The translations under genes and the position numbers were made by a program. From Phycisphaerae bacterium (GTDB lineage: Bacteria > Planctomycetota > Phycisphaerae > UBA1845 > Fen-1342), in assembly GCA_017999985.1 (NCBI GenBank), contig JAGNKU010000004.1, forward strand, positions 248,001-312,000: a stretch of 64,000 nucleotides of DNA, read 5' to 3'. Of the stretch, positions 1 to 64,000 are shown in pieces. Under the pieces are notes generated by a model, which did no database searches, had not been told where the DNA came from, and saw nothing but the letters and a program-made list of their open reading frames with translations. Every line of letters begins with the position of its first letter. Position 1 is the stretch's first letter.

Positions 1-1210
1 CCAGGCCCTTGTAGATCGCGACCGCGTGGGCGCGGCAGGTTTCATAGCCGCACGCCCCGCAGTTCAACTCGTCCTCGGGCTCGAGCTTGCCCATACGGGC
101 CATGATCTCCGCCAGCTCGCCCTCGGACGGAATTGCGATCCGCTGATCGTGCGGCGTGAAGGTCCGGCGGAGGTTCAGGTCACTCAGAATCGACCAGTGC
201 TCGTGCCAGCGCTCGCGGTCCACGTCCGCCATGCGCTGCTGCGCATAGCGCCCGACCTGCGATCGGCGGCTGAAGAGCGGGGCGGCGCTGCTGGTGCCCG
301 GGCCCATGATGCACCCGTTGCAGCAGAGCACTTCCAGCAGCCGGGCTTCCAGGTCGCCCCCCTCAAATTCCTTAATCGCCTCGACGAACTCGCTGCGGCC
401 GTCGGCCGCGACCACGTCGCCCGTCAGCAGGTCCTCCGGCAACTGCGCCGCCTGCAGGATCCCGCGGCTGATGGGAAACAGGACCCCCACGCCGGCATGG
501 GGCGGGTTGAAATCGCTGGGCGTGACCGATTCGGGCTTGAGCGCGTGGTGGCGCAGCATCTCGCGCAGCTCGATGAACGTCAGCACCGCGTCCACTTCGC
601 CGGCAATCGGCGCGCTGTGCGCCTCGCCCTTCTTGGCGATGCACGGGCCGATGAACACGATCCGCAGGTCGTCACCGTAGAGCCGCCGCAGGGCCCGCGC
701 CGTCGCGACCATGGGCGAGACGATCGGCGCGAGCATGGGCACCAAGTCCGGGTGATAGCGCTCGACATAGCCGATGATGGCCGGGCAGGTCGTGGCGATG
801 AAGCGCTTGCCCTTGGCCTCGCGCAACAGGCGCTGGTACTCGGCGGCCACCAGATCGGCCCCGAAGCCGACCTCGTTGACCAGCTCGAAGCCGAGCGCCC
901 GCACCATCCCGACGAGAAACTCGTAGCCGATCTCGCTGAACTCCGCCGGGAAGCTCGGGGCGATGATCGCGGCCACCCGGGCGTCCGATTGCAGCAGCTT
1001 CTCGACGAGCTCGATCTCGTCCAGGACTTTCTTGGCCTGCTGGCTGCACACACGCACGCAGTTGCCACAGCCGATGCAGCGGTCGACCAGCACCTCGGCC
1101 TGGCCGTTGGCGATGCGGATCGCCTTCGCGGGACATTCGCGCACGCAGGTGTAGCAGAGCCGGCAGCGCTCCTTGATCGTCGTGACCAGCGGTGCACTCG
1201 GGGGATCCAT
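1..1210 (-). CDS. [FeFe]-hydrogenase-like H-cluster protein, HsfB/sensory type (partial, runs off the window)
   Basis: About 403 codons are visible from an ATG at 1210; the 3' end lies outside the window. The N-terminus has two [4Fe-4S] motifs (CRLCYTCVRECP and CIGCGNCVRVC), followed by a hydrogenase large-subunit domain. The three H-cluster loops are recognisable but divergent: TTCPAII, GPCIAKKGE and CCNGCIMGPG, so the four expected cluster cysteines are kept. Near the window edge comes a further Fe-S motif (CGACGYETC) like the small domain that precedes PAS or phosphatase modules in HsfB-type proteins. The gene lies 89 bp downstream of hndD in the same direction, so it is probably the last visible gene of the rex-hnd operon. 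A sensory or regulatory role is inferred from the family, because the output domain is not visible. Confidence 0.85.
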   Translation of the reverse strand, partial: MDPPSAPLVTTIKERCRLCYTCVRECPAKAIRIANGQAEVLVDRCIGCGNCVRVCSQQAKKVLDEIELVEKLLQSDARVAAIIAPSFPAEFSEIGYEFLVGMVRALGFELVNEVGFGADLVAAEYQRLLREAKGKRFIATTCPAIIGYVERYHPDLVPMLAPIVSPMVATARALRRLYGDDLRIVFIGPCIAKKGEAHSAPIAGEVDAVLTFIELREMLRHHALKPESVTPSDFNPPHAGVGVLFPISRGILQAAQLPEDLLTGDVVAADGRSEFVEAIKEFEGGDLEARLLEVLCCNGCIMGPGTSSAAPLFSRRSQVGRYAQQRMADVDRERWHEHWSILSDLNLRRTFTPHDQRIAIPSEGELAEIMARMGKLEPEDELNCGACGYETCRAHAVAIYKGL

Positions 1211-1299
1211 CGGACTCCTTCAGCGAGCCGGAAGACCGGCGGGCAGGCTGGCCGCAGCGCCGGGTGCGCGGCCCGGCGCCACCCTACATGCCAAACCCA

Positions 1300-3033
1300 T
1301 CATCGCACAACCTCGCGTACATGATAATGCGTGTGCAGCAATTCGTGGCTCTTTTCACCGAGCGGCGCGCCCAGGAATTCCTCGTACAGCCGCTGGACAG
1401 ACCGGTTGCCGTGGGCCGTCCGGACCGGCGCGTCCCGGTCGATCCTGTACAGCGCCTCCATGCGGGCCCGAACCTTGGCTGGGTTGGTCCCGATCGGTTG
1501 CCCGCCGCCCGCGATGCACCCGCCCGGGCAGGTCATCACTTCGACAAAATGCAGGTTGTGCCGGTCGGCGCGAATCTGGTCAAGCAGGCGGCCGGCGTTG
1601 GCCAGCCCGCTCACCACGGCGACATTCACGTCCAGGTCGCCGATGCGAACCGTCGCCTGTTTCACACCGTCCAGCCCGCGCACCGCCTTCAACTTCAGGT
1701 CCGGCAGTTCCGCGCCCGTCAGCATGAAGTGCGCCGTCCGGACCGCCGCCTCCATCACGCCGCCGGTCGCGCCGAACAGCTTGCCGGCCGAGCTGCGCTC
1801 GCCGAACGGCGTGTCGGCGGTCTCCGGGGCGAGTCGCTCGATGTCCAAGCTGCGCAGACGGATGATGCGGGCCAGCTCGCGCGTGGTGAGCACGGCGTCG
1901 ATGTCGGGCAGCCCGTCGCGGCCCAGCTCGACGCGCCCAGCCTCGAACTTCTTGGCCGTGCAGGGCATCACCGCCACGCTGAAGATCCTGGTCGGGTCGA
2001 GGCCTTCGCGCTCGGCATAAAAGCTCTTGATCAGCGCCCCCAGCATCTGCTGCGGGCTCTTGCAGCTCGACAGGTTGCCGACGAAGTCCGGGTGGAACTC
2101 CTCGACGTACTTGATCCAGCCCGGCGAGCAGCTCGTCAGGAGGGGCAGCCGGCCGCCGGTCCTGATCCGGTGCGCCAGCTCGGAGGCCTCTTCCATCACG
2201 GTCAGGTCGGCGCTGAAGGAGGTTTCAAAGACGCGCTCGAAGCCCAGCCGGCGCAGCGCGGCGGTCATCTTGCCGCACACGTCGGTGCCGGGCTTGAGGC
2301 CGAACTCCTCGGCCAGCGTGACCGACACCGCCGGGGCGTGCTGCACGACCACGTGGATGTCCGGGTGGTTGAGGGCGTCGAGCACCTCCTTGATGTGGCT
2401 CTGCTCGGTCAGGGCGCCGGTCGGGCACGCCAGGATGCACTGGCCGCAGTTGATGCAGCTCGAGACGTTGAGCCCCTGGTCGAAGGCGGTGCCGACGTGG
2501 GCGTGGCTGCCGCGCTTGAGGAAGTCGATGGCGGCGACGCCCTGGATTTCCTCGCACACCCGCACGCACTTGCCGCACAGGATGCACTTGGCGGGGTCGC
2601 GCACGATGGACGCGCTGGACATGTCGGCGTGGTACTGGCGGTGGTTGCCGAAGTAGCGCCGCTGGCGCACGCCTAGCTCGGCCGCGAGGCTCTGGAGCTG
2701 GCAGTTGTTGTTGCGCACGCAGTACAGGCAGTCATCCGGATGGTTCGCGAGCAGCAGCTCGACAATGGTCTTCCGCGCCCGCACGGCGCGCGGCGAGTGC
2801 GTCTGGACCTTCATGCCGGGCGCGACCGGGAACGCACAGCTAGGGACGAGATTGCGCTGCCCCTCGACCTCGACGACGCACAGCCGGCACGCGCCCGTGG
2901 GCGTCAGATGCTCGAGGTTGCACAGGGTGGGCACGTTGATGCCGGCGCGGCGCATCGCCGTCAGCAGCGACTCGCCGGGCTCGGCCTGGATGGGACGATT
3001 ATTGACTTCAAGTGTAATCACGACTTGCTCCAC
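1300..3033 (-). CDS. hndD: NAD(P)-linked [FeFe] hydrogenase catalytic subunit (HndD/HydA type)
   Basis: 577 aa. The order is: a [2Fe-2S] ferredoxin domain (C38, C49, C52, C66), a His-ligated [4Fe-4S] motif (H98, C102, C105, C111), two [4Fe-4S] motifs (C150-C160 and C193-C203), the H-cluster domain and the small-subunit tail (SHELLHTHY). H-cluster loops: L1 TSCSPGW at about 300-306, L2 MPCTAKKFE around C358, and L3 with CPGGCIAGGGQP. L1 has serine where the textbook motif has a second cysteine. From memory this serine form is common in multimeric NAD-linked enzymes, but I could not align it. The protein should interconvert H2 and protons in the cytoplasm, exchanging electrons with HndC and HndA. 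The gene follows hndC with a 3-bp gap. No HydE/F/G maturases are in the window. Confidence 0.95.
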   Translation of the reverse strand: MEQVVITLEVNNRPIQAEPGESLLTAMRRAGINVPTLCNLEHLTPTGACRLCVVEVEGQRNLVPSCAFPVAPGMKVQTHSPRAVRARKTIVELLLANHPDDCLYCVRNNNCQLQSLAAELGVRQRRYFGNHRQYHADMSSASIVRDPAKCILCGKCVRVCEEIQGVAAIDFLKRGSHAHVGTAFDQGLNVSSCINCGQCILACPTGALTEQSHIKEVLDALNHPDIHVVVQHAPAVSVTLAEEFGLKPGTDVCGKMTAALRRLGFERVFETSFSADLTVMEEASELAHRIRTGGRLPLLTSCSPGWIKYVEEFHPDFVGNLSSCKSPQQMLGALIKSFYAEREGLDPTRIFSVAVMPCTAKKFEAGRVELGRDGLPDIDAVLTTRELARIIRLRSLDIERLAPETADTPFGERSSAGKLFGATGGVMEAAVRTAHFMLTGAELPDLKLKAVRGLDGVKQATVRIGDLDVNVAVVSGLANAGRLLDQIRADRHNLHFVEVMTCPGGCIAGGGQPIGTNPAKVRARMEALYRIDRDAPVRTAHGNRSVQRLYEEFLGAPLGEKSHELLHTHYHVREVVR

Positions 3034-3036
3034 GCC

Positions 3037-5085
3037 TCATTCGGCCACGACGGCTTCCAGACGGCACGACTGCACGCACGAGCCGCAGCCGATGCACTTC
3101 TCCGCGACGATGTAGTGCGGACTCTTGGGGGCGCCCTTGATGGCGTCGGCCGGACAGTGCTTGATGCACACGCCACAACCCTTGCACTTGGCCGGATCGA
3201 TCCGGTAGTGCAGCAGCTCGGCGCACACGCCGGCCGGGCAGCGACGCTCGTAAATGTGGGCTTCGTATTCGTCGCGGAACCAGCGTAGCGTGCTCAGCAC
3301 GGGGTTGGGCGCGGACTGCCCCAGTCCACACAGGCTCGTGTCCTGGATGACGCCGGCCAGCCGGTTCAGGTACATCACGCCCTTGAAGCGCTCCAGGGCG
3401 GCATAGCCGGTCTCGTTCCGCCGCGCGCGCGTGATCGACTTGAGGATCTCGAGCATGTGCCGCGTGCCTTCGCGGCAGGGGATGCACTTGCCGCAGCTCT
3501 CGCGCTGGATGAAGTCCATGAAGAACTTCGCGACGTCGACCATGCAGTTGTCTTCGTCCATGACCACCAGGCCGCCCGAGCCCATCATCGCCCCGACGGT
3601 CTTCAGCGACTCGTAGTCGATCTGGATGTCGAGGTGCTGCTCCGGAATGCAGCCCCCCGACGGCCCGCCGATCTGCGCCGCCTTGAACGCCTTTCCGACC
3701 GGCGGCCCGCCGCCAATGTCGCAGATAATCTGCCGCATCGTCGTGCCCATCGCGACTTCGACCAGGCCGGTGCGCTGCACCTTGCCCGACAGCGCGAACA
3801 CCTTCGTGCCCTTGCTCGTCGGCGTCCCCACGGCGGCAAACGCGGCGGCGCCCATGGTGATCAGCGTCGGCAGGTTCGCCAGCGTCTCGACGTTGTTGAT
3901 CACCGTCGGCTTGCCGAACAAGCCGCTCACCGCCGGGAACGGCGGGCGCGGCCGCGGCATGCCGCGCCGACCTTCGACGCTGTTGATCAGGGCCGTCTCT
4001 TCGCCACAGACAAACGCGCCGGCGCCCTGCTTGAGCACAATCTCCAGGTTCGAGCCGCTGCCCAGGACGTTCTCGCCGATCAAGCCGTACGCCCTGGCCT
4101 GCTCGATGGCGCGCGTGAGCAACTGGATCGCCAATGGGTACTCGGCGCGGATGTACACGTACGCCTTCGTGGCGCCGATCGCGTACGCCGCGATGCCGAT
4201 GCCCTCGACCAGCCGGTGCGGATCGCCCTCGATCACGGCGCGGTCCATGAACGCGCCGGGGTCGCCTTCGTCCGCGTTGCAGATCAGGTACTTCTGGTAG
4301 CCGGGCGTGCCCAGCGCAATCCGCCACTTGCGGCCGGTCGGAAAGCCGCCGCCGCCGCGACCGCGCAGCCCGCTCTGCTCGACCGCGTCGCACAGCTCGG
4401 TGCGGGTCATGTGGTGGAGCACGTGGGCGAAGGCGCGATACCCCCCGCGCGCCAGGTACTCATCAATGCTCTGCGGATCCACCTGCCCGCAGTTCGCCAG
4501 CACCCAGCGCGTCTGCGGCCGGAAGAACGGGTGCTCATCGAGGTATGGCACATCGGGCCACGGCTGCAGCGCGGGCGGTGTGTCGTCCGCGGCCGGCGTC
4601 GGCGGGCGGAATTGCCCCAGCACTTCGTCTGCCGGGATCCGGTTGGCCAGCACCTCGTCGAGCAGCTTGGCGACCCGGTCGGCCGTCACGTGCGTGAAGC
4701 CGACGCGCGTCCGCCCGGGGAGTTGCACGTCCAGCAGTGGCTCGCCGGAGCACATCCCGATGCAACCCACCTCGACGATGTCGGCGTCAAGCTGGTGTTC
4801 AGCCACATACGTCCGCGCGGCCGCCAGAGTCTTCGCGGCCCCGGCTCCCAGACCGCAGGTACCCGCTCCAATGTAGATCGTCGGGCGCTCCACGCGGTCA
4901 CGCCGTAAGAGTGCAAGTCGCGCCGCGCGCGCCGGGTTGGTGCCATCGTGGCGACCGCCATGGCCATTGTGACCGTTGTGGCCATTGCGGCCGCACAGCA
5001 TCTCCAGCACTTCCTGCGGGCGCATGCCCGGCGCCCGCGCGGCGGCATGATCGGTTTGCGGAGCGTCGCTGTTGCTACTTATCAT
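3037..5085 (-). CDS. hndC: NADH-binding hydrogenase subunit, NuoF-like (HndC type)
   Basis: 682 aa from the ATG at 5085, which has AAGGG about 11 bp upstream; GTG 5097 and ATG 5094 are alternatives. The N-terminal part is a thioredoxin-like [2Fe-2S] domain (GTCGLGAGA, then GCIGMC). A NuoF-type core follows, with the NADH/FMN glycine-rich motif GRGGGGFPTGRKW near 242-254 and the [4Fe-4S] motif ESCGKCIPCREGT. The C-terminus holds two more ferredoxin clusters (CKGCGVCIKHCP and CIGCGSCVQSC). It should oxidise NADH or reduce NAD+ and pass electrons between flavin and the HndD clusters. An odd Asn-Gly-His repeat (NGHNGHNGHGG) lies in the first 50 residues. The start overlaps the end of hndA by 11 bp, which suggests translational coupling. 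Confidence 0.95.
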   Translation of the reverse strand: MISSNSDAPQTDHAAARAPGMRPQEVLEMLCGRNGHNGHNGHGGRHDGTNPARAARLALLRRDRVERPTIYIGAGTCGLGAGAAKTLAAARTYVAEHQLDADIVEVGCIGMCSGEPLLDVQLPGRTRVGFTHVTADRVAKLLDEVLANRIPADEVLGQFRPPTPAADDTPPALQPWPDVPYLDEHPFFRPQTRWVLANCGQVDPQSIDEYLARGGYRAFAHVLHHMTRTELCDAVEQSGLRGRGGGGFPTGRKWRIALGTPGYQKYLICNADEGDPGAFMDRAVIEGDPHRLVEGIGIAAYAIGATKAYVYIRAEYPLAIQLLTRAIEQARAYGLIGENVLGSGSNLEIVLKQGAGAFVCGEETALINSVEGRRGMPRPRPPFPAVSGLFGKPTVINNVETLANLPTLITMGAAAFAAVGTPTSKGTKVFALSGKVQRTGLVEVAMGTTMRQIICDIGGGPPVGKAFKAAQIGGPSGGCIPEQHLDIQIDYESLKTVGAMMGSGGLVVMDEDNCMVDVAKFFMDFIQRESCGKCIPCREGTRHMLEILKSITRARRNETGYAALERFKGVMYLNRLAGVIQDTSLCGLGQSAPNPVLSTLRWFRDEYEAHIYERRCPAGVCAELLHYRIDPAKCKGCGVCIKHCPADAIKGAPKSPHYIVAEKCIGCGSCVQSCRLEAVVAE

Positions 5086-5578
5086 GATTCGCATCACCCT
5101 TGCTGTACTGCTTGAGAATCTTGCGCACGCTGTCCGGGGTCACACCGGCGTGGAAATCGCCGTTGACCGTCACGACCGGTGCCAGGCCGCACGCGCCGAT
5201 GCAGGCCACGACCTCGAGACTGTGCACGCCGTCCCGCGTCGTCTGCCCCGGCTCGATCTTCAGGTTCTGTTTCACGGCCTCCAGCACGGCGGCGGAACCC
5301 TTGACATGGCACGCCGTCCCGCGGCAGACCTGGCAGTGGACCTTGCCGCGCGGCTGGAACCGGAACTGGTTGTAGAAGGTCGCGACGCCGTAGACCTTGC
5401 TCACCGGCAGGTGCAACCGGTGACCGATCTGCTCCATGGCGTCGCGCGAGAGATAGCCCATGCGATCCTGCACCGCCTGCAGGATCGGGATCAGATGCTC
5501 ACGGCGAGCATCTGGGTAATGGTCGAGTACGGCCTGCAATTCGGCACTGCCAGCGTGCCGCTCGTTCACGGCATTCAC
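5075..5578 (-). CDS. hndA: Hydrogenase [2Fe-2S] subunit, NuoE-like (HndA type)
   Basis: 167 aa. I chose GTG 5578 because a GGAGG lies 8 bp upstream, immediately after the rex stop codon; the longer open frame above it reads as out-of-frame rex sequence. The protein has the NuoE/thioredoxin-like fold signature, with cysteines in CRGTACHVKG and CIGACGLAPVV that bind one [2Fe-2S] cluster. It is the small electron-transfer partner of the HndC flavoprotein subunit. The gene lies 14 bp after rex and overlaps hndC, so rex and the hydrogenase genes form one transcription unit. Confidence 0.93.
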   Translation of the reverse strand: MNAVNERHAGSAELQAVLDHYPDARREHLIPILQAVQDRMGYLSRDAMEQIGHRLHLPVSKVYGVATFYNQFRFQPRGKVHCQVCRGTACHVKGSAAVLEAVKQNLKIEPGQTTRDGVHSLEVVACIGACGLAPVVTVNGDFHAGVTPDSVRKILKQYSKGDANHDK

Positions 5579-5592
5579 GTCTGCGCCTCCAG

Positions 5593-6213
5593 TCAACGGT
5601 CCTCGGTCCGCGCGAAATACACGACCTTCTCGAGCAGGACCGCGATATCCACATCTTCCACGTACACCTCCGGCGGCACGCGCAGCCGCACCGGAGTGAA
5701 GTTCAACAGCCCCCGCGCGCCCGCCCGCGTCAGACGTTCGGCCACGCGCTGGGCGGCGTCGGCGGGCACGGCGAGGATCGCGGTCCGTAGACTTCCGGCG
5801 CGCAAGACCGCTTCGACGTCGTTGATGGAATGGCACGGGCAGCCGTTGATGATGCGGCCGACCTTGCCCAGGTCGACGTCAAACGCCGCCACGATCGGCA
5901 GCTCCGGGTGGGCACCGCTGAAGTAGTTGAGGATGGCCCGCCCGAGCGAACCCACGCCAACGAGCGCGATACCCTCCGGCGCAGGCGGGTCGAGCACCTG
6001 GCCGACCTTCTCGATCAGGCCGGCAACGTCATAGCCCCGGGCCGGGCTGCCGGTGTAGCCGATGGTCATGAGGTCGCGACGGACAACCGCGGGCGTCACG
6101 CCTTCCAGGTTGGCGAGTTCATGGGAGTAGATGCGCGCCTTGCCGTCGGCGAGCCACGCCTTCAGGCGGCGCCGGTAAGCGATGAGTCGCTCGACCACGC
6201 GTGCCGCGATCAC
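5593..6213 (-). CDS. rex: Redox-sensing transcriptional repressor Rex
   Basis: 206 aa from GTG 6213. The N-terminal winged-helix part is recognisable (IYSHELANLEGVTPAVVRRD, then GYTGSPARGYDV), followed by a Rossmann domain (VGVGSLGRAIL) and the C-terminal helix (VEDVDIAVLLEKVVYF). Rex binds NAD+ or NADH and leaves DNA when NADH rises, which typically derepresses fermentation and hydrogenase genes. Here it is the first gene of the hydrogenase operon, and two Rex-box-like palindromes lie 90-140 bp upstream of its start. This predicts autoregulation and NADH-induced hydrogenase expression. The start context is weak, so a few residues may be wrong. Confidence 0.93.
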   Translation of the reverse strand: MIAARVVERLIAYRRRLKAWLADGKARIYSHELANLEGVTPAVVRRDLMTIGYTGSPARGYDVAGLIEKVGQVLDPPAPEGIALVGVGSLGRAILNYFSGAHPELPIVAAFDVDLGKVGRIINGCPCHSINDVEAVLRAGSLRTAILAVPADAAQRVAERLTRAGARGLLNFTPVRLRVPPEVYVEDVDIAVLLEKVVYFARTEDR

Positions 6214-6303
6214 AGGTCACCAACGCCCGCGTCGCCCGTAGCCGCGAGCCGAGACCTAGTCTTTATCGGCGTCAGGGCAATCATGATTCTTGTTCACAAT
6301 CAT

Positions 6304-6319
6304 CGTGATTTATATCACG
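6304..6319 (-). promoter_or_regulatory. Rex-type operator, site 1
   Basis: CGTGATTTATATCACG is a near-perfect palindrome containing GTGA-N6-TCAC, the core of the Rex consensus TTGTGA-N6-TCACAA. It lies about 90 bp upstream of the rex start, between rex and the second site, so repression of the rex-hnd operon is the natural inference. The rest of 6214-6538 is AT-rich next to the operators and holds no gene. Confidence 0.7.
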
Positions 6320-6336
6320 CTGTTATAACATAAACG

Positions 6337-6354
6337 CTGTGAACTATATCACAA
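6337..6354 (-). promoter_or_regulatory. Rex-type operator, site 2
   Basis: CTGTGAACTATATCACAA matches TTGTGA-N6-TCACAA at 11 of 12 fixed positions. Its centre is about 34 bp from that of site 1, roughly three helical turns, which would allow two Rex dimers on one face of the DNA. The AT-rich stretch between the sites probably holds the promoter, but I could not pick unique -35 and -10 boxes. Confidence 0.75.
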
Positions 6355-6538
6355 CATAGCATTAACCGGTCGCAGAGTCAAGTGCCGACGACCTCGCTGG
6401 ACCCAGCCAAGCGCTCGAATCTGGAAAGTACTCGTTGAAACCCTATTAATTACCAATTATTGCGTTATTATAGGACGTGACACTTATGCAGAAACCTCCC
6501 CTCCCGCCGCAGCAAATCGCACACGCCGGCCACCCGGA

Positions 6539-8626
6539 CTACTTCGCCTCGCCATCCAACGGGGCCGCGTCGCCCTTCCCCAGCAGGTAGCGATCAAACC
6601 AGGCCAGATCCCACTCGAGCTTTCCCTTCCGGTGGTCCGCAATCGCCAGCCCGTGCCCGGCACCGGGGTACACCAGCAGGATCGTCGGCACCTGCGTGTA
6701 TTCCTTCAGCCCACGATAGAGCGACCGCGAATGCGCTGCCGGCACGCGCGTGTCTTCTTCGCCGACATGGATGATCGTGGGCGTGGTGACCGCGCCGAGC
6801 TTGTACGCCGGCGAAGCCTTCATGTACGCCTCCGCGCGTTCCCACGGCAGGCCGCGCATGTAGTTAATCACGTGCCCGGGCGTGTCTTCCAGTCCCCATT
6901 GCATGAACTGGTCGACCACGCCTGCGCCGGTGCTCGCCGCCTTGAACCGCTGCGTGGCGGTGATCAGGCCATTCGTCACGAAACCGCCGTTGCTCCAGCC
7001 CATCACGCCGAGTTTGTCCGGGTCGGCGATGCCCTTGGCCACGAGCGCATCGACGCCGGAGAGAATATCCTGCAGCTCGATCTCGTTCTCATGCCCGATC
7101 AGTTGCATGAGGAACCTGTCGCCATACCCGACCGAGCCGCGGTAGTTCGGGCTGAGCAGCGCGTAACCCCGCGCTGCGAAGAGTGTGCGACCGTAAATCC
7201 AGTACCGCAAGTGGAACCAGGTTGCGTCCGTCGGACCGCCGTGCACCTCGATCACCGTTGGCAACGGCCCCTGCCCGGCCTTGTAGTCCGGCGGCAATTC
7301 CAGGATGCCCTCGACCTCCGCCCCGTCGGGCGCCTTCCACGTAAAGAGCGAGATCTGCGGCAGCTTCCAGGTATCGATTTGCGGGTTGACGTTCGTCAAC
7401 CGCACGCCCGCGGCGTCCGGCTTGCTCGGATCGAGCCAGAACACATCCGGCGTATGTTCCGTGTCGCTCATCAGGTACGCGAGCTGCCTGCTGGCGGCCG
7501 CGAACGCGAAGCGATCGACCACCACGTCGCCGGGCGTCAACATGCGCAGGTCACCCTGTCCGCCGTCGCGCACGTTGGCGATGCATTCCACGCGCTTTCG
7601 CGCCCGCTGCTGGCCGATGAAGCACAGGTCGGACGTTCCCGGCAGCCAGTGCAGCGGCCCGGCGACATGAATCTCGTCCGGCCGCTTGAGCATGCGCACA
7701 GTCACCGTCGCGCCCTTCCACTCGGCCACGAGGATTTCGCCCGGATAGCCATCGAAGTCCACCGTCCAGGCCAGCGCCTGCCCATCGGAAGACCAGGCCA
7801 GGTTCTCGAGCCAGCCGTACGGCGAAGGGGCCTGCGCACGGTACAGCGTATCCGGCAGTGTCGTGATTTCACCCGTCTTCACGTCGAAGATGTCAACGCG
7901 CGACTGGCCCTCCTTGGTGATGAGCCGGTCGTCGGGCGTGGTGATCATGGCGATCCGGCTCTCGTCGGGTGCGACGTGGAATTCGGTAATGACGCGCAGC
8001 GGCGCCACGACCTTTTCCTCGCGCCAGTTTTCGAGATTGAGCTTCCAGATCTCCGTGTACTTCACAGCCCCGTCGCCGAACTTGATGTCGCTGTACTTCT
8101 TGCGCAGGGTCTTCCATTCCTGCTCGGCCTCCTCGCCATCCTTCGTGTAGTACAGCGACCGGCCGTCCTGCGCGAGCTGGTACGCGGTAATGCCGCCCTT
8201 GACGCGCGTGATCGCGAGCGGCTCGCCGGGGTGCGTGCCAGTGACCCAGACCTGGCGGCTGCCGTCGAGCGGCGGTTGCTTCGCGCCGCGGTTGCGCTTG
8301 GTCACGAAATACAGGTGCGCACCGTCGGGGGCCCACTGCGGCGAATCGTCGTTGCCGGGCTCGAAGGTCAAGCGCGTCGGCCGCTGCGTGGCGGTCTCGA
8401 CGACCCACAGGTCGGTCGAACGCGGCGCATCGTGCTCACCCCAGCGCAGTTCGACGTACGCGACGTACTTGCCATCCGGTGACGGCGCGCAGTCGGTGAG
8501 CTGATGCACCGTGAGATAGTCGTCGACGGTGATCTCGTGCGTACGCTGCGGCGGCTGCGCCTGCCCAGCCGCCGTGACGAATGCGAGAATCGCAAGAACG
8601 AGACTGCTGTGCCAGGTGCGCCGCAT
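6539..8626 (-). CDS. Secreted S9-family peptidase (prolyl oligopeptidase / DPP-IV-like)
   Basis: 695 aa from ATG 8626, with AGGAG upstream. An N-terminal signal peptide runs to about residue 24 (ends in TAAGQA), followed by a WD40-like beta-propeller with repeated 'SPDGK', 'APDG' and 'SSDGQ' strands. The C-terminal alpha/beta-hydrolase has the nucleophile in GWSNGG (Ser545), an acid in GEEDTRVP and His658 in GAGHG. Such enzymes release di- or oligopeptides from exported proteins. The gene leads into a block of peptide transporters in the same direction, so it probably supplies their substrates. The frame stays open upstream of 8626, but that part is out-of-frame transporter sequence. Confidence 0.93.
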   Translation of the reverse strand: MRRTWHSSLVLAILAFVTAAGQAQPPQRTHEITVDDYLTVHQLTDCAPSPDGKYVAYVELRWGEHDAPRSTDLWVVETATQRPTRLTFEPGNDDSPQWAPDGAHLYFVTKRNRGAKQPPLDGSRQVWVTGTHPGEPLAITRVKGGITAYQLAQDGRSLYYTKDGEEAEQEWKTLRKKYSDIKFGDGAVKYTEIWKLNLENWREEKVVAPLRVITEFHVAPDESRIAMITTPDDRLITKEGQSRVDIFDVKTGEITTLPDTLYRAQAPSPYGWLENLAWSSDGQALAWTVDFDGYPGEILVAEWKGATVTVRMLKRPDEIHVAGPLHWLPGTSDLCFIGQQRARKRVECIANVRDGGQGDLRMLTPGDVVVDRFAFAAASRQLAYLMSDTEHTPDVFWLDPSKPDAAGVRLTNVNPQIDTWKLPQISLFTWKAPDGAEVEGILELPPDYKAGQGPLPTVIEVHGGPTDATWFHLRYWIYGRTLFAARGYALLSPNYRGSVGYGDRFLMQLIGHENEIELQDILSGVDALVAKGIADPDKLGVMGWSNGGFVTNGLITATQRFKAASTGAGVVDQFMQWGLEDTPGHVINYMRGLPWERAEAYMKASPAYKLGAVTTPTIIHVGEEDTRVPAAHSRSLYRGLKEYTQVPTILLVYPGAGHGLAIADHRKGKLEWDLAWFDRYLLGKGDAAPLDGEAK

Positions 8627-8763
8627 AGGGTGTCTCCTGAATCGGATCGTCAAATGTCCTCCACGGCCCATTTTCGACGCCCAAAGCACGTCCGGCAACC
8701 GGGCGTGGGCAGATCGCCCGCCGACCCAGGTCCGCTTGGTGCCTGAGTGTCTTGGTGGTTGGA

Positions 8764-10269
8764 TCAGGTCGCGGCAGCGCCGCGCTGCCGATCGAGCTTC
8801 GCCGTCACGTACTTGAAGACCAGCAAGGCGAGCAGGGCGCTGAACCCGATCGCCGCGAAGATGTACCAGATGTAGTGCGCGTGGGCGTACTGCGCCGGCA
8901 GGCCGGCTGTGGCCCCGGTGGTGGTGGCGGCCTGCCACTGAGCGTAGACGTCGGGCGGCAGCGTGGCGGGATCCGGGCAAAAGGACTTGAGCAGCCAGCC
9001 GGAGATGCCGAACCCGAAGAAGTACGCGAAGAAGCTGGTCAGGTGGCTGTAGCCCATGTACAGGCCCGTCTCGCCGGGCGGCGCCTGACGGGACGCATAT
9101 TCGAGGAATTTCGGCGAGAGAAAGCACTCGGCCAGACCCTGGATGCCGATGCCCAGGATCACCATGAGTGTGATCGGGTGCATCGCGACGCTGCCCAGGT
9201 GGATCGTGTTGCCGGTCAGCGCCTGCACCATCGAGCTGAAGCTGACCGTCAGCGCGGAGACCGTGATCATGGTGAGCGCGATGGCGATCGTATTGACCGC
9301 CAGGAAACGCCGCACGAAGTGCGTGATCGGCACGACGCACAGCACGACGACCAGCGGGTTCACATTCGCGAGCCACTCCGGGCTGGCACTGGGGCCGATC
9401 AGGCGGATGATGTACTTCGGCATCGTGGCGTAGAGCTGGTGCTGGATCGACCAGAAACCGGCGACGATCAGGATCAGGGCCATGAAGCGGCCATTGCTGA
9501 GGACCTTCAGCAGGCCCGCCGCCGCCTGGTGCACAGTCTTGCCGGCCGAACGCTCGGCGACGTTGCGATACGCGACGCAAACGAGGACGAACCCCAGCAG
9601 CGCCATCGTGGCGGCGTAGAAGTTGATGTATTCCAGGCCGAGGGTGAGGTGCAGGTCGGTGTTGGGGATCTTGAAGCCGGTGCGCAGCGGCTTGGCGATC
9701 GACTTGCCCGTGAACGAGCCAATGTTGACCATCGCGTAGAAGATGGAGAACGCGCGGGCCCGCGTCACTTCGTTCGAGCACTGGGCGACGGTGCCGGTGA
9801 TGACCGGCTTGATGATCGAGCCGCCGAACATGGCCAAGCCGAGGGCAACAACAGCCAGCAGCTTGCGAATGGGCTCGGCGAAGAGCGGGGCGAACGCGAC
9901 CGGCGTCGTCGTGGCGGTCGCGGCGGCGGCATCCGTGGGGGCGGGCAGGCCGGCGACGCCCAGCAGCGAGTACCCTGCCGCCAGCAGCGCGAACGCGAGC
10001 ATCAGAGCGGCCCGGAAGCCGATATGGTCGGCCAGAATGCCGCTGAACGTCGGCAGCAGATACAGCACCGACGCGAACGCGGCGCCGACGTAGCCCGTCC
10101 AGACGTCGTCAAACCCGATGCGGTCGGTCAGGTAGAGCGTGAGCGCGATAAACATGCCGTAATAGGCGGCACGTTCAAAGAGCTCGGCGACGTTGGCGAA
10201 CCAGAAGGTGCGCGGGAAGTGCCAGCTTAGCCTCTCGGTGGGTAGGGGCGCGGCGCTCGAAGAACTCAT
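8764..10269 (-). CDS. POT-family proton-coupled peptide transporter
   Basis: 501 aa from ATG 10269 (GGAGAG upstream). It is a multi-spanning membrane protein with the POT/PTR2 hallmarks: an N-terminal 'ELFERAAYYGM' (ExxER-type motif) and FYAMVNIGS, matching the FYxxINxGS signature. The predicted role is proton-driven import of di- and tripeptides across the inner membrane. It follows the OPT transporter and precedes the S9 peptidase, all in one direction. Two further MFS genes with related signatures follow at 12736-15862. Confidence 0.88.
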   Translation of the reverse strand: MSSSSAAPLPTERLSWHFPRTFWFANVAELFERAAYYGMFIALTLYLTDRIGFDDVWTGYVGAAFASVLYLLPTFSGILADHIGFRAALMLAFALLAAGYSLLGVAGLPAPTDAAAATATTTPVAFAPLFAEPIRKLLAVVALGLAMFGGSIIKPVITGTVAQCSNEVTRARAFSIFYAMVNIGSFTGKSIAKPLRTGFKIPNTDLHLTLGLEYINFYAATMALLGFVLVCVAYRNVAERSAGKTVHQAAAGLLKVLSNGRFMALILIVAGFWSIQHQLYATMPKYIIRLIGPSASPEWLANVNPLVVVLCVVPITHFVRRFLAVNTIAIALTMITVSALTVSFSSMVQALTGNTIHLGSVAMHPITLMVILGIGIQGLAECFLSPKFLEYASRQAPPGETGLYMGYSHLTSFFAYFFGFGISGWLLKSFCPDPATLPPDVYAQWQAATTTGATAGLPAQYAHAHYIWYIFAAIGFSALLALLVFKYVTAKLDRQRGAAAT

Positions 10270-10408
10270 GCGCACAACTCTCCGGGCCCGCGCCGGACAC
10301 GGGCGGAAGCATGGTCGCAAACCGGCCGCAGACCGCACGGCCGCGCCCGGTCGCGGCCCGGCGGCGACCGACGCGCAATCCGGTCACGCCGCAGCCCAGG
10401 TGTGGCGT

Positions 10409-12607
10409 CTAGCCGTGCAGCTCGGCGCCCTCGGCCAGCTCGGCCTTGGCCCGCCGGCAATCGAAATAGACGAAGATGCACAAGAGCACGAACAGGATGC
10501 CACCCAGCCAGTTCTGCGTGCGGGCCAGGCTCGCCGGATCGGCGCCCGCGTCGACCATGCGACGACTCATGTCGAGGAACGGCATGATTTTGCCGACCGT
10601 CTGCTCGGCCGTGCCGACCAGCGTCTTGGTGCCGAGGAGCAGGTCGTCGAGCGCGCTGGTGAAGCTGACGGCGACCTCCATGATCGCGCCGCCCGCGATC
10701 AACCCGGACGCCAGCAGAATCCCCTTGTTGCTGCGGGCCTTGGAGAGCCGCTCATCCCGGGTGCTCTTCTTCACCAGCGTGGCCACGAACGCGCCGATCA
10801 GGATGGGTACGTTGATGTAGATGGGGAGGTACATGCCCAGACCGAAGGCCAGCGGCGAGATGCCCAGCAACTGCATGCTGAGCGCGATCACCACGCCCAC
10901 GCCGTACATCAGCCACGGCACCTGTCCCGTGCCGAGGAAGCTTTCGAGGGCGCTCGCCATCATGTTGGCTTGCGGTGCATCCAACTTCGCATCACCGACG
11001 TAGCCGGGCTTGTAGGCCAGGACCATGATGGTCGCGCACACGAAGATCGCGGAAACCACCGAGCCGGCGAGCGCGTTCCAGGTGATGCGTTTCGGACTGG
11101 CCCCCAGCCAGTAGCCCATCTTGAAGTTCGTGATGAGCCCCCCGGCCATCGAGAGACCCGTGCAGACGACGCCGCCGACCAGCAGCACGGCCAACATGGC
11201 CTGGTCGCCCTTGGGGAGTTTGGCGGCCATCAGCAGCACCGCCGTGATGATGATCGTCGTGACGGTCATGCCCGAGATCGGTGTCACGGAGATCATCGCG
11301 ATGGCCCAGGCGGACACCGTCGTGAACAGGAACGTGATCACCAGCGCGATGACGATGGAGATGAACGTGAGCCACGGGGCGTTGGGAATCCCCTTCAAGG
11401 CAACGTTGTAGAAGAAGAAGCCCATCACCACTACCACGATCAGTCCGAGCACGGCCATCACGCCGTAGCTCACATCCTCGTCGGTGCGGTCGGCGACGCC
11501 GGCCCCGGCCCGCGACTTCTGTGCCAGGCTGCCCAGGGCTTTCCGCAGGGCGGTGACGATGACGCCGCTCATCTTGAGGATCGAGAGAATGCCCGCCGTG
11601 AAGATGCAGCCGATGCCGATGTTCTTGGGGATGTGGTCGAAGATGTCCTTGACGGTCGTGCCGGCGATGGCGGGGTTCAGCAACTGCAACTGCTCCAGAT
11701 TCAGTGGTGCCAGGAGCGGGATGATGACGAAGCACGACAGCAGCGAGCCGGCGCAGATGATCGACGCGTACCGGACGCCGATGATGAACCCGAGGCCGAG
11801 GTAATAGGCCCCGGCGCCCATCGAGAGCACGGCTTTGACCTTGGTGGTCAGATCCGCGAAGAGACCGTCCGCGCCGAAGGCCAGCGCGGAGACCGTCTCG
11901 CGCCCCGCGATCTTCAGCTTGACCACGCCGGTGGTGAACTGGTCGCTGAAGAGCTTGAGCGCGGTGGCGGCGAACGTATACAGGGCCGACACGACGAACG
12001 AGTAGATCAGAATCCAGGCCTGGGTGGTGCTGCCCGAGGCGCCGGTCACCAGGATCTCGTTCGTCGCCGTGGCCTCGGGAAACGGCAGCTTGCCGTGCAT
12101 TTCCTTGACGAAGTACCGACGGAACGGGATCAGGAAGAGCGCCCCCAGGATCGCACCCAGGAACGGCACGAGGGCGATCTGGAGGAACAGACTCAGGTTG
12201 CCGATGTTCAGGTGCTCGGGCTGGTTCAACTGGAGGATGTAGATGGCTGGCATGGTGAAGCACGTGCCGCCGGCGACGTAGCCCGAGGTGGTACTGATCG
12301 AGAGAATGTACATGTTCTCCAGGATGGAGCTGCCCCGGCCACCCGCCTTGGCCAGCAGGCCCGACAGCCCGACCGCCAGGATCGAGATCGGGATGGCGGT
12401 CTCGATGCCCTGCCCGGCTTTCAGGGCCAGGAACGTCGCCGCGATCGAGAAGATGACGTTCATGGCCAGGCCGAAGATGAACATGCGTGGCGTCAGCTCC
12501 GGCACGGTCACGTTTGGCGGGACCATCGGGACGTAGGTCTCGCCCGGCTTCAGTTCGCGGTAGGCGTTCTCGGGCAGCTTGTTCATGATCTGGGGATTGT
12601 CGGACAT
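10409..12607 (-). CDS. OPT-family oligopeptide transporter
   Basis: 732 aa from ATG 12607, with GAGGGAG upstream; an ATG at 12631 is possible but lacks a ribosome site. The N-terminus (NKLPENAYRELKPGE, then an LALKAGQGIETAIPISI segment) is typical of bacterial OPT proteins, and many hydrophobic segments follow. The family moves oligopeptides or metal-peptide chelates. Its placement among POT carriers and an S9 peptidase favours peptides, but the sequence does not fix the substrate. Confidence 0.9.
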   Translation of the reverse strand: MSDNPQIMNKLPENAYRELKPGETYVPMVPPNVTVPELTPRMFIFGLAMNVIFSIAATFLALKAGQGIETAIPISILAVGLSGLLAKAGGRGSSILENMYILSISTTSGYVAGGTCFTMPAIYILQLNQPEHLNIGNLSLFLQIALVPFLGAILGALFLIPFRRYFVKEMHGKLPFPEATATNEILVTGASGSTTQAWILIYSFVVSALYTFAATALKLFSDQFTTGVVKLKIAGRETVSALAFGADGLFADLTTKVKAVLSMGAGAYYLGLGFIIGVRYASIICAGSLLSCFVIIPLLAPLNLEQLQLLNPAIAGTTVKDIFDHIPKNIGIGCIFTAGILSILKMSGVIVTALRKALGSLAQKSRAGAGVADRTDEDVSYGVMAVLGLIVVVVMGFFFYNVALKGIPNAPWLTFISIVIALVITFLFTTVSAWAIAMISVTPISGMTVTTIIITAVLLMAAKLPKGDQAMLAVLLVGGVVCTGLSMAGGLITNFKMGYWLGASPKRITWNALAGSVVSAIFVCATIMVLAYKPGYVGDAKLDAPQANMMASALESFLGTGQVPWLMYGVGVVIALSMQLLGISPLAFGLGMYLPIYINVPILIGAFVATLVKKSTRDERLSKARSNKGILLASGLIAGGAIMEVAVSFTSALDDLLLGTKTLVGTAEQTVGKIMPFLDMSRRMVDAGADPASLARTQNWLGGILFVLLCIFVYFDCRRAKAELAEGAELHG

Positions 12608-12735
12608 GCCAGCTCCCTCACTGCTGTTCAACGCGGATCGCGGTGGCCCGCACGCGCGCCGACGGGCGGGCGGTTCGCAGCGGCAAAGTTACCACTGGCG
12701 GACCGGCAAGGGAAGGGCGCCCCGGAGAGCCGGGG

Positions 12736-14226
12736 TCAGGTGCTCGTCGGTGCAGCACCGCGCGGCGTGCTGCCATCCAGCGACCCGCGGATCACCCAGC
12801 GTCGCCCCAGCAGCAAACCAATGGGGCTGCTCAGCGCGATCAGGCTGTAGATGAACCACATCGTCCCGGTGTCGTGCGCACCCTCTTCCGGGCAGTAGCG
12901 GCCGAGGAAGTACCCAGAATAGAGCCCCGTCGTGAACTTGGCCGCCAACCAGGGCACATTCGCCAGCCCCATGTACTGCGAGACCTTGCCCTCCGGGGCC
13001 AGTTCCGCGGCGTATTGCAGGAAGCGCGGCGACCACAGGGCTTCGCCGATCGAGAATAGGACGAGGTACACGATCAGCAGGGGCGTGTGCGGGCCGAGTA
13101 CCAGCAGAAACGTAGGCAGGGCTGAGACGGCGGATCCCACGATCATCAGCGTGTAGACGTTTACGCGGCGCGTCATGGCCGTGATGATCGGGACGCCGAA
13201 AAAGATGATGCCCGGGTTGATCCAGTTGACGATCCACTCCATGCGGTTGGCCACGCCCTCCGGGTAGGCGCGCAGCACGTAGGCCGGCATCGTCAGCCAT
13301 TGGTGCGCGAACAGCGTTTGCACCGGGAGCAGCATGAAGATGAAGAACACGAAGCGTGCGTTGCTGAATGGGCCTTCGGTGAAGTAGGCCGCCACGCGCT
13401 CGAACCAGGGCAGCGCGGCCTCGGCTGCTTTCTGCTCTTCGGATTTCTCCTCGGCAGCTCGCAAGCGCTGGGCTGCGGCGCGCCGCGAGAAGAACAGCAC
13501 CAGGAACAACAACGCCAACGCCGTGATCGCGGTGCACGCCCAATTCACGGCGTTGATGCCACTGATGTGCCAATCGGCGAAGAACCGCCACAGCGTCGTC
13601 GGCTCGACAGTGCCTTGCTCCCGCGCTTCCAGCACATTCTCGACCGGCACGCGAATCGCCGGCGAGATGTACCCAACGATGAAAATCCCGAGGTTCATCA
13701 GGGCGTAAATCAGCCCATAGCCCATCGAGCTGGTCTTCTCGTCGGTGTAGTACTTGATGCCGGCATAAGAAACCGGCTGGGCCATACCCTCGCCGATGGC
13801 CGTGACGAGCAGCGCCGCGAGCACGAGCGCTACCCCGGCGGCCATCCCGAGGTGCAGCAGCGGCACGGCGCTGTAAGTGACGCGGCCAACGAGGCAGAGT
13901 ACCACCGCCAGCAGCAGCCCGTAGCGGACGCCCAGTTTCTCCGCCAGGCCGCCCAGGCCAATCATGAAGAGCGTCACGAGGCCGGTGAAGAACGCGATGA
14001 TCAGGCCGGCGGTCCAGTCGCTGACGCCGATGTCGCGCGGGAGGTACACGTCCATCAGCGTCAGGACGCCAAAGTACCCCATCGACTCGACCATGAAGAA
14101 GATGTTGACGACCCAGAACGCGCGCGGCAGGTGCAGCAGATCGGCGAACGCGGCGAAAAAGTCGCGGATGCGACCGGCCAGGCCAGCGGAGGGCGTTGGG
14201 GCCGGGGCGAGTCCGTTGTCAGCCAT
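12736..14226 (-). CDS. MFS transporter, POT-like
   Basis: 496 aa with about 12-14 hydrophobic segments and an early MFS loop (GGLAEKLGVRYGLL). The segment YGLIYALMNLGIF is a relaxed form of the POT FYxxINxGS motif. A charged loop (RRAAAQRLRAAEEKSEEQKAAEA) marks the centre of the protein. It is a paralogue of the next gene, 55 bp away, and more distantly of the POT gene at 8764. Peptide uptake is inferred from neighbours; the family call is firmer than the substrate. Confidence 0.8.
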   Translation of the reverse strand: MADNGLAPAPTPSAGLAGRIRDFFAAFADLLHLPRAFWVVNIFFMVESMGYFGVLTLMDVYLPRDIGVSDWTAGLIIAFFTGLVTLFMIGLGGLAEKLGVRYGLLLAVVLCLVGRVTYSAVPLLHLGMAAGVALVLAALLVTAIGEGMAQPVSYAGIKYYTDEKTSSMGYGLIYALMNLGIFIVGYISPAIRVPVENVLEAREQGTVEPTTLWRFFADWHISGINAVNWACTAITALALLFLVLFFSRRAAAQRLRAAEEKSEEQKAAEAALPWFERVAAYFTEGPFSNARFVFFIFMLLPVQTLFAHQWLTMPAYVLRAYPEGVANRMEWIVNWINPGIIFFGVPIITAMTRRVNVYTLMIVGSAVSALPTFLLVLGPHTPLLIVYLVLFSIGEALWSPRFLQYAAELAPEGKVSQYMGLANVPWLAAKFTTGLYSGYFLGRYCPEEGAHDTGTMWFIYSLIALSSPIGLLLGRRWVIRGSLDGSTPRGAAPTST

Positions 14227-14281
14227 GGGATGTTTCTACCGCGGTCTCGGGTTCGGGCAGTCGGGCAACGTGGGCGGATCC

Positions 14282-15862
14282 CTACGCGGCCTTGGTCTTG
14301 AAGTCCTTGCCGATCCAGCCCTTGGCGAGCAGGAGCAGAATCGGCGACGCAATGGCAATACAGCCGAAGATCAGCCACATCGTTTGTGTGTTCTTCGGAC
14401 CGACGGCCGGGCAGTAGCGCTCCAGGACCGTGCCCGAATAGAGCAGCGGTACGAGCATCTTGGTGAGAAACCACGGCAGTTGCGCCACGCCCATGTACTG
14501 GCCCGTCCGCCCCTCCGGCGCGATCTCGGCGGCGTATTGGAGGAAACGCGGCTGCCACATGGCTTCGCCGATGGTCATGATGACAATGTAACTGAACAGT
14601 GCCCACGGCTGGGGGCCGACTGTCAGCAGGAACGCCGGCGCGGCCATGACCAGCGTGCCGATGATCATCATGTTGTAGACTTTGGCTTTCTGCGTCACCG
14701 CGGCGATCATCGGCACCAGGATGAAGATCAGGATGGGGTTCGCATTCGCCGCGATCTCGAAGTAGCGCCCGATCCAGCCCTCGTACGCCCGCGAGATGTA
14801 CGGTGGCAGAATCAGCCAGTTGTACGTGAACAGCGTCTGCACGGGAATCAGTGCGAAGATGAAGAAGAAGAACTTCAAGTTCGCCAGCGGATGGCGCGCG
14901 ATCCACCTCCGCGCCGGGGGCAAGAGCACTCCTGCCACCGCCCCGAGCAGAACCACGCCGCCAACCCACCAGCGCCAGGGGTCCGGCACGCGCCAGTAGA
15001 TCGCGCCCAGTACCGCCAGCAACACGAACCACATGTGTACAGGAATACGGTCATTCGCGACCACGACTTCCGTCGTTGCCGCCGGAGCACTCGCCTTGGT
15101 CTCGGCCGGTGCTTCGGCCGATTTCAGGCGTGCGGTTTCCTCCTTGGCAGCCGTGATAGCCCGGGCGACGGTCCCCGGCGATAGGATGACAATCGTGAGA
15201 ATCAGGGCCAGCAGCGTGAAGACTGTGTAGACCCAGTAGACGCCGGTGATGCCCAGCCCGAGCCAGTTGCTGTCGCGCAGCATGAAGGCACCCGACGGGA
15301 GAAAACCGCCGAGGTTCATCAGGGCGTACAGCATCGCAAACGCCATACCCGCCGTCTTGGGGGTCGTGAACTGGCGCACGCCGGCGTACGCCGCAGGCTG
15401 GTACATGCCGTAGCCGATCACGACCAGCAGGATGCCGCCCATCGTCACCAGTTGCAGCGGTGACCACAGGCCGGCCGGCTTCAGGCCGAAGATCGTGGGC
15501 GCGCCGGAAATCAGCACGCGACCGGTCAGCATCAGCAGGAAAGCGGAGATCAGGGCGAAGCGCACCCCCCACTTGTCCGCCACGAAACCCAGGAAGAACA
15601 TCGCGATGGTGATGCCGGCCGTGAGAACCATCACCATGTGATGCGCATGCACGTCGGGCTCTTCCACGCCCTTGAAGATGAAGTCGGAGAAATGCAGCGA
15701 CAGGTAGCCGAGCACGCCGAAGTAGACCATGCCCTCGATGAGATACGCGAGGTTGATCCCCCATAGCGCGCGGGGCGCGTTGCACAGGTCGATGAACGGC
15801 TGGATGATCTCGTTCAGCCAGCTCTTGCGGGCCTGGCTCCCGTTGCTCTGTTCCGCACTCAT
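14282..15862 (-). CDS. MFS transporter, POT-like
   Basis: 526 aa from ATG 15862, chosen because GGAG lies 9 bp upstream; the frame is open to 15919. Features are an MFS loop (FVADKWGVRFALI), FAMLYALMNLGGF as a POT-like signature, and a long cytoplasmic Ala/Glu-rich central loop. The C-terminal half aligns by eye with the neighbour at 12736 (for example 'WQPRFLQYAAEIAPEGRTGQYMG' against 'WSPRFLQYAAELAPEGKVSQYMG', quoted as family resemblance). This points to tandem duplication. It is probably the first gene of the transporter run. Confidence 0.8.
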   Translation of the reverse strand: MSAEQSNGSQARKSWLNEIIQPFIDLCNAPRALWGINLAYLIEGMVYFGVLGYLSLHFSDFIFKGVEEPDVHAHHMVMVLTAGITIAMFFLGFVADKWGVRFALISAFLLMLTGRVLISGAPTIFGLKPAGLWSPLQLVTMGGILLVVIGYGMYQPAAYAGVRQFTTPKTAGMAFAMLYALMNLGGFLPSGAFMLRDSNWLGLGITGVYWVYTVFTLLALILTIVILSPGTVARAITAAKEETARLKSAEAPAETKASAPAATTEVVVANDRIPVHMWFVLLAVLGAIYWRVPDPWRWWVGGVVLLGAVAGVLLPPARRWIARHPLANLKFFFFIFALIPVQTLFTYNWLILPPYISRAYEGWIGRYFEIAANANPILIFILVPMIAAVTQKAKVYNMMIIGTLVMAAPAFLLTVGPQPWALFSYIVIMTIGEAMWQPRFLQYAAEIAPEGRTGQYMGVAQLPWFLTKMLVPLLYSGTVLERYCPAVGPKNTQTMWLIFGCIAIASPILLLLAKGWIGKDFKTKAA

Positions 15863-15987
15863 GGTGTGAACTCCGTTGGAGACTTCATCGGCGCCGCTCA
15901 TCCACTCGACCCGCGACACCTATCGGGAATGCCCGCCGCGAGAAGGCGTAGTGGCGACGCGACCGCGTCAAATTGGCCGTAAGGCTA

Positions 15988-16005
15988 GCTGCCGCGCCCG
16001 GCAGC
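15988..16005 (-). terminator. GC hairpin between the GH57 gene and the transporter run
   Basis: GCTGCCG-CGCC-CGGCAGC is a 7-bp perfect stem with a 4-nt loop, about 105 bp beyond the stop of the GH57 gene. No T-run follows on the minus strand, so it may be a weak or Rho-assisted terminator. The rest of 15863-16108 shows nothing else. Confidence 0.4.
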
Positions 16006-16108
16006 GACAAGCCCGCAGGCCCGTTTTTCCCCGCTCCGCCGACCTGCGTACGGGCTGGATCTCGCCCCGGCGGCTCACCTTGTCACCTGCTCATCTTGTC
16101 ACGGCGCG

Positions 16109-19036
16109 CTAGCGCCCCGTGCTCAGCAGCGTCACGAACGGGTTGATGTCGCCGAAGTTGAAGCTGCCGTCACCGTTGATGTCGCGGTTCGCCAGGGGGC
16201 AGTTCGGGTACATCTGCGCGTACGTCGCCGGGTTGCTCAGCGCCAGCACGAACGGGTTGATGTCGCCGAAGCCGACGTGGCCATCGCAGTTCACGTCGCC
16301 GACCAGCACCAGGTGGAACGCGACGTACTCCGCCGCATCGACGTTTCCGTCCGCATTCACCGACGCCGGGATCTGCGCGCTGGACACGAGTGTCCCGCCG
16401 TTTGCCGTCGCGTACGGGGCGAACGCAAGGTACACCACGCTGGGCAGCGACCCCAGTTCCTGCGCCAGGTCGAGCGTGCCTTCCAACCACCCCGACCCGC
16501 CACCCGTCGCCGAGTGGTTCTCCCCGCTCACATCGAACCAGCCCGACCAGCCGTTGTCATTCTCGTTCCCGAGATACGCCGACCAGTCCGCGACCTGCCC
16601 GGCCTTCGCCCACGGCGCCGCCCGCAGCGCCCCCGGCGTCCCAGCCACGAAGATGAAATGGTCGTTGCCCTCGCCGGCGTCCGTCGCGGCGACGTAGAGC
16701 GTGGTGCCGATCACACCCGCATACAACACGAGCGTGCCGTTCTGGGCCGCCAGTGTGGCACCCGCGTCGAGTTGGCCATCCATGACCCATTCATCCTGCG
16801 GCACCCCGCCCTCGACAACAAAGTGCCAATCGGCCCCGCCGTTGTTGTCCCACGTGCCCGCCCCGTTGTTGAACACCATGTCGAGCTGCGTCGCGCTCAA
16901 CTGCACCGGCACCGTGATCACCCACACGGAGTCGGACACGTTCCAGGTCATCGCCGGATCGGGCGAAATGATCGGGTTCCAGCCGTTGAAGCCGTAGTGC
17001 AGGTAGACTTGCGGCGCACTCACCAGCGGCCGACCCGCCGGGTTGTACGTGATGGTCACATTCTGCCCCGCCTGCGCCGGGTCCGGCGAAATGGTCACGA
17101 CGTCGCCGCCACCACCCCCGCCGCCCGTGCCGACGTACACGTGCTGGATCGGCGACTTCTGCACGTTGCCCTGCCCATCCGTCGCCTCCACGTAGTAGTC
17201 GATCAGCACGTTCGTCTGCCCGGCCACGGTCGCCGCGTAGCGCCCCGCCCGATACGTCGCCATCAGCACGCCATTCTGCGGCGGCGGCAACTGCGTCGCG
17301 GTCATCGCCACACTCGTCCAGGCGCCAACCTCGGACCCGCCCGCGTAGGTCTCGTTCTGAATGGAGCTGAGCGGATTCACGCCGTCTGCATCGACACGCC
17401 ACTCTAGCGTTACGCTCGTCAGCCCGCTCACGTCGTACGCCAGCGTCCAGACCTCAAAGTCCGACGCTTCCGGCAATGTACTCCACTCGTATCCGCCTGG
17501 GTTGTACGGGTTCCGCTGCGGCAGGAAGACGGTCGGCGGCGTGTAGTCCGGCTGACCCGCGATTACCGCGTCGGCGTACACGACGGCCTGGTTGCAGCCG
17601 CGCGTCACGTTGCTGTCCCAGATCTCCGTGCCGTCCCAGTACCAGTAGTCGCTCGCCTCGGAGACCAGCAGCCAGTGCCACGCCCTTTCCGTGTTGGTCC
17701 CCGTGCCGGTCATGATGTTTTGCATGCTCGCCGCCGGCGCCAGGGCCTCCGCCGTGAACACGCGGTTCTTCGCCGCCGTCAGCACCGCCCAACTGTTCTG
17801 GTCCGGGCTCCAGCCGCCGGAATCCGGATCGGCCAGCCATTTCTTGAACTCGGGGTCGCCGTTGTCCGCGCCCGACCACGAGCCGTCCTCGACGTGAATC
17901 ACGTCGCCCGCGGCCGGCGGGAAGCGATCCAGGTAATCCTCGACGGTGGACACGTCGTAATCCGGATCGCCGCTGACCCAGTTGACCATCTGCTGGAAGT
18001 TGTAGTGGTAGTACGAATCCGACCCGCCACCGTAGTTGTCGCCGTCATGATGCAGCACGACAAACATCGGATGGGCGGCGTCGGTGTTGTACTGGATGTA
18101 CTGGTCCATCACGACGTCGTACAGGAACGCCCCGTAGCCGCCGCGCCCGTCCTCGTTACCTTCGTAGCGCGCTGCCGGCACGGCGATCATCTGCGTGATC
18201 GCGCCGGTGTCCGGATTGACGTACTGAACATAGTGCGGCTGGTAGCCGAACGGGGCACTGACCTGGCTGGGTGCCCAGAGATTATTGAGCTGAACCCAGG
18301 CACCGCCGTTGGCCGCGGGGTCCGGGTTGACCTGGTCCGCGGCGTTCGGTGCAAACAAGCCGGACTGGTTCGTGTGCGGGTAGTTCAGGCAGGCGCGGTC
18401 AAAGTGGATGTTGTCCACGAGCACCCAGTCGATCCCCTCGGCGACGAGCGCGGGGATGATCCGCTCGGAGAATGCCGTCTCGGCCGGGAAGATGCCGCGC
18501 GAGTACGTCGGTCCGCCGATCCACGTCTGCCCGTATACGTGCTTGTGGAGCCGGATCTGCATGCGGATGTCCTGCTCGTCGAGCAGTGGCATCAGCGGGT
18601 GGTGATAGCCGAACGCCACCAGGTCCAGCCGCGGGTTTCCGAGCGTCGTCGTCCAGCTCACGCCCTGGTCGTAGCCCGCGTCCCAGTTGTTCCACATGCC
18701 GCCGTTGACGCCGCCGGCCGCGAGCGCGTTGAGGTTCTCGATGAGTGACCCGGTGAAGCTGATCTGTGCGCCGAGGTGCGGCTGGGACAACCCGGCTTGG
18801 ATGGCGTCGCGCGGCCAGGTGGTGTACGGGCCGAAACGCTGGTTGTGCACATCGACGACGCTGAACGAGAAGCGGCCGTTCGCGTCGGTCACGATCGGTG
18901 ACTCGTAGGGGTAGTAGATCGGCTGATGCATGTGCCAGAGAAAGCCGACGTGTATCGGCTGCGGCTGCGCCTCCGCGCGGCCGAAGCCGCCGGCCAGCGC
19001 CAGTACGACGAGGACGATCAAAGAACGTGCGTTCAT
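16109..19036 (-). CDS. Secreted GH57-like glycosidase with starch-binding-type module and dockerin-like tail
   Basis: 975 aa from ATG 19036 (AAGGA upstream). A signal peptide covers about 1-23. The GH57 signature HMHQP is at 35-39, followed by GYHHPLMPLLDEQD and a 'GIFPAETAFSE' segment that corresponds to the family's WxPE region. GH57 enzymes are retaining alpha-amylases, amylopullulanases or branching enzymes. A Gly-rich linker (seven glycines) leads to a CBM25-like module with 'YLHYGFNGW', then a beta-rich domain. The last 64 residues are two dockerin-like repeats (GDVNCDGHVGFGDINPFV and DINGDGSFNFGDINPFV). The likely role is extracellular breakdown of an alpha-glucan, with cell-surface or complex attachment through the tail. 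The exact substrate is inferred. Confidence 0.85.
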   Translation of the reverse strand: MNARSLIVLVVLALAGGFGRAEAQPQPIHVGFLWHMHQPIYYPYESPIVTDANGRFSFSVVDVHNQRFGPYTTWPRDAIQAGLSQPHLGAQISFTGSLIENLNALAAGGVNGGMWNNWDAGYDQGVSWTTTLGNPRLDLVAFGYHHPLMPLLDEQDIRMQIRLHKHVYGQTWIGGPTYSRGIFPAETAFSERIIPALVAEGIDWVLVDNIHFDRACLNYPHTNQSGLFAPNAADQVNPDPAANGGAWVQLNNLWAPSQVSAPFGYQPHYVQYVNPDTGAITQMIAVPAARYEGNEDGRGGYGAFLYDVVMDQYIQYNTDAAHPMFVVLHHDGDNYGGGSDSYYHYNFQQMVNWVSGDPDYDVSTVEDYLDRFPPAAGDVIHVEDGSWSGADNGDPEFKKWLADPDSGGWSPDQNSWAVLTAAKNRVFTAEALAPAASMQNIMTGTGTNTERAWHWLLVSEASDYWYWDGTEIWDSNVTRGCNQAVVYADAVIAGQPDYTPPTVFLPQRNPYNPGGYEWSTLPEASDFEVWTLAYDVSGLTSVTLEWRVDADGVNPLSSIQNETYAGGSEVGAWTSVAMTATQLPPPQNGVLMATYRAGRYAATVAGQTNVLIDYYVEATDGQGNVQKSPIQHVYVGTGGGGGGGDVVTISPDPAQAGQNVTITYNPAGRPLVSAPQVYLHYGFNGWNPIISPDPAMTWNVSDSVWVITVPVQLSATQLDMVFNNGAGTWDNNGGADWHFVVEGGVPQDEWVMDGQLDAGATLAAQNGTLVLYAGVIGTTLYVAATDAGEGNDHFIFVAGTPGALRAAPWAKAGQVADWSAYLGNENDNGWSGWFDVSGENHSATGGGSGWLEGTLDLAQELGSLPSVVYLAFAPYATANGGTLVSSAQIPASVNADGNVDAAEYVAFHLVLVGDVNCDGHVGFGDINPFVLALSNPATYAQMYPNCPLANRDINGDGSFNFGDINPFVTLLSTGR

Positions 19037-19280
19037 GGGTTTTCCCATCCTTCAGCTTCGCGCCGCGCGGGTCGACGGCGCGGGCGCATGTGCCGCTCCG
19101 ACGACCGAATCCCCCGCCGGCAATCTCCATCCAGCATAGCAACCGCCCCGTCCCGGACCAAGGCCAGCGCGCCCTTGCCGCCCGGGCGCCGGTGACACTT
19201 CGCGTACGTTCGGACGCGCGGGGCGGCGCAACCGGGTATCATGCTCCGCGTCTGATGCCGTCGGCTGAGGTCACATGGCC

Positions 19281-21077
19281 ATGCAGTTGCCCAACACGCC
19301 CCCGCTGAACAGGCTCGAACGCGCCCTCGCCACCCGGTGCGGGTGGGTTTGCCTCGCCATCGTCGTGGTCTCCGCGGCGTTGCGGATCGCCTACTTCGCC
19401 GAGCTCAGCGCCGGGCCCTGCCTCTGGCAGCATCGCGCCCGCGAAACGGACATGGCGTTCTTCGACGAGTGGGGGCGGTTGATCGCCGACGGCGACTGGC
19501 TGACGGACCGCAGCCTGCATCCGGACCACATCTGGTACCGGCAAATTGCAGAGGCCTACTTTCAAGCCTATCCAGACCGGCGGGCCGCCTGGGAACGTGC
19601 CCCCGACGGCACGGTCCGGGACCCAGCGGAGGCTCTGTGGGACCATTGGTACGACGGCAAATGCTTCCACCAGGAGCCGCTCTATCCGTATCTCATCGCC
19701 GCGACGTACCGGGTGTTCGGCCCCGATGTGCGCTGGGTGTTTGCGTGGCAGATGGCGCTGGGGGTGTGCACCAACTTGCTGATCTACCTCACCGCCCGGC
19801 GGTACTTCGGCGAGCTGGCCGCCGTCGTGGCTGTTACGCTGGCTGTCTTCTGCGGGCCATTGTTATTTTTCGACCTCGTTCTGCTGCGCACCACGCCGAC
19901 CGTGTTCGCCGCGCTCGCCCTAGTCTATCTGACCGGCACCGTCCTGGCGCGCGACCGCTGGCCGTGGTGGCTGCTGCTGGGACTGTGCGGCGGCACGACC
20001 CTGCTGCTGCAGTCCAGCTTCGTGCTCTTCGGATGCGCGGTGCTCGGCGCGCTGGTCTGGCGACGTCGACGTCAACCGATCCTGCTTGCGCGGCACGTCG
20101 GCGCGCTGGTGCTCGGCGCCGTGCTGGCGCTCGCGCCGGCGATCGCGCGCAACGTCGCCGTCGGCGTGCGGTCGCTGGCGCTGTCCAGTGTCGCGCCAAT
20201 CGTCTTCGTCGCGGGCAACCTTGCTGACTCCGACCCCATGTACGGCTTTCAAGTCAACGCCGCCCGGGCCGCACGGATCATGGCCGTTACCGATGGCCGC
20301 TTCGGCGCCACCGTGCGGACCACGCTGCGCACGCACACGAGCGGCCTGAGCTACGTCCGCCAACTGCTCGGGAAGCTCTACGCCGCGGGGCACTGGTACG
20401 AACAGCCCAATAACGCCAATTTCTATTACTACCGCCTGCACGCGATGACGCTACGACTGACCGTCGTGACGTTTGCCGGTGTTGTCGGGCTGGGCGTGGT
20501 CGGGGCCGTCCTCCTGCTGCTGCAGCGGCGCGCGGCGTGGCCGTTGCTGGCGATGCTGCTGACCACCCTGGTGCCCATGCTGCTGTTCTACGTCCTGGCG
20601 CGCTTCCGGACGCCACTACTCGCGACCCTGCTCCCCCTGGCCGGCTACACCGCGGTGCGCGCCGCCGACTGGCTGCTGCAGCGCCGCTTCGGCCACGCCG
20701 CGGCGGTGCTGGCCGGCGTTGCCGCCCTGTCGTTCGTCAGCCTGCAGCCCCTGCCGCCGGGTAAGCCGCTCATCACGGCCTTCGACTACAACGCCCCGTA
20801 CGCCGCCTACTACGGCCCGCTCGAACAGCGCGCCCGCGACGCCGGCGACTGGCAGCAGGCCGCCGACATCCTGCGATCCTCCTTGCGCTACGAGCCGCCA
20901 GAAGTCCGCGCCTTCGGCCCGGCACGCCGCGCCGCGGACGAGCATGAAATGGAACTCGTTCGGCTCTATATGGCGGTGTATCAACGGCTGGCCGACGACC
21001 TCGCGCATGCCGGCCAGCCCGCCGCCGCCGCGGTGGCCGAGGAGCGCGCCCGTGCCTTGGCGGCTGCCGCGCAGTGA
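19281..21077 (+). CDS. GT-C (family 39-like) membrane glycosyltransferase
   Basis: 598 aa from ATG 19281, preferred over ATG 19275 because GAGGT is then about 9 bp away. The first transmembrane helix leads into a periplasmic loop with FDEWGRLIADGDW, resembling the catalytic acidic loop of dolichyl/undecaprenyl-phosphate sugar transferases. About ten further hydrophobic segments follow, then a soluble C-terminal helical tail of about 90 residues. Such enzymes move a lipid-linked sugar onto protein or lipid outside the membrane. It diverges from the GH57 gene; 19037-19280 holds no gene. The acceptor is unknown. Confidence 0.75.
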   Translation: MQLPNTPPLNRLERALATRCGWVCLAIVVVSAALRIAYFAELSAGPCLWQHRARETDMAFFDEWGRLIADGDWLTDRSLHPDHIWYRQIAEAYFQAYPDRRAAWERAPDGTVRDPAEALWDHWYDGKCFHQEPLYPYLIAATYRVFGPDVRWVFAWQMALGVCTNLLIYLTARRYFGELAAVVAVTLAVFCGPLLFFDLVLLRTTPTVFAALALVYLTGTVLARDRWPWWLLLGLCGGTTLLLQSSFVLFGCAVLGALVWRRRRQPILLARHVGALVLGAVLALAPAIARNVAVGVRSLALSSVAPIVFVAGNLADSDPMYGFQVNAARAARIMAVTDGRFGATVRTTLRTHTSGLSYVRQLLGKLYAAGHWYEQPNNANFYYYRLHAMTLRLTVVTFAGVVGLGVVGAVLLLLQRRAAWPLLAMLLTTLVPMLLFYVLARFRTPLLATLLPLAGYTAVRAADWLLQRRFGHAAAVLAGVAALSFVSLQPLPPGKPLITAFDYNAPYAAYYGPLEQRARDAGDWQQAADILRSSLRYEPPEVRAFGPARRAADEHEMELVRLYMAVYQRLADDLAHAGQPAAAAVAEERARALAAAAQ

Positions 21078-21145
21078 CGACGGACGCGCGCCGTCGTATA
21101 CTGCATCTTCCTGAACCGTATGTCCGACAGTCTCGGAGGCACCAC

Positions 21146-22069
21146 ATGGATCGACGCACGTTCCTGGCCAGCAGCGCCGTCGCCGGCGCCGCGGCGGCTT
21201 TGAAGCTCGGGCCTTCCGCATCCGCCCAGGACGCGGCCGCGAAACCTGCAGGCCAGCACAAGTTCCACCTGAAATACGCGCCGCACTTCGGCCAGTTCCG
21301 CCAGCATGCCGGCGAGGATTTGCTCGACCAGCTCAAGTTCATCGCCGAGCAGGGCTTCACCGCCCTCGAAGACAACGGCATGATGGGCCGGCCCGTCGAA
21401 GACCAGGAAAAGATCGGCCGCGAGATGAACCGGCTGGGCCTGACGATGGGCGCGTTCGTGGCCTACGCCGAGTTCAATGAGCCCACGCTCGTCCACGATG
21501 ATGCGGAGGCGCGCGCGAAGCTGATCGCCGGGGTGAAGTCCGCGATCGAGACGGCCAAACGCGTGAACGGCCAGTGGTGCATCGTCGTCCCCGGCTGCGT
21601 CGAGCCGCGCCTCGGCTGGGACTACCAGACCGCCAACCTGGTCGAGCACCTGAAGGCGGCGGCCGACATCTGCGCCGCGGCGGGCCTGACGATCATCATC
21701 GAGCCGCTTAATTTCCGCGACCATCCGCGCCTCTTCGTCAGCAAGATCGGCCAGGCCTACCAGATCTGCCGCGCGGTCAACAGCCCGGCGTGCAAGATCC
21801 TAAACGACATCTACCACCAACAGATCACCGAGGGCGATCTCATCCCCAACATCGATCGCGCCTGGAGCGAGATCGCCTACTTCCATCTCGGCGACAACCC
21901 GGGCCGCAAGCAACCCGGCACCGGCGAGATCAACTTCCGCGGCCTGTTCAAGCATATTCACGCCAAGGGTTACCAAGGCGTGCTTGGCATGGAGCACGGC
22001 CAGTCGCCCGATGGCAAGGCCGGCGAGCAGGCGGTCATCGACGCCTATGTCGCATGTGACCAGTTCTAG
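21146..22069 (+). CDS. Tat-exported sugar phosphate isomerase/epimerase family protein
   Basis: 307 aa from ATG 21146, with CGGAGG 6 bp upstream. The N-terminus (MDRRTFLASS, hydrophobic stretch, SASA) is a Tat signal peptide. The mature part is a xylose-isomerase-like TIM barrel related to hydroxypyruvate isomerase, with conserved acidic metal-binding positions in 'IIIEPLNF', 'LNDIYHQQ' and 'GVLGMEHG'. The folded, metal-loaded enzyme is probably exported. It sits 48 bp before a Tat-exported oxidoreductase, a pairing often seen in Planctomycetota sugar-processing loci. The reaction is not determined. Confidence 0.85.
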   Translation: MDRRTFLASSAVAGAAAALKLGPSASAQDAAAKPAGQHKFHLKYAPHFGQFRQHAGEDLLDQLKFIAEQGFTALEDNGMMGRPVEDQEKIGREMNRLGLTMGAFVAYAEFNEPTLVHDDAEARAKLIAGVKSAIETAKRVNGQWCIVVPGCVEPRLGWDYQTANLVEHLKAAADICAAAGLTIIIEPLNFRDHPRLFVSKIGQAYQICRAVNSPACKILNDIYHQQITEGDLIPNIDRAWSEIAYFHLGDNPGRKQPGTGEINFRGLFKHIHAKGYQGVLGMEHGQSPDGKAGEQAVIDAYVACDQF

Positions 22070-22117
22070 GACCCCGGACCGCGCCCCGCGTCGGCCCCGC
22101 AGCCAGGAGAAGCCAGC

Positions 22118-23470
22118 ATGGAAATCGAACCCAGCCACGATGTGAACGAGCCCGCCACCCCCGCCGAGACGCCCGACACCTCGCCGCTCTCGCGCCGGGC
22201 CTTTCTGAAATCATCCGCCATCGCCGCCGCCACCACGTTCGTAGCGGGCTGCGCCACCGGGCAGCGCCGCGGCGAAGCGCCGGCGATCCTGCCGTCCGGC
22301 GGCGTACCCGACCGCATCCGCGTCGGTGTCATCGGTTGCGGCGGACGCGGCACCGGCGCCGCCCTGGATTGCGTGCACTCGTCACCGAACGTCGAGATTG
22401 TCGCCCTGGGCGACCTCTTCCAGGACCGCATCGATGAGTGCTGTGCCCGGCTGACGCAGATCGGCGACAAGCTGAAGGTCAACGAGGACACGTGCTTCAC
22501 GGGCTTCGACAACTACCTCGGCGTGCTGTCGTGCGACATCAACATGGTGATCCTGGCGACGCCGCCCGGCTTCCGGCCCATGCACCTGCGGGCCGCGATC
22601 GAGGCGGGCAAGCACGTTTTCATGGAGAAGCCCGTCGCGGTCGACCCCGTCGGCGTGCGTTCCATCATTGCCTCGTCCGAGCTGGCGCTGTGCAAGGGCC
22701 TCGCGATCGTCTGCGGTACACAGCGACGCCACGAGCCGTGCTACCTCGAGACGATGCGGCGCATCCATGACGGCGCGATCGGCGAGATCGTCGGCGGCCA
22801 GTGCTACTGGAACCAGGGCGACCTGTGGGTGAAGCCGCAGCAGCCGGAGTGGTCCGACATGGAGTGGCAGTGCCGCAACTGGCTGTATTTCACGTGGCTG
22901 TCCGGCGACCACATCGTCGAGCAACACGTCCACAACCTGGACGTCATGAACTGGGCCATGAAGTCCCCGCCGGTCAAGTGCATGGGCATGGGCGGCCGGC
23001 AGGTCCGCACCGGACCGGAATACGGCAACATCTTCGACCACTTCGCGGTCGAGTACGAATACCCGGGCGGCGTGCGCGTGTTGAGCATGTGCCGGCAGAT
23101 CGGCGGGAACTCCGACCGTGTGTCCGAGCATCTGGTCGGCACGAAGGGCACTTGTGATCCGGGCGGCACGATCATCACCAAGCGCGAGTGGAAGTTCGAA
23201 GCGCCAGGCGACCCGGTGAATCCGTACGTCCAGGAGCACAAGGACCTGATCGCCAGCATCCGCAAGGGCCGACCGCTGAACGAGGGCCGGCGCATCGCGG
23301 AAAGCACGCTGACGGCGATCATGGGTCGGATGTCGGCGTACACCGGCCGCGAGCTGTCGTGGGACTGGGTGATGAACGCGTCGCAGCTCGACCTCATGCC
23401 GCCGGAGCTGCGCATGGGCGCGCTGGCGGTCGAGCCCGTCGCGGTGCCGGGACAGACGAAGCTCGTGTAG
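22118..23470 (+). CDS. Tat-exported Gfo/Idh/MocA-family oxidoreductase
   Basis: 450 aa, with AGGAG before ATG 22118. A Tat motif (SRRAFLKSS) is followed by a lipobox-like VAGC, suggesting a lipid anchor. The Rossmann motif VGVIGCGGRGTG binds NAD(P), and EKPVAVDP is the family's catalytic-lysine segment. The C-terminal substrate domain has HVHNLDVMNWAM. These enzymes oxidise, reduce or epimerise sugars or inositols, sometimes with a tightly bound cofactor. Pairing with the exported isomerase suggests a shared periplasmic sugar pathway. Confidence 0.9.
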   Translation: MEIEPSHDVNEPATPAETPDTSPLSRRAFLKSSAIAAATTFVAGCATGQRRGEAPAILPSGGVPDRIRVGVIGCGGRGTGAALDCVHSSPNVEIVALGDLFQDRIDECCARLTQIGDKLKVNEDTCFTGFDNYLGVLSCDINMVILATPPGFRPMHLRAAIEAGKHVFMEKPVAVDPVGVRSIIASSELALCKGLAIVCGTQRRHEPCYLETMRRIHDGAIGEIVGGQCYWNQGDLWVKPQQPEWSDMEWQCRNWLYFTWLSGDHIVEQHVHNLDVMNWAMKSPPVKCMGMGGRQVRTGPEYGNIFDHFAVEYEYPGGVRVLSMCRQIGGNSDRVSEHLVGTKGTCDPGGTIITKREWKFEAPGDPVNPYVQEHKDLIASIRKGRPLNEGRRIAESTLTAIMGRMSAYTGRELSWDWVMNASQLDLMPPELRMGALAVEPVAVPGQTKLV

Positions 23471-23571
23471 ATCGAGCGGATGGGGTGCCACTGCTCCTGA
23501 GCAGCGCTGGTGTGCGCTGCGCGGGGCCGGCGCTGCCGCTTCGGGTTCTGATGACGCCCGCGGGGCGGCAG

Positions 23572-24480
23572 TCACTTGGCTGGCGGTCGACCGGTGAGGA
23601 ACGCCTCGCGCAGCGCGGCGCGGCGGCGGTCGCTGTCAGGTAGCGCGTGCCATCCGCGACGCGCGGCGAGAATGCGCTCGACCATCTGGGCGTCATACGC
23701 CGGCACGATGCCCTGCAAGTATGGGGCGAGGTCTTCGGGGGCGGCGAGCTGCAGGTACGCCGCCACGTAGTTGGTTCGCGGCGCGGAGGGGTTGTCGCCG
23801 ATCCGCTCCCAGTTGATGCCGTCGTCGCGCGCCGCGGTGAAAGCGCGGCGGAACAAGGCCCAGCCGAACTGGTCCTTCAGCCGGACGAACATGCGATCGA
23901 GCGGGGCAGTCAGTTGCCGGGCGTGCTCGATGGCGACATCGGGCCGGAGGTCGTACTCAATCTGCACGGCCGTCATCTTTGGAAATGGGCTGATGTGGTT
24001 CGCCCACCAGTCGACCGGCCAGCCGTGGCTGACGAGCTGGGCCAGCACGAGGTTGCACATCTCATGCGTGATGATGGCGACGGCCCACCAGCCGCGAATG
24101 CCGTGCTCCGTGCCGGTGAACGCGTCGAACGAGACGCCGATGCCGGGCTGCGGCGTGTTCGTGATGGCGTGCACCTCGGCGATGTCGGCCGTTGCGAAGC
24201 CGCCGCCGGATTTCGGCCAGATATAGAGGGCATAGGTGGAGGCCGCGGGGGTCAAGCCCCAGGCGGCGACCAGCCGGTCGAAAGCACGGTCGGCGTAGTC
24301 GTAGAGGGCCTGGTAGTCGGCCTCGTGCGCGCGGAACTGGTCTTCCTGAGCGTACCAGACCCAATGCCGTCCGGTGTGGATCCTGATGACCTTGGGTTCA
24401 TCCGCCGCGGAGCGTGCGGCGGCAGCACAGAGGAGCGGAGTCGCGAGCGCGGCGCGCAGGACAACACGCGGGGTCAACAT
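23572..24480 (-). CDS. Secreted protein of unknown function with HEMCN motif
   Basis: 302 aa from ATG 24480 (GGAG 10 bp upstream). A signal peptide ends around SAADEP. The centre reads WWAVAIITHEMCNLVLAQL, which looks like a zinc-peptidase helix, but the second histidine of HExxH is asparagine. Aromatic-rich WPVDWWANHISPFP follows. No known family is recognised with confidence. A degenerate gluzincin-like peptidase fold is a guess. It is transcribed toward the oxidoreductase gene and is followed by 101 bp without genes. Confidence 0.6.
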   Translation of the reverse strand: MLTPRVVLRAALATPLLCAAAARSAADEPKVIRIHTGRHWVWYAQEDQFRAHEADYQALYDYADRAFDRLVAAWGLTPAASTYALYIWPKSGGGFATADIAEVHAITNTPQPGIGVSFDAFTGTEHGIRGWWAVAIITHEMCNLVLAQLVSHGWPVDWWANHISPFPKMTAVQIEYDLRPDVAIEHARQLTAPLDRMFVRLKDQFGWALFRRAFTAARDDGINWERIGDNPSAPRTNYVAAYLQLAAPEDLAPYLQGIVPAYDAQMVERILAARRGWHALPDSDRRRAALREAFLTGRPPAK

Positions 24481-24507
24481 CGGTATCGATCTCCGGCATA
24501 AGCGAGG

Positions 24508-24541
24508 TGCGCGGGATTGGGTGGACGCCCAATCCCGCGCA
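24508..24541 (-). terminator. 14-bp perfect stem-loop after the pseudopilin gene
   Basis: TGCGCGGGATTGGG pairs perfectly with CCCAATCCCGCGCA across a 6-nt loop. It lies 29 bp past the stop of the pseudopilin-like gene and 28 bp before the next start. There is no U-tract, so termination is likely but not certain. Confidence 0.55.
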
Positions 24542-24569
24542 AGGGTGGAGGATCAAGTTCGGTCGCGCG

Positions 24570-25442
24570 TCACGGGCTGTAGACGCCCGGCTTGTTGTAG
24601 TTCTTCTGCAGGAAACCCATCGTGATGCCGTAGCCGTCGGCGTCCGTATAGCGTCCTACCGTCACGTGCTTGTCGGCGACCTCGAGCCACATGTGCCAGG
24701 CCGTGAAACGCTCATAGTTGGGAGGCGGTGAGCCGCCGCGACGGAACCAGCGCATCTCCACATGGCCGTCGAGGAAGCCCAGGTGGCCCTTGCCCTTGTG
24801 ACGGCTGGTGATGCCATCGACGTTGGACCAGCCGCTGTCGCGGACCGACTCCAGATGGTACTTCACGTCCTCTTCGACCACGATCGGGACCATGAGGGTG
24901 TCGGTCGCCGTGCGCCAATTGGCGGGCCGGCAGCGTTCGTTGGGACGCGGATTCTGAATGAGGCAGCGCTTCGGCAGGTCGATGGGCGCGCCCGTGAGGA
25001 TCATCGGCGAAGTGTAGCTGTACCGTTTCACCGGCGTGGAGCCGTCCTGTGGGAAGCGCTCGTGGTCCGGGCAAAAGTACGACTTGGGTTGCTGCCCCAT
25101 GTAGGGGAAGATGGTGCCCTTCTCAGGCGTGCAGTCCATGTTGTACCAGAGCTGCTCGTCGGTGAGTCCCGGCCCCTCCGCGTTCGCCGGCCCCAGCCAG
25201 TCGGCCAAGCGATCGAAGGCGTTGCCGGGGAGCAGGTCCATGTAGTCGTTAGCGTACCGGACGAACGCCATCGAGAGCTGTCGCATGTTGTTGCGGCACA
25301 TCACCTGGCGGGCCCGGCCCTTCGCGGCTCCCAACGTGGGCAGCAGGATGGACATCAGCAGGGCGATGATCGCCACCACCACGAGCAATTCGATGAGGGT
25401 GAACGCCAAGCCCCGTCGCGTTGTTGTGGTTCTCGGCACCAC
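24570..25442 (-). CDS. Prepilin-type pseudopilin-like protein (planctomycete H-X9-DG type)
   Basis: 290 aa from GTG 25442, with AAGGAG 7 bp upstream; GTG 25439 is the alternative. A type IV prepilin N-terminus is clear: a short basic leader, then AFTLIELLVVVAIIALLMSI. The globular part has RHKGKGHLGFLDGHVEM, corresponding to the H-X9-DG segment of a protein family greatly expanded in Planctomycetota. The usual view is secretion- or surface-associated pseudopilins; the individual function is unknown. A TATAAT box lies about 50 bp upstream and strong hairpins flank the gene, so it is probably transcribed alone. Confidence 0.9.
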   Translation of the reverse strand: MVPRTTTTRRGLAFTLIELLVVVAIIALLMSILLPTLGAAKGRARQVMCRNNMRQLSMAFVRYANDYMDLLPGNAFDRLADWLGPANAEGPGLTDEQLWYNMDCTPEKGTIFPYMGQQPKSYFCPDHERFPQDGSTPVKRYSYTSPMILTGAPIDLPKRCLIQNPRPNERCRPANWRTATDTLMVPIVVEEDVKYHLESVRDSGWSNVDGITSRHKGKGHLGFLDGHVEMRWFRRGGSPPPNYERFTAWHMWLEVADKHVTVGRYTDADGYGITMGFLQKNYNKPGVYSP

Positions 25443-25490
25443 GTTGACACTCCTTCTCGACCGGTCCCGATTCCGGCATTCCGCCGGATG

Positions 25491-25496
25491 ATTATA
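25491..25496 (-). promoter_or_regulatory. -10 box (TATAAT) of the pseudopilin gene
   Basis: A perfect TATAAT on the minus strand about 50 bp upstream of GTG 25442. No convincing -35 is seen at 16-18 bp, where the arm of the upstream hairpin begins. Confidence 0.45.
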
Positions 25497-25512
25497 CCTC
25501 GCGCACCGTTCG

Positions 25513-25551
25513 CCCGAGAGCAGGCCGGCGCGTCGGCGACCTGCTCTCGGG
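25513..25551 (-). terminator. 12-bp perfect stem-loop after the lectin/dockerin-like gene
   Basis: CCCGAGAGCAGG and CCTGCTCTCGGG form a perfect 12-bp stem around a 15-nt loop that can fold a small inner GCCG/CGGC stem. It starts 24 bp after the stop of the large secreted gene. There is no T-run. Confidence 0.6.
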
Positions 25552-25575
25552 AGCTCCGACTCGCCTGCCCGGAGT

Positions 25576-28500
25576 TTACGGGCAGATGATCGGCAGCGGG
25601 TTCGTGCTGAGCAGCGTCACGAAGGCGTTGATATCGCCAAAGGACGGATACGCAGCGTCACCGTTGATGTCGCCGTTCTCCGGGTTGCAGCCGGCGTACG
25701 TCGTCGTCCAGACGCTGTAGTTGGACAGGTACAGCACGAACGGGTTGATGTCCGCGAAGCTGACCTGGCCGTCGCAGTTCAGGTCACCGACGCAACTGCA
25801 GGGGTTCGGATCGCAGGACACGCCGTCGCCCTTGTAGGTGCCGCCACCCGCCACGCACTCCGCCTGCGGCAAGATGATGCAAACGCCGTCGACGCAACAG
25901 GCGCCGGCACACGGTGTGTGCGTGACCTCGAGCTGGAATTCGCCTGTCGAGCCGCTCCAGCCGGCGATGCGGATGTAGTACGACGCGCCGTTCGTGACGT
26001 TGATGGTAACCACGGACGGGCCGCCGCCCCAGCCGCAGCCGTCGTCGTCACAAGCCAGCTCCGCCCCGCCGCAGCTCGCGTAGACCGCGATCGACGAATC
26101 GAACCAGTTGCCCTGGCACAGGCCGAAGGTTGCGCTGCCGTCGCAGGGCGCCCGCCACTTGTACCACACGTCGTTCCAGTCACCGTCGCCGCCGCCCGCA
26201 CACGACGAGATGTCGGTGCCGGTGGCGAAGTGGTTGCGACCGTAAATGGGGGTGTTGGACAGGACGTAACCGGCGTCGGCGCACTCGTCCTGCGGGCAGG
26301 GGTTGGTCTCGCAGGTAGTGTTGTCGCCCTGGTAGAGGCCGCCCTGCGTAATGCACCAGGCCGGCCCCAGCGTGGGCGACATCTGGCAGACGTCGTCGAG
26401 GCAGCAGACGCCGGGCTGCGCACACGGATTCGGGTCGCAACTCGGGGCACCGTCAAACGTGCCGTTGGCCGCCACGCACTCCGCCGGCGTCATGAGGCTG
26501 CACGTGCCGTCGAGCATGCAGCAGGCACCGGCGACGCAGGGATTCGGGGTGCAGTCGGTCCCACCGCCGAGGAACAAGCCGCCCTGCGCTGCGCACTGGG
26601 CCGGCAGCAGCACCGCGCAGGTCTCGTCCGTGAAGCAGCAGGCGCCGGCGGCATCGATCTCAACGAGGGCGTACTCGCCGCCGAGCCACCAGTGGCCTTC
26701 ATCCGGAAGGTTGTTCCACGTGCCATCGGTAACCATCTGGGCATACAGCTCCGTGTCGAGCAAGTTCGGCTCGCCGCCCGCCCAGTTGCGGTAGCCGGCG
26801 ATCTGGCCGGACGACCAGACCCAGATATTGCTGTTGGGGGCGGTCTCGTAGAGGCCAATCCAGGCCCAACGCACGTCGCCATACACACACGCCAGCACGT
26901 TGTCGCGGACCCACGTGTTCTCGGCGTCGTCATTGATCGTCGCGAGGTGGCCACCCATGGCGACTGCCCGCGCTTCGGCGCCGCTCCAGGAATCCTTCGT
27001 GATCAGGTAGTACTGCGAGCCGTTGGCCGGGTTGACGACCGGGCCGCACACGATGCCCGGCGGGTTCGTGATCGTCATGCGGAAGCCGCCCGTAGCACCG
27101 GCATTGCCGGCGACGCGGACGCGGTAGTGCGTGCCGGCGACGACGTTGAAGTCGACCTGCGAAATCTGCCCGCAGAAGTCGTTGTTGCAGGCCAGCTCGG
27201 CGCCGCCGCAGGCACTGTAGACCGCGATCGTCGTGTCGAACAGGTGATCGCTCAGGTCGCAGCACAGGCTGATGCGCGTGGCGCCGGTCCGGCTGGCAAC
27301 GTAGTCGAACCACACGTCCCTGGTGTCACCCACGCCGCAGCTCGATGTGCTGGTGCCGGTCGCGCCGTCCGAGTCGCCATAGAACTGGCCTTCAGTGAGC
27401 GCGAGCGCGGCCGCGCACTCATCGTTGGCCGGCGGAGTCGGGATTTCAACGACGCCGTAGTGATACATGGCATCGTTGTTCACGTCGTTCCAGCCGCCGC
27501 CGTCCTGCATTTCGCAGTAGTGTTCGGTGCCGCCGGCGTTGTTGGGCTCGCCGCCGTTCCAGTTGGTGAAGAAGGCATGCTGGTTGTTGATCCACTTCCA
27601 GTTGCCCTCCTCAGCCTGATCGGTGAAGCCGATCCAACTGGTGCGGGCCATGCCGCCGACCCGCACGACGTTCTGCAGGACCCAGTTCTGCTCGTCGCCG
27701 TCATTGAGGGTCACGAGGTGCCCGCCCAGTTCGATCGCGCGGGCCTCAGCCTCGGTCCAAGTGTACGGGTTCAGCAGGTAGTACGTATGCCCGTTGGCCG
27801 GGTTGACCACCGGGCCGTACAGGATGTCCGCGGGATTGGTGATGGTCAGGGTGAAGCTGCCGGCCGCCCCGCCGTTGCCGGCGATGCGGAGCAGGTAGGT
27901 CATGCCCGCGACGACGTCGAAGTCCAACTGGGATTGCAGATCGCAGTAGTCGTCGTTGCAGGCGAGCTCGGTACCGTCACAGGCATCAAAGAGGCTGAGT
28001 GTAGTATCGAAGCCGCTGCCGCACAGGCTGGCCCGGGCCGTGCCGGTGCGCGTCGCCTGGTAGAGATACCAGACGTCGTTGTAGTCATCCCAGAAGCCGC
28101 AGGAACTGTAGATGTATCCGGTCGCGCCGCCGCTGGTGCCCTGGAAGATGCCTTCGCTGACGAGCGTCGCGTTCTCGCACTCGTCATTGCCCGGCGCCGC
28201 GCCGCCGCCGACGCTCACGGCGTAGATGCCGAAGCTGTTGGCATTGGACGGGTTGCGGAAGGTGATCGACGACAGGTGCTTGCCCGTAAGGTCGCCCAGC
28301 CCATCGATGTACATCTGGGCCACGGTGAGGACCACCTCGGCCACATTCAGCGTGGACACCGTGGGGGCCGGGTTGTCGACCCAGTACACGGAACTGTACT
28401 GGCCGAGCCGAGAGAGCGACGCAATGCCGCCGTAGGGCCACACGGGACTCGGGATCGAGTTGCTGGCGTACCAGTCGTTCTGCCCGCCGAACCAGTCGGG

Positions 28501-29070
28501 ACCGGTGACGTCCACGGTGATCGAAGGGTTGTCCGTGAAGCCGAGGACGATCTGAAAAGCACCGCCGCCGTTCGTGATGTTATAAAGCACACCAATCTGG
28601 AAATCGGCCGCCAGCGCGATCGCGGGGCTGATCGTGGTGGTCTGCGGCCCGGTGAGATCCGGGTTCGGCAGCCACGTGGGCTGGATGCCGACGTTGTCGC
28701 CGTCGGGGGCCGCGTCGAAAGCCCAGTTGCCGTTATCGACGAGGTTGCGATTGCCCAGCATGACGATGTCGACGACGTGGCCGGTGGGGACCACGGTGTA
28801 GGTCAGGCCGGTGGCGCCGACGAGGGGCTGGGCGTCGATGGCGCCGGACTGGCCGTCGACGCGCAGGGCGCGGTCCGAAAGCGAGCGGAAGCCGTTGGGG
28901 ACGTCGGCGACACCCGGGTCGCCGGGCCAGCCGCCGCTCCATTCGTCCGCATGGATCATGCCGTTGAAGTTGTAATTCAGTGGGATGGGCTGGGCGGAGG
29001 CCGCCACGGTACCTGCGACGAGCAGCGCCGTGGACAGCGCCAGGGCCCATTTTACGTTTCGTCGAAACAT
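25576..29070 (-). CDS. Large secreted protein with two C-type lectin domains, Cys-rich repeats and dockerin-like tail
   Basis: 1164 aa from ATG 29070 (AAGGAG upstream); the signal peptide ends near ASAQP. The N-terminal 270 residues are beta-rich and unassigned. Two copies of a 'DECxxA...CG...D.WY/F.Y.A' beta-domain each precede a C-type lectin-like domain: one has WTEAEARAIELGGHLVTLND, the other WSGAEARAVAMGGHLATIND. Then come four Cys-rich modules of the GACC-x-DGTC / NPC type, with a third beta-domain before the last. The final 71 residues are two dockerin-like repeats (GDLNCDGQVSFADINPFV, DINGDAAYPSFGDIN). It is likely an extracellular carbohydrate- or surface-binding protein. No catalytic motif was seen. 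Confidence 0.85.
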   Translation of the reverse strand: MFRRNVKWALALSTALLVAGTVAASAQPIPLNYNFNGMIHADEWSGGWPGDPGVADVPNGFRSLSDRALRVDGQSGAIDAQPLVGATGLTYTVVPTGHVVDIVMLGNRNLVDNGNWAFDAAPDGDNVGIQPTWLPNPDLTGPQTTTISPAIALAADFQIGVLYNITNGGGAFQIVLGFTDNPSITVDVTGPDWFGGQNDWYASNSIPSPVWPYGGIASLSRLGQYSSVYWVDNPAPTVSTLNVAEVVLTVAQMYIDGLGDLTGKHLSSITFRNPSNANSFGIYAVSVGGGAAPGNDECENATLVSEGIFQGTSGGATGYIYSSCGFWDDYNDVWYLYQATRTGTARASLCGSGFDTTLSLFDACDGTELACNDDYCDLQSQLDFDVVAGMTYLLRIAGNGGAAGSFTLTITNPADILYGPVVNPANGHTYYLLNPYTWTEAEARAIELGGHLVTLNDGDEQNWVLQNVVRVGGMARTSWIGFTDQAEEGNWKWINNQHAFFTNWNGGEPNNAGGTEHYCEMQDGGGWNDVNNDAMYHYGVVEIPTPPANDECAAALALTEGQFYGDSDGATGTSTSSCGVGDTRDVWFDYVASRTGATRISLCCDLSDHLFDTTIAVYSACGGAELACNNDFCGQISQVDFNVVAGTHYRVRVAGNAGATGGFRMTITNPPGIVCGPVVNPANGSQYYLITKDSWSGAEARAVAMGGHLATINDDAENTWVRDNVLACVYGDVRWAWIGLYETAPNSNIWVWSSGQIAGYRNWAGGEPNLLDTELYAQMVTDGTWNNLPDEGHWWLGGEYALVEIDAAGACCFTDETCAVLLPAQCAAQGGLFLGGGTDCTPNPCVAGACCMLDGTCSLMTPAECVAANGTFDGAPSCDPNPCAQPGVCCLDDVCQMSPTLGPAWCITQGGLYQGDNTTCETNPCPQDECADAGYVLSNTPIYGRNHFATGTDISSCAGGGDGDWNDVWYKWRAPCDGSATFGLCQGNWFDSSIAVYASCGGAELACDDDGCGWGGGPSVVTINVTNGASYYIRIAGWSGSTGEFQLEVTHTPCAGACCVDGVCIILPQAECVAGGGTYKGDGVSCDPNPCSCVGDLNCDGQVSFADINPFVLYLSNYSVWTTTYAGCNPENGDINGDAAYPSFGDINAFVTLLSTNPLPIICP

Positions 29071-29634
29071 GCCTGTCTCCTTGCTCCGATGCAACCTGTA
29101 CTAGAGATGAAGCTGCCAGTGGTCCCCCGCGGGGACCGCGTCATTGCCAAGCAGCGGTCGCAGCGCGCGCCGCCGGAGCGCGTGGGACGCAGCCCAGGCG
29201 GTACGCACGGGCGAGCGCGGGGTGGCGGTGCGCAGGTCGGGCCCGCCGGCCGCGGAGGGCCGGCCTACTGGAACCGCGCCCCGGCCACGCAGGCACACGG
29301 CGACAGGCCGTGCAGCGGTGGGCCAAGGTCGGGGTTCCGGTACCCGCATGCTAATCTCTTTCCTTCCGCCGGCGGGCCTCAGGCGCCCGCTTCTGGACGC
29401 GCTACCGCACCATCCGGCCGCCGGGCAGTCGACGTGTCGTAGACCGCGGGCGGAGCAGCCGATGGCTTTTTGCAGTATGCTGCGCGCGGCCGGTCGAGGC
29501 AACCGTGAGGGGCGGGAATGTTACAGCAGTGCAATAAATGCCACACACCTACCGTAATCGGGTGCGGATTTTGCGTGCATCCGCCCGCTCCGCGGCGTTA
29601 GGTGAAGGCTTGCGGGTGCAACGCGGCGGCGGCC
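29071..29634. other. Intergenic region with a repeat of the AraC-locus motif
   Basis: This is 564 bp without a convincing gene. Both strands hold open frames here, but their translations are Arg/Ala/Pro-rich with no recognisable motif. The only clear signal is the 38-bp motif at 29518-29555, also found upstream of the AraC and PTS genes. Part of the stretch probably serves as leader and promoter for the lectin gene. Confidence 0.5.
29518..29555. promoter_or_regulatory. Putative AraC-family binding site, copy 1
   Basis: This 38-bp motif shares 31 of 38 positions with the copy at 30520-30557. Within it TGTTACA and TGCCACA are direct repeats exactly 20 bp apart, with AGTGCAA and AAATG between. 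Direct repeats about two helical turns apart are typical of AraC-family operators. It lies 80 bp beyond the regulator's stop and 448 bp upstream of the lectin/dockerin-like gene, which it may control. Confidence 0.6.
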
Positions 29635-30495
29635 CTACAGGCCCTTCAGGCGGTATTCGGTGGGGGTGACTTTGGTGACCCGGCGGAATACGCGGCAGAA
29701 GTAGGCGACGTCCTGATAGCCGCAGTGGGCGGCGATCTCCTTCAGCGAACTGCCGTATTCCTTCAGCATGAATTTGGCCCGGTCGATGCGGACGAGCGTG
29801 ACGTAATCGTTGAAGCGCAGGCAGCCCTCCCGCCGGAAGATGCGCGAGACGTGGTTGGGGGACAGGCCGAGGCTGTGGGCCACCGACTCGCGGGTGAGCG
29901 CGTTCTGGAAATTCTCCTGCACGTAGAGGCACAATGTCTCATAAGTCCGCGCTGCCTTGCGGGGGTGGGGCGCGGCCGGGCTGCGCAGCGCCTGCAGGCA
30001 CGCGTGCAGGAGGGACTCGGCCAGCAGGCGGTCCAGCGGGGCCGGCCGCGGCTGCGGCGCGATGGTGGTGAGGGCGTTGAGAATGCTCTGGGTCACGCCC
30101 CCGGGCGGGCCGAGCGTGGCCTTCAGCGCGGCCCGCGGCTCGGCGGTGCGCCCGTCGTGGTCGACCAGACTGACGCCGACCTGTTTCTTGCCGAACAGGA
30201 GGGTCAGCACGGACACCGCCGTGGACCAGTCGGGCTTGTTCCAGCAGTTGGCGCCGGCGAAGACGGCCTGGCCGCGCATCAGCGTGATGTGGGCCGGGCC
30301 GGCGTCGCGGGCGATCTCCATCGGGTGTTTGCCGGACAGCGGGACCGACAGGCGCGGAAAGCTCGTGACGTAGGCGAGCGGGGGCGGCGCGACGGTGGCG
30401 CGCGCGAAGTGCACCTGGCGGATGTGCGTGCGGCGCAGGAAGCTCTCCAACTCGTGAACGATCGTACGGCGGGCCGTGGCCGGCGGCATCACCAT
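29635..30495 (-). CDS. AraC-family transcriptional regulator
   Basis: 286 aa. The C-terminal 100 residues carry the two helix-turn-helix motifs of the family: one around RESVAHSLGLSPNHVSRIFRR, the second with SLKEIAAHCGYQDVAYFCRVFRR, ending KVTPTEYRLKG. The N-terminal half is an unassigned sensing domain. It diverges from a fructose-family PTS operon, and the intergenic region contains one of two copies of a 38-bp motif. This suggests it senses the sugar and controls both itself and the PTS/mannosidase genes. Confidence 0.92.
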   Translation of the reverse strand: MVMPPATARRTIVHELESFLRRTHIRQVHFARATVAPPPLAYVTSFPRLSVPLSGKHPMEIARDAGPAHITLMRGQAVFAGANCWNKPDWSTAVSVLTLLFGKKQVGVSLVDHDGRTAEPRAALKATLGPPGGVTQSILNALTTIAPQPRPAPLDRLLAESLLHACLQALRSPAAPHPRKAARTYETLCLYVQENFQNALTRESVAHSLGLSPNHVSRIFRREGCLRFNDYVTLVRIDRAKFMLKEYGSSLKEIAAHCGYQDVAYFCRVFRRVTKVTPTEYRLKGL

Positions 30496-30519
30496 GCGCG
30501 TGCTCCCGGTGGGCAGAGT

Positions 30520-30557
30520 ATGTTACAATAGTGCAAGAAATGTCACACGTCTACTGT
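30520..30557. promoter_or_regulatory. Putative AraC-family binding site, copy 2
   Basis: It matches copy 1 at 31 of 38 positions. TGTTACA and TGTCACA are direct repeats 20 bp apart. It lies between the divergent regulator and PTS IIC genes and ends just before a possible promoter (TTCTTC, 16 bp, CATACT at about 30559-30586), a position suited to activation of the PTS operon. Confidence 0.65.
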
Positions 30558-30624
30558 TTCTTCGTGCTGGAGCGGGTGTCATACTACAAGAGGAGTCCCC
30601 GTCGCCGGGGATCATGGTGCCAGC

Positions 30625-31674
30625 GTGACTGAATCCCTGCAGAAGCTGCGGCAGTACCTGCTCACGGGGGTGTCGTACGTCATCCCCTGCATCGCGTGCG
30701 GCGGCATCCTGATCGCGGCCGCGATCGCCTTTGCGCCGCTGACCCCCGAGGTGGGGCCGCAGCCCGAGAAGGTGCCGATCCTGCAGCTCATGCTCCAGAT
30801 CGGCGTGACGGCGTTCAAGCTGGCGCTGCCGATCCTGGCGGGCTACATCAGCTACGCCATCGCCGGCAAGCCGGGCCTGGTGCCCGGCTTCATCGGCGGC
30901 TATCTGGCGGGCGAAGTCAACGCCGGATTCCTCGGCGCGCTCGTGATCGGGCTGCTCGCCGGCTGGATCGTGAACCTCATCAAGACCGTGCCGGTGCCGA
31001 AGTACATCAAGCCGATCATGCCGATTCTGATCATTCCGATCGTGTCGTCCGGGATCGTCGGGCTGCTGATGCTGAAGGTGATCGGGATTCCGATTGCGAA
31101 CCTGATGGAGCTGCTGGCAGACTGGCTGCGGACGATGAGCACCGGCAATGCGGCGCTGCTCGCGATCATCCTGGGAGGCATGATCGCGTTCGACATGGGT
31201 GGGCCGGTCAACAAAGCGGCGTTCTTCTTCGGGGCGGCGATGATCAAGGAAGGTCAGTACGCGGTGATGGGCGCGTGCGCCGCGGCGATCTGCACCCCGC
31301 CGCTGGGCCTGGGCCTGGCCACGCTGATACGCCGCAAGCTCTGGAGCGACGAGGAGAAGGAGGGCGGCATCGCCGCGCTGGCGATGGGAATGATCGGTAT
31401 CACCGAGGGAGCAATCCCGTTCGCGGCGGCGGATCCGCTGCGCGTGATCCCCTGCATCATGCTGGGCTCGATGGTCGCCGCGGTGATCGCGATGATCGGC
31501 GGCGTGGGCGATCACGCGCCGCACGGCGGGCCGATCGTTCTGCCGGTCGTCGATAATCGCATCGCATACGTCTTCGCCATTGTGGTGGGCACGCTGGTCA
31601 CCGCGCTTGCGATCATCCTGCTGAAGACTGTGACGCAACGGCGTGCTCCTGAGAAGGCCGAGGTGTCCGCATGA
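30625..31674 (+). CDS. PTS fructose-family transporter, membrane subunit IIC
   Basis: 349 aa from GTG 30625. It has about nine hydrophobic segments and the IIC-Fru signature (LAGYISYAIAGKPGLVPG, then FDMGGPVNKAAF and GITEGAIPFAAADP). It forms the sugar channel and receives phosphate through the IIB protein encoded next. The ribosome site is weak; a short hairpin (CCCCGTCGCCGGGG, 30597-30610) lies just upstream. The stop overlaps the IIB start by 4 bp (ATGA). Fructose-family IIC proteins also carry mannose-type sugars and mannosylglycerate, so the substrate is open. Confidence 0.92.
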   Translation: MTESLQKLRQYLLTGVSYVIPCIACGGILIAAAIAFAPLTPEVGPQPEKVPILQLMLQIGVTAFKLALPILAGYISYAIAGKPGLVPGFIGGYLAGEVNAGFLGALVIGLLAGWIVNLIKTVPVPKYIKPIMPILIIPIVSSGIVGLLMLKVIGIPIANLMELLADWLRTMSTGNAALLAIILGGMIAFDMGGPVNKAAFFFGAAMIKEGQYAVMGACAAAICTPPLGLGLATLIRRKLWSDEEKEGGIAALAMGMIGITEGAIPFAAADPLRVIPCIMLGSMVAAVIAMIGGVGDHAPHGGPIVLPVVDNRIAYVFAIVVGTLVTALAIILLKTVTQRRAPEKAEVSA

Positions 31675-31970
31675 AAATCGTTGCCGTAACCGCATGCCCG
31701 ACGGGCATCGCCCACACGTACATGGCTGCCGAGCAACTGGAGAAGACCGCCAAGACGCTGGGCCACCAGATCAAGGTGGAGACGCAGGGCGCGATGGGCA
31801 TCGAGAACGAGCTGTCGGCCAAGGACATCCGCGAGGCGGACATCGCGATCTTCGCCGTCGATATCGACGTGGAGCAGCGCGAGCGCTTCAACGGCAAGCG
31901 GATCGTGCAGGTGCCGGTGCAGGACGCCATCAAGAACCCGAAGGCGGTCCTGGCGAAGACGCTGGGTTGA
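31671..31970 (+). CDS. PTS fructose-family phosphocarrier IIB
   Basis: 99 aa. The active-site loop ACPTGIAHTYMA has the phosphoacceptor Cys9. It is a stand-alone version of the domain usually fused to IIC, starting inside the ATGA overlap with the IIC stop. It passes phosphate from the EIIA domain encoded by the next gene to the incoming sugar. The length and motifs are complete. Confidence 0.93.
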   Translation: MKIVAVTACPTGIAHTYMAAEQLEKTAKTLGHQIKVETQGAMGIENELSAKDIREADIAIFAVDIDVEQRERFNGKRIVQVPVQDAIKNPKAVLAKTLG

Positions 31971-32020
31971 CGGGGCCGGCCCAGGGGCGAACCAGTGGCT
32001 GCACGTCAGCCACGCGAGCT

Positions 32021-34540
32021 ATGGTGCACGAGTACGTATTCGAGTGCCCGCTACCCAACGGGCTGCATGCCCGGCCGGCGAGCCAACTGGCCGACGTGGC
32101 GTCGCGCTTCGTCGCGGAAATCACGCTGACGAACGAGCGCACCGGGACCAGCGCCAACGCCAAGAGCGTGCTGGCGATGGTCGCGACGGACGTGAAGCGC
32201 GGCGACGGGTGTCGCGTGCGCATCGCGGGCGCGGACGCCGAACCGGCGCGCGCGGCGCTGTGCGACTTCGTGACGAACGTCCTCCCGGGCTGCGACGAGC
32301 CGCTGCCGGAGCCGCAGGCCAGCGCCAGCCCGAGCCTGCCACGCGCCCTGCGCCGCGCGGACGTGTCCTGGCTGAGCGGGACCATCGGGTGCGCCGGCCT
32401 CGGCCAGGGTTGCGTCGTGCCGGCCGGTGGGCTGAGCCTGCCGGCCGAACTGGCGGCCGAGCCCGCCGGCGACCGCGCCGCGGAAGTCGAGAAGGTAAAC
32501 GGCGCCATGGCGGCGGTGCGCGCGAACCTGAAGCTGCGCCTGGCCGCGCGCCCGGGCCCCGTCGAAACGTCGATCCTGGAAGCCCACCTGTCGATCGCCG
32601 CCGACGTGGCGTTGGCGGAGAAGATCGCGGAGCTGGTCGCCGCGGGCCGCGCGGCCGGCCCGGCGATCGTGGAGGCCGCGACGTTCTTCGCGGCCCGCCT
32701 GAAATCTGCCGAGAGCGGCTATATCCGCGAGCGCGCCGTCGACGTGGAAGACATCGGTTTGCAGTTACTTGAGCAGGTCTACGGGTCACGCTTCAAGGCC
32801 GCGGGCATCGAGCTCACGCAGCCGGCCGTGGTCGTCGCGGAGAACCTCACGCCGCGACAACTGCTGGCGCTGGACCGGCGGCACTTGCAGGCGCTGGTGC
32901 TCGAACATGGGGGCACGACGTCGCACGCGGTGATCCTGGCGCGCTCGTTCAACATCCCGACGTTGAGCGGCGTGACGGACGCCCGCGCGCAACTGGCGCG
33001 CGGCCGCGAGGCCATCGTTGACGCACACTTGGGGATCGTCATCGTCGAGCCCGCAGCGCCCGTCCGCCGCTACTACGAGCGCAAGCGGCAGCGGCTGGAC
33101 GCCCGCGCGGCGCGGCTCGCGCGGGATACACACGCGCCGGCCGTGACGCGCGACGGCCACCGGCTCGAGGTGGCCGCGAACGTCTCCACGACCGCGGAGT
33201 TCGCGCCGGCGTTTGCGCAGGGCGCCGACGGCATCGGCCTGTTTCGCACGGAGATGCTCTTCCTCGACCGGGACGTCCCGCCGTCCGAGCAGGAGCAGTA
33301 CGCGGCCTATGTCCAGGCGGCGCGCGCGGCCGCGGGCCGGCCGGTCATCATTCGCACGATCGACATCGGCGGCGACAAGCCGGTGCCCTACCTGAACCTG
33401 CCGCCCGAGGCCAACCCGTTCCTCGGCTATCGCGGCGTGCGGATCTACAGCGCGCACCGCGCGGTGTTCAACGCGCAGTTGCGCGCGATCCTGCGCGCCG
33501 CCGCGAGCGGCCAGGTGTGGCTGATGGTGCCGATGATCAGCTCACTCGACGAGGTTCGCTGGGTGCGGAGCGCCATCCGGGAGGTGGCAGCCGAGCTGCG
33601 GGCCGCGGGCCAGGCCTGCAACGCGGAACTGCCGGTCGGGATCATGGTCGAAGTCCCGTCGGCGGCGTTCATCATGGCGCAACTGGCGCCGGAGGTCGAC
33701 TTTTTCAGCATCGGCACGAACGACCTGGCGCAGTACTTCCTCGCGGTCGACCGCAACAGCGACCAGGTGGGCGCCCTCTGCAGCGCCCGCCATCCGGGGT
33801 TCCTGCGGCTGCTGGCGCAGATTGTCACGGAGGCGCACCGCCACGGCCGCTGGGTCGGAATGTGCGGCGAGATGACGCGCGCCCCGCAGAACCTGCCGCT
33901 GCTGATCGGGCTGGGGCTGGATGAGATCAGCACCGCGGCCCCGGGCATTCCCGCCCTCAAGGCCGCGATCGCCCGTTTTTCCGCCGCCGAGTGCCGGACG
34001 CTGCTGGAGCAGGCGCTGGCTTGCGGAACGGTCACGGAGGTGGAGGACGCGGTCGCGGCCTTTCGGGCGCGCGCGGGGGCCCAGACGCTGCTCGACGACG
34101 ACCTGATCGTGGTGGACTCGGAGAGCGCCAGCAAGGAAGAGGCCCTCGAGGAGCTGGTGGACGCGTTCCACGCCGCCGGCCGGACCGACCAGCCGCAGCT
34201 CGTCGAGGAGGCGATCTGGCTGCGTGAAGCCGTGTACACGACCGGGCTGGGCCACGGGTTCGCGGTACCGCACTGCAAAACGGACGCGATCACGGCGAAC
34301 TCGATCGGCGTGCTGCGGTTGAAGAAGCCGATCGCGTGGGACGCGGTTGACGATCAGCCGGTGCAGTGCGTGATTCTGCTGGTGGTGCGGGCGGCGGAAG
34401 ATGGCAGCGCGCACATGAAGATCTTCTCGCGACTGGCGCGCAAGCTGATGCACGACGAATTTCGCGCGCGCCTGCTAGCGGCGCCGGAGCGCGCGGCGAT
34501 GCGCCGCTATCTCGCAGCCGAACTGGGTTTGACCACCTGA
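32021..34540 (+). CDS. Fused PTS phosphotransfer protein HPr-EI-EIIA(Fru)
   Basis: 839 aa from ATG 32021, where the HPr homology begins; the frame is open further upstream but only over IIC/IIB sequence. HPr covers about 1-90, with active His16 (NGLHARPA) and a Ser49 segment (NAKSVLAM) like the regulatory serine site of HPr. Enzyme I covers about 110-680, with active His302 (GGTTSHAV), RTEMLFL, and Cys615 in WVGMCGEM. EIIA covers about 690-839, with His751 (FAVPHCK). One polypeptide therefore carries phosphate from PEP to IIB. The usual multiphosphoryl proteins are ordered EIIA-HPr-EI, so this order is uncommon. The gene follows IIB by 50 bp in an operon. Confidence 0.93.
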   Translation: MVHEYVFECPLPNGLHARPASQLADVASRFVAEITLTNERTGTSANAKSVLAMVATDVKRGDGCRVRIAGADAEPARAALCDFVTNVLPGCDEPLPEPQASASPSLPRALRRADVSWLSGTIGCAGLGQGCVVPAGGLSLPAELAAEPAGDRAAEVEKVNGAMAAVRANLKLRLAARPGPVETSILEAHLSIAADVALAEKIAELVAAGRAAGPAIVEAATFFAARLKSAESGYIRERAVDVEDIGLQLLEQVYGSRFKAAGIELTQPAVVVAENLTPRQLLALDRRHLQALVLEHGGTTSHAVILARSFNIPTLSGVTDARAQLARGREAIVDAHLGIVIVEPAAPVRRYYERKRQRLDARAARLARDTHAPAVTRDGHRLEVAANVSTTAEFAPAFAQGADGIGLFRTEMLFLDRDVPPSEQEQYAAYVQAARAAAGRPVIIRTIDIGGDKPVPYLNLPPEANPFLGYRGVRIYSAHRAVFNAQLRAILRAAASGQVWLMVPMISSLDEVRWVRSAIREVAAELRAAGQACNAELPVGIMVEVPSAAFIMAQLAPEVDFFSIGTNDLAQYFLAVDRNSDQVGALCSARHPGFLRLLAQIVTEAHRHGRWVGMCGEMTRAPQNLPLLIGLGLDEISTAAPGIPALKAAIARFSAAECRTLLEQALACGTVTEVEDAVAAFRARAGAQTLLDDDLIVVDSESASKEEALEELVDAFHAAGRTDQPQLVEEAIWLREAVYTTGLGHGFAVPHCKTDAITANSIGVLRLKKPIAWDAVDDQPVQCVILLVVRAAEDGSAHMKIFSRLARKLMHDEFRARLLAAPERAAMRRYLAAELGLTT

Positions 34541-34577
34541 CGATACATCTGACCCGCCAATCAGACGAAGGAGAGCG

Positions 34578-37500
34578 ATGATGTGCCGAGCGGGCACGAG
34601 CCTGACCTGGATTGTGGCGATACTGGGGGCTTCGCAGTGCGCGGGGGACACGCTCGTGACACCGGCGCCCGATCTCACTCAACAGCCCACCCTGTACGTG
34701 GTCGGCTATTCGCACCTGGACACGCAGTGGCTGTGGTGCTACCCGCAGGTGATCCGGGAGATGATCCCGAAGACCATGCACGAGGGCTTCGCGGCGATCG
34801 AGAAATACCCGCACTTCATCCTCAACTTCAGCGGAGCCAACCGCTACCGGATGATGAAGGAGTACTTCCCCGCGGACTACGAACGGGTGAAGCAATACAT
34901 CGCCGCAGGGCGCTGGTTCCCCTGCGGCTCCTCGATGGAGGAGTGCGACGTCAACGCTACCGGGGCGGAGTCCATCATCCGCCAGGTGCTCTACGGCAAC
35001 CAGTACTTCCGCCGGGAGTTCGGCCAGGCCAGCGCCGAGTTCATGCTGCCGGACTGCTTCGGTTTCCCGGCGTCGCTGCCGAGCCTGCTGGGCCATTGTG
35101 GCCTGAAGGGCTTCTCGACGCAGAAGCTCACGTGGGGTTCCGCGGTTGGCATCCCCTTCAACGTGGGTGTCTGGGAGGGGCTGGACGGGACGAAGCTGCC
35201 CGCGGCGCTGAATGCGCTGAGCTACAACGGCGACATCGAGACTGACCTCAGCGCCGATCCGAAGTGGATCAAGCGGATCGACGAAAACGGCAAACGTTCG
35301 GGCCTGTACGTGGACTATCACTACTACGGCGTGGGCGACGTGGGCGGCGCCCCGCGCCAGGTCGCGCTCGAAGGGCTGGAGAAGTCCGTCGCCGGCACCG
35401 GCCCCGTGCGGGTCGTCTCGGCCACGGCCGACCGGATGTTCCTCGATCTGCCCGCCGACCGCCTGGACAAGCTGCCGCACTACCAGGGCGACCTGCTGCT
35501 GACCGAGCACTCCGCCGGCTCGATCACATCGCAGGCCTACATGAAGCGCTGGAACCACAAGAACGAGTTGCTGGCCGACGCGGCCGAGCGCGCGGCCGTG
35601 CTCGCGGAATGGCTCGGCGGACCGGCGTACCCGCGTCAGCGCCTGCTCGACGCGTGGACGCTCGTGATGGGCGGGCAGTTCCACGACATCCTGCCGGGCA
35701 CGTCGCTGCCGAAAGCGTATGAGTACTCGTGGAATGACGAGCTGCTGGCGCTCAACCAGTTTGCCAGCGTGCTCGACAGCTCCGTGGGCGCGATTGCCGC
35801 CGGTTTGGATACGCAGGCCAAGGGCGCGGCGCTGGTGGTCTACAACCCGCTGTCCATCGACCGCGAGGACGTGGTCGAGGCGCGCGTGATGCTCGACGGC
35901 GCGCCGCCCAAGGCCGTGCAGGTGCTCGGCCCCGACGGCAAGACGGTGCCGGCGCAGATCCTGAGCGCGGAGCCCGGCGCTCTGCGCATCTTGTTCCTGG
36001 CGCGCGTGCCGGCGGTGGGTTTCGCCGTGTATGACGTGCAACCGACCGAAGCCGAGCCAGCGGCGGATGCGGCGCTGCGGGTCGCCGACACCGGGCTGGA
36101 AAACGCGCGCTACCGTGTGACGCTCGATGCCAATGGTGACGTGGCCGGCATCTTCGACAAGCGTGCCAGCCGCGAGCTGCTCAGCGGGCCGGCCCGGCTG
36201 GCGTTTCTGTACGACAAGCCCGGGGCGTGGCCGGCCTGGAACATGGACTGGGTGGACCTGCGCCGGCCGCCGGTCGCGCACGTGGACGGCCCGGCCCAGA
36301 TACGGGTCGTCGAACGCGGCCCGGTGCGGGTCGCGCTCGAAATCGTCCGCGACAGTCAGAACTCGCATTTCGTGCAGACGATTCGGCTGGCCGCCGGCGA
36401 CGCGGGCGAGCGCATCGAGTTTGCCAGCACGATCGACTGGCAGAGCCGCGAGATGTGCCTGAAGGCGGTCTTTCCGCTGGCGGTCGCGAATCCGCAGGCG
36501 ACGTACAACTGGGAAGTCGGCACGTTGCAGCGCGGCAACAACGACCCGCGCAAGTACGAAGTGCCGACGCACGGCTGGTTCGATCTGACGGGGGCGACTA
36601 GCGACTACGGCGTCACGGTCCTTTCAGACTGCAAGTTCGGCTCGGACAAGCCGGACGACCAGACACTGCGCCTGACGCTGCTGCGCACGCCGGGCACGCG
36701 CGGCGACTTTTTGGACCAAGCCACGCAGGACTGGGGCCGGCACGAGATCCTGTACGGTCTGGCGGGCCACCAGGGCGACTGGCGCACCGCGCAGACCGAC
36801 TGGCAGGCCCTGCGGCTCAGCCAGCCGCCGCTCGTGTTTCAGACGGCAGCGCACCCCGGTCCGCTCGGCCGGCAGTTCGCGCTGCTGAAGGTGAATCACC
36901 CGCGCGTGCGCGTGCTGGCCGTGAAGAAGGCGGAGGAGGGCGACGAAGTCATCGTACGGCTCGTGGAGCTGAACGGGCAGACGGCGAAGGACGTGCGTGT
37001 GTCGCTGCCGGCGCCAATCGTGGCGGCCCGCGAGGTGGACGGTCAGGAGCGGCCGGTGGGTACGGCCAACGTCGTAAACGGGGAGCTCGTCACGGATTTC
37101 ACCGGCTATCGCCTGCGCAGTTTCGCGCTCAAGCTGGGGCCGGCGCCGACGCAGTTGCCGGCGACGAAGGCGCAGCCGCTGGCGCTGACGTTTGATCGCT
37201 GCGTGACCAGCCGCGATGGCACGGCAACCATGGGTGGTTTCGACGGGGAGGGCCGCTGCTATCCGGCGGAGATGGTCCCGACCGAGATCGCGTATCGCGG
37301 CCTTCCGTTCCGTTTCGGGCCGGCTGACGGCCAGCCCAACGCCATTACGGCTGGAGGACAGAGCCTCGCGCTGCCGGCGGGCGCGTTCAACCGCGTGTAT
37401 GTGCTCGCGGCCGCCAGCGGCGAACGTGAAGCCGAGTTCGCCGTTGACGGGCAGCCGGCCCGGCGAACCATACAAGACTGGGGCGGCTACATTGGGCAGT

Positions 37501-38891
37501 GGGATAACCGGATCTGGGAGGGCGTGCCTGCAGACCCGTCGTACGACTGGCCCTACAAACTGCTGGGCGTGCAGCCGGCCTACGTGCGGCCCGCGCCGGT
37601 GGCGTGGTTCTGCTCGCACCGGCACGCGGCCGACGGCCAGAATGAGCCGTACGCCTACAGCTACGTGTTCGCCTACGCCTTTGATCTGCCGGCCGGCGCG
37701 AAGCGCCTCACGCTGCCGAACGATCCGAAGATCGCGGTGTTCGCGGCGACGGCGGCTTTCGACGGGGGTGCGGGCACGTATCCGGCACAGCCGCTGCTGG
37801 ATGAGCTGAAGCGCGATGCCCTGCCGCTGCCGCGGATCGCGCCCCACGGTGGCAAGTTCACGGACAACACGCTCATCACGCTGGAGCGTCCGCTGTTTGG
37901 CGGCGCGGGTGTGCTACGCTACACGCTGGACGGCAGCGAGCCGACGCCAAACTCGCCGGAGTACATGGCACCTGTACGGTTGTACACTGACACCGTTGTG
38001 AAGGCACGCTTCTTCGAGAACCAGGGCCCGGGCGGCACCGTGGCCGAGGCACACTTCCAGGTTCAGGACACGACGGCCCCGCAGATTCAGGATGTCGTGG
38101 CGTTCACCTGGTCCCCGGAGGTCAGCCTGCTGTTCTCCGAGGAGCTGGAGCGCTCGTCGGCAGAGAACACGGAGAATTACGAGGTCTCCGGCGGTCTGAA
38201 GTTGCAGTCCGTCACGTTGGCGCCGGACGGCCGGCGAGTCAACCTGCTGCTCTCGGCGGCGCCGACTGACACGGATTGCGGCCTGACCGTCAGCGGTGTG
38301 CGCGATCTGGCGCCCGCCGGCAACGCGGTGGCAAAGGTGAGCCGCAAGATCGCGGGGCTGCGCCCCGTGGTGCACGCGGCGCAGGAGGTGCTCGATGGGG
38401 CTGGCGACGGCGTCGAATTGCCGCTCGGTGAGGGCGCGCCCACGCGTGCAACGGACCCCTGGACGATCAACGCCTGGCTGTGGATCGACGAGCAGCCCGG
38501 CGACTTCACGATCATCGCGGGCTTCGGCAGCGGGCATGGGCCGCTCGGCACGGAGCGCTACCTGACGAAGTTCCCGCACGGCTTCCATTTCTGGGGTTCC
38601 AACGTGGACGTGCCCGCCGGCGTGAAGCTGGAAACCGGCCGGTGGCAAATGCTGACGGCCACCTTTGACGGCGGCGTGCTGAAGCTCTTCCAGGACGGGC
38701 GCGAGCTGGTGTCCACCGAGATCACCCTGGCCGACGCCGAGCCGGTCGCGAAACTCGGCCCGCCGCCGGCGTGGTCGTATGGCCATCGCGTTGCCGGCAA
38801 GGTCGCGGGCTTCACGTTGTGGAGTCGAGCGCTACCACCGGCGAGCGTCGCCGCACTGCATAGACTGGGGCCGGAGGCGACGATTCCGTAG
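34578..38891 (+). CDS. Exported GH38 alpha-mannosidase with accessory C-terminal domains
   Basis: 1437 aa, with AAGGAG just upstream; ATG 34578 or 34581. The N-terminal hydrophobic stretch to about Ala22 looks like a signal peptide. The GH38 catalytic domain has the zinc motif SHLDTQW (His46, Asp48), the probable nucleophile Asp159 in MLPDCFGFP, and a later zinc histidine in GGQFHDILPG. The middle/C-terminal GH38 beta domains follow. After about residue 1090 come a chitobiase C-terminal-like domain (RYTLDGSEPTPNSPEY), an Ig-like domain and a LamG/concanavalin-type domain. It should remove alpha-mannose from glycans outside the cytoplasm. It lies 37 bp after the PTS fusion gene, which suggests the PTS takes up the product. 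Confidence 0.92.
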   Translation: MMCRAGTSLTWIVAILGASQCAGDTLVTPAPDLTQQPTLYVVGYSHLDTQWLWCYPQVIREMIPKTMHEGFAAIEKYPHFILNFSGANRYRMMKEYFPADYERVKQYIAAGRWFPCGSSMEECDVNATGAESIIRQVLYGNQYFRREFGQASAEFMLPDCFGFPASLPSLLGHCGLKGFSTQKLTWGSAVGIPFNVGVWEGLDGTKLPAALNALSYNGDIETDLSADPKWIKRIDENGKRSGLYVDYHYYGVGDVGGAPRQVALEGLEKSVAGTGPVRVVSATADRMFLDLPADRLDKLPHYQGDLLLTEHSAGSITSQAYMKRWNHKNELLADAAERAAVLAEWLGGPAYPRQRLLDAWTLVMGGQFHDILPGTSLPKAYEYSWNDELLALNQFASVLDSSVGAIAAGLDTQAKGAALVVYNPLSIDREDVVEARVMLDGAPPKAVQVLGPDGKTVPAQILSAEPGALRILFLARVPAVGFAVYDVQPTEAEPAADAALRVADTGLENARYRVTLDANGDVAGIFDKRASRELLSGPARLAFLYDKPGAWPAWNMDWVDLRRPPVAHVDGPAQIRVVERGPVRVALEIVRDSQNSHFVQTIRLAAGDAGERIEFASTIDWQSREMCLKAVFPLAVANPQATYNWEVGTLQRGNNDPRKYEVPTHGWFDLTGATSDYGVTVLSDCKFGSDKPDDQTLRLTLLRTPGTRGDFLDQATQDWGRHEILYGLAGHQGDWRTAQTDWQALRLSQPPLVFQTAAHPGPLGRQFALLKVNHPRVRVLAVKKAEEGDEVIVRLVELNGQTAKDVRVSLPAPIVAAREVDGQERPVGTANVVNGELVTDFTGYRLRSFALKLGPAPTQLPATKAQPLALTFDRCVTSRDGTATMGGFDGEGRCYPAEMVPTEIAYRGLPFRFGPADGQPNAITAGGQSLALPAGAFNRVYVLAAASGEREAEFAVDGQPARRTIQDWGGYIGQWDNRIWEGVPADPSYDWPYKLLGVQPAYVRPAPVAWFCSHRHAADGQNEPYAYSYVFAYAFDLPAGAKRLTLPNDPKIAVFAATAAFDGGAGTYPAQPLLDELKRDALPLPRIAPHGGKFTDNTLITLERPLFGGAGVLRYTLDGSEPTPNSPEYMAPVRLYTDTVVKARFFENQGPGGTVAEAHFQVQDTTAPQIQDVVAFTWSPEVSLLFSEELERSSAENTENYEVSGGLKLQSVTLAPDGRRVNLLLSAAPTDTDCGLTVSGVRDLAPAGNAVAKVSRKIAGLRPVVHAAQEVLDGAGDGVELPLGEGAPTRATDPWTINAWLWIDEQPGDFTIIAGFGSGHGPLGTERYLTKFPHGFHFWGSNVDVPAGVKLETGRWQMLTATFDGGVLKLFQDGRELVSTEITLADAEPVAKLGPPPAWSYGHRVAGKVAGFTLWSRALPPASVAALHRLGPEATIP

Positions 38892-38919
38892 CAGCGCGTT
38901 CGGCACGCCCCATGGCGTG

Positions 38920-38938
38920 GCCACCAGCAAACGGTGGC
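38920..38938. terminator. Small hairpin between convergent genes
   Basis: GCCACC-AGCAAAC-GGTGGC, a 6-bp stem with a 7-nt loop, lies 28 bp after the mannosidase stop and 75 bp before the macroglobulin stop on the other strand. It could serve both genes. There is no T-run. Confidence 0.35.
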
Positions 38939-39013
38939 GCGGCATCTAGCACGCTGCATCACGGCGTATGCCCAGCCGGGGCGGCATGGACTCCACCCCC
39001 GAGCCCGCCGCGA

Positions 39014-42000
39014 CTACGGCTCGTCCACCTGCACCCGGATTTCGGTGCCGTTGCAGCGCAACTCCGGAACGTACATGGCGTAACCGATGGTCGGCAGCGC
39101 GTGGAATTCGCCCGGCACCTCGGCGCGCAATTCGTAGCGCAACTCCCATACGCCCTCCAGTAGCTGGTCCAGGAAGAAAGCCACCTTGCGATCGCGCAGC
39201 TCCTGGTGGGTCCAGCGGCTGCGGCCGGTGTGGTCCGTAGCGCCGCGCCGCAGATGCTCCTCGGCAGCGCGCTGCGCGGTTGTCTGCGTGCCGAACTGGC
39301 GCTCGACGATGCCGCTCTTCAATTCCTGCGCGTAGCACGGCTCACCACTGCGCACCTGCACCGCCTCGAAGCCCGCGGGCTTGAGATCCTCGAACACGAG
39401 ATATTCGTAATTGTTCTTCGCTTCGAGCGTGATGACCGACTCCACCCGCTCGCCACTGATGATCTTGTCGCCGTCATTGAGCGGCACGCGCTGGTACACC
39501 AGCCCCTGCAGCAGTGTCGGCTTTTCCGCGAGCCGGTAGTACTGCCGGCGAACGAAGATCTCGTTGCCGGTCGGCTGGAGCGGGCATTCCAGGCTGACAA
39601 AGCGGGCCTCCGCGGCGAAGTACAATGGGCTCGTGCCGCCGGTGCGCCGAATCCGGATTTCGTTGTCGCCATCTCGGATCAGCTTCGGATCGACGACGAA
39701 CCGGCTGGGGGCGGCAAAAACGTCGGCCGGCGTGACCTTCTGCTGCGCAACGGACTGCCCGTTCACGAGCACTTCGTAGGCCACGTCCGGCTTGAGCTCG
39801 CCACTCCGGCGCAGGTAGTCGTTCAGCGCCAAGACCACGATCGCCGTGTCGCGCGTGCTACGCCACTGGGCGCCGCGGCGGTTCTTGATGAGCCAATTGG
39901 TGACCGGCTCGACGAGCTTGTGGTCCGGCTCGATGGCCAGCAGCGCCCGCAGCATGAACGCGGTCGCCTCTTCGCCGCCCTCAGACCAGTGGTAGTAGAC
40001 GCCGTCCGCACCCCAGTGGGCCGTCGCCAGGACGGCGTCGTGTGACTGCTGCACACCTTCCATGATCACGGACGTGTCCGGCCGATCGTCGATCTGCACG
40101 CCGTTTTCGAAGTTCCGCACAAGCAGCCGGGCATCATCCGTCTTCCCGAACGCGTGGGCGCACAGTGCCAGCAAGGCGCGCGTGTAGGCGTTCAGCTTCT
40201 CGCGCTGCTTGAGGATGTTGGCATAGGCGCGCTGCTGGCTCGCCCCCCGCTCAGTCTTTGACAGCGCGTCATAAACAGCCAGCGCGTGGAGCATCCACGC
40301 CTGCATGTCTGGCGCGTTCTCTTCCTCGACGAGCTTTGTTTCCAGGAAGGCAACCGCACGCTTGAGCACGTTGTCCTCGACGGTAATCCCAGCGTCGCGC
40401 GCCAGCGCCAGCCCCCAGACGACGTACGCTGTCATGAAGTGATCACTCGGCGTTGTCGCGTCGCCTTTCCACCAGCTCCAGCCGCCGTCGGCGTGCTGGA
40501 AGTCGTACAGCCGCGCGAGGCACTGATTCACCACCTCGTCGAGCCGCGCGAGCGACGCGCCCCGCGACGGCTCGGCGTTCGGATCGCTCGGCTGGCTGGC
40601 CGGGTGTTCCATGCCGCCGAAGAGGCGGTTGGCCACGATCTCACGCGACAGGCCGAGGTCGCCCAGCGTCTTCGCGGTAATGACCGCCGGCAGGAACCGG
40701 CTCATCGTCTGCTCGGTGCAGCCATAGGGGTAATCGACCAGGTACGGCAGCGCATCCAGCATGGTCACTGCGAGACTGGGTGCAACCTGCACTGTGAGCG
40801 TGGTCGTGTCGGGCTGCCGCTCGGCTGGAATCGCCAACTTCACGGTGACGTCGCCCTCGCGGACCTTGCCGGACTTGGCGACGAGTTGCTCGATGCCATG
40901 GGCGAAGATGGGGAGGCTGCGTTCCATCGCGTCGGCGTGTTTCTCGCCGCGTGCCAGGGCGGTCAATTTCGCGGTGCCGGGCTGCTCGACGCGAATGCGC
41001 CAATCGACGCGCTGCTCGCCATGGGCGGGCACTTCGACCGCGGCGGGCTCGCCGGCAGCAAGTTGTCCATCGCGCAGCCAGCCCTCGAGGCTAAGCCCCT
41101 CGGCCTTCAGTCCCGGCAGCGCCTTCAACGGGGCGTCCGTGTTGTTGTTAAGCACCGCCGAGACGGTCACCGTATCGCCGACGAGGAAGAACCGTGGCGC
41201 TTGAACCCGAACGATGAGCGGTTGGCGCGTACGCGACTTGCCCGTGGCCATGCCGAACTGGCTGCCGGTGGTCGCCGCGCGGGCCGTGGCCTGCCACGCC
41301 GTGACCGAGTCGGGATACTTGACCTTCACGGTGGCGACGCCGTCGGCGTCAGTCTTGACATCCGGCTGCCAGAACGCCGTCGCGCGAAAATCGCTGCGAA
41401 CCTGGATGCTGGCCGCGGGCACGTAATCGATACCGCCATCGCCGTCCTGCTCCTCAGTGGAACTTGGCACTCGCAGCAGCGCGGGCGTCATCGGCTCGCC
41501 CAAGCTCACAAGAGAGAGAGTGCGCTCACTGGCCGCTGGCATCTCGGCGAAGTAGACCCCGCGGCGCGCCCACCCACCCGATCCCTCCCCTTGACCAAAC
41601 ATGCCCGAGCCCGCGCCCCCACCTTCCCCAAACATGCCCCAGTCGCTGGAGATGTCACCCAAGCCCTGGGTAACGTCGAATCCGTACTGAGCTTGCTGGT
41701 TCATTCTCGCCGCCGGCTCGCCGGGCTGGGGTGTTGCGAGCGCGCGCTCGTCCAGCACCTTGCCGTCCGGGCCGTGCACCAGCCGCCGGTAAGCCAACTG
41801 CGCCGCCGTCGCGGCCAGTCGGACCCCGCTGTCACGCTTCTGCCCGAAGAAGAACGGCTGCGGATCGCCGGCGAGGTCCTGCTGGATGTAGAACACGGAC
41901 TCATCCGCGAGACTCAACGCCACCTCGGCCGCCACAGGCTTGCCGTCGCAGTCCTTCGTCCGCACCGTCAGCGTGCCTTCCTGCTGTGGCTCATAGATTT

Positions 42001-45000
42001 CGCGATCGGGCTGCACCTCGACCGTCAGGAAGTGCTCGACCGGCGGGACGACGACCTCCTTCTGATCCTGAAAGAGCTGGTGGCCGCTCACCAGCACCGC
42101 GCCGAGGTAGATGTTCGGCACGTACTGGCCGGTGATCGGCAGTTGCAGCAGCTTCGCGTTGCCAGTCACGTGGACGAGTTGGTAGCTGAGCAGGTCCTCG
42201 GCGGAGACGGTGAACAGCACGTAACGATCGTTGGTCGGCACCGTCAGCATGACGGCGGCGGTCTGGCCGGCGCGGAACGTGTCCTTGTCGATCACGATCT
42301 CGACGCCGCCGGGGCGAAAGCCGGTCTGGTGCGTTGCGTCGGTCGCGATCCAGACAAAGCTCTCGGCGCGGATGTAGTCGTAGCCCGGGTCCTCACTGCG
42401 CCAGGCCACCTTGTAGTAGCCGTCGCGCTCCGGCTGGAACGTGAACTCGGCCCGGCCCTCGGCGTCCGTCTGCACCGGCTGCGTGAAAATGTCGTCCTGC
42501 TCGTAGCCGCGGAACTTGAGCCGCCACGGGGCCTCGCCCGGTTTGAGCACCGGCGGCCAGCAGCCCCGGTTCCCCGCGATCAGGGCCTGCAACTCGTCGC
42601 CGCGCACCTCCTGGTTGCGCGGGTCGAGCCAGATCTCGACGTAGCGCTGGCGCGACACGGCGATCTCCCCGCTCGCGGGTATCGGGTTCTGGCTGGCGTC
42701 GAGCGCCCGCACTTCGACCACCACCTTGTCCGCGGGGCGATAGATGTTGTGCGCGGGCGTCAGGTACACGTAGTACTTCTGGCGCGTGACGCGGACCACA
42801 CCCTCGGCCTCAATCTCGCGCCGGGACGCATCCGCAACGCGGGCCTCGATGCGATACTCGAAATCCCGTTCCGCATTCGCCGGCGTTTCGAAAACGACCG
42901 TCGCCTTCCCGGTCGCGTCGGTCTTGAGCTTGTCTTCCTTGATGACCTGCTCGTCATCGCGGTACCACCGGCGGAACTCCCACGGATCCTCGTAGAACCA
43001 GGGGTAGTCATGCGGCGAACTCCAGGAATGCTGGAATGGCGATTGGTGGATTCGTACGGTCACATCGGCGTTGGTGACTGCGCCACCAAAGTAATACTCC
43101 GCCTGGAGCGTCGCCTCGACCCGGTCGCCGACGCGGAACACCTTCGGCCGGCCCTGCTCGTCCTTGGGCGTCTCGACCGTGACCTTGAACTCCGGGAGCT
43201 TGTATTCCTCGAACCGGCACAGCTCGGCCGCGCCGATCTCCTTATTGCCGTCTAGCAGACGGATGCTGACCTCGCCAAGGGCCATCTTCTCGGTCACGGG
43301 CAGCTCGCCCCAGGCGCTGCCGAACGCATTGAGCTCAATCTGCACCTCCTTCAGCCTCGCGCCCTGGCCATCCTCGAACACGCACTTGAGCTGCTTGCCG
43401 GCGGGCGTGGAGTACTGGCCGGCAGCGTACAGGCGCGCCGTGAGCTTCCACTTCAGGGTGTCACCCGGACGGTAGGCGGGACGGTCGGTGAAGGCGTAGA
43501 TGCGCCACTTGGGTTCAGCTTGGCCATGGCGGGATGCATACGTGCTCGCGAACGCCTGGCGGTCACCGGCGAGGATTGCGGCGTAGATGTTGCGCCAGTC
43601 GTCACGGAACTGCAGATCCAGACGGACCAAGCCGTTTTCGTCGGTCGTGCCGCGCACACTGCGGGCTTGTCGCTGCCCGTCATGGTCGTAGTACTCCCAC
43701 AGCAGCACGGACGCCCCGGCGAGCGGCGCCCCGTCGTACGAATTGCACACGTACGCCAGCGCCTGCCGCCCGCTTGTCTTCAGGACCAATGTGGCGTCCG
43801 TCACAAGAATCAGCGCGCGGGCACTGTGATGCGCCGCGGCAATCTCGATCATGTAGGCCCCCGGGGGCAGCGGCTCAGCGAGCGTGATCGCGTCGCGGCC
43901 GGGCCGGTGATCCCCCTTGTCCTCAATCGCCCGCGTCCAGGTCTTCAACTTCGGGCGCCCGCCCACCGTGATGCCGTGCTCGCCCGCGTCCTTGTTCGTG
44001 AAGTCGGCGTCCTCGATCAGCGTGACCTGGTAGAGGTTGAACGTCACTTCCGACACGTTTCGCCAACCGGCGTCGAATTGAATCAACGAGTCCGGCAAGA
44101 AGGCCGTGCCGACCGACACGTACACGTTCGGTGCCGTGATCTGCTCGCTGAAGTCCCGCGCGCGCGGCCAGTACTGCGACTCCCCTTCCTTGAACTCGCT
44201 GGTCAGACGCTGGAACAGGCCGAGGGCTTGCACGTAATCGGGTTCGTTGGTGAAGCCGCCCGCCTTCGCCGGTTTCGCCGGGCCGCGGCTGGCCAGCCAC
44301 TCGGCGTAGGCGTACAACGCGTCGTCGTACCACGCGGTCGACTTGCCCGCCTGGAGGGCACCCTCGAACTCGACCGGCACACGCTGCTGCGCCGCAAACG
44401 TGGAGTGGTGGCGCAGCGCCATCGCCAGAACGAAGTGGGCAAACGCGATGTCGTCGGGCGTCTCGCTGACCTTCAGCGCGTTGTCCAGCACGTTGACGGG
44501 AACCTGCGCGTACCACCAGTAGTCGCCCCAGTCTTCCTGTCCCGGCGGTTGCACGGCCTTGCGCACGATCGCCAGATAGCGCACCCGTGCCGTGGCGAGG
44601 TCCGCCGACCAGCCCCACCATTCCAGCGCCCCCTGGTAATGCTGCCAGCCGGATTGCCAGTCGCGGGAGCGCGGCGAGCGCCAGCAATAGTCGCCCAGGG
44701 ATTCCTGGACCTCGGCCCAGACCTGGTCGCGGTCCTCCGGCCGCTGAACTTCCCCGGCCAGCGCTTCCAACTCGCGCCGGGCGCGCTCATACGGAGTGTC
44801 GTCCGCCGTTTCCGTCGCCGCCTGCGACCGCCAGAGCGTGTCCGCCAGGCGAAAACGCACCCAGCGCGCATCGGCCGGTGGAAGCTCGAGCGGGCTGGCC
44901 TCTGCGTACACCTCGTTGCACTTCTGAAATGAGCCCTCGGCGAAGAACGCTTCGGCACGGGCCTTCAACGCCTCGTAGCCGCGCGCCTCGGCCGGCGCGG

Positions 45001-45076
45001 CCGGCTGAGCGCATAGCGAGGGCACGCCGGCGCACGTCACGAGACCGGACAGACACACCGTCAGCAAAGAGCGCAT
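39014..45076 (-). CDS. Alpha-2-macroglobulin family protein with intact thioester motif
   Basis: 2020 aa from ATG 45076 (AAAGGGAG upstream). The signal peptide ends near SLCAQP; the nearby LVTC does not fit a standard lipobox. An N-terminal helical, TPR-like region is followed by repeated macroglobulin beta-domains. A Gly/Ser-rich bait-like stretch (about residues 1145-1170) precedes the alpha-2-macroglobulin core. The thioester motif YGCTEQ is present (Cys1453, Gln1456), followed by an alpha/alpha-toroid (complement-like) domain and a receptor-domain-like C-terminus. Bacterial homologues trap proteases or act with penicillin-binding proteins in the periplasm. No pbpC neighbour is present. 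At 2020 aa it is longer than the roughly 1650-aa enterobacterial form. Confidence 0.92.
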   Translation of the reverse strand: MRSLLTVCLSGLVTCAGVPSLCAQPAAPAEARGYEALKARAEAFFAEGSFQKCNEVYAEASPLELPPADARWVRFRLADTLWRSQAATETADDTPYERARRELEALAGEVQRPEDRDQVWAEVQESLGDYCWRSPRSRDWQSGWQHYQGALEWWGWSADLATARVRYLAIVRKAVQPPGQEDWGDYWWYAQVPVNVLDNALKVSETPDDIAFAHFVLAMALRHHSTFAAQQRVPVEFEGALQAGKSTAWYDDALYAYAEWLASRGPAKPAKAGGFTNEPDYVQALGLFQRLTSEFKEGESQYWPRARDFSEQITAPNVYVSVGTAFLPDSLIQFDAGWRNVSEVTFNLYQVTLIEDADFTNKDAGEHGITVGGRPKLKTWTRAIEDKGDHRPGRDAITLAEPLPPGAYMIEIAAAHHSARALILVTDATLVLKTSGRQALAYVCNSYDGAPLAGASVLLWEYYDHDGQRQARSVRGTTDENGLVRLDLQFRDDWRNIYAAILAGDRQAFASTYASRHGQAEPKWRIYAFTDRPAYRPGDTLKWKLTARLYAAGQYSTPAGKQLKCVFEDGQGARLKEVQIELNAFGSAWGELPVTEKMALGEVSIRLLDGNKEIGAAELCRFEEYKLPEFKVTVETPKDEQGRPKVFRVGDRVEATLQAEYYFGGAVTNADVTVRIHQSPFQHSWSSPHDYPWFYEDPWEFRRWYRDDEQVIKEDKLKTDATGKATVVFETPANAERDFEYRIEARVADASRREIEAEGVVRVTRQKYYVYLTPAHNIYRPADKVVVEVRALDASQNPIPASGEIAVSRQRYVEIWLDPRNQEVRGDELQALIAGNRGCWPPVLKPGEAPWRLKFRGYEQDDIFTQPVQTDAEGRAEFTFQPERDGYYKVAWRSEDPGYDYIRAESFVWIATDATHQTGFRPGGVEIVIDKDTFRAGQTAAVMLTVPTNDRYVLFTVSAEDLLSYQLVHVTGNAKLLQLPITGQYVPNIYLGAVLVSGHQLFQDQKEVVVPPVEHFLTVEVQPDREIYEPQQEGTLTVRTKDCDGKPVAAEVALSLADESVFYIQQDLAGDPQPFFFGQKRDSGVRLAATAAQLAYRRLVHGPDGKVLDERALATPQPGEPAARMNQQAQYGFDVTQGLGDISSDWGMFGEGGGAGSGMFGQGEGSGGWARRGVYFAEMPAASERTLSLVSLGEPMTPALLRVPSSTEEQDGDGGIDYVPAASIQVRSDFRATAFWQPDVKTDADGVATVKVKYPDSVTAWQATARAATTGSQFGMATGKSRTRQPLIVRVQAPRFFLVGDTVTVSAVLNNNTDAPLKALPGLKAEGLSLEGWLRDGQLAAGEPAAVEVPAHGEQRVDWRIRVEQPGTAKLTALARGEKHADAMERSLPIFAHGIEQLVAKSGKVREGDVTVKLAIPAERQPDTTTLTVQVAPSLAVTMLDALPYLVDYPYGCTEQTMSRFLPAVITAKTLGDLGLSREIVANRLFGGMEHPASQPSDPNAEPSRGASLARLDEVVNQCLARLYDFQHADGGWSWWKGDATTPSDHFMTAYVVWGLALARDAGITVEDNVLKRAVAFLETKLVEEENAPDMQAWMLHALAVYDALSKTERGASQQRAYANILKQREKLNAYTRALLALCAHAFGKTDDARLLVRNFENGVQIDDRPDTSVIMEGVQQSHDAVLATAHWGADGVYYHWSEGGEEATAFMLRALLAIEPDHKLVEPVTNWLIKNRRGAQWRSTRDTAIVVLALNDYLRRSGELKPDVAYEVLVNGQSVAQQKVTPADVFAAPSRFVVDPKLIRDGDNEIRIRRTGGTSPLYFAAEARFVSLECPLQPTGNEIFVRRQYYRLAEKPTLLQGLVYQRVPLNDGDKIISGERVESVITLEAKNNYEYLVFEDLKPAGFEAVQVRSGEPCYAQELKSGIVERQFGTQTTAQRAAEEHLRRGATDHTGRSRWTHQELRDRKVAFFLDQLLEGVWELRYELRAEVPGEFHALPTIGYAMYVPELRCNGTEIRVQVDEP

Positions 45077-45471
45077 GGCCACTCCCTTTGTGCCGGACGC
45101 GGTATTGAACCCGGATTTGTCGGCGCTACCACGCAATTGGACGCCGTGCCACCCACCGGGTTCCCGCGCATATATACAAAGCCCTGACCGATCCGATGCA
45201 ACCCGACGACCACCGATCGCGGACCCGATCGGCTATCATCCCACCCACGGCAGCACACGCAAGGTCGTCGTCGGAAGCCGGCCCACGCGACCGGAATACG
45301 GCGTGATTGCCACCCGTGCGGCCGTGAACTGGTCCCGCGGGCCAGAAATCAATTCCCCCGCGGCCGTCACTGTGCTATTCTGATATCGATATGGATTACT
45401 GACATGCCAGAGCCGCCGCGGCGTGCGCAGTGCTGGCAGTACGGCGGCACAATCATCTTTGGAGGTGGATC
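45077..45471. other. Divergent intergenic region between macroglobulin and C25 peptidase genes
   Basis: 395 bp without a gene. It contains a TATATA at 45171-45176 facing the macroglobulin gene and an AT-rich patch around 45376-45392 (TATTCT, then the palindrome ATATCGATAT) facing the peptidase gene. Both are plausible promoter elements, but no complete -35/-10 pair stands out. Confidence 0.35.
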
Positions 45472-47910
45472 ATGCGGCGGAGTTGGGCTCTTTTGCGACC
45501 TGGCCTCTGGCTGGCGGCACTTACGATCCTTGGGGCGGCGGCGCCCGCCCACGCGGCGCGGAATTACCTCATCATCACGGCGCAGGATTACGCCAACAGC
45601 GCCCCGCTGAATCAGTTCATCGCGCACCGCGAGGCAACGGGGTTCCGCGTGACGACCTACGTGGCCACCAGCGGGCAGACGAACACGTCGATCCGGAATT
45701 ACGTGCTCGGCCTGTGGGGCACGCTCAACCAGCCCGAGTACATTCTGATCGTCGGCGACACGAGCGGAACGTCGGCGACGAACAGCACGGTGCCGCACTT
45801 CGTCGGTGGCGGCAGCAAGTCGGCGGTGACGGACTGGCCGTACGGCTGCATGCCGGGCGGCATCGACTGGTACCCCGATATTCCGGTCGGCCGGTTCAGC
45901 GTCGCCTCGGTCGCGTCACTGGGCGACGTGGTGACGAAGACCCTGTGGGTCGAGGCGGGGAACTTCCCCAATCCGGACTTCTACCGGCGCGGGGCGTTCC
46001 TGGCGAACGCGGACACGCAGGGCACGGCGGAACCCACGCACGACTGGGTGATTGACACCTACTTCGAGCCGCACGACTACGAGGGGGTGCGCATCTACGC
46101 GTCGCAGGGCGGCGACACGGCGGATGTCACCGCGGCCCTCAACACGGGCTGCTTGTTCACGGTCTACTTCGGTCACAGCTCGTCGTCGGGCTGGTGGAGC
46201 CCGTCGTTCACACAAAGCAACGTCAACGCGCTGACAAACACGGGCCTGTACGGCCTGGTGTTCGGCTTCTCCTGCAACACGGCCAACTACTCGCTGAGCG
46301 AGTGCTTCGGCGAGACTTGGCTGCGCGCACCGCTGAAGGGGGCGGCGGCGTACATCTCGGCGTCCAACTACATTTACTGGGGCAGCTGGGAGGCCTGGCA
46401 GCCGTCGGTCCATCTCGAGAAGGCGTTCTTCGGCTCGTTCTTCGAGAAGAACGAGTGGGAACTCGGCGCCGCCTGGCTCGACGGTTTGTACCGCTTCCTG
46501 GCGTCGTATGGAGGCTGGTCCGGCAATCTCAACCAGCAGCCGCCCAACCACCTCGACGAATGCCGGAACTTCTTCGAGGAGTTCGTCATCCTCGGTGACC
46601 CGGCCCTGCTGCTGCCGCACGGCAATGCCTTCCGGCTCCTCGTCGCGCCGGAGTCCGCCGCGGTGTGCGCGCCGCAGGACGCGGTCTACACAATCGACGT
46701 GCAGCCCGCGGGTGACTTCACGGAGGTCGTAAGCCTGAGCGTGCCGGACGCGCCCCCGGGCGCGACGATCACCTTCAGCGCGAACAATGCCGTCCCGCCG
46801 TTCTCAGCGGTCCTCACCGTCGGGAATACGGGCGGCGTGCCGCCGGGCAACTACACGCTGAACATCCAAGGCACTTCGGCGTCGGCGACGCGCAGCGTGG
46901 CGGCAGGGCTGTACGTCGCCGCCGGGGCGCCCAGCGCCCCCGCCCTGACCAGCCCCACGGACGGGGCGACGGACGTGGCCTTGCGGCCCCAGTTCGTGTG
47001 GGCGGCCGTCACCGGTGCCATGGAGTACACCGTCGAAGTGGCAACGGATACGGGCTTCACCAACATTGTCGCGGCGGCGACGACCACGGATACCAACTAC
47101 ACACTGGTGAACGCGCTCGAGTCGCTGACATGGTACTACTGGCACGTGCGTGCCACGAACGGCTGCGGGGACGGCGCGTTCGCGGCGGCGCGCAGCTTCA
47201 AGACCGTGGGGATGATCATGCCGGTTTCGTACGACATGCTCAACGGCGAGACGGGCAACTACACCTACTACGACGACACCTATAACGGGTCCGGCAATCC
47301 ACAGCAGGCGCTCTCGCCGCTCAGCGGCGGGCTCGGCGACCTGACCAACGGCGTGATCGCGACGCAGAACTGGAATGTCGCGAACCTGCCCTACGTCGGC
47401 TGGCACACGGTGATGCCGACGATCACGTTCCATTTCGCGGAAGACATGCGGATTCACACCGTGGTGCTGCACGTTGATGATTCGAATGGCGCGGGTGGCG
47501 TGTATCCGCCGTCGCTGGTGCGCCTGACGATGGGTGGACAGGTGCTGGAGTACACGCCGGTCGATCCGCCGGGGGGCGAGCCGTTCGCCTTGACATATTC
47601 CGGCCTGGATCTCCAGGGCAGCACGCTGGAAGTCTACCTGGGACGAACGAGCACGCATTATCTGATGCTGAGCGAGGTCCAGTTCTTCGGCACGCCGGTG
47701 TTCATTACCGGCGACCTGAATTGCGACGGCGTGGTGAACTTCAAGGACATCAACCCGTTCGTGCTGTACATGTCGAGCTTTGAGAACTGGCAGACGCAGT
47801 ACGCGGGTTGTGATCCGGAGAACGGCGACATCAACGGCGACGGGCTCTACCCGTCCTTCGCGGATATCAACCCGTTTGTCATGCTGCTCAGCGGCGCGGC
47901 GGCGCCGTAG
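45472..47910 (+). CDS. Secreted C25 (gingipain-like) cysteine peptidase with dockerin-like tail
   Basis: 812 aa from ATG 45472, with GGAGG 6 bp upstream. The signal peptide ends at about AHA (28). The C25 domain has the catalytic pair in YFGHSSSSGWW (His) and FGFSCNTANY (Cys), plus the nearby 'GDPALLLP' end of the caspase-like fold. Beta-sandwich domains follow, one fibronectin III-like (PSAPALTSPTDGATDV) and one resembling a carbohydrate-binding domain. The last 66 residues are two dockerin-like repeats (GDLNCDGVVNFKDINPFV; GDINGDGLYPSFADINPFV). It is likely an extracellular endopeptidase feeding the peptide transporters, or acting on surface proteins. Confidence 0.88.
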   Translation: MRRSWALLRPGLWLAALTILGAAAPAHAARNYLIITAQDYANSAPLNQFIAHREATGFRVTTYVATSGQTNTSIRNYVLGLWGTLNQPEYILIVGDTSGTSATNSTVPHFVGGGSKSAVTDWPYGCMPGGIDWYPDIPVGRFSVASVASLGDVVTKTLWVEAGNFPNPDFYRRGAFLANADTQGTAEPTHDWVIDTYFEPHDYEGVRIYASQGGDTADVTAALNTGCLFTVYFGHSSSSGWWSPSFTQSNVNALTNTGLYGLVFGFSCNTANYSLSECFGETWLRAPLKGAAAYISASNYIYWGSWEAWQPSVHLEKAFFGSFFEKNEWELGAAWLDGLYRFLASYGGWSGNLNQQPPNHLDECRNFFEEFVILGDPALLLPHGNAFRLLVAPESAAVCAPQDAVYTIDVQPAGDFTEVVSLSVPDAPPGATITFSANNAVPPFSAVLTVGNTGGVPPGNYTLNIQGTSASATRSVAAGLYVAAGAPSAPALTSPTDGATDVALRPQFVWAAVTGAMEYTVEVATDTGFTNIVAAATTTDTNYTLVNALESLTWYYWHVRATNGCGDGAFAAARSFKTVGMIMPVSYDMLNGETGNYTYYDDTYNGSGNPQQALSPLSGGLGDLTNGVIATQNWNVANLPYVGWHTVMPTITFHFAEDMRIHTVVLHVDDSNGAGGVYPPSLVRLTMGGQVLEYTPVDPPGGEPFALTYSGLDLQGSTLEVYLGRTSTHYLMLSEVQFFGTPVFITGDLNCDGVVNFKDINPFVLYMSSFENWQTQYAGCDPENGDINGDGLYPSFADINPFVMLLSGAAAP

Positions 47911-48025
47911 CGGCCGGGAGCATCGGCCCCTCCAACCTGAGCATCGTGTGTGTGCGGTATGAGCACGCAGCCGGCGCCGCGCGGGCAAGCGCGACGCCGG
48001 CCGGGCTCGTGGGACGTGTGGGGGA

Positions 48026-48088
48026 TCAGCGGGCGCTCAGCAAGATCACGAATGGATTGATGTCGCCGAAGTCCACGTCACCGTCCGG
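48026..48088 (-). pseudogene. Remnant of a dockerin-like C-terminus
   Basis: On the minus strand one frame reads DGDVDFGDINPFVILLSAR then a stop, which is the end of the dockerin-like tail found on three other proteins in this window. Its own upstream gene is missing: beyond the junction the sequence becomes a thioesterase start in another frame. This is a truncated, decayed end. Confidence 0.75.
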
Positions 48089-48215
48089 TTGCGCAGACCG
48101 TCTCGTCGCCATCCCAGGCACTGCGGATATGCAACCCGTGCTCGTTGAGCCGGCCGCAGCCGTAGCAGTAGACAACGTCGTCGGGATAGAAATCCTGAAT
48201 GGCTGACACTTGCAT
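48078..48215 (-). pseudogene. Truncated PaaI-type thioesterase N-terminus
   Basis: From ATG 48215 the frame reads MQVSAIQDFYPDDVVYCYGC, then GRLNEHGLHI and WDGDETVC, the well-conserved start of a hotdog-fold PaaI-family thioesterase of about 150-200 aa. It stops after about 45 codons, exactly where dockerin-like sequence begins in a shifted frame. No catalytic region remains. The rest of 47911-48354 shows no further gene. Confidence 0.7.
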
Positions 48216-48354
48216 CACGATTGAGCTCCGCGCACACCCCATGGCCGCGCACGAGCGGCCGGCTGCTTGCATTCGCGGTCCGGAAGTTCAGGTCTGCGCG
48301 CATACCCCAGTCTGCGTATGATCACAAGATTCGCTTTTCGCCTCATGCCCCTGC

Positions 48355-49272
48355 TCACTTGCGCAACATGAAACAGGCCTGTTCGCCGACCATCTCCACG
48401 CCAACTCGGCGGTCGGTCATCAAACCATCCAGGATCTTGATCACTTCATGCCGATGAGCCGCCAGACCGGTGGCGATGTCCGCCAGCGTGCAGGGACGAC
48501 GCTGCAGCAGCGCGACCACGGCCTCGCGCGTCACCCGGCCGAGCGCGGCGCAGGCGGAGACGGGGTGCGGCCCGATCACCTCGGCTGGCGGCGTGAAAGC
48601 CCGTGCGATTTCGGCGAGACGCTCCGGGGAGACCGGCGTGACCCAGGATTCCGCCGGCGGGCGGGTCGCCGTGTTCAACTGCACGCGGTCAGCACCCAGC
48701 TGGCCGACACGCTCAACCAGTTGGCGCACGCGCGGCGCAGCGCTGGCCGGCCCGTCGATGAGGAACACCTCCAGCCAATACGCCCCGCGGTAGTCGCGCC
48801 GGAACTCCGCCAACCCGCGCCAGACCTGCTCCGCGGAGAGCGCCGCGTGGGGTCGATTCACCACCTGAAACGCAACCTCGTCCGCCGCGTCGAGCGATGG
48901 GATGACGAGATCGGCCTGTTGCAGCGCCGCACGTACGTCGGCACGCCACAGCAGGGAACCATTGGTCAACACCGCCACGGGAGTCGTGGTCAACCGTTTG
49001 AGTTCCGAAATCAGCTCGGCGAGACCGGCGTAGAGCGTCGGTTCGCCGGAGCCGCCGATCGTCACATAGTCCGGGCGGGCGTCGAGCCCGCGGCGCACGT
49101 CCGCCAGGATCTCGTCCGGTGTAAACCACGCTTGCCGCTCGATCGTCTGGCAGGTCGTGCGGCCCAGTTGGCAATAGACGCAGTCGAACGTGCACGTTTT
49201 GTACGGCACGACGTCGATGCCCAGCGAGCGGCCAAGGCGACGCGACGCTACCGGACCGAACACGTGTTGCAT
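48355..49272 (-). CDS. Radical SAM protein
   Basis: 305 aa from ATG 49272, with GGAAG upstream. The radical SAM cysteines are in CTFDCVYCQ (CxxxCxxC), with the 'GSGEPTLY' SAM-binding segment. The C-terminus contains a small helical, winged-helix-like part (TLADIATGLAAHRHEVIKIL). It resembles the COG0731 group of Fe-S oxidoreductases, whose substrates are mostly unknown. It is the last gene of the long minus-strand run that begins with the Orp-like genes. Confidence 0.88.
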   Translation of the reverse strand: MQHVFGPVASRRLGRSLGIDVVPYKTCTFDCVYCQLGRTTCQTIERQAWFTPDEILADVRRGLDARPDYVTIGGSGEPTLYAGLAELISELKRLTTTPVAVLTNGSLLWRADVRAALQQADLVIPSLDAADEVAFQVVNRPHAALSAEQVWRGLAEFRRDYRGAYWLEVFLIDGPASAAPRVRQLVERVGQLGADRVQLNTATRPPAESWVTPVSPERLAEIARAFTPPAEVIGPHPVSACAALGRVTREAVVALLQRRPCTLADIATGLAAHRHEVIKILDGLMTDRRVGVEMVGEQACFMLRK

Positions 49273-49296
49273 TGCACTTCCGGGTGCCAAACCATC

Positions 49297-49980
49297 CTAC
49301 TTTCCGTGCGGGCACTTTTTGAGCGTCAGGAACCAGTCGAGGACCTTCGTGTCAGCCGCGGATTTCTCGACGCGCTCCTTCGCGGCGCCGCAGGAGCCCG
49401 GCGGCGGCACGATGACGTCGTCGCCCGGTTGCCAGTTGGCGGGCGTCGCGATCTTGTGTTCGTCTGAGTGCTGCATGGCCACCAGCAGGCGTTTCACCTC
49501 CTGCATGTTGCGCCCGTTGGCCAGCGGGTAATACAAGACCGCGCGCACGATGGCCTGCGGATCGATGATGAACACGGCCCGTACGGCCTGCGTGTTGCTC
49601 GCCGCCGGCTGGAGCATCCCGTATTTCTTCGAGACCTCCATGGTCAGATCGCTGATCACCGGGAATGTGACCTCGACACCCTTCAGGTCCTTGTACGTGA
49701 TCTTCTCCTTGATCGTGCGCAGCCAGGCGATGTGGCTGTACGTGCTGTCGATCGACAGCCCGAGCAGCTCGCAGTTGAGGGCTTTGAATTCGCCGGCCAT
49801 GCTGGCGAACGTCATGAACTCCGTCGTGCAGACCGGCGTGAAATCCGCCGGGTGCGAGAAGAACACGACCCACTTGCCTTTGTAGTCTGCAGGGAAACGG
49901 ATCTTGCCCTGTGTGGTCTCGGCCTCGAACTCGGGGGCTTTGTCGCCGATCAACGGCATGCGGCATGTTTCGTCGGTCAT
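49297..49980 (-). CDS. Peroxiredoxin (Prx6 subfamily)
   Basis: 227 aa from ATG 49980 (AAGGAG 6 bp upstream). The peroxidatic cysteine is in FTPVCTTE. Two later cysteines, in GSCGAAKERV and KKCPHGK, fit the C-terminal resolving pair seen in archaeal-type Prx6 proteins. The enzyme reduces H2O2 and organic peroxides in the cytoplasm. The length is typical. It lies 11 bp after the metallo-hydrolase gene, in keeping with an anaerobe's oxygen defence. Confidence 0.94.
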   Translation of the reverse strand: MTDETCRMPLIGDKAPEFEAETTQGKIRFPADYKGKWVVFFSHPADFTPVCTTEFMTFASMAGEFKALNCELLGLSIDSTYSHIAWLRTIKEKITYKDLKGVEVTFPVISDLTMEVSKKYGMLQPAASNTQAVRAVFIIDPQAIVRAVLYYPLANGRNMQEVKRLLVAMQHSDEHKIATPANWQPGDDVIVPPPGSCGAAKERVEKSAADTKVLDWFLTLKKCPHGK

Positions 49981-49991
49981 GAGTCGCTCCT

Positions 49992-50855
49992 TCATTGGCT
50001 TTGTGATTGTCCGGTCCTTGTTGAGAATTCGAATACCGCGCCCACTTCGCCAGGCGTGCAGCGGCGCGGCAATCCAGTCGCGAGCGTCGCCAAAACGGGC
50101 AAGCCCGTGCAGTGGGTCGGAATCACGCTGTTCACGCCCAGGGCAGCGAGCTCATTGATGGTTCGCGTGACGCGCTTCGTCGATACGCTCTGCAGGTGCA
50201 TGCCGCCCAGAACGGCGACAAGCGGAAGACCGGGATACAGCGTCTGTGCGTGGCGCAGCGTGTTGACTACGCCGGCGTGTGCACAACCCAGCACCACCAC
50301 CATGCCGTCCGCCGCGCGCACAATCAACGCCTGATCATCGCTCAGCGCGTCGGCCTGCTCGCCCGCGGTATCCACGTAAAAGCTGTCGTCGTCCGGCTCA
50401 AAATCGGTCACGCGTGGCACTTCGCCCGTAACACACAGCTCGGGGCTGATCTCGGTCGGACTGCGCGTGGCAACCAGGCGCGCCGCGAGTCGAGTGCGCA
50501 GGTCCGCGGAAGGGACGGGTAACCCGATTGCGCGAATGTGGCCATTGGCCGCACGCTTGTACTTCGCTTCCAGGGCCGCGGGGTGCGCAAACACGCGTGC
50601 CGCTGGAGCCAGGTTCAACATCACCCCCAGCGCGCCGGTGTGGTCATAGTGACCGTGGCTCAGCACAATCGCGTTCGCCGTCTCGAGCGGAATGCCGAGC
50701 TCACGGGCGTTGGGCTGGAGTGCCGCCCCCGGTCCTGTATCGAACAGCAGGCGGCTGGTGGGCGTCTCGACCCAGCATGCCCAGCCGTGCTCGGCCAGCA
50801 GACCTCGCCGCCGCACGTAGTTGTCAACCAGGATGGTGATACGTACGGTGCTCAT
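49992..50855 (-). CDS. Metallo-beta-lactamase fold hydrolase (COG1237-like)
   Basis: 287 aa from ATG 50855; the upstream ribosome site is weak. The metal motif SHGHYDHTGAL (HxHxDH) and later LGCAHAG and GGMHL segments are present. The arrangement resembles proteins annotated as dihydropterin-ribofuranosylaminobenzene phosphate synthase-like (COG1237), whose true role is usually unproven. It is immediately followed by the peroxiredoxin gene. Confidence 0.85.
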   Translation of the reverse strand: MSTVRITILVDNYVRRRGLLAEHGWACWVETPTSRLLFDTGPGAALQPNARELGIPLETANAIVLSHGHYDHTGALGVMLNLAPAARVFAHPAALEAKYKRAANGHIRAIGLPVPSADLRTRLAARLVATRSPTEISPELCVTGEVPRVTDFEPDDDSFYVDTAGEQADALSDDQALIVRAADGMVVVLGCAHAGVVNTLRHAQTLYPGLPLVAVLGGMHLQSVSTKRVTRTINELAALGVNSVIPTHCTGLPVLATLATGLPRRCTPGEVGAVFEFSTRTGQSQSQ

Positions 50856-50903
50856 GAGCTGTCCACGCCACACACCGGGCCCGACACAAGCGGGCCGGGC
50901 TCC

Positions 50904-51293
50904 CTACGAACCACTCTCAGCGGCCGCCAGCAACGCCTCCAGGGCCTGGGCCGTCTCGTCGTCGAAGCCCGAGAAGGCCTGCCCCTGGTAGAAGATGATG
51001 GGCAGGTACGCGAAACTGGCGGATACGCCCTGGCTGGTGGAGTGCAGCGCCTCGTGCTGCGCCAGCCGCGCCGCCTCCCCCGACTCATACGTCAGGTGCT
51101 CCTCGATCACCAACGTGGGGTGCGCGTCCCCGATGTCCGCCAGCCAGGCCAGCGCGGCCAGGCACATCGGCCCACTGTTGTTGTGGAAAACGAGCAGGAC
51201 ATCCGGGTCTGGTGGCTCAGATCCTGCCGATGTCACCGGGCAGCCGGCGAGCAGCGGGGCGACGAACAGAACGACGACCGGCCAAGCTCTCAT
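50904..51293 (-). CDS. Small lipoprotein with thioredoxin-like fold
   Basis: 129 aa from ATG 51293, whose first bases overlap the previous stop (ATGA). The lipobox LLAGC is at about residue 18. The rest resembles a thioredoxin-like domain, with FHNNSGPMC at the active-site position, carrying a single cysteine, and YLPIIFYQGQAFSGFDDET carrying the expected cis-proline. With one cysteine it cannot be a classical disulfide reductase. It is translationally coupled to the deacetylase-like lipoprotein and probably works with it at the membrane. Confidence 0.65.
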   Translation of the reverse strand: MRAWPVVVLFVAPLLAGCPVTSAGSEPPDPDVLLVFHNNSGPMCLAALAWLADIGDAHPTLVIEEHLTYESGEAARLAQHEALHSTSQGVSASFAYLPIIFYQGQAFSGFDDETAQALEALLAAAESGS

Positions 51294-52228
51294 GGTGCGC
51301 CACACGGGTTGTACAATTGATCCACGTCCTCCAGCTCTTCGAGCGGGACCGCCGGCGTCGGCGTGTCGTACAGGACTTCCCGGTTGACCGGGATCATGCT
51401 CAACGGCACCTGGATGTTCACGCCGCTCGCGGCCGTCACCCACGCGTCGAAGCTCTCGGCCCATTGAATCTCGCCACTGTCGAGCAGGTTCTCATAGACC
51501 GTCCACCAGGCCTGCTTCATGCCCCCCAGGTAGGCGTGCGATGCGACCATGATCCGCTTGGGTCGCTTCGCCAGCGATTCCTGCAGCACCTGGGCGAACT
51601 CCTCCGCCGTTGAGCCGCGCGCCCACAGCGAGTAGTCGCACAGGCTGCCGTGGCCCATGTCCTCGAAGGTGACATTGCTGACCGAGATGAGCTGGCAAGC
51701 GTATTCGTCCGGATCGTAGATGAGCGCTTCGACGTCGCTGGTGCCGCGCGCGAGGATATACGCCACCCCCAGCGCGTCCGCCGCCCTCAACGTGTTCTCA
51801 TCGTACGCAAAGTACCGGCTGCCGAAAGCCCGCATAGGCTTGCCGGTCACTTCCTCAACCAGCGCCTTCGTCGTGCTCATGACTTGATACTGCGTGTCGT
51901 ACGCCACATCCCACAGCGGTTCCTCGGCATACCCGCCCGCGATCTCGTGTCCCTGATCGGCCAGCCACCGGATGTCCGCAGGGTAAGCGGCGAGGATGTT
52001 CTCCTGCACATAGATCAGCGCCTTCAGGTTCCGCCGCTCGAGCGCGTAGGCCCAGTTTCGGAGCCCCTGGATGTCGTGGAACTCGATCAACTGCACCAGG
52101 CCCACCGGTTGCTGCGCGCGGTCTGTCGCCGACTCCAGCCACGGCAGCGGCCAGCCTTCGCAACCGCTCAAACCACCCAGCAGACTGCCGACGACTCCGA
52201 TGAGTATGCACCTGGTCATTCGTGTCAC
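51290..52228 (-). CDS. Lipoprotein with polysaccharide-deacetylase-like fold
   Basis: 312 aa from GTG 52228, with AAGGAGG 5 bp upstream; ATG 52219 is the alternative. The signal peptide ends in a lipobox-like GLSGC. The mature part resembles a NodB-type barrel (LIEFHDIQGLRNWAYAL, GHEIAGGYAEEP, AFGSRYFAYDENTLRAADALG). The typical metal ligands are only partly visible, so activity on sugars is uncertain. It is anchored outside the cytoplasm and overlaps the next gene by 4 bp. Confidence 0.65.
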   Translation of the reverse strand: MTRMTRCILIGVVGSLLGGLSGCEGWPLPWLESATDRAQQPVGLVQLIEFHDIQGLRNWAYALERRNLKALIYVQENILAAYPADIRWLADQGHEIAGGYAEEPLWDVAYDTQYQVMSTTKALVEEVTGKPMRAFGSRYFAYDENTLRAADALGVAYILARGTSDVEALIYDPDEYACQLISVSNVTFEDMGHGSLCDYSLWARGSTAEEFAQVLQESLAKRPKRIMVASHAYLGGMKQAWWTVYENLLDSGEIQWAESFDAWVTAASGVNIQVPLSMIPVNREVLYDTPTPAVPLEELEDVDQLYNPCGAP

Positions 52229-52250
52229 GTGTGCCTCCTTCACCGGACGT

Positions 52251-52421
52251 TCATGCCGGCTTCCGCACGTGCGCGAGCGCGCGAATCACCTCCGGCACAT
52301 GGGTAAACGCCGGGCCGCCGCCCGCCATCTCCGGTGCCGGGTCGTTCGCCTGAAGCCGGTCCACCGTCCACCGCTCGAAGAACTTCGCAACTTCGCCGCT
52401 CACGCTTTCCTCGTCATTCAA
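52251..52421 (-). CDS. Small hypothetical protein (56 aa, TTG start)
   Basis: From TTG 52421, overlapping the thioesterase stop (TTGA), the frame runs 56 codons with the GC-rich third positions of real genes here. The product is soluble and acidic at first (NDEESVSGEVAKFFERW) and ends in RALAHVRKPA. Its stop is 14 bp before the ribosome site of the lipoprotein gene. No family is recognised. The rare start codon makes this tentative. Confidence 0.4.
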   Translation of the reverse strand: MNDEESVSGEVAKFFERWTVDRLQANDPAPEMAGGGPAFTHVPEVIRALAHVRKPA

Positions 52422-52897
52422 CTCTGTCGCTCAACGCACGCCCTAGTAGGTTCAGGTGTAGTCATGGAGCGCCCTTTTTCCAGGAACTTCCCGATGGCTG
52501 TCGCGCGCACCTGGCCAGCCTGCCGGATTTCCGCGCGCAAAACGAACAGGGGCGGCGACGCACGTTCCACAAATGCGCGTAGCTGCAGCAGACCGTCGCT
52601 GACCACCGGATGCCGAAAACGGACGCACAATTCAGCGGTCAGGCCGTGGCGCCCCTGCGCAAACAGGCAGTTGGTCATCGCCGCATCCAGCAGCGTTGAA
52701 ATCACGCCGCCGTGCAGGATGCCATTGTAACCCTCGTACGCCGGCTCAGGCTGGAACGTCGCCTGCACGCTCCCGTCATCCGCTACCGCGAAGTGCAATC
52801 GCGGAGCGCGCCCGTTGACGTGACCGCAAACGACGCAGCGGCCGTGCGCCCGCGCCCGGGTTTCCTCCAGCAGGCTCTGGCCGACGTCAGTGGTCAC
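52418..52897 (-). CDS. PaaI-type hotdog thioesterase
   Basis: 159 aa from GTG 52897, overlapping the Mrp-fusion stop by 11 bp. The CxxC start (CVVCGHVNG) and the hotdog helix region (YNGILHGGVISTLLDAAMTNC) are typical of PaaI-like acyl-CoA thioesterases. It is intact, unlike the fragment at 48078-48215. Its place inside the ATPase operon is unusual and its acyl substrate unknown. Confidence 0.85.
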   Translation of the reverse strand: MTTDVGQSLLEETRARAHGRCVVCGHVNGRAPRLHFAVADDGSVQATFQPEPAYEGYNGILHGGVISTLLDAAMTNCLFAQGRHGLTAELCVRFRHPVVSDGLLQLRAFVERASPPLFVLRAEIRQAGQVRATAIGKFLEKGRSMTTPEPTRACVERQS

Positions 52898-54113
52898 AGG
52901 GGTTGGCTCCCGTCTGCAGTGTGCCCGCCAGGTAGGCAGCGACCACGTCGTCGGCCAGTTCCGGCGGTGCGCCCATGATCACCTGAATCCCATTCTCGGC
53001 AAAGAGCTGTTGCGCACGCTGCCCCATGCCGCCGGTGATGATCACGTTGGCGCCCTGCTCATGCAGCCAGCGCGGCAGCACACCCGGTTCGTGCGGCGGC
53101 GCGCGGTGCACCGTCTTGGCGCGGGCGGCTTTGGCGCCCGGGGCGACGTCGTATACGGCGAATTCGGCACAGTGACCGAAATGCGTGCAAAGACGACCGT
53201 TCTCAACCGGGATGGCGATCTTCATAAGGCAATCCTCCGTGGAATATGCCGGCCTATCATCCGCGGCTCGCGCCGGCAGGCTCAGTAACGTTTGCACGAT
53301 GGTCGCGAAGGCCCGCGCCGCGGGGCTGTCCTGCGCACCAGAGGCCACAGGCGCGCCGGCGTCGCCACCGATGACCACGCGCGGATCTATGGGAATCGCT
53401 CCCAGGAACGGCACACGTGTTTCTTCGGCCAGACGCTGCCCGCCACCTCTCTTGAACAGGTCCACCACGTGCCCGCAACTCGGGCACGCGAACCCACTCA
53501 TGTTCTCGACGACGCCGGCGACCGACAGGCTCAGCGACCGGCAGAACGAGACACAACGGCGTACGTCGGCCACGGCCAGCTCCTGCGGGGTGGTCACGAT
53601 GACCGCCTGGGCCGGCTGCCCGACCAGCTCCGCGACCGCGAGCGGTTCATCGCCGGTGCCAGGGGGCGAGTCCACGACCAGGTAGTCCAGTGTGCCCCAG
53701 TTCACGTCCTTCAGAAACTGCTTGATGGCCCCAAACTTGCGCGGCCCGCGCCAGATGACCGGGGCACGCTCGTCCGGAAGAAAGAAGTCGATCGAGATGA
53801 CCGCCAGCCGCTCGCTGACCCGCACCGGCTCGAGCAGCCCCTGCACGACCTCCGGCCGACGGCCCTCCAGACCAAGCAGCCGGGGGATGCTCGGGCCGTG
53901 AATGTCCACGTCCAGCAGCCCGACGTGCGAGCCGGCGGCGGCCAGGGCCACGGCCAGGTTGGCGGCCACGGTGCTCTTGCCCACACCGCCCTTGCCGGAG
54001 AGTACGAGCAGTTTCTGCCCGATGCGTTCCATGCGTCCCCGCAGAATCTCGTTCTCGAGTTCCCGCTCCGGATCCACCTGCCTCGGGGATGAACTCGGGC
54101 AACGATCCGTCAT
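52887..54113 (-). CDS. Mrp/NBP35-type ATPase fused to a NifX/MTH1175-like domain
   Basis: 408 aa. Residues 1-280 are an Mrp-family P-loop ATPase: Walker A GKGGVGKST, DVDIHGPS, and a CPSCGH pair for bridging a cluster. Residues 295-408 form a dinitrogenase-cofactor-type (NifX/NifB C-terminal, MTH1175-like) domain starting MKIAIPVENGRLCTHFGHC, with ITGGMGQRA. The same fusion, as I recall, occurs in the Orp complex of Desulfovibrio vulgaris (DVU2109). It probably carries or delivers an Fe-S or mixed-metal cluster. An internal start at the second domain is possible. The start overlaps the previous gene by 4 bp. Confidence 0.9.
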   Translation of the reverse strand: MTDRCPSSSPRQVDPERELENEILRGRMERIGQKLLVLSGKGGVGKSTVAANLAVALAAAGSHVGLLDVDIHGPSIPRLLGLEGRRPEVVQGLLEPVRVSERLAVISIDFFLPDERAPVIWRGPRKFGAIKQFLKDVNWGTLDYLVVDSPPGTGDEPLAVAELVGQPAQAVIVTTPQELAVADVRRCVSFCRSLSLSVAGVVENMSGFACPSCGHVVDLFKRGGGQRLAEETRVPFLGAIPIDPRVVIGGDAGAPVASGAQDSPAARAFATIVQTLLSLPARAADDRPAYSTEDCLMKIAIPVENGRLCTHFGHCAEFAVYDVAPGAKAARAKTVHRAPPHEPGVLPRWLHEQGANVIITGGMGQRAQQLFAENGIQVIMGAPPELADDVVAAYLAGTLQTGANPCDH

Positions 54114-55186
54114 GTTGTGCTCCTCAACTCAACGGCCGGTCCGGGCACCGCGTCTTGACCCGATGCCGGCTGCGCATCCGACGTTCTCAGGCACGCATCC
54201 AGTGTTTGCCACAGGGCCCGCACGTCACGCGCGACGCCCTCGGTTGTGAACTCAACGATCGTGCGCGCCGCCACCTGGGCCGCCGTGACGGTCTGGTCGT
54301 AGCGCACGCGACCGGCGACGTGCATGCCGTGACGGCGCGCCGCGGCCTCGATCTGCGTCGTCATATCCGGATTGAGGTCCCACTTGTTCACGCAGACCCA
54401 CGTGGGCACGCCAAAATGCCGGGCCACTCCGGCGACGCGCTCCAGATCATGTTGCCCACTGACGGTCGGCTCCGTAACGATGAGGGCCGCGGCCGTTCCG
54501 GTCAGCGAAGCGATCACCGGACAGCCAATGCCGGGCGCACCGTCGATAATGACCAGCTCGCGCCCCGTGCTCTTGGCGACGTCCCGCGCCTGGGCACGCA
54601 CGACACTCACCAGCTTGCCCGAGTTTTCAGCCGCAGGCCCGAGCCGCGCATGGACCAGCGGCCCGCAGCGCGTGTCCGAGACGAACCACTCGCCACAGAC
54701 GCGCTCTATGAAGTCGATGGCATGCACGGGACAGAAGCGGACACAGACCCCGCAGCCTTCACACGCCAACGGATCGATGGCGAACACAGGTTGCCCTGGC
54801 GCACCCGACGCTTCCCACATCTCGCGCAGGATTTCGTAGGTCCGCAAGGAACAGGAGCGCTGGCAGAAGTCGCAACCCTTGCAGGCGGCATGCTGGCCGC
54901 GCGGTCCGGGCGCGCCATTTCCCCCCATGTACTGGTCCACCGCCTCGAAGCGGCAGTATGTGGCGCACGCCCCGCAACGGACGCAGTCCGCCTGCCGGAT
55001 AGCCGCCTCGTGGCCGCTGCGGAACTCCTCACGCACCTTGATCTCGGGCGAGAGGACGAGCGACAAGTCCGCCGCGTCCACGTCGCAATCTGCAACCACC
55101 GCGTGGCCGGCCAGGACCGCGAACGATGCCGTCAGGCTCGTCTTGCCCGTGCCGCCTTTGCCGCTGATGACGACCAGTTCCTTCAT
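54110..55186 (-). CDS. MinD-superfamily ATPase with inserted ferredoxin domains (second copy)
   Basis: 358 aa from ATG 55186, overlapping the previous stop (ATGA). The deviant Walker A GKGGTGKT is at the N-terminus. The insert carries three cysteine sets: CVRCGACATYC, CKGCDFCQRSC and CEGCGVCVRFCP. The ATPase resumes with IDGAPGIGCPV and TEPTVSGQHDLE. This pairs with the next upstream gene as in the Orp locus, where the two MinD ATPases were found in one complex. It may use ATP to position the complex or load its cluster; the mechanism is not established. Confidence 0.92.
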   Translation of the reverse strand: MKELVVISGKGGTGKTSLTASFAVLAGHAVVADCDVDAADLSLVLSPEIKVREEFRSGHEAAIRQADCVRCGACATYCRFEAVDQYMGGNGAPGPRGQHAACKGCDFCQRSCSLRTYEILREMWEASGAPGQPVFAIDPLACEGCGVCVRFCPVHAIDFIERVCGEWFVSDTRCGPLVHARLGPAAENSGKLVSVVRAQARDVAKSTGRELVIIDGAPGIGCPVIASLTGTAAALIVTEPTVSGQHDLERVAGVARHFGVPTWVCVNKWDLNPDMTTQIEAAARRHGMHVAGRVRYDQTVTAAQVAARTIVEFTTEGVARDVRALWQTLDACLRTSDAQPASGQDAVPGPAVELRSTT

Positions 55187-56055
55187 GCTGTGTGGCTCGC
55201 TTTCGCCTGCGCCGTGGCTACCCTCTCGAGCTGTTCCCACAGGCCTGCCAGCGCGGCCCGCAGGTCTGGCCGGGCCGTCACCAGCAACTCGCCGCGCGAG
55301 TACGCCTCGGCGATCCCGCGGTCATCGCGGATGGTCAGCAGCACCGGAATCCCTTCCGCGGCGCAGTACGTCGCCACGCGCTCGTCGCCGACATCGGCCC
55401 GGTTGATGACAACCCCCATCGGCACGCCGACCTGCCGCAGGGTCTGGACCGCGAGCGTCAGGTCGTGCAGGCCGAACGGCGTCGGCTCGGTCACGAGCAG
55501 GACAAAATCGGTGTCGCGCACCGTGGTCACCACCGGGCACGATGTCCCCGGCGGCGCATCGATGATCTGCCAATGGTCATCCGGCGCCGCCGCCCGGACG
55601 GCGCGAATCACCGGCGGGCTCTTGGCCTCACCGACGTTGAGCACACCGCGCACGAATCGGACGCGTCCCGCGCGCCCGGTCTCGACTACGCCGATCTCGC
55701 GGGGCACCTCGAGGATGGCCTTTTTCGGGCAGACCAGCGCGCAACCGCCGCAACTATGGCACAGTTCAGGGAAGACGAGCGGCTTGTCGCCCAGCCAGAC
55801 CAGCGCGCTGTACTGGCAAACCTGCGCGCAGTGCCCGCACCGGTCGCACGCGTCCCCAAGCACCTGCGGCACCAGCAGCGTAACCGGCTCACGGTGCTCA
55901 ATCGTCGGCTTGAGGAACAGGTGGCCGTTCGGCTCCTCGACGTCGCAATCGACGTACGCCACGGGGCGGCCAAGCTCCGCGGCGACCACTGCGAGATTCG
56001 TGGCGACCGTCGTCTTGCCGGTGCCGCCTTTGCCGCTTGCGACTGCAATTTTCAC
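55183..56055 (-). CDS. MinD-superfamily ATPase with inserted ferredoxin (first copy)
   Basis: 290 aa from GTG 56055, with AAGG upstream. Walker A GKGGTGKTT, then CDVEEPNGHLF, a two-cluster ferredoxin insert (CDRCGHCAQVC and CHSCGGCALVCP), and IDAPPGTSCPV. It is shorter than its neighbour and lacks the third Cys set. The two overlap by 4 bp and are probably made in equal amounts as partners. Confidence 0.93.
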   Translation of the reverse strand: MKIAVASGKGGTGKTTVATNLAVVAAELGRPVAYVDCDVEEPNGHLFLKPTIEHREPVTLLVPQVLGDACDRCGHCAQVCQYSALVWLGDKPLVFPELCHSCGGCALVCPKKAILEVPREIGVVETGRAGRVRFVRGVLNVGEAKSPPVIRAVRAAAPDDHWQIIDAPPGTSCPVVTTVRDTDFVLLVTEPTPFGLHDLTLAVQTLRQVGVPMGVVINRADVGDERVATYCAAEGIPVLLTIRDDRGIAEAYSRGELLVTARPDLRAALAGLWEQLERVATAQAKASHTA

Positions 56056-56132
56056 GGAAGCTGCCTTCTATCTGTCCGTCCGCCAGCCCCACTTCTGCTG
56101 GCCGGGCATTCCAATCGGCAGGGGTTCGGGTG

Positions 56133-56723
56133 TCAGGCTCCGCCGCAACCGCGACCGCGTCCACGCCCACGTCCGCCACCTTGCCCACGGCCACCGCCTT
56201 GCCCGCGGCCGCCACCGCCCTGGCCGCGGCCACGACCCATCCCGCGCCCCATGCCGCCGCCCTGGCCCATGCCGCCGCTTGGGCCCATGGCCGGCGGCGG
56301 ACCAGGTGTGAAGGGCGCGCCCGGCGCAGGCACGGGACCCGGCGTTGGCGCGCTGCTCGCCCCCAGTCCGCTGTGGCCAGGCACGTTTGCCGTCGCTGTT
56401 GGCTTCAACTGGCCGGCCTTGAACTGCTCCACGACTTGGCGAACGGTTCCGGCGCAGCCCACCACTACGTCAATCCCGGCAGCACTCAGCGTCTGATGCG
56501 CATTGGGACCGCAATTGCCGGTCAGCACGCATTTCACACCGTGCTCGGCCAGCAGGCGCGCGGATTGAATCCCCGCACCTTGCCCGAGGGCCTGGTTCGT
56601 GTTGTCGAGCGCTTCGAAGCTCAGACTGTCCGTCTCCACAAGCAGGAAGAACGGGCAGCGGCCGAAACGCGGATCCACCGCCGCGTCGAGCTGCGGCTCC
56701 ACAGCCGTCACTGCAATTCTCAT
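56133..56723 (-). CDS. NifX/MTH1175-like protein with a Gly/Arg-rich tail
   Basis: 196 aa. The first 115 residues are a NifX-type domain: MRIAVTAVEP, DPRFGRCPFF and LTGNCGPNAHQTL, a family that binds Fe-Mo or Mo-Cu clusters. After a Pro-rich linker, the last 55 residues are almost only Gly, Arg and Gln in RGQGGG steps. This is the best candidate for the cluster-binding (Orp-like) protein of the locus. Which of the three NifX-like products holds the metal is not known. Confidence 0.85.
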   Translation of the reverse strand: MRIAVTAVEPQLDAAVDPRFGRCPFFLLVETDSLSFEALDNTNQALGQGAGIQSARLLAEHGVKCVLTGNCGPNAHQTLSAAGIDVVVGCAGTVRQVVEQFKAGQLKPTATANVPGHSGLGASSAPTPGPVPAPGAPFTPGPPPAMGPSGGMGQGGGMGRGMGRGRGQGGGGRGQGGGRGQGGGRGRGRGRGCGGA

Positions 56724-56796
56724 GATTTCCTCATTCCTGCCGGCGGCGCGGGCACGCTCTGCCGCGCCCGCCGGCCGCCGCTCTGATCATGCGCCA

Positions 56797-57192
56797 CTAC
56801 GGCGTCGTCTGCTCGGCCTGCTGCGCGTTCAACTCTTCGATCCGGCGGCGCAACAGCTCGGCGTTCTGCTCCAAGCACTGGAGATCCGCCTGCAACATGC
56901 TTACCTGCTGCTCGCGCGTGGGCGCAGGCATGTCGTACGGCGCGAGGTACGGCGGAAACGCGCGCCACCCACGGCCGCGTCCCCCACGCTGCCAGCCCGT
57001 CAGGCCGGTCGTGTAGAAGCGGTGGCGCCAACCGCGCCCGCCGCCACCCCAGCCGCCGCCGCGCCCGCGCCCGAAGCCGTAGCCGGGGATGGGGTTCATA
57101 TACCCAGGCATGTCGTAACCCGCGCAGTAACCGGCCGCGCGGCCGGTCCGTGGGCCTTGTCCGAGCGGTCCCGTGTGATCTCCACCAGGCAT
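56797..57192 (-). CDS. DUF5320 family protein
   Basis: 131 aa from ATG 57192, with AAGGAG 7 bp upstream. The N-terminus MPGGDHTGPLGQGPRTGRAAG is the DUF5320 hallmark. A Gly/Arg/Trp-rich centre follows, then a coiled-coil-like C-terminus (LQADLQCLEQNAELLRRRIEEL). DUF5320 proteins are commonly found beside NifX-like and MinD-ferredoxin genes; their role is unknown. Confidence 0.85.
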   Translation of the reverse strand: MPGGDHTGPLGQGPRTGRAAGYCAGYDMPGYMNPIPGYGFGRGRGGGWGGGGRGWRHRFYTTGLTGWQRGGRGRGWRAFPPYLAPYDMPAPTREQQVSMLQADLQCLEQNAELLRRRIEELNAQQAEQTTP

Positions 57193-57224
57193 GTCATTAC
57201 TCCTTCCAGCGCGCTGTGCAGCGC

Positions 57225-57674
57225 TCAACGTCCCCCGCGGTCTTGTCCGCGACCCTCACTACTCCGGTTGCGCCGGCCGCCGGGTGCGCGCCCCACGCGT
57301 CCACAGCCACCGGCCCCGCGCCAGCGGCGGCGTCTGCCCCCGCAACACCCCGGCATCAGAAACGCTCGCTCGTCGAGTCGATCGGTTGCGAACGCCTGCA
57401 AGACCTCTTCGACGGGGCCGCACGTCTGCGGGATGACGTGGATGCCAGCGGCGCAGAGCAATTCCTCGAGCGGCCGAGAGACGGCGCCGCAGATCAACAC
57501 GTTCACGCCGTATTGCGACAGCTCGGCGGCGCGTCGGGCGATATCCTGCGAATGCAGGGGAACCGTCTGACGACGCACTTCGCGCGCCGCGTCGAGTTCG
57601 ACGAGCACGACGGTCTGCGCCACGTCGAACACGGGCGAGACGCGGTCCGCGAGCACGGGGATCGCAACGTACAT
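57225..57674 (-). CDS. NifX/MTH1175-like protein, first gene of the Orp-like run
   Basis: 149 aa from ATG 57674, where the domain begins (MYVAIPVLADRVSPVFD); the frame is open further up. It has the NifX-like fold (LLICGAVSRPLEELL-type segment at 70-85) and a basic Cys/Gly/Arg-rich tail (GCCGGRRRRWRGAGGCG). It has no strong ribosome site, and a sigma54-type promoter candidate lies so close that the mRNA might be nearly leaderless. The next gene starts 32 bp after its stop. Confidence 0.75.
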   Translation of the reverse strand: MYVAIPVLADRVSPVFDVAQTVVLVELDAAREVRRQTVPLHSQDIARRAAELSQYGVNVLICGAVSRPLEELLCAAGIHVIPQTCGPVEEVLQAFATDRLDERAFLMPGCCGGRRRRWRGAGGCGRVGRAPGGRRNRSSEGRGQDRGGR

Positions 57675-57687
57675 GACAACCGATACA

Positions 57688-57703
57688 TGCACGGCGCGTA
57701 CCA
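57688..57703 (-). promoter_or_regulatory. Possible sigma54 promoter of the Orp-like run
   Basis: On the minus strand TGGTACGCGCCGTGCA fits the sigma54 pattern TGGCACG-N4-TTGCA with correct GG-N10-GC spacing and two mismatches. A sigma54-dependent activator gene lies nearby. The predicted start of transcription is only a few bases before ATG 57674, which weakens the call. Confidence 0.35.
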
Positions 57704-57726
57704 GCACGCGGACTGGCACCGATGAA

Positions 57727-57741
57727 TGTGCATAATGCATT
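57727..57741. promoter_or_regulatory. Palindrome of the ATTGCA-N3-TGCAAT family, site 1 (weaker)
   Basis: TGTGCATAATGCATT has an intact TGCATAATGCA core, but its outer positions differ from sites 2 and 3. It is the site nearest the Orp-like genes. Confidence 0.45.
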
Positions 57742-57793
57742 GCCAAAAAATTATTTACAGCTTTCCTCCGGGCAGGCTCCGAAGTTTCATAGC

Positions 57794-57808
57794 ATTGCAT
57801 TATGCAAT
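57794..57808. promoter_or_regulatory. Palindrome of the ATTGCA-N3-TGCAAT family, site 2
   Basis: ATTGCATTATGCAAT has perfect 6-bp arms. Its centre is 67 bp from site 1 and 32 bp (three helical turns) from site 3. It lies about 125 bp upstream of the first Orp-like gene, a suitable distance for an enhancer site. Confidence 0.65.
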
Positions 57809-57825
57809 CCCATTTTCCTGCGCAC

Positions 57826-57840
57826 ATTGCAGAATGCAAT
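57826..57840. promoter_or_regulatory. Palindrome of the ATTGCA-N3-TGCAAT family, site 3
   Basis: ATTGCAGAATGCAAT has perfect 6-bp arms. Together with site 2 it forms a helically phased pair, as expected for cooperative activator dimers. Confidence 0.65.
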
Positions 57841-57987
57841 TCCCACCGTTCGTGGGGCCGGCGTGCGTGCATCGCGCTCGGACCCGATCTGGAAGCCGCC
57901 CAGTCGCCTCAGTATGCTGCACAGATCAGTGCGCTCGCGGCCCGGTGGCCTGGTGGATCGCCGCAGTCCCGCGGTTGGAGATTCGAC

Positions 57988-58497
57988 ATGGCTGAGCAGC
58001 GCGACGCCGCCGGAGGACTGACCCTCCACGCCATCGGCGTCATCCATAGTCCGCATGTGCGTCCCGAGCAGACGCCGATCCAGCCGGTCTTTGCGGAAGG
58101 TGTCCAAGGCTGGGCCGAGCTTTTGCCGGAATACGCCGCGGGCCTTGAGGATCTGGAGGGCTTCTCCCACCTCTGGTTGGTTTACTGGTTCCACCAGGCC
58201 GGCCCGGCGCGCCTGACCGTGCAGCCGTTCCTCCAGGATGCCACGCACGGCGTATTTGCCACCCGGGCCCCGACGCGGCCCAATCCCATCGGCTTGAGCT
58301 TGGTCCGCCTGGTTCGCCGCGCGGACTGTGTTCTACACATCGAGGACGTCGACATCCTCGACGGCACGCCGCTGCTCGATATCAAGCCCTATGTGCCCCG
58401 CTTCGATTACCGCGCCGATGCACGCACTGGCTGGCTGGAGGCGGTCGACGATCAGACGGCCCGCGTGCGCGGGCGCAGTCAGCTCCCCGCTGAGTGA
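57988..58497 (+). CDS. trmO: tRNA (N6-threonylcarbamoyladenosine37-N6)-methyltransferase TrmO
   Basis: 169 aa from ATG 57988, with GGAG 8 bp upstream. The TrmO/TsaA beta-barrel is clear: 'IGVIHSPHV', FSHLWLVYWFH, RAPTRPNPIGLS and LLDIKPYVP. The E. coli enzyme methylates t6A37 in tRNA using SAM; divergent homologues beside metal-protein genes may have other roles. It diverges from the Orp-like run and shares its palindromic upstream region. Residues after 150 are short, so the usual C-terminal extension is missing. Confidence 0.88.
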   Translation: MAEQRDAAGGLTLHAIGVIHSPHVRPEQTPIQPVFAEGVQGWAELLPEYAAGLEDLEGFSHLWLVYWFHQAGPARLTVQPFLQDATHGVFATRAPTRPNPIGLSLVRLVRRADCVLHIEDVDILDGTPLLDIKPYVPRFDYRADARTGWLEAVDDQTARVRGRSQLPAE

Positions 58498-58539
58498 GTT
58501 CGACGAGACAGCCGCCCGGTGCGTCGCGCGCGGGATTTG

Positions 58540-60003
58540 TCAGCCACCTCGCGCACGGCGTGATCGCGGCCCGGGCCCCGCGGAGTCCTGGACGCCGAGC
58601 TTCTGGAGCTTGCGAAACAGCGTGCTGGCATTGATGCCCAGCTCCCGCGCGGCGGCGGCCCGGTTGCCGTCGTGGCGCTGCAGCGCATCGTGGATGTGGA
58701 TGGCTTCCAGCTCAGCCAGCGTGAGGGCCGTCTTCAGGCGGCGCGGCACTTTGCCGACCGCAACCTGCAGCGCCGCCGGCAGGCACTGCGGCTCGATCAG
58801 CCCGCCACGACACAACACGAACGCGTGCTCGATGATGTTCTCCAGCTCGCGCACATTGCCGGGGTAATCGTGGGCCATCAGAATCGCCAGGGCCGCATCC
58901 GAGACCCCCACAATGTCCTTGTTCTGCACGCGGTTGAAGCGCGTGATGAAGCGCTCGATGAGCAGCGGGATGTCCTCCCGGCGTTCCCGCAGCGGCGGCA
59001 AACGGAGGCGGACGACATTGAGGCGATAGTACAGGTCGTCCCGGAACTTCCCGCCGCGCACCAGCTCGTCCAGGTCACGATGCGTTGCCGCCACGACACG
59101 TACGTCAACTTGGACCGGCTCGACCGACCCGAGTGGCTCGTAGACGCGCTCCTGGAGCACGCGCAGGAGTCGTGTCTGCATGGCCGGAGAAACGTCTCCA
59201 ATTTCGTCCAGAAAGAGCGTGCCGCGATCGGCAACCGCCAGCCGCCCCGGCTTGTCCCGTTTCGCATCCGTGAAAGCCCCCGCCTTGTAGCCAAACAGCT
59301 CGGATTCCAACAGCGTGTCGGGCAACGCGCCGCAATTCAGGGCGACAAAGCGGCGCTGGCTGCGCGGCGAAAGATTGTGAATCGCGCGGGCGACGAGTTC
59401 CTTGCCCGTGCCGCTCTCACCCTCGATCAACACCGTGCTGACGCTGTCGGCCACCTGCGGCAACAACTCGAAGAGCCGCTGCATCGCCGCGCTGCGCCCC
59501 ACGAGGTCGGCGAACGTGTAGCGCCCCTCCAGCTCCTTGCGCAGTTCCTCAACCTGGCTCAGGTCGCGGAAAGTCTCCACGCCGCCGATCACACGCCCGC
59601 GCTCGTCCTTCAGCACGGCGGTCGAGACGCTGATCGGAATCCGCTCGCCGTCCGCTCTCAGGATGTAAACGGCCTTGTTCACCACCTGCCGGCCGGTCCG
59701 GTGCGTGCCCTTCAGCGCGCATTCAGTTTCGCAGATGCTCGCCCGGAAAACGTCGCAACAATGCCGGCCCAGCGCCTCCGCGCGCGTCACGCCGGTGATC
59801 CGCTCGGCCGCCGCGTTGAACGACGTGATCCGCCAGTCCAGGTCGACGGTGAACACGCCGTCCGCGATGGAGTCGAGGATGACCTGGTACGTGTTCGCGC
59901 GGGTCGCCGACTTCATTCGCTTCTTGGCAGCAGGCATACCTTGGCACTCGCGGGGAGCACCCGACCGTCGCATCCGCTCCCCGGTTTCCCGGGCGCTGTT
60001 CAT
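58540..60003 (-). CDS. Sigma54-dependent regulator with Cys-rich PAS domain
   Basis: 487 aa if started at ATG 60003; starts at 59973 or 59937 are also possible. A PAS domain (about 35-150) carries four cysteines (82, 83, 91, 95) suited to redox or metal sensing. The AAA+ domain has Walker A GESGTGKE at 195-202 and Walker B LFLDEIGD. The sigma54-contact loop reads GAFTDA instead of GAFTGA. The C-terminal Fis-type helix-turn-helix is RAAAARELGINASTLFRKLQKLG. A cognate regulator of this type (DVU2106) controls the Orp operons of D. vulgaris. It probably activates the run at 57674 through the palindromes there. Confidence 0.92.
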   Translation of the reverse strand: MNSARETGERMRRSGAPRECQGMPAAKKRMKSATRANTYQVILDSIADGVFTVDLDWRITSFNAAAERITGVTRAEALGRHCCDVFRASICETECALKGTHRTGRQVVNKAVYILRADGERIPISVSTAVLKDERGRVIGGVETFRDLSQVEELRKELEGRYTFADLVGRSAAMQRLFELLPQVADSVSTVLIEGESGTGKELVARAIHNLSPRSQRRFVALNCGALPDTLLESELFGYKAGAFTDAKRDKPGRLAVADRGTLFLDEIGDVSPAMQTRLLRVLQERVYEPLGSVEPVQVDVRVVAATHRDLDELVRGGKFRDDLYYRLNVVRLRLPPLRERREDIPLLIERFITRFNRVQNKDIVGVSDAALAILMAHDYPGNVRELENIIEHAFVLCRGGLIEPQCLPAALQVAVGKVPRRLKTALTLAELEAIHIHDALQRHDGNRAAAARELGINASTLFRKLQKLGVQDSAGPGPRSRRARGG

Positions 60004-60012
60004 CCTGAGATT

Positions 60013-60423
60013 CTACGCGAACGTGCGGGCACGAACGACCCGGAACCTGCCAGACGGCGACGGCGAATGTTGCGAAGATTCGAACAACGGCTTGCCGAGG
60101 GGCCGGTTCCACTGGGCCAGGCGCTCGCCGTCAACACCGATGGCAGCGTCCGTCGGGGTCTCGAGCACCACTTGCGTGGCGCGTGTGTCGCGGACGACCG
60201 GCTGGTCCGTGGCCCCACGGCTGGCCGGCAGCTTCACGGTGAAGCTCGATCCGGCACCGGCGCGTCTCACCACGCCGATGCGAGCGCCGACCTGCTCGAC
60301 GACCGCGCGCACAATCGACCGCCGCAGTCCCGTGCCTGGAATTCGAGGCGTGATCACTGTCGCACCTCGCCAAAACGCATCACCGATCGGTGCGGAGACG
60401 GTGTTCCGTCCGCCGACCGCCAC
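60013..60423 (-). pseudogene. Remnant of a histidine kinase ATP-binding domain
   Basis: One minus-strand frame contains GTGLRRSIVRAVVEQVGARI followed by GAGSSFTVKLPASRG. This matches the final G-box and strand of a HATPase_c domain (usually GTGLGLAIV...HGG.I...GKGSTFTVRLP), but with substitutions in the glycine-rich box and no DHp, N or F boxes around it. It lies directly upstream of the sigma54 regulator and may be the ruin of its partner kinase. The surrounding 60004-60459 has no intact gene. Confidence 0.6.
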
Positions 60424-60459
60424 AGACTCGGGTCGATTCCGATCGGGCGGCGCTGAGTT

Positions 60460-62406
60460 TCATGTCGTAGGGTCGACTCTCAAGGGCAACGTGAGCACGG
60501 GGGGCACAACGGCATCGACAGCGCTGGTCACTGCTGGGCCCGCCCGGTCGCCCAACCTGGGGCGCGTCCGCTGTAGCGCCGCATCTTCCGGCCGCAACTC
60601 GCTTTCGACGGCCAGAAGCGGCAGCGCGTGGTCGGCGGGCCGCCCGTCGACCGCGCGCATCGGAACTGCGCTGGCCGGAGCAGTCACCTGCCGGCGGATG
60701 TCGCCGCGCAGCAGTCTCATTGCCCAACCCAAGGTGCGCCGGACGGTGCGCGACAGCCCCCACATGCCGATGAGTTGCACGAATGCGTCGGCGAAGTACA
60801 GCTTGCTCTTCGGCCGCACGACGGCGAGCAGGAACCGCAGCGGGTTATAGAAATACAGGTACACGGCCATGATGTTGAGTTGCTTGCGCCACGGCTGCCG
60901 GTGTTCCGACGCGACGACGTAGTTGGCATCCAGCATGTAGGGCTCGACGGGCCGGCCGCCGGCACTGGCGTAAACGCGCCCGGCACGATACGCACCTTCG
61001 TAGAATCGCGAACCGGTGGCCGGTGTCATCATCAACACTTGCAGGCTGATGGCGCCGGCCTTGCGGAGCAACCGAGCCTGGTTCAGCAGCCCGTACTCGC
61101 CACGCCGGGTGAACAGCGGCTGCTGGTCGTGGTGCATCATCATGGGCATCGGGCAGATACCGTGTCGCCGCAGCAGGCGAAATGCCTCGGTGGTCTTGTC
61201 CACGCTCTGGCCCTTGTTGACCAGCGTGGCGGTCATGTCCTCGACGCCCAGCCACAGGGCCCGCACACCGGCGGTCCGCACGGTCGGCAAATGGTCGCGG
61301 AGTTGAAGCGTGTCGTGGACCGTCACTTCGGTGCCCCAACGCAACTTCTTCCGAATGGGCACGCCATCGATTTCCGTCCGCGCCAACGTCTCGACGATGT
61401 CGAGAGTGCGCTGCTTGTGATTGAAGAAGTTGTCATCGGCGCCGAAAAAGTACCGAAGCCCGTACTCGCGATGCAGTCGCGCGAATTCATCGGCCACGCG
61501 CGCGCCGCTTTTCACCCGGTGCTGCCGCTGGTTGTACGCGGGGATCGGGCAATAAGGGCAATTGAACTTACAGCCAAACGTGAGGACCAGCGAGGCAATC
61601 GGGCTGTGGCGACGCACCTGTTCGGGCGCGAGTGCTCGGGACTGCAACGTGGTTCGCCGGCTCGGCGGTTCGAGCAGCCGAAACCCGATCGCAGGATGGG
61701 GCAGCTCATCGAGATTGCCCACGAGCCGCTGGATGCCGGTATCGACCAGTTCCTCCGGCACGCCGGTCGGACCGGTCCGGGCGTAGACGAGCCCCGGGAT
61801 GTCGTCGAGCAGCCCGGCGTCCCGCGCGCGCAGGAAGCTGGCGCGGAGCGGCTCATCGCGGCCACGCAGGGTCAGCAGCCGCTCCAGCAGACTGAGCAAG
61901 ACGTACTCTTCGCCGGTTACGGCCACATCGGCGCCCCAGGGATCGTGCGCGTCCGCGCTGAACACGTCCCACGGCTCGTAAACCGTCTTCGGGCCGCCAG
62001 CGATAATCAACGGCCGGTGCGCCGCATCGATGCGGCCGGCAGCGCGGATCAGCGCGTGGCAAGCCGCAGTATGGATCTGCATGCTGGAGACCAGGAACAG
62101 ATCCGGCCGGCGCCCGTCGAGGCGCATCTCCGCCGGATGGAAATTCGGGTTCCACTGCTGGAGAACGATGCGCGTCTTCGGGAAGCCGGCCGCGACCAGG
62201 GCCGATCCGATCGCCCGCGCGCCGGCCGGCGCCATGCGCGTATCGGCATAGATGAACGGTAACATGCGCGTACGATGATCGAACGCGCACGCCACGACCG
62301 AGACCAAATCCTGATGACGGGCCAGCCCCCGCAGCCGGTCGCACACCACCGCCAGCGCACCCGGGGGGAGCAGTTCATCACCACGGGCACGGCGGGGAAG
62401 TTCCAT
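60460..62406 (-). CDS. B12-binding-type radical SAM protein
   Basis: 648 aa from ATG 62406, with AAAGG upstream; the longer open frame above it is not coding-like. The N-terminal 200 residues resemble a cobalamin-binding Rossmann domain (FLVSSMQIHT, PLIIAGGPKTVYEPW). The radical SAM motif CKFNCPYC follows at about 280-290. The C-terminus includes a hydrophobic segment (AVYLYFYNPLRFLLAVV) that may sit on the membrane. Class B radical SAM enzymes often methylate or rearrange lipids or natural products; this substrate is unknown. No biosynthetic partners are nearby. Confidence 0.85.
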   Translation of the reverse strand: MELPRRARGDELLPPGALAVVCDRLRGLARHQDLVSVVACAFDHRTRMLPFIYADTRMAPAGARAIGSALVAAGFPKTRIVLQQWNPNFHPAEMRLDGRRPDLFLVSSMQIHTAACHALIRAAGRIDAAHRPLIIAGGPKTVYEPWDVFSADAHDPWGADVAVTGEEYVLLSLLERLLTLRGRDEPLRASFLRARDAGLLDDIPGLVYARTGPTGVPEELVDTGIQRLVGNLDELPHPAIGFRLLEPPSRRTTLQSRALAPEQVRRHSPIASLVLTFGCKFNCPYCPIPAYNQRQHRVKSGARVADEFARLHREYGLRYFFGADDNFFNHKQRTLDIVETLARTEIDGVPIRKKLRWGTEVTVHDTLQLRDHLPTVRTAGVRALWLGVEDMTATLVNKGQSVDKTTEAFRLLRRHGICPMPMMMHHDQQPLFTRRGEYGLLNQARLLRKAGAISLQVLMMTPATGSRFYEGAYRAGRVYASAGGRPVEPYMLDANYVVASEHRQPWRKQLNIMAVYLYFYNPLRFLLAVVRPKSKLYFADAFVQLIGMWGLSRTVRRTLGWAMRLLRGDIRRQVTAPASAVPMRAVDGRPADHALPLLAVESELRPEDAALQRTRPRLGDRAGPAVTSAVDAVVPPVLTLPLRVDPTT

Positions 62407-62894
62407 GTCTGCCTTTCCGCGGCGCTCCGCGGTCCAACCGCCGTCTGGGCAAAGTGGCCCGCGGAGATCCTGTGACGCACTTCGCAGCCTCGCAGCGCGC
62501 ATGTCCTCAGGCCGCGCGACCAAGCCCGTTAGGATTCTATGCCCGCCAAGCCCGGTCGTCGACGGCGCAGCGCGGTGCGCTTCGCGCTGGCGGTTGTGCG
62601 GCGGCTGATGACCTCGAAGCTTTGTCGCGGAACAGCGAAGGCTGGGCGAGCGCGAACAACACGCGCTCCTGGTGGCGGCACGGGCTACAGTTTGTGCTGC
62701 GCCGGCCATGCGGGGAGATCGTGCGTGGAGCCGGGCGGCGGGCAGCGGCGCTGGCCTGGGAGCGGGAGAATCTCGGGCCGCTCGGTGACGCATGCAACGA
62801 GCGGCGTTGACCCGCCTGGCTACTTGCAGTCGGCGCGGTCGGCCGCGAATTACAGGGGGGCCTTCTACTTTTCGGCCAGTCTCGCCGACTCGGC
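62407..62894. other. Non-coding stretch before transposase debris
   Basis: 488 bp, including the presumed promoter of the radical SAM gene. A plus-strand open frame (62454-62810) ends with ALAWERENLGPLGDACNERR but matches no family and lacks a ribosome site, so it is not called as a gene. Confidence 0.4.
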
Positions 62895-63167
62895 CTACTC
62901 ACGTGATGCCTGGCGCGGACGACCAAGCGGGTGCAGCGCGCTCTCCAGGCCCAACGCCGCCGCTGTGCGGACGCGCCACGCCGACGTGCCGAACGGGGCC
63001 CCACGCACTACGCTCTGCCGCACCGCGACCAACTCCGCATCCGTCTCCGGCCGGTTCACGCGCGCCGTCCAGTTCCGCGACAGCGCCACCGGCGACGCCG
63101 TAAGCAGCGTACTCCGCTGACGCCGCAACGCCAGGCTGGACCACGGCCAGTCCTCCGCCCGCCGGCA
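62895..63167 (-). pseudogene. C-terminal remnant of a REP-associated tyrosine (Y1) transposase
   Basis: The minus strand encodes RRAEDWPWSSLALRRQ, then WTARVNRPETDAELVAVRQS and APFGTSAWRVRTAAALGLES, the typical C-terminal third of TnpA-REP proteins. The catalytic HUH and Tyr part is missing, cut at about 63167 where IS4-type sequence begins on the other strand. Confidence 0.75.
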
Positions 63168-63569
63168 CAGACCGTCATCTATCAGTTGAAATGCCGCCAG
63201 CGCTGGCAGGTGGAGACCAACCTGCGGCACCTGAAGCAGACGCTCGGCCTAGCCGTGCTCAAAAGCGAGACCGTGGCCGGCGTGGAGAAGGAAATCCTGG
63301 GCTTCGCGCTGCTGCACAACTTGGTGCAGAGCGCCATGGCCGCGGCCCGGCAGGGCGTGGCTCGTGAGCGGATCAGCTTCGTGGACGCGTTGCGGCACCT
63401 GCGCTGGCCGCTCGTGGCGACCGCGCCGCCGGAGCTGTGGGTCAATCCGTTGCGGCCCGACCGGTACGAGCCGCGCGTCCGCAAACGCCGCCCGCTCGAA
63501 TACCCCTTGATGAAACAACCTCGCGCCACGCTGCGGAAAACCCTGCGAAAAAAGCCTAATGCCGCTTAA
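63168..63569 (+). mobile_element. C-terminal remnant of an IS4-family transposase
   Basis: About 133 codons starting QTVIYQLKCRQRWQVETN and ending in TLRKTLRKKPNAA. The IS4 Y-x2-R-x3-E-x6-K motif is present with Cys in place of Tyr (CRQRWQVE then K). The first two catalytic acids and any start are missing, so it is inactive. No terminal inverted repeats or target duplications were recognised. Confidence 0.8.
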
Positions 63570-63598
63570 GTTAATGCCATTCTAGAATGTCCCCTTTA

Positions 63599-64000
63599 TC
63601 AATCATTAGCGGGCATGGCAGTCCCACATTCTGGGCAGACTCCTGACGTGTTGCCCGTTAGGTCGTATCCGCAACTTCGACACCGTCCGGCAAGCCGTGC
63701 GCGGCGCGCGCGGCTTCGCCGGACCAGCACGAATGGCAGGATACCTGCCAAAATGAAAGGAATCCAAAGCGGAATCACGGTCTCAACGATGTTACAGCCC
63801 ATAGTGCGCCGGGGCCACAGCACGCGGTGCCATACTGTTTGGACCGAAGCATAGCAGGGTCCTCGCCCGACCGAAAACCACGGTGACCAGAACCCCTCAT
63901 CCACGTTGATGAGATACGGCTGCGGAGCTGGCGAGATGAATGTAATCGCGCCATTGATGATGACGATGCCAGATAAGTTCCCCAAGCTCCATACGATGTG
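63599..64000 (-). CDS. Membrane protein with C-terminal CGYDLTGN zinc ribbon (5' end outside the window)
   Basis: About 133 codons are visible and the frame is open through the window edge, so the start is probably outside; a TTG at 63985 is unlikely. One transmembrane segment (VIPLWIPFILAGILPFVLV) precedes a zinc ribbon (CRSCGYDLTGN, then CPECGT) at the C-terminus. This module is common in uncharacterised planctomycete membrane proteins. The function is unknown. Confidence 0.75.
   Translation of the reverse strand, partial: HIVWSLGNLSGIVIINGAITFISPAPQPYLINVDEGFWSPWFSVGRGPCYASVQTVWHRVLWPRRTMGCNIVETVIPLWIPFILAGILPFVLVRRSRARRARLAGRCRSCGYDLTGNTSGVCPECGTAMPAND

Follow-up and report, generated by a model that had tools for sequence, protein, structure and literature searches.

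The region analysed here, referred to as the window, is a stretch of 64,000 nucleotides of planctomycete DNA. It contains a gene for an AraC-family regulator lying between a fructose-family phosphotransferase (PTS) operon, which is transcribed divergently from it, and genes for a lectin-like and a pilin-like protein. A 38-bp motif occurs on either side of the regulator gene. The features considered in this analysis are as follows.

24570 to 25442, minus strand: pilin-like protein (N_methyl, DUF1559), conserved beside the lectin gene
25576 to 29070, minus strand: surface lectin-like protein (GBD_T9SS_assoc, two C-type lectin domains, dockerin-like C-terminus)
29518 to 29555, plus strand: site 1, predicted ManR-type operator (11.5 bits, rank 2 in the window)
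29635 to 30495, minus strand: ManR orthologue, AraC-family regulator of 286 amino acids (assigned by domains, homology and tree)
30517 to 30546, minus strand: putative manR promoter, GTGACA-18-CATACT, inside site 2 (a consensus match only)
30520 to 30557, plus strand: site 2, predicted ManR-type operator (25.0 bits, rank 1 in the window)
30580 to 30585, plus strand: possible -10 element of the PTS operon (CATACT; weak, found by inspection and missed by the promoter scan)
30625 to 31674, plus strand: PTS EIIC, fructose family (TIGR01427)
31671 to 31970, plus strand: PTS EIIB (PTS_IIB)
32021 to 34540, plus strand: HPr-enzyme I-EIIA fusion (start codon inferred from its domains)
34578 to 38891, plus strand: GH38 alpha-mannosidase (CHB_HEX_C_1 and Laminin_G_3 domains)

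The two copies of the motif agree at 31 of 38 positions, exactly as claimed in an earlier reading made from the letters of this DNA (the sequence-only reading). The TGTyACA-like direct repeats that it described are also present, as TGTTACA and TGTCACA spaced 20 bp apart, with TGCCACA as the site 1 variant. An internal 9-bp repeat (GTTACA / GTGCAA) is as strong as the 20-bp repeat, each copy matching itself at 8-9 of 18 positions at both offsets. Only 18 of 60 positions match in the 60-bp flanks on either side, which excludes a duplicated segment as the source of the two window copies. With up to three mismatches allowed, a 27-bp core had two matches in the window, and 100 dinucleotide shuffles gave none. 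We rejected an RNA element as an explanation of the motif because no Rfam covariance model matched the window at its gathering score.

Site 2 lies between the divergent manR gene and the PTS operon, points to the latter and ends 67 bp before the EIIC start. The sequence-only reading was right that this site faces the PTS operon, but the same site is also about 25 bp from the regulator's start codon. Site 1, between the 3' end of manR and the lectin gene, is indeed upstream of the latter, as had been proposed, but it runs opposite to that gene and is separated from the lectin ATG by 448 bp, a long distance for direct activation. The two sites have the same orientation and are spaced 1,002 bp apart, or about 95.4 helical turns at 10.5 bp, a figure that speaks neither for nor against a loop between them. 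A promoter scan found only the putative manR promoter within site 2, and none at site 1.

The regulator carries a C-terminal AraC-type DNA-binding domain with two helix-turn-helix motifs (HTH_18, 2.4e-20; HTH_AraC, 6.6e-17). It reached no specific NCBIfam cut-off, missing those of the AraC and RhaS equivalogs, and its matches in the PDB covered the DNA-binding domain only, none of them being named ManR. Along its length it is 38-42% identical to most of about 44 homologues from Vibrionaceae and related bacteria and 49% identical to a homologue in a Phycisphaerae metagenome-assembled genome. We built a maximum-likelihood tree from a near full-length alignment that included the N-terminal domain and took in close Vibrio relatives of Vibrio cholerae ManR, without the V. 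cholerae protein itself. The window protein, its planctomycete orthologues and the Vibrionaceae proteins form one clade of 27 rows (support 99/98), inside which the Vibrionaceae proteins group together (100/99); the nearest relative of the window protein is that of genome G673 (98/91). The window regulator is thus a member of the ManR clade. The other AraC-family proteins of the genome match it only in the DNA-binding domain, and the one that was placed in the tree falls outside the clade. The recognition-helix regions of the planctomycete and Vibrionaceae ManR proteins are nearly alike.

A search of 40 near relatives for orthologues returned DNA-binding-domain matches only. The orthologues came from a class-wide search, with 11 further ManR proteins in the window's class and one more (G076) in another class that was represented by two genomes only. 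In Vibrio anguillarum (L083) the homologue is divergent from genes for PTS EIIABC and mannose-6-phosphate isomerase, the manR-manP-manA arrangement of V. cholerae. One contig of G673 (C23; L136:6-587, 737-1540) has two adjoining ManR-like genes on opposite strands, of which the one at the contig end is 59% identical to the window protein (residues 94-286) and its neighbour 48-49%. Aliagarivorans taiwanensis (L092) has two ManR-like proteins in one locus, on separate branches basal to the Vibrionaceae group, and these branches may help to date the transfer between phyla.

V. cholerae ManR (VC1825) is an activator of manP and of its own gene; mannose-6-phosphate binds to it with a Kd of about 152 nM, and its response to fructose-1-phosphate is weak (PMC9392796). 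The protein has two sites, BS1 and BS2, which lie upstream of -35 elements and share an essential AATCC core (PMC9392796). We compared the window with Vibrionaceae sites by means of a 44-column weight matrix made from 70 distinct sites at Vibrionaceae ManR loci, with the window excluded; the seed pattern was chosen after the resemblance had been noticed, so that the collection was not fully blind. When both strands of the window were scored, the matrix ranked the position of site 2 first (30520, 25.0 bits) and that of site 1 second (29518, 11.5 bits), with the next at -5.6 bits, and 40 simulated windows with the dinucleotide composition of the real one reached at most -1.4 bits. The 22-bp core of the matrix gave 18.5 and 14.0 bits for the window sites, against a mean of about 0 and a maximum of 14.3 in simulated windows.

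The consensus reads GTTACAATAATCCAGTTAATG... in Vibrionaceae and GTTACAATAGTnCAATAAATG... in planctomycetes. AGTGC stands for AATCC in all three copies of the motif in the genome, none of which has the literal AATCC core; other planctomycetes (G610, G584 and G741) have sites with AATCC. The comparison across phyla therefore indicates that AATCC is not the invariant part of the site. The second half-site in Vibrionaceae echoes the first at 20 bp (TnCAnT at positions 11-16 and 31-36), a repeat that fits an AraC-type dimer on direct half-sites. The manR-proximal site of Vibrionaceae is also reversed relative to manR.

A search of the whole 5.23-Mb genome with the 27-bp core found exactly three copies, and a reversed-pattern control found none. 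A looser pattern recovered the same three at zero mismatches together with one match at three mismatches, against two matches for its control. Site 3 (G000:C3:251110; L004:9910) lies between a URO-D gene and another alpha-mannosidase gene:

L004:5598-9719, minus strand: second GH38 alpha-mannosidase, downstream of site 3

The product of this gene is 67% identical over about 1060 amino acids to the GH38 protein that ends the window's PTS operon. Site 3 is reversed relative to the gene and stands 191 bp from a TTG start or about 206 bp from the likely ATG. Its likeness to the window copies is confined to the first 22-26 bp, and its second half-site is weak; for that reason the 44-column matrix misses it (-14.7 bits), whereas the 22-bp core alone finds it at 19.0 bits with the next match at -2.2. 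Apart from this copy the motif is confined to the manR locus, and its presence ahead of a second GH38 gene is indicative of a regulon. The sequence-only reading was right about the motif and missed both this third site and the identity of the regulator. It had also named a dispersed repeat unrelated to AraC genes as the alternative to be feared, and a genome with three copies, the only distant one preceding a gene of the same function, does not fit that description. The pattern of the window was not found in 26 other members of the family.

Comparison with related genomes showed that the element is kept with ManR orthologues in other planctomycete families. In G501 a site lies between manR and an EIIC-EIIB-HPr/EI/EIIA-GH38 operon that is the equivalent of the one in the window. 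G741 has a site between manR and EIIC, and in G665 the corresponding position is taken by a weaker site; the regulator is likewise divergent from a Fru-family PTS in G501, G665, G741 and G732. A strong site precedes the pilin-like and lectin genes in G660 and G655, where a weaker site precedes EIIC. G673 has a site between manR and the lectin and pilin-like genes, G686 has one before a pilin-like gene adjoining manR, and in G076 a site precedes a GH38 gene. A planctomycete matrix gave 23-28 bits to the weaker PTS sites of G660 and G655 and to the sites of G673 and G665, all of which were outside its training set. A degenerate pattern run over 13 ManR genomes made 13 matches, compared with none for the reversed-pattern control. 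Of the further sites, one precedes the PTS-GH38 operon of G610, a genome in which manR is on a different contig. G741 has two: one, 320 bp ahead of a GH92 alpha-mannosidase gene, is reversed relative to that gene, and the other stands 72 bp ahead of a gene for a Laminin_G/F5_F8 protein, which GH97 follows. Others are upstream of a sulfatase gene in G076 and of a pilin-like gene in G584. A site near manR was sought and not found in G625 and G584, and G732 has a weak one only. Both G076 and G741 have sulfatase genes at ManR-type sites or close to them (L161:4635-5987, 6345-7883; L163:9234-10802), hinting at sulfated glycans as substrate.

Taken together, the 38-bp elements are very probably operators of ManR, serving a regulon for the capture and uptake of alpha-mannosides with the PTS operon at site 2 and the second GH38 gene at site 3. 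Operators of AraC and RhaS consist of two direct half-sites, each with an A-box and a B-box, bound by the two helix-turn-helix motifs of each monomer. The predicted ManR operators share this organization and differ in their 20-bp spacing, their sequence and their presumed effector. The earlier suggestion of an AraC-family dimer gains support from this architecture and from the way the element follows ManR across genomes. On this model ManR would sit as a dimer on a direct repeat with a spacing of 20 bp. Its two half-sites would each consist of an A-box (GTTACA in the first, GTCACA or GCCACA in the second) and a B-box (GTGCAA in the first, CTACTG in the second), a pairing that would match the two helix-turn-helix motifs of each monomer. 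In the mechanism that we propose, secreted GH38 enzymes would free mannose from alpha-mannosides, and the PTS, whose substrate is presumably mannose, would bring it in as mannose-6-phosphate, the likely ligand of ManR. Bound at site 2, ManR would in turn bring RNA polymerase to the EIIC-EIIB-HPr/EI/EIIA-GH38 operon, and at site 3 it would activate the second GH38 alpha-mannosidase. It may also repress manR itself from site 2, which is plausible because the site covers the putative manR promoter. At site 1 it would most likely activate the surface cluster of lectin and pilin-like genes, which is probably the target of that site.

The sequence-only reading had suggested that sugar uptake and a surface protein are co-regulated. 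This idea is strengthened by the presence of sites at both clusters in G660 and G655, by the site between manR and the lectin gene in G673 and by the co-occurrence of the lectin domain with ManR. The lectin N-terminal domain is single-copy in the window's genome; it was found in 5/5 ManR-bearing genomes of the order, which represent three genera (G660, G655 and G686 share one) and hence few independent events, compared with 0/25 ManR-less genomes of the order and 0/2 from the class. ManR genomes outside the order are without it. The domain is made up of the first 300 residues of the lectin protein, which are 37% identical to the product of a gene at L062. Pilin-like DUF1559 genes are very common in Planctomycetota, which makes the pilin part of the link weaker. 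No site was found in the available DNA beside second, paralogous copies of the lectin gene in G673 (C194) and G686 (C525).

The distance and reversal of site 1 would also suit an arrangement in which the elements are ManR operators but site 1 loops with site 2 onto manR or the PTS operon and leaves the lectin gene uncontrolled. AraC loops with araO2, and the shared orientation of sites 1 and 2 at a spacing of 1,002 bp is compatible with a loop. However, ManR-type sites accompany the lectin or pilin clusters of three other genomes (G660, G655 and G673), within the order the lectin domain occurs only with ManR, and reversal is likewise seen at site 3 and at the GH92 site of G741, which lie 190-320 bp from their genes. 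We therefore regard looping without control of the lectin gene as possible but unlikely.

ManR binding is a prediction, and the genome encodes other AraC-family proteins, so that the elements could be operators of another transcription factor by which the neighbouring manR is merely co-regulated. This is improbable, given that a profile from the ManR loci of another phylum picks out the window sites, that the element follows ManR orthologues in many families and that the other AraC proteins resemble ManR only in the DNA-binding domain, the one in the tree lying outside the clade. Still less probable is a repeated promoter element. The reverse strand of site 1 (TGGCATTTATTGCA) recalls a sigma-54 promoter (TGGCA..TTGCA on the minus strand), and site 2 contains the sigma-70-like manR promoter, but we rejected sigma-54 since the distance from GG to GC is 8 rather than 10 (N8 against GG-N10-GC) and GG is absent from site 2. 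The scan found no promoter at site 1, and neither type of promoter would explain the GTTACA..AATG register conserved across phyla. A dispersed repeat or a remnant of segmental or mobile-element duplication, which three near-identical copies and the paralogy of the two GH38 genes (67%) might bring to mind, is already contradicted by the number of copies (only three in 5.23 Mb), their unrelated flanks, the position of the window site before the PTS operon and not directly beside GH38, and conservation in other families and in Vibrionaceae, and its chance of being correct is negligible.

As predicted ManR operators, the elements can be set against the V. cholerae system. Both systems have an AraC-type regulator, with close Vibrio relatives in the same strongly supported clade, a divergent Fru-family mannose PTS (mannose being the presumed substrate in the window) and the operator core GTTACA..TnCA..AATG. 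Site 2 is directed at the PTS operon and has manR at its back, an arrangement shared by the site in Vibrionaceae relatives. With AATCC at -61 to -65 and the transcription start 30 bp before the start codon (PMC9392796), the manP geometry of V. cholerae implies about 103 bp, and the distance from the first base of site 2 to the EIIC start is about 104 bp. The window differs in having AGTGC for AATCC and one site between manR and the PTS genes instead of two. Its operon includes its own HPr-EI-EIIA fusion and GH38 where V. cholerae has mannose-6-phosphate isomerase, its genome has sites also at the second GH38 gene and the lectin/pilin cluster, and ManR is a putative repressor of its own gene rather than its activator.

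The combination of a Fru-family PTS with a GH38 alpha-mannosidase also occurs in the E. coli mannosylglycerate system, mngR-mngAB, whose regulator belongs to the GntR family. The window proteins score far below the equivalog cut-offs (EIIC, 208.7 of 763 bits; GH38, 69.1 of 1138 bits), and the window GH38 is, unlike its E. coli counterpart, large, multi-domain and apparently secreted.

The type of regulator is thus known, and the regulon content and the phylum are new; we found no description of a ManR regulon in Planctomycetota among the open-licence papers searched. The predicted operators widen the description of the ManR site from the published AATCC to a bipartite element spanning about 37 bp. 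They provide, for sugar-responsive transcription in Planctomycetota, a regulon and an operator code that can be tested, and would represent an AraC-family operator surviving between phyla. They also connect surface lectin and pilin-like genes that are otherwise anonymous with the use of mannosides. Our judgement is evenly balanced on the fuller account, in which a PTS with its own HPr and enzyme I, secreted alpha-mannosidases and a dedicated lectin/pilin-like surface cluster are brought together under a mannose-6-phosphate sensor as a regulon for capturing and importing mannan, the operator code having persisted in both Planctomycetota and Vibrionaceae since the regulator passed between phyla.

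Other observations concern the proteins encoded around the sites. A single fusion protein of the window operon combines HPr, enzyme I and EIIA, which makes for a self-contained phosphorelay; the same fusion accompanies EIIC/EIIB in G501, G610, G660, G655 and G732 and is partly seen, at contig ends, in G665 and G741. Just past the GH38 gene of the window, on the opposite strand, is a large bacterial alpha-2-macroglobulin-like gene (39014 to 45136, minus strand; MG2, A2M, TED, bMG10). The lectin protein and the second GH38 have dockerin-like C-termini in common, with 72% identity over 61 amino acids, and this shared segment is perhaps a sorting or anchoring signal.
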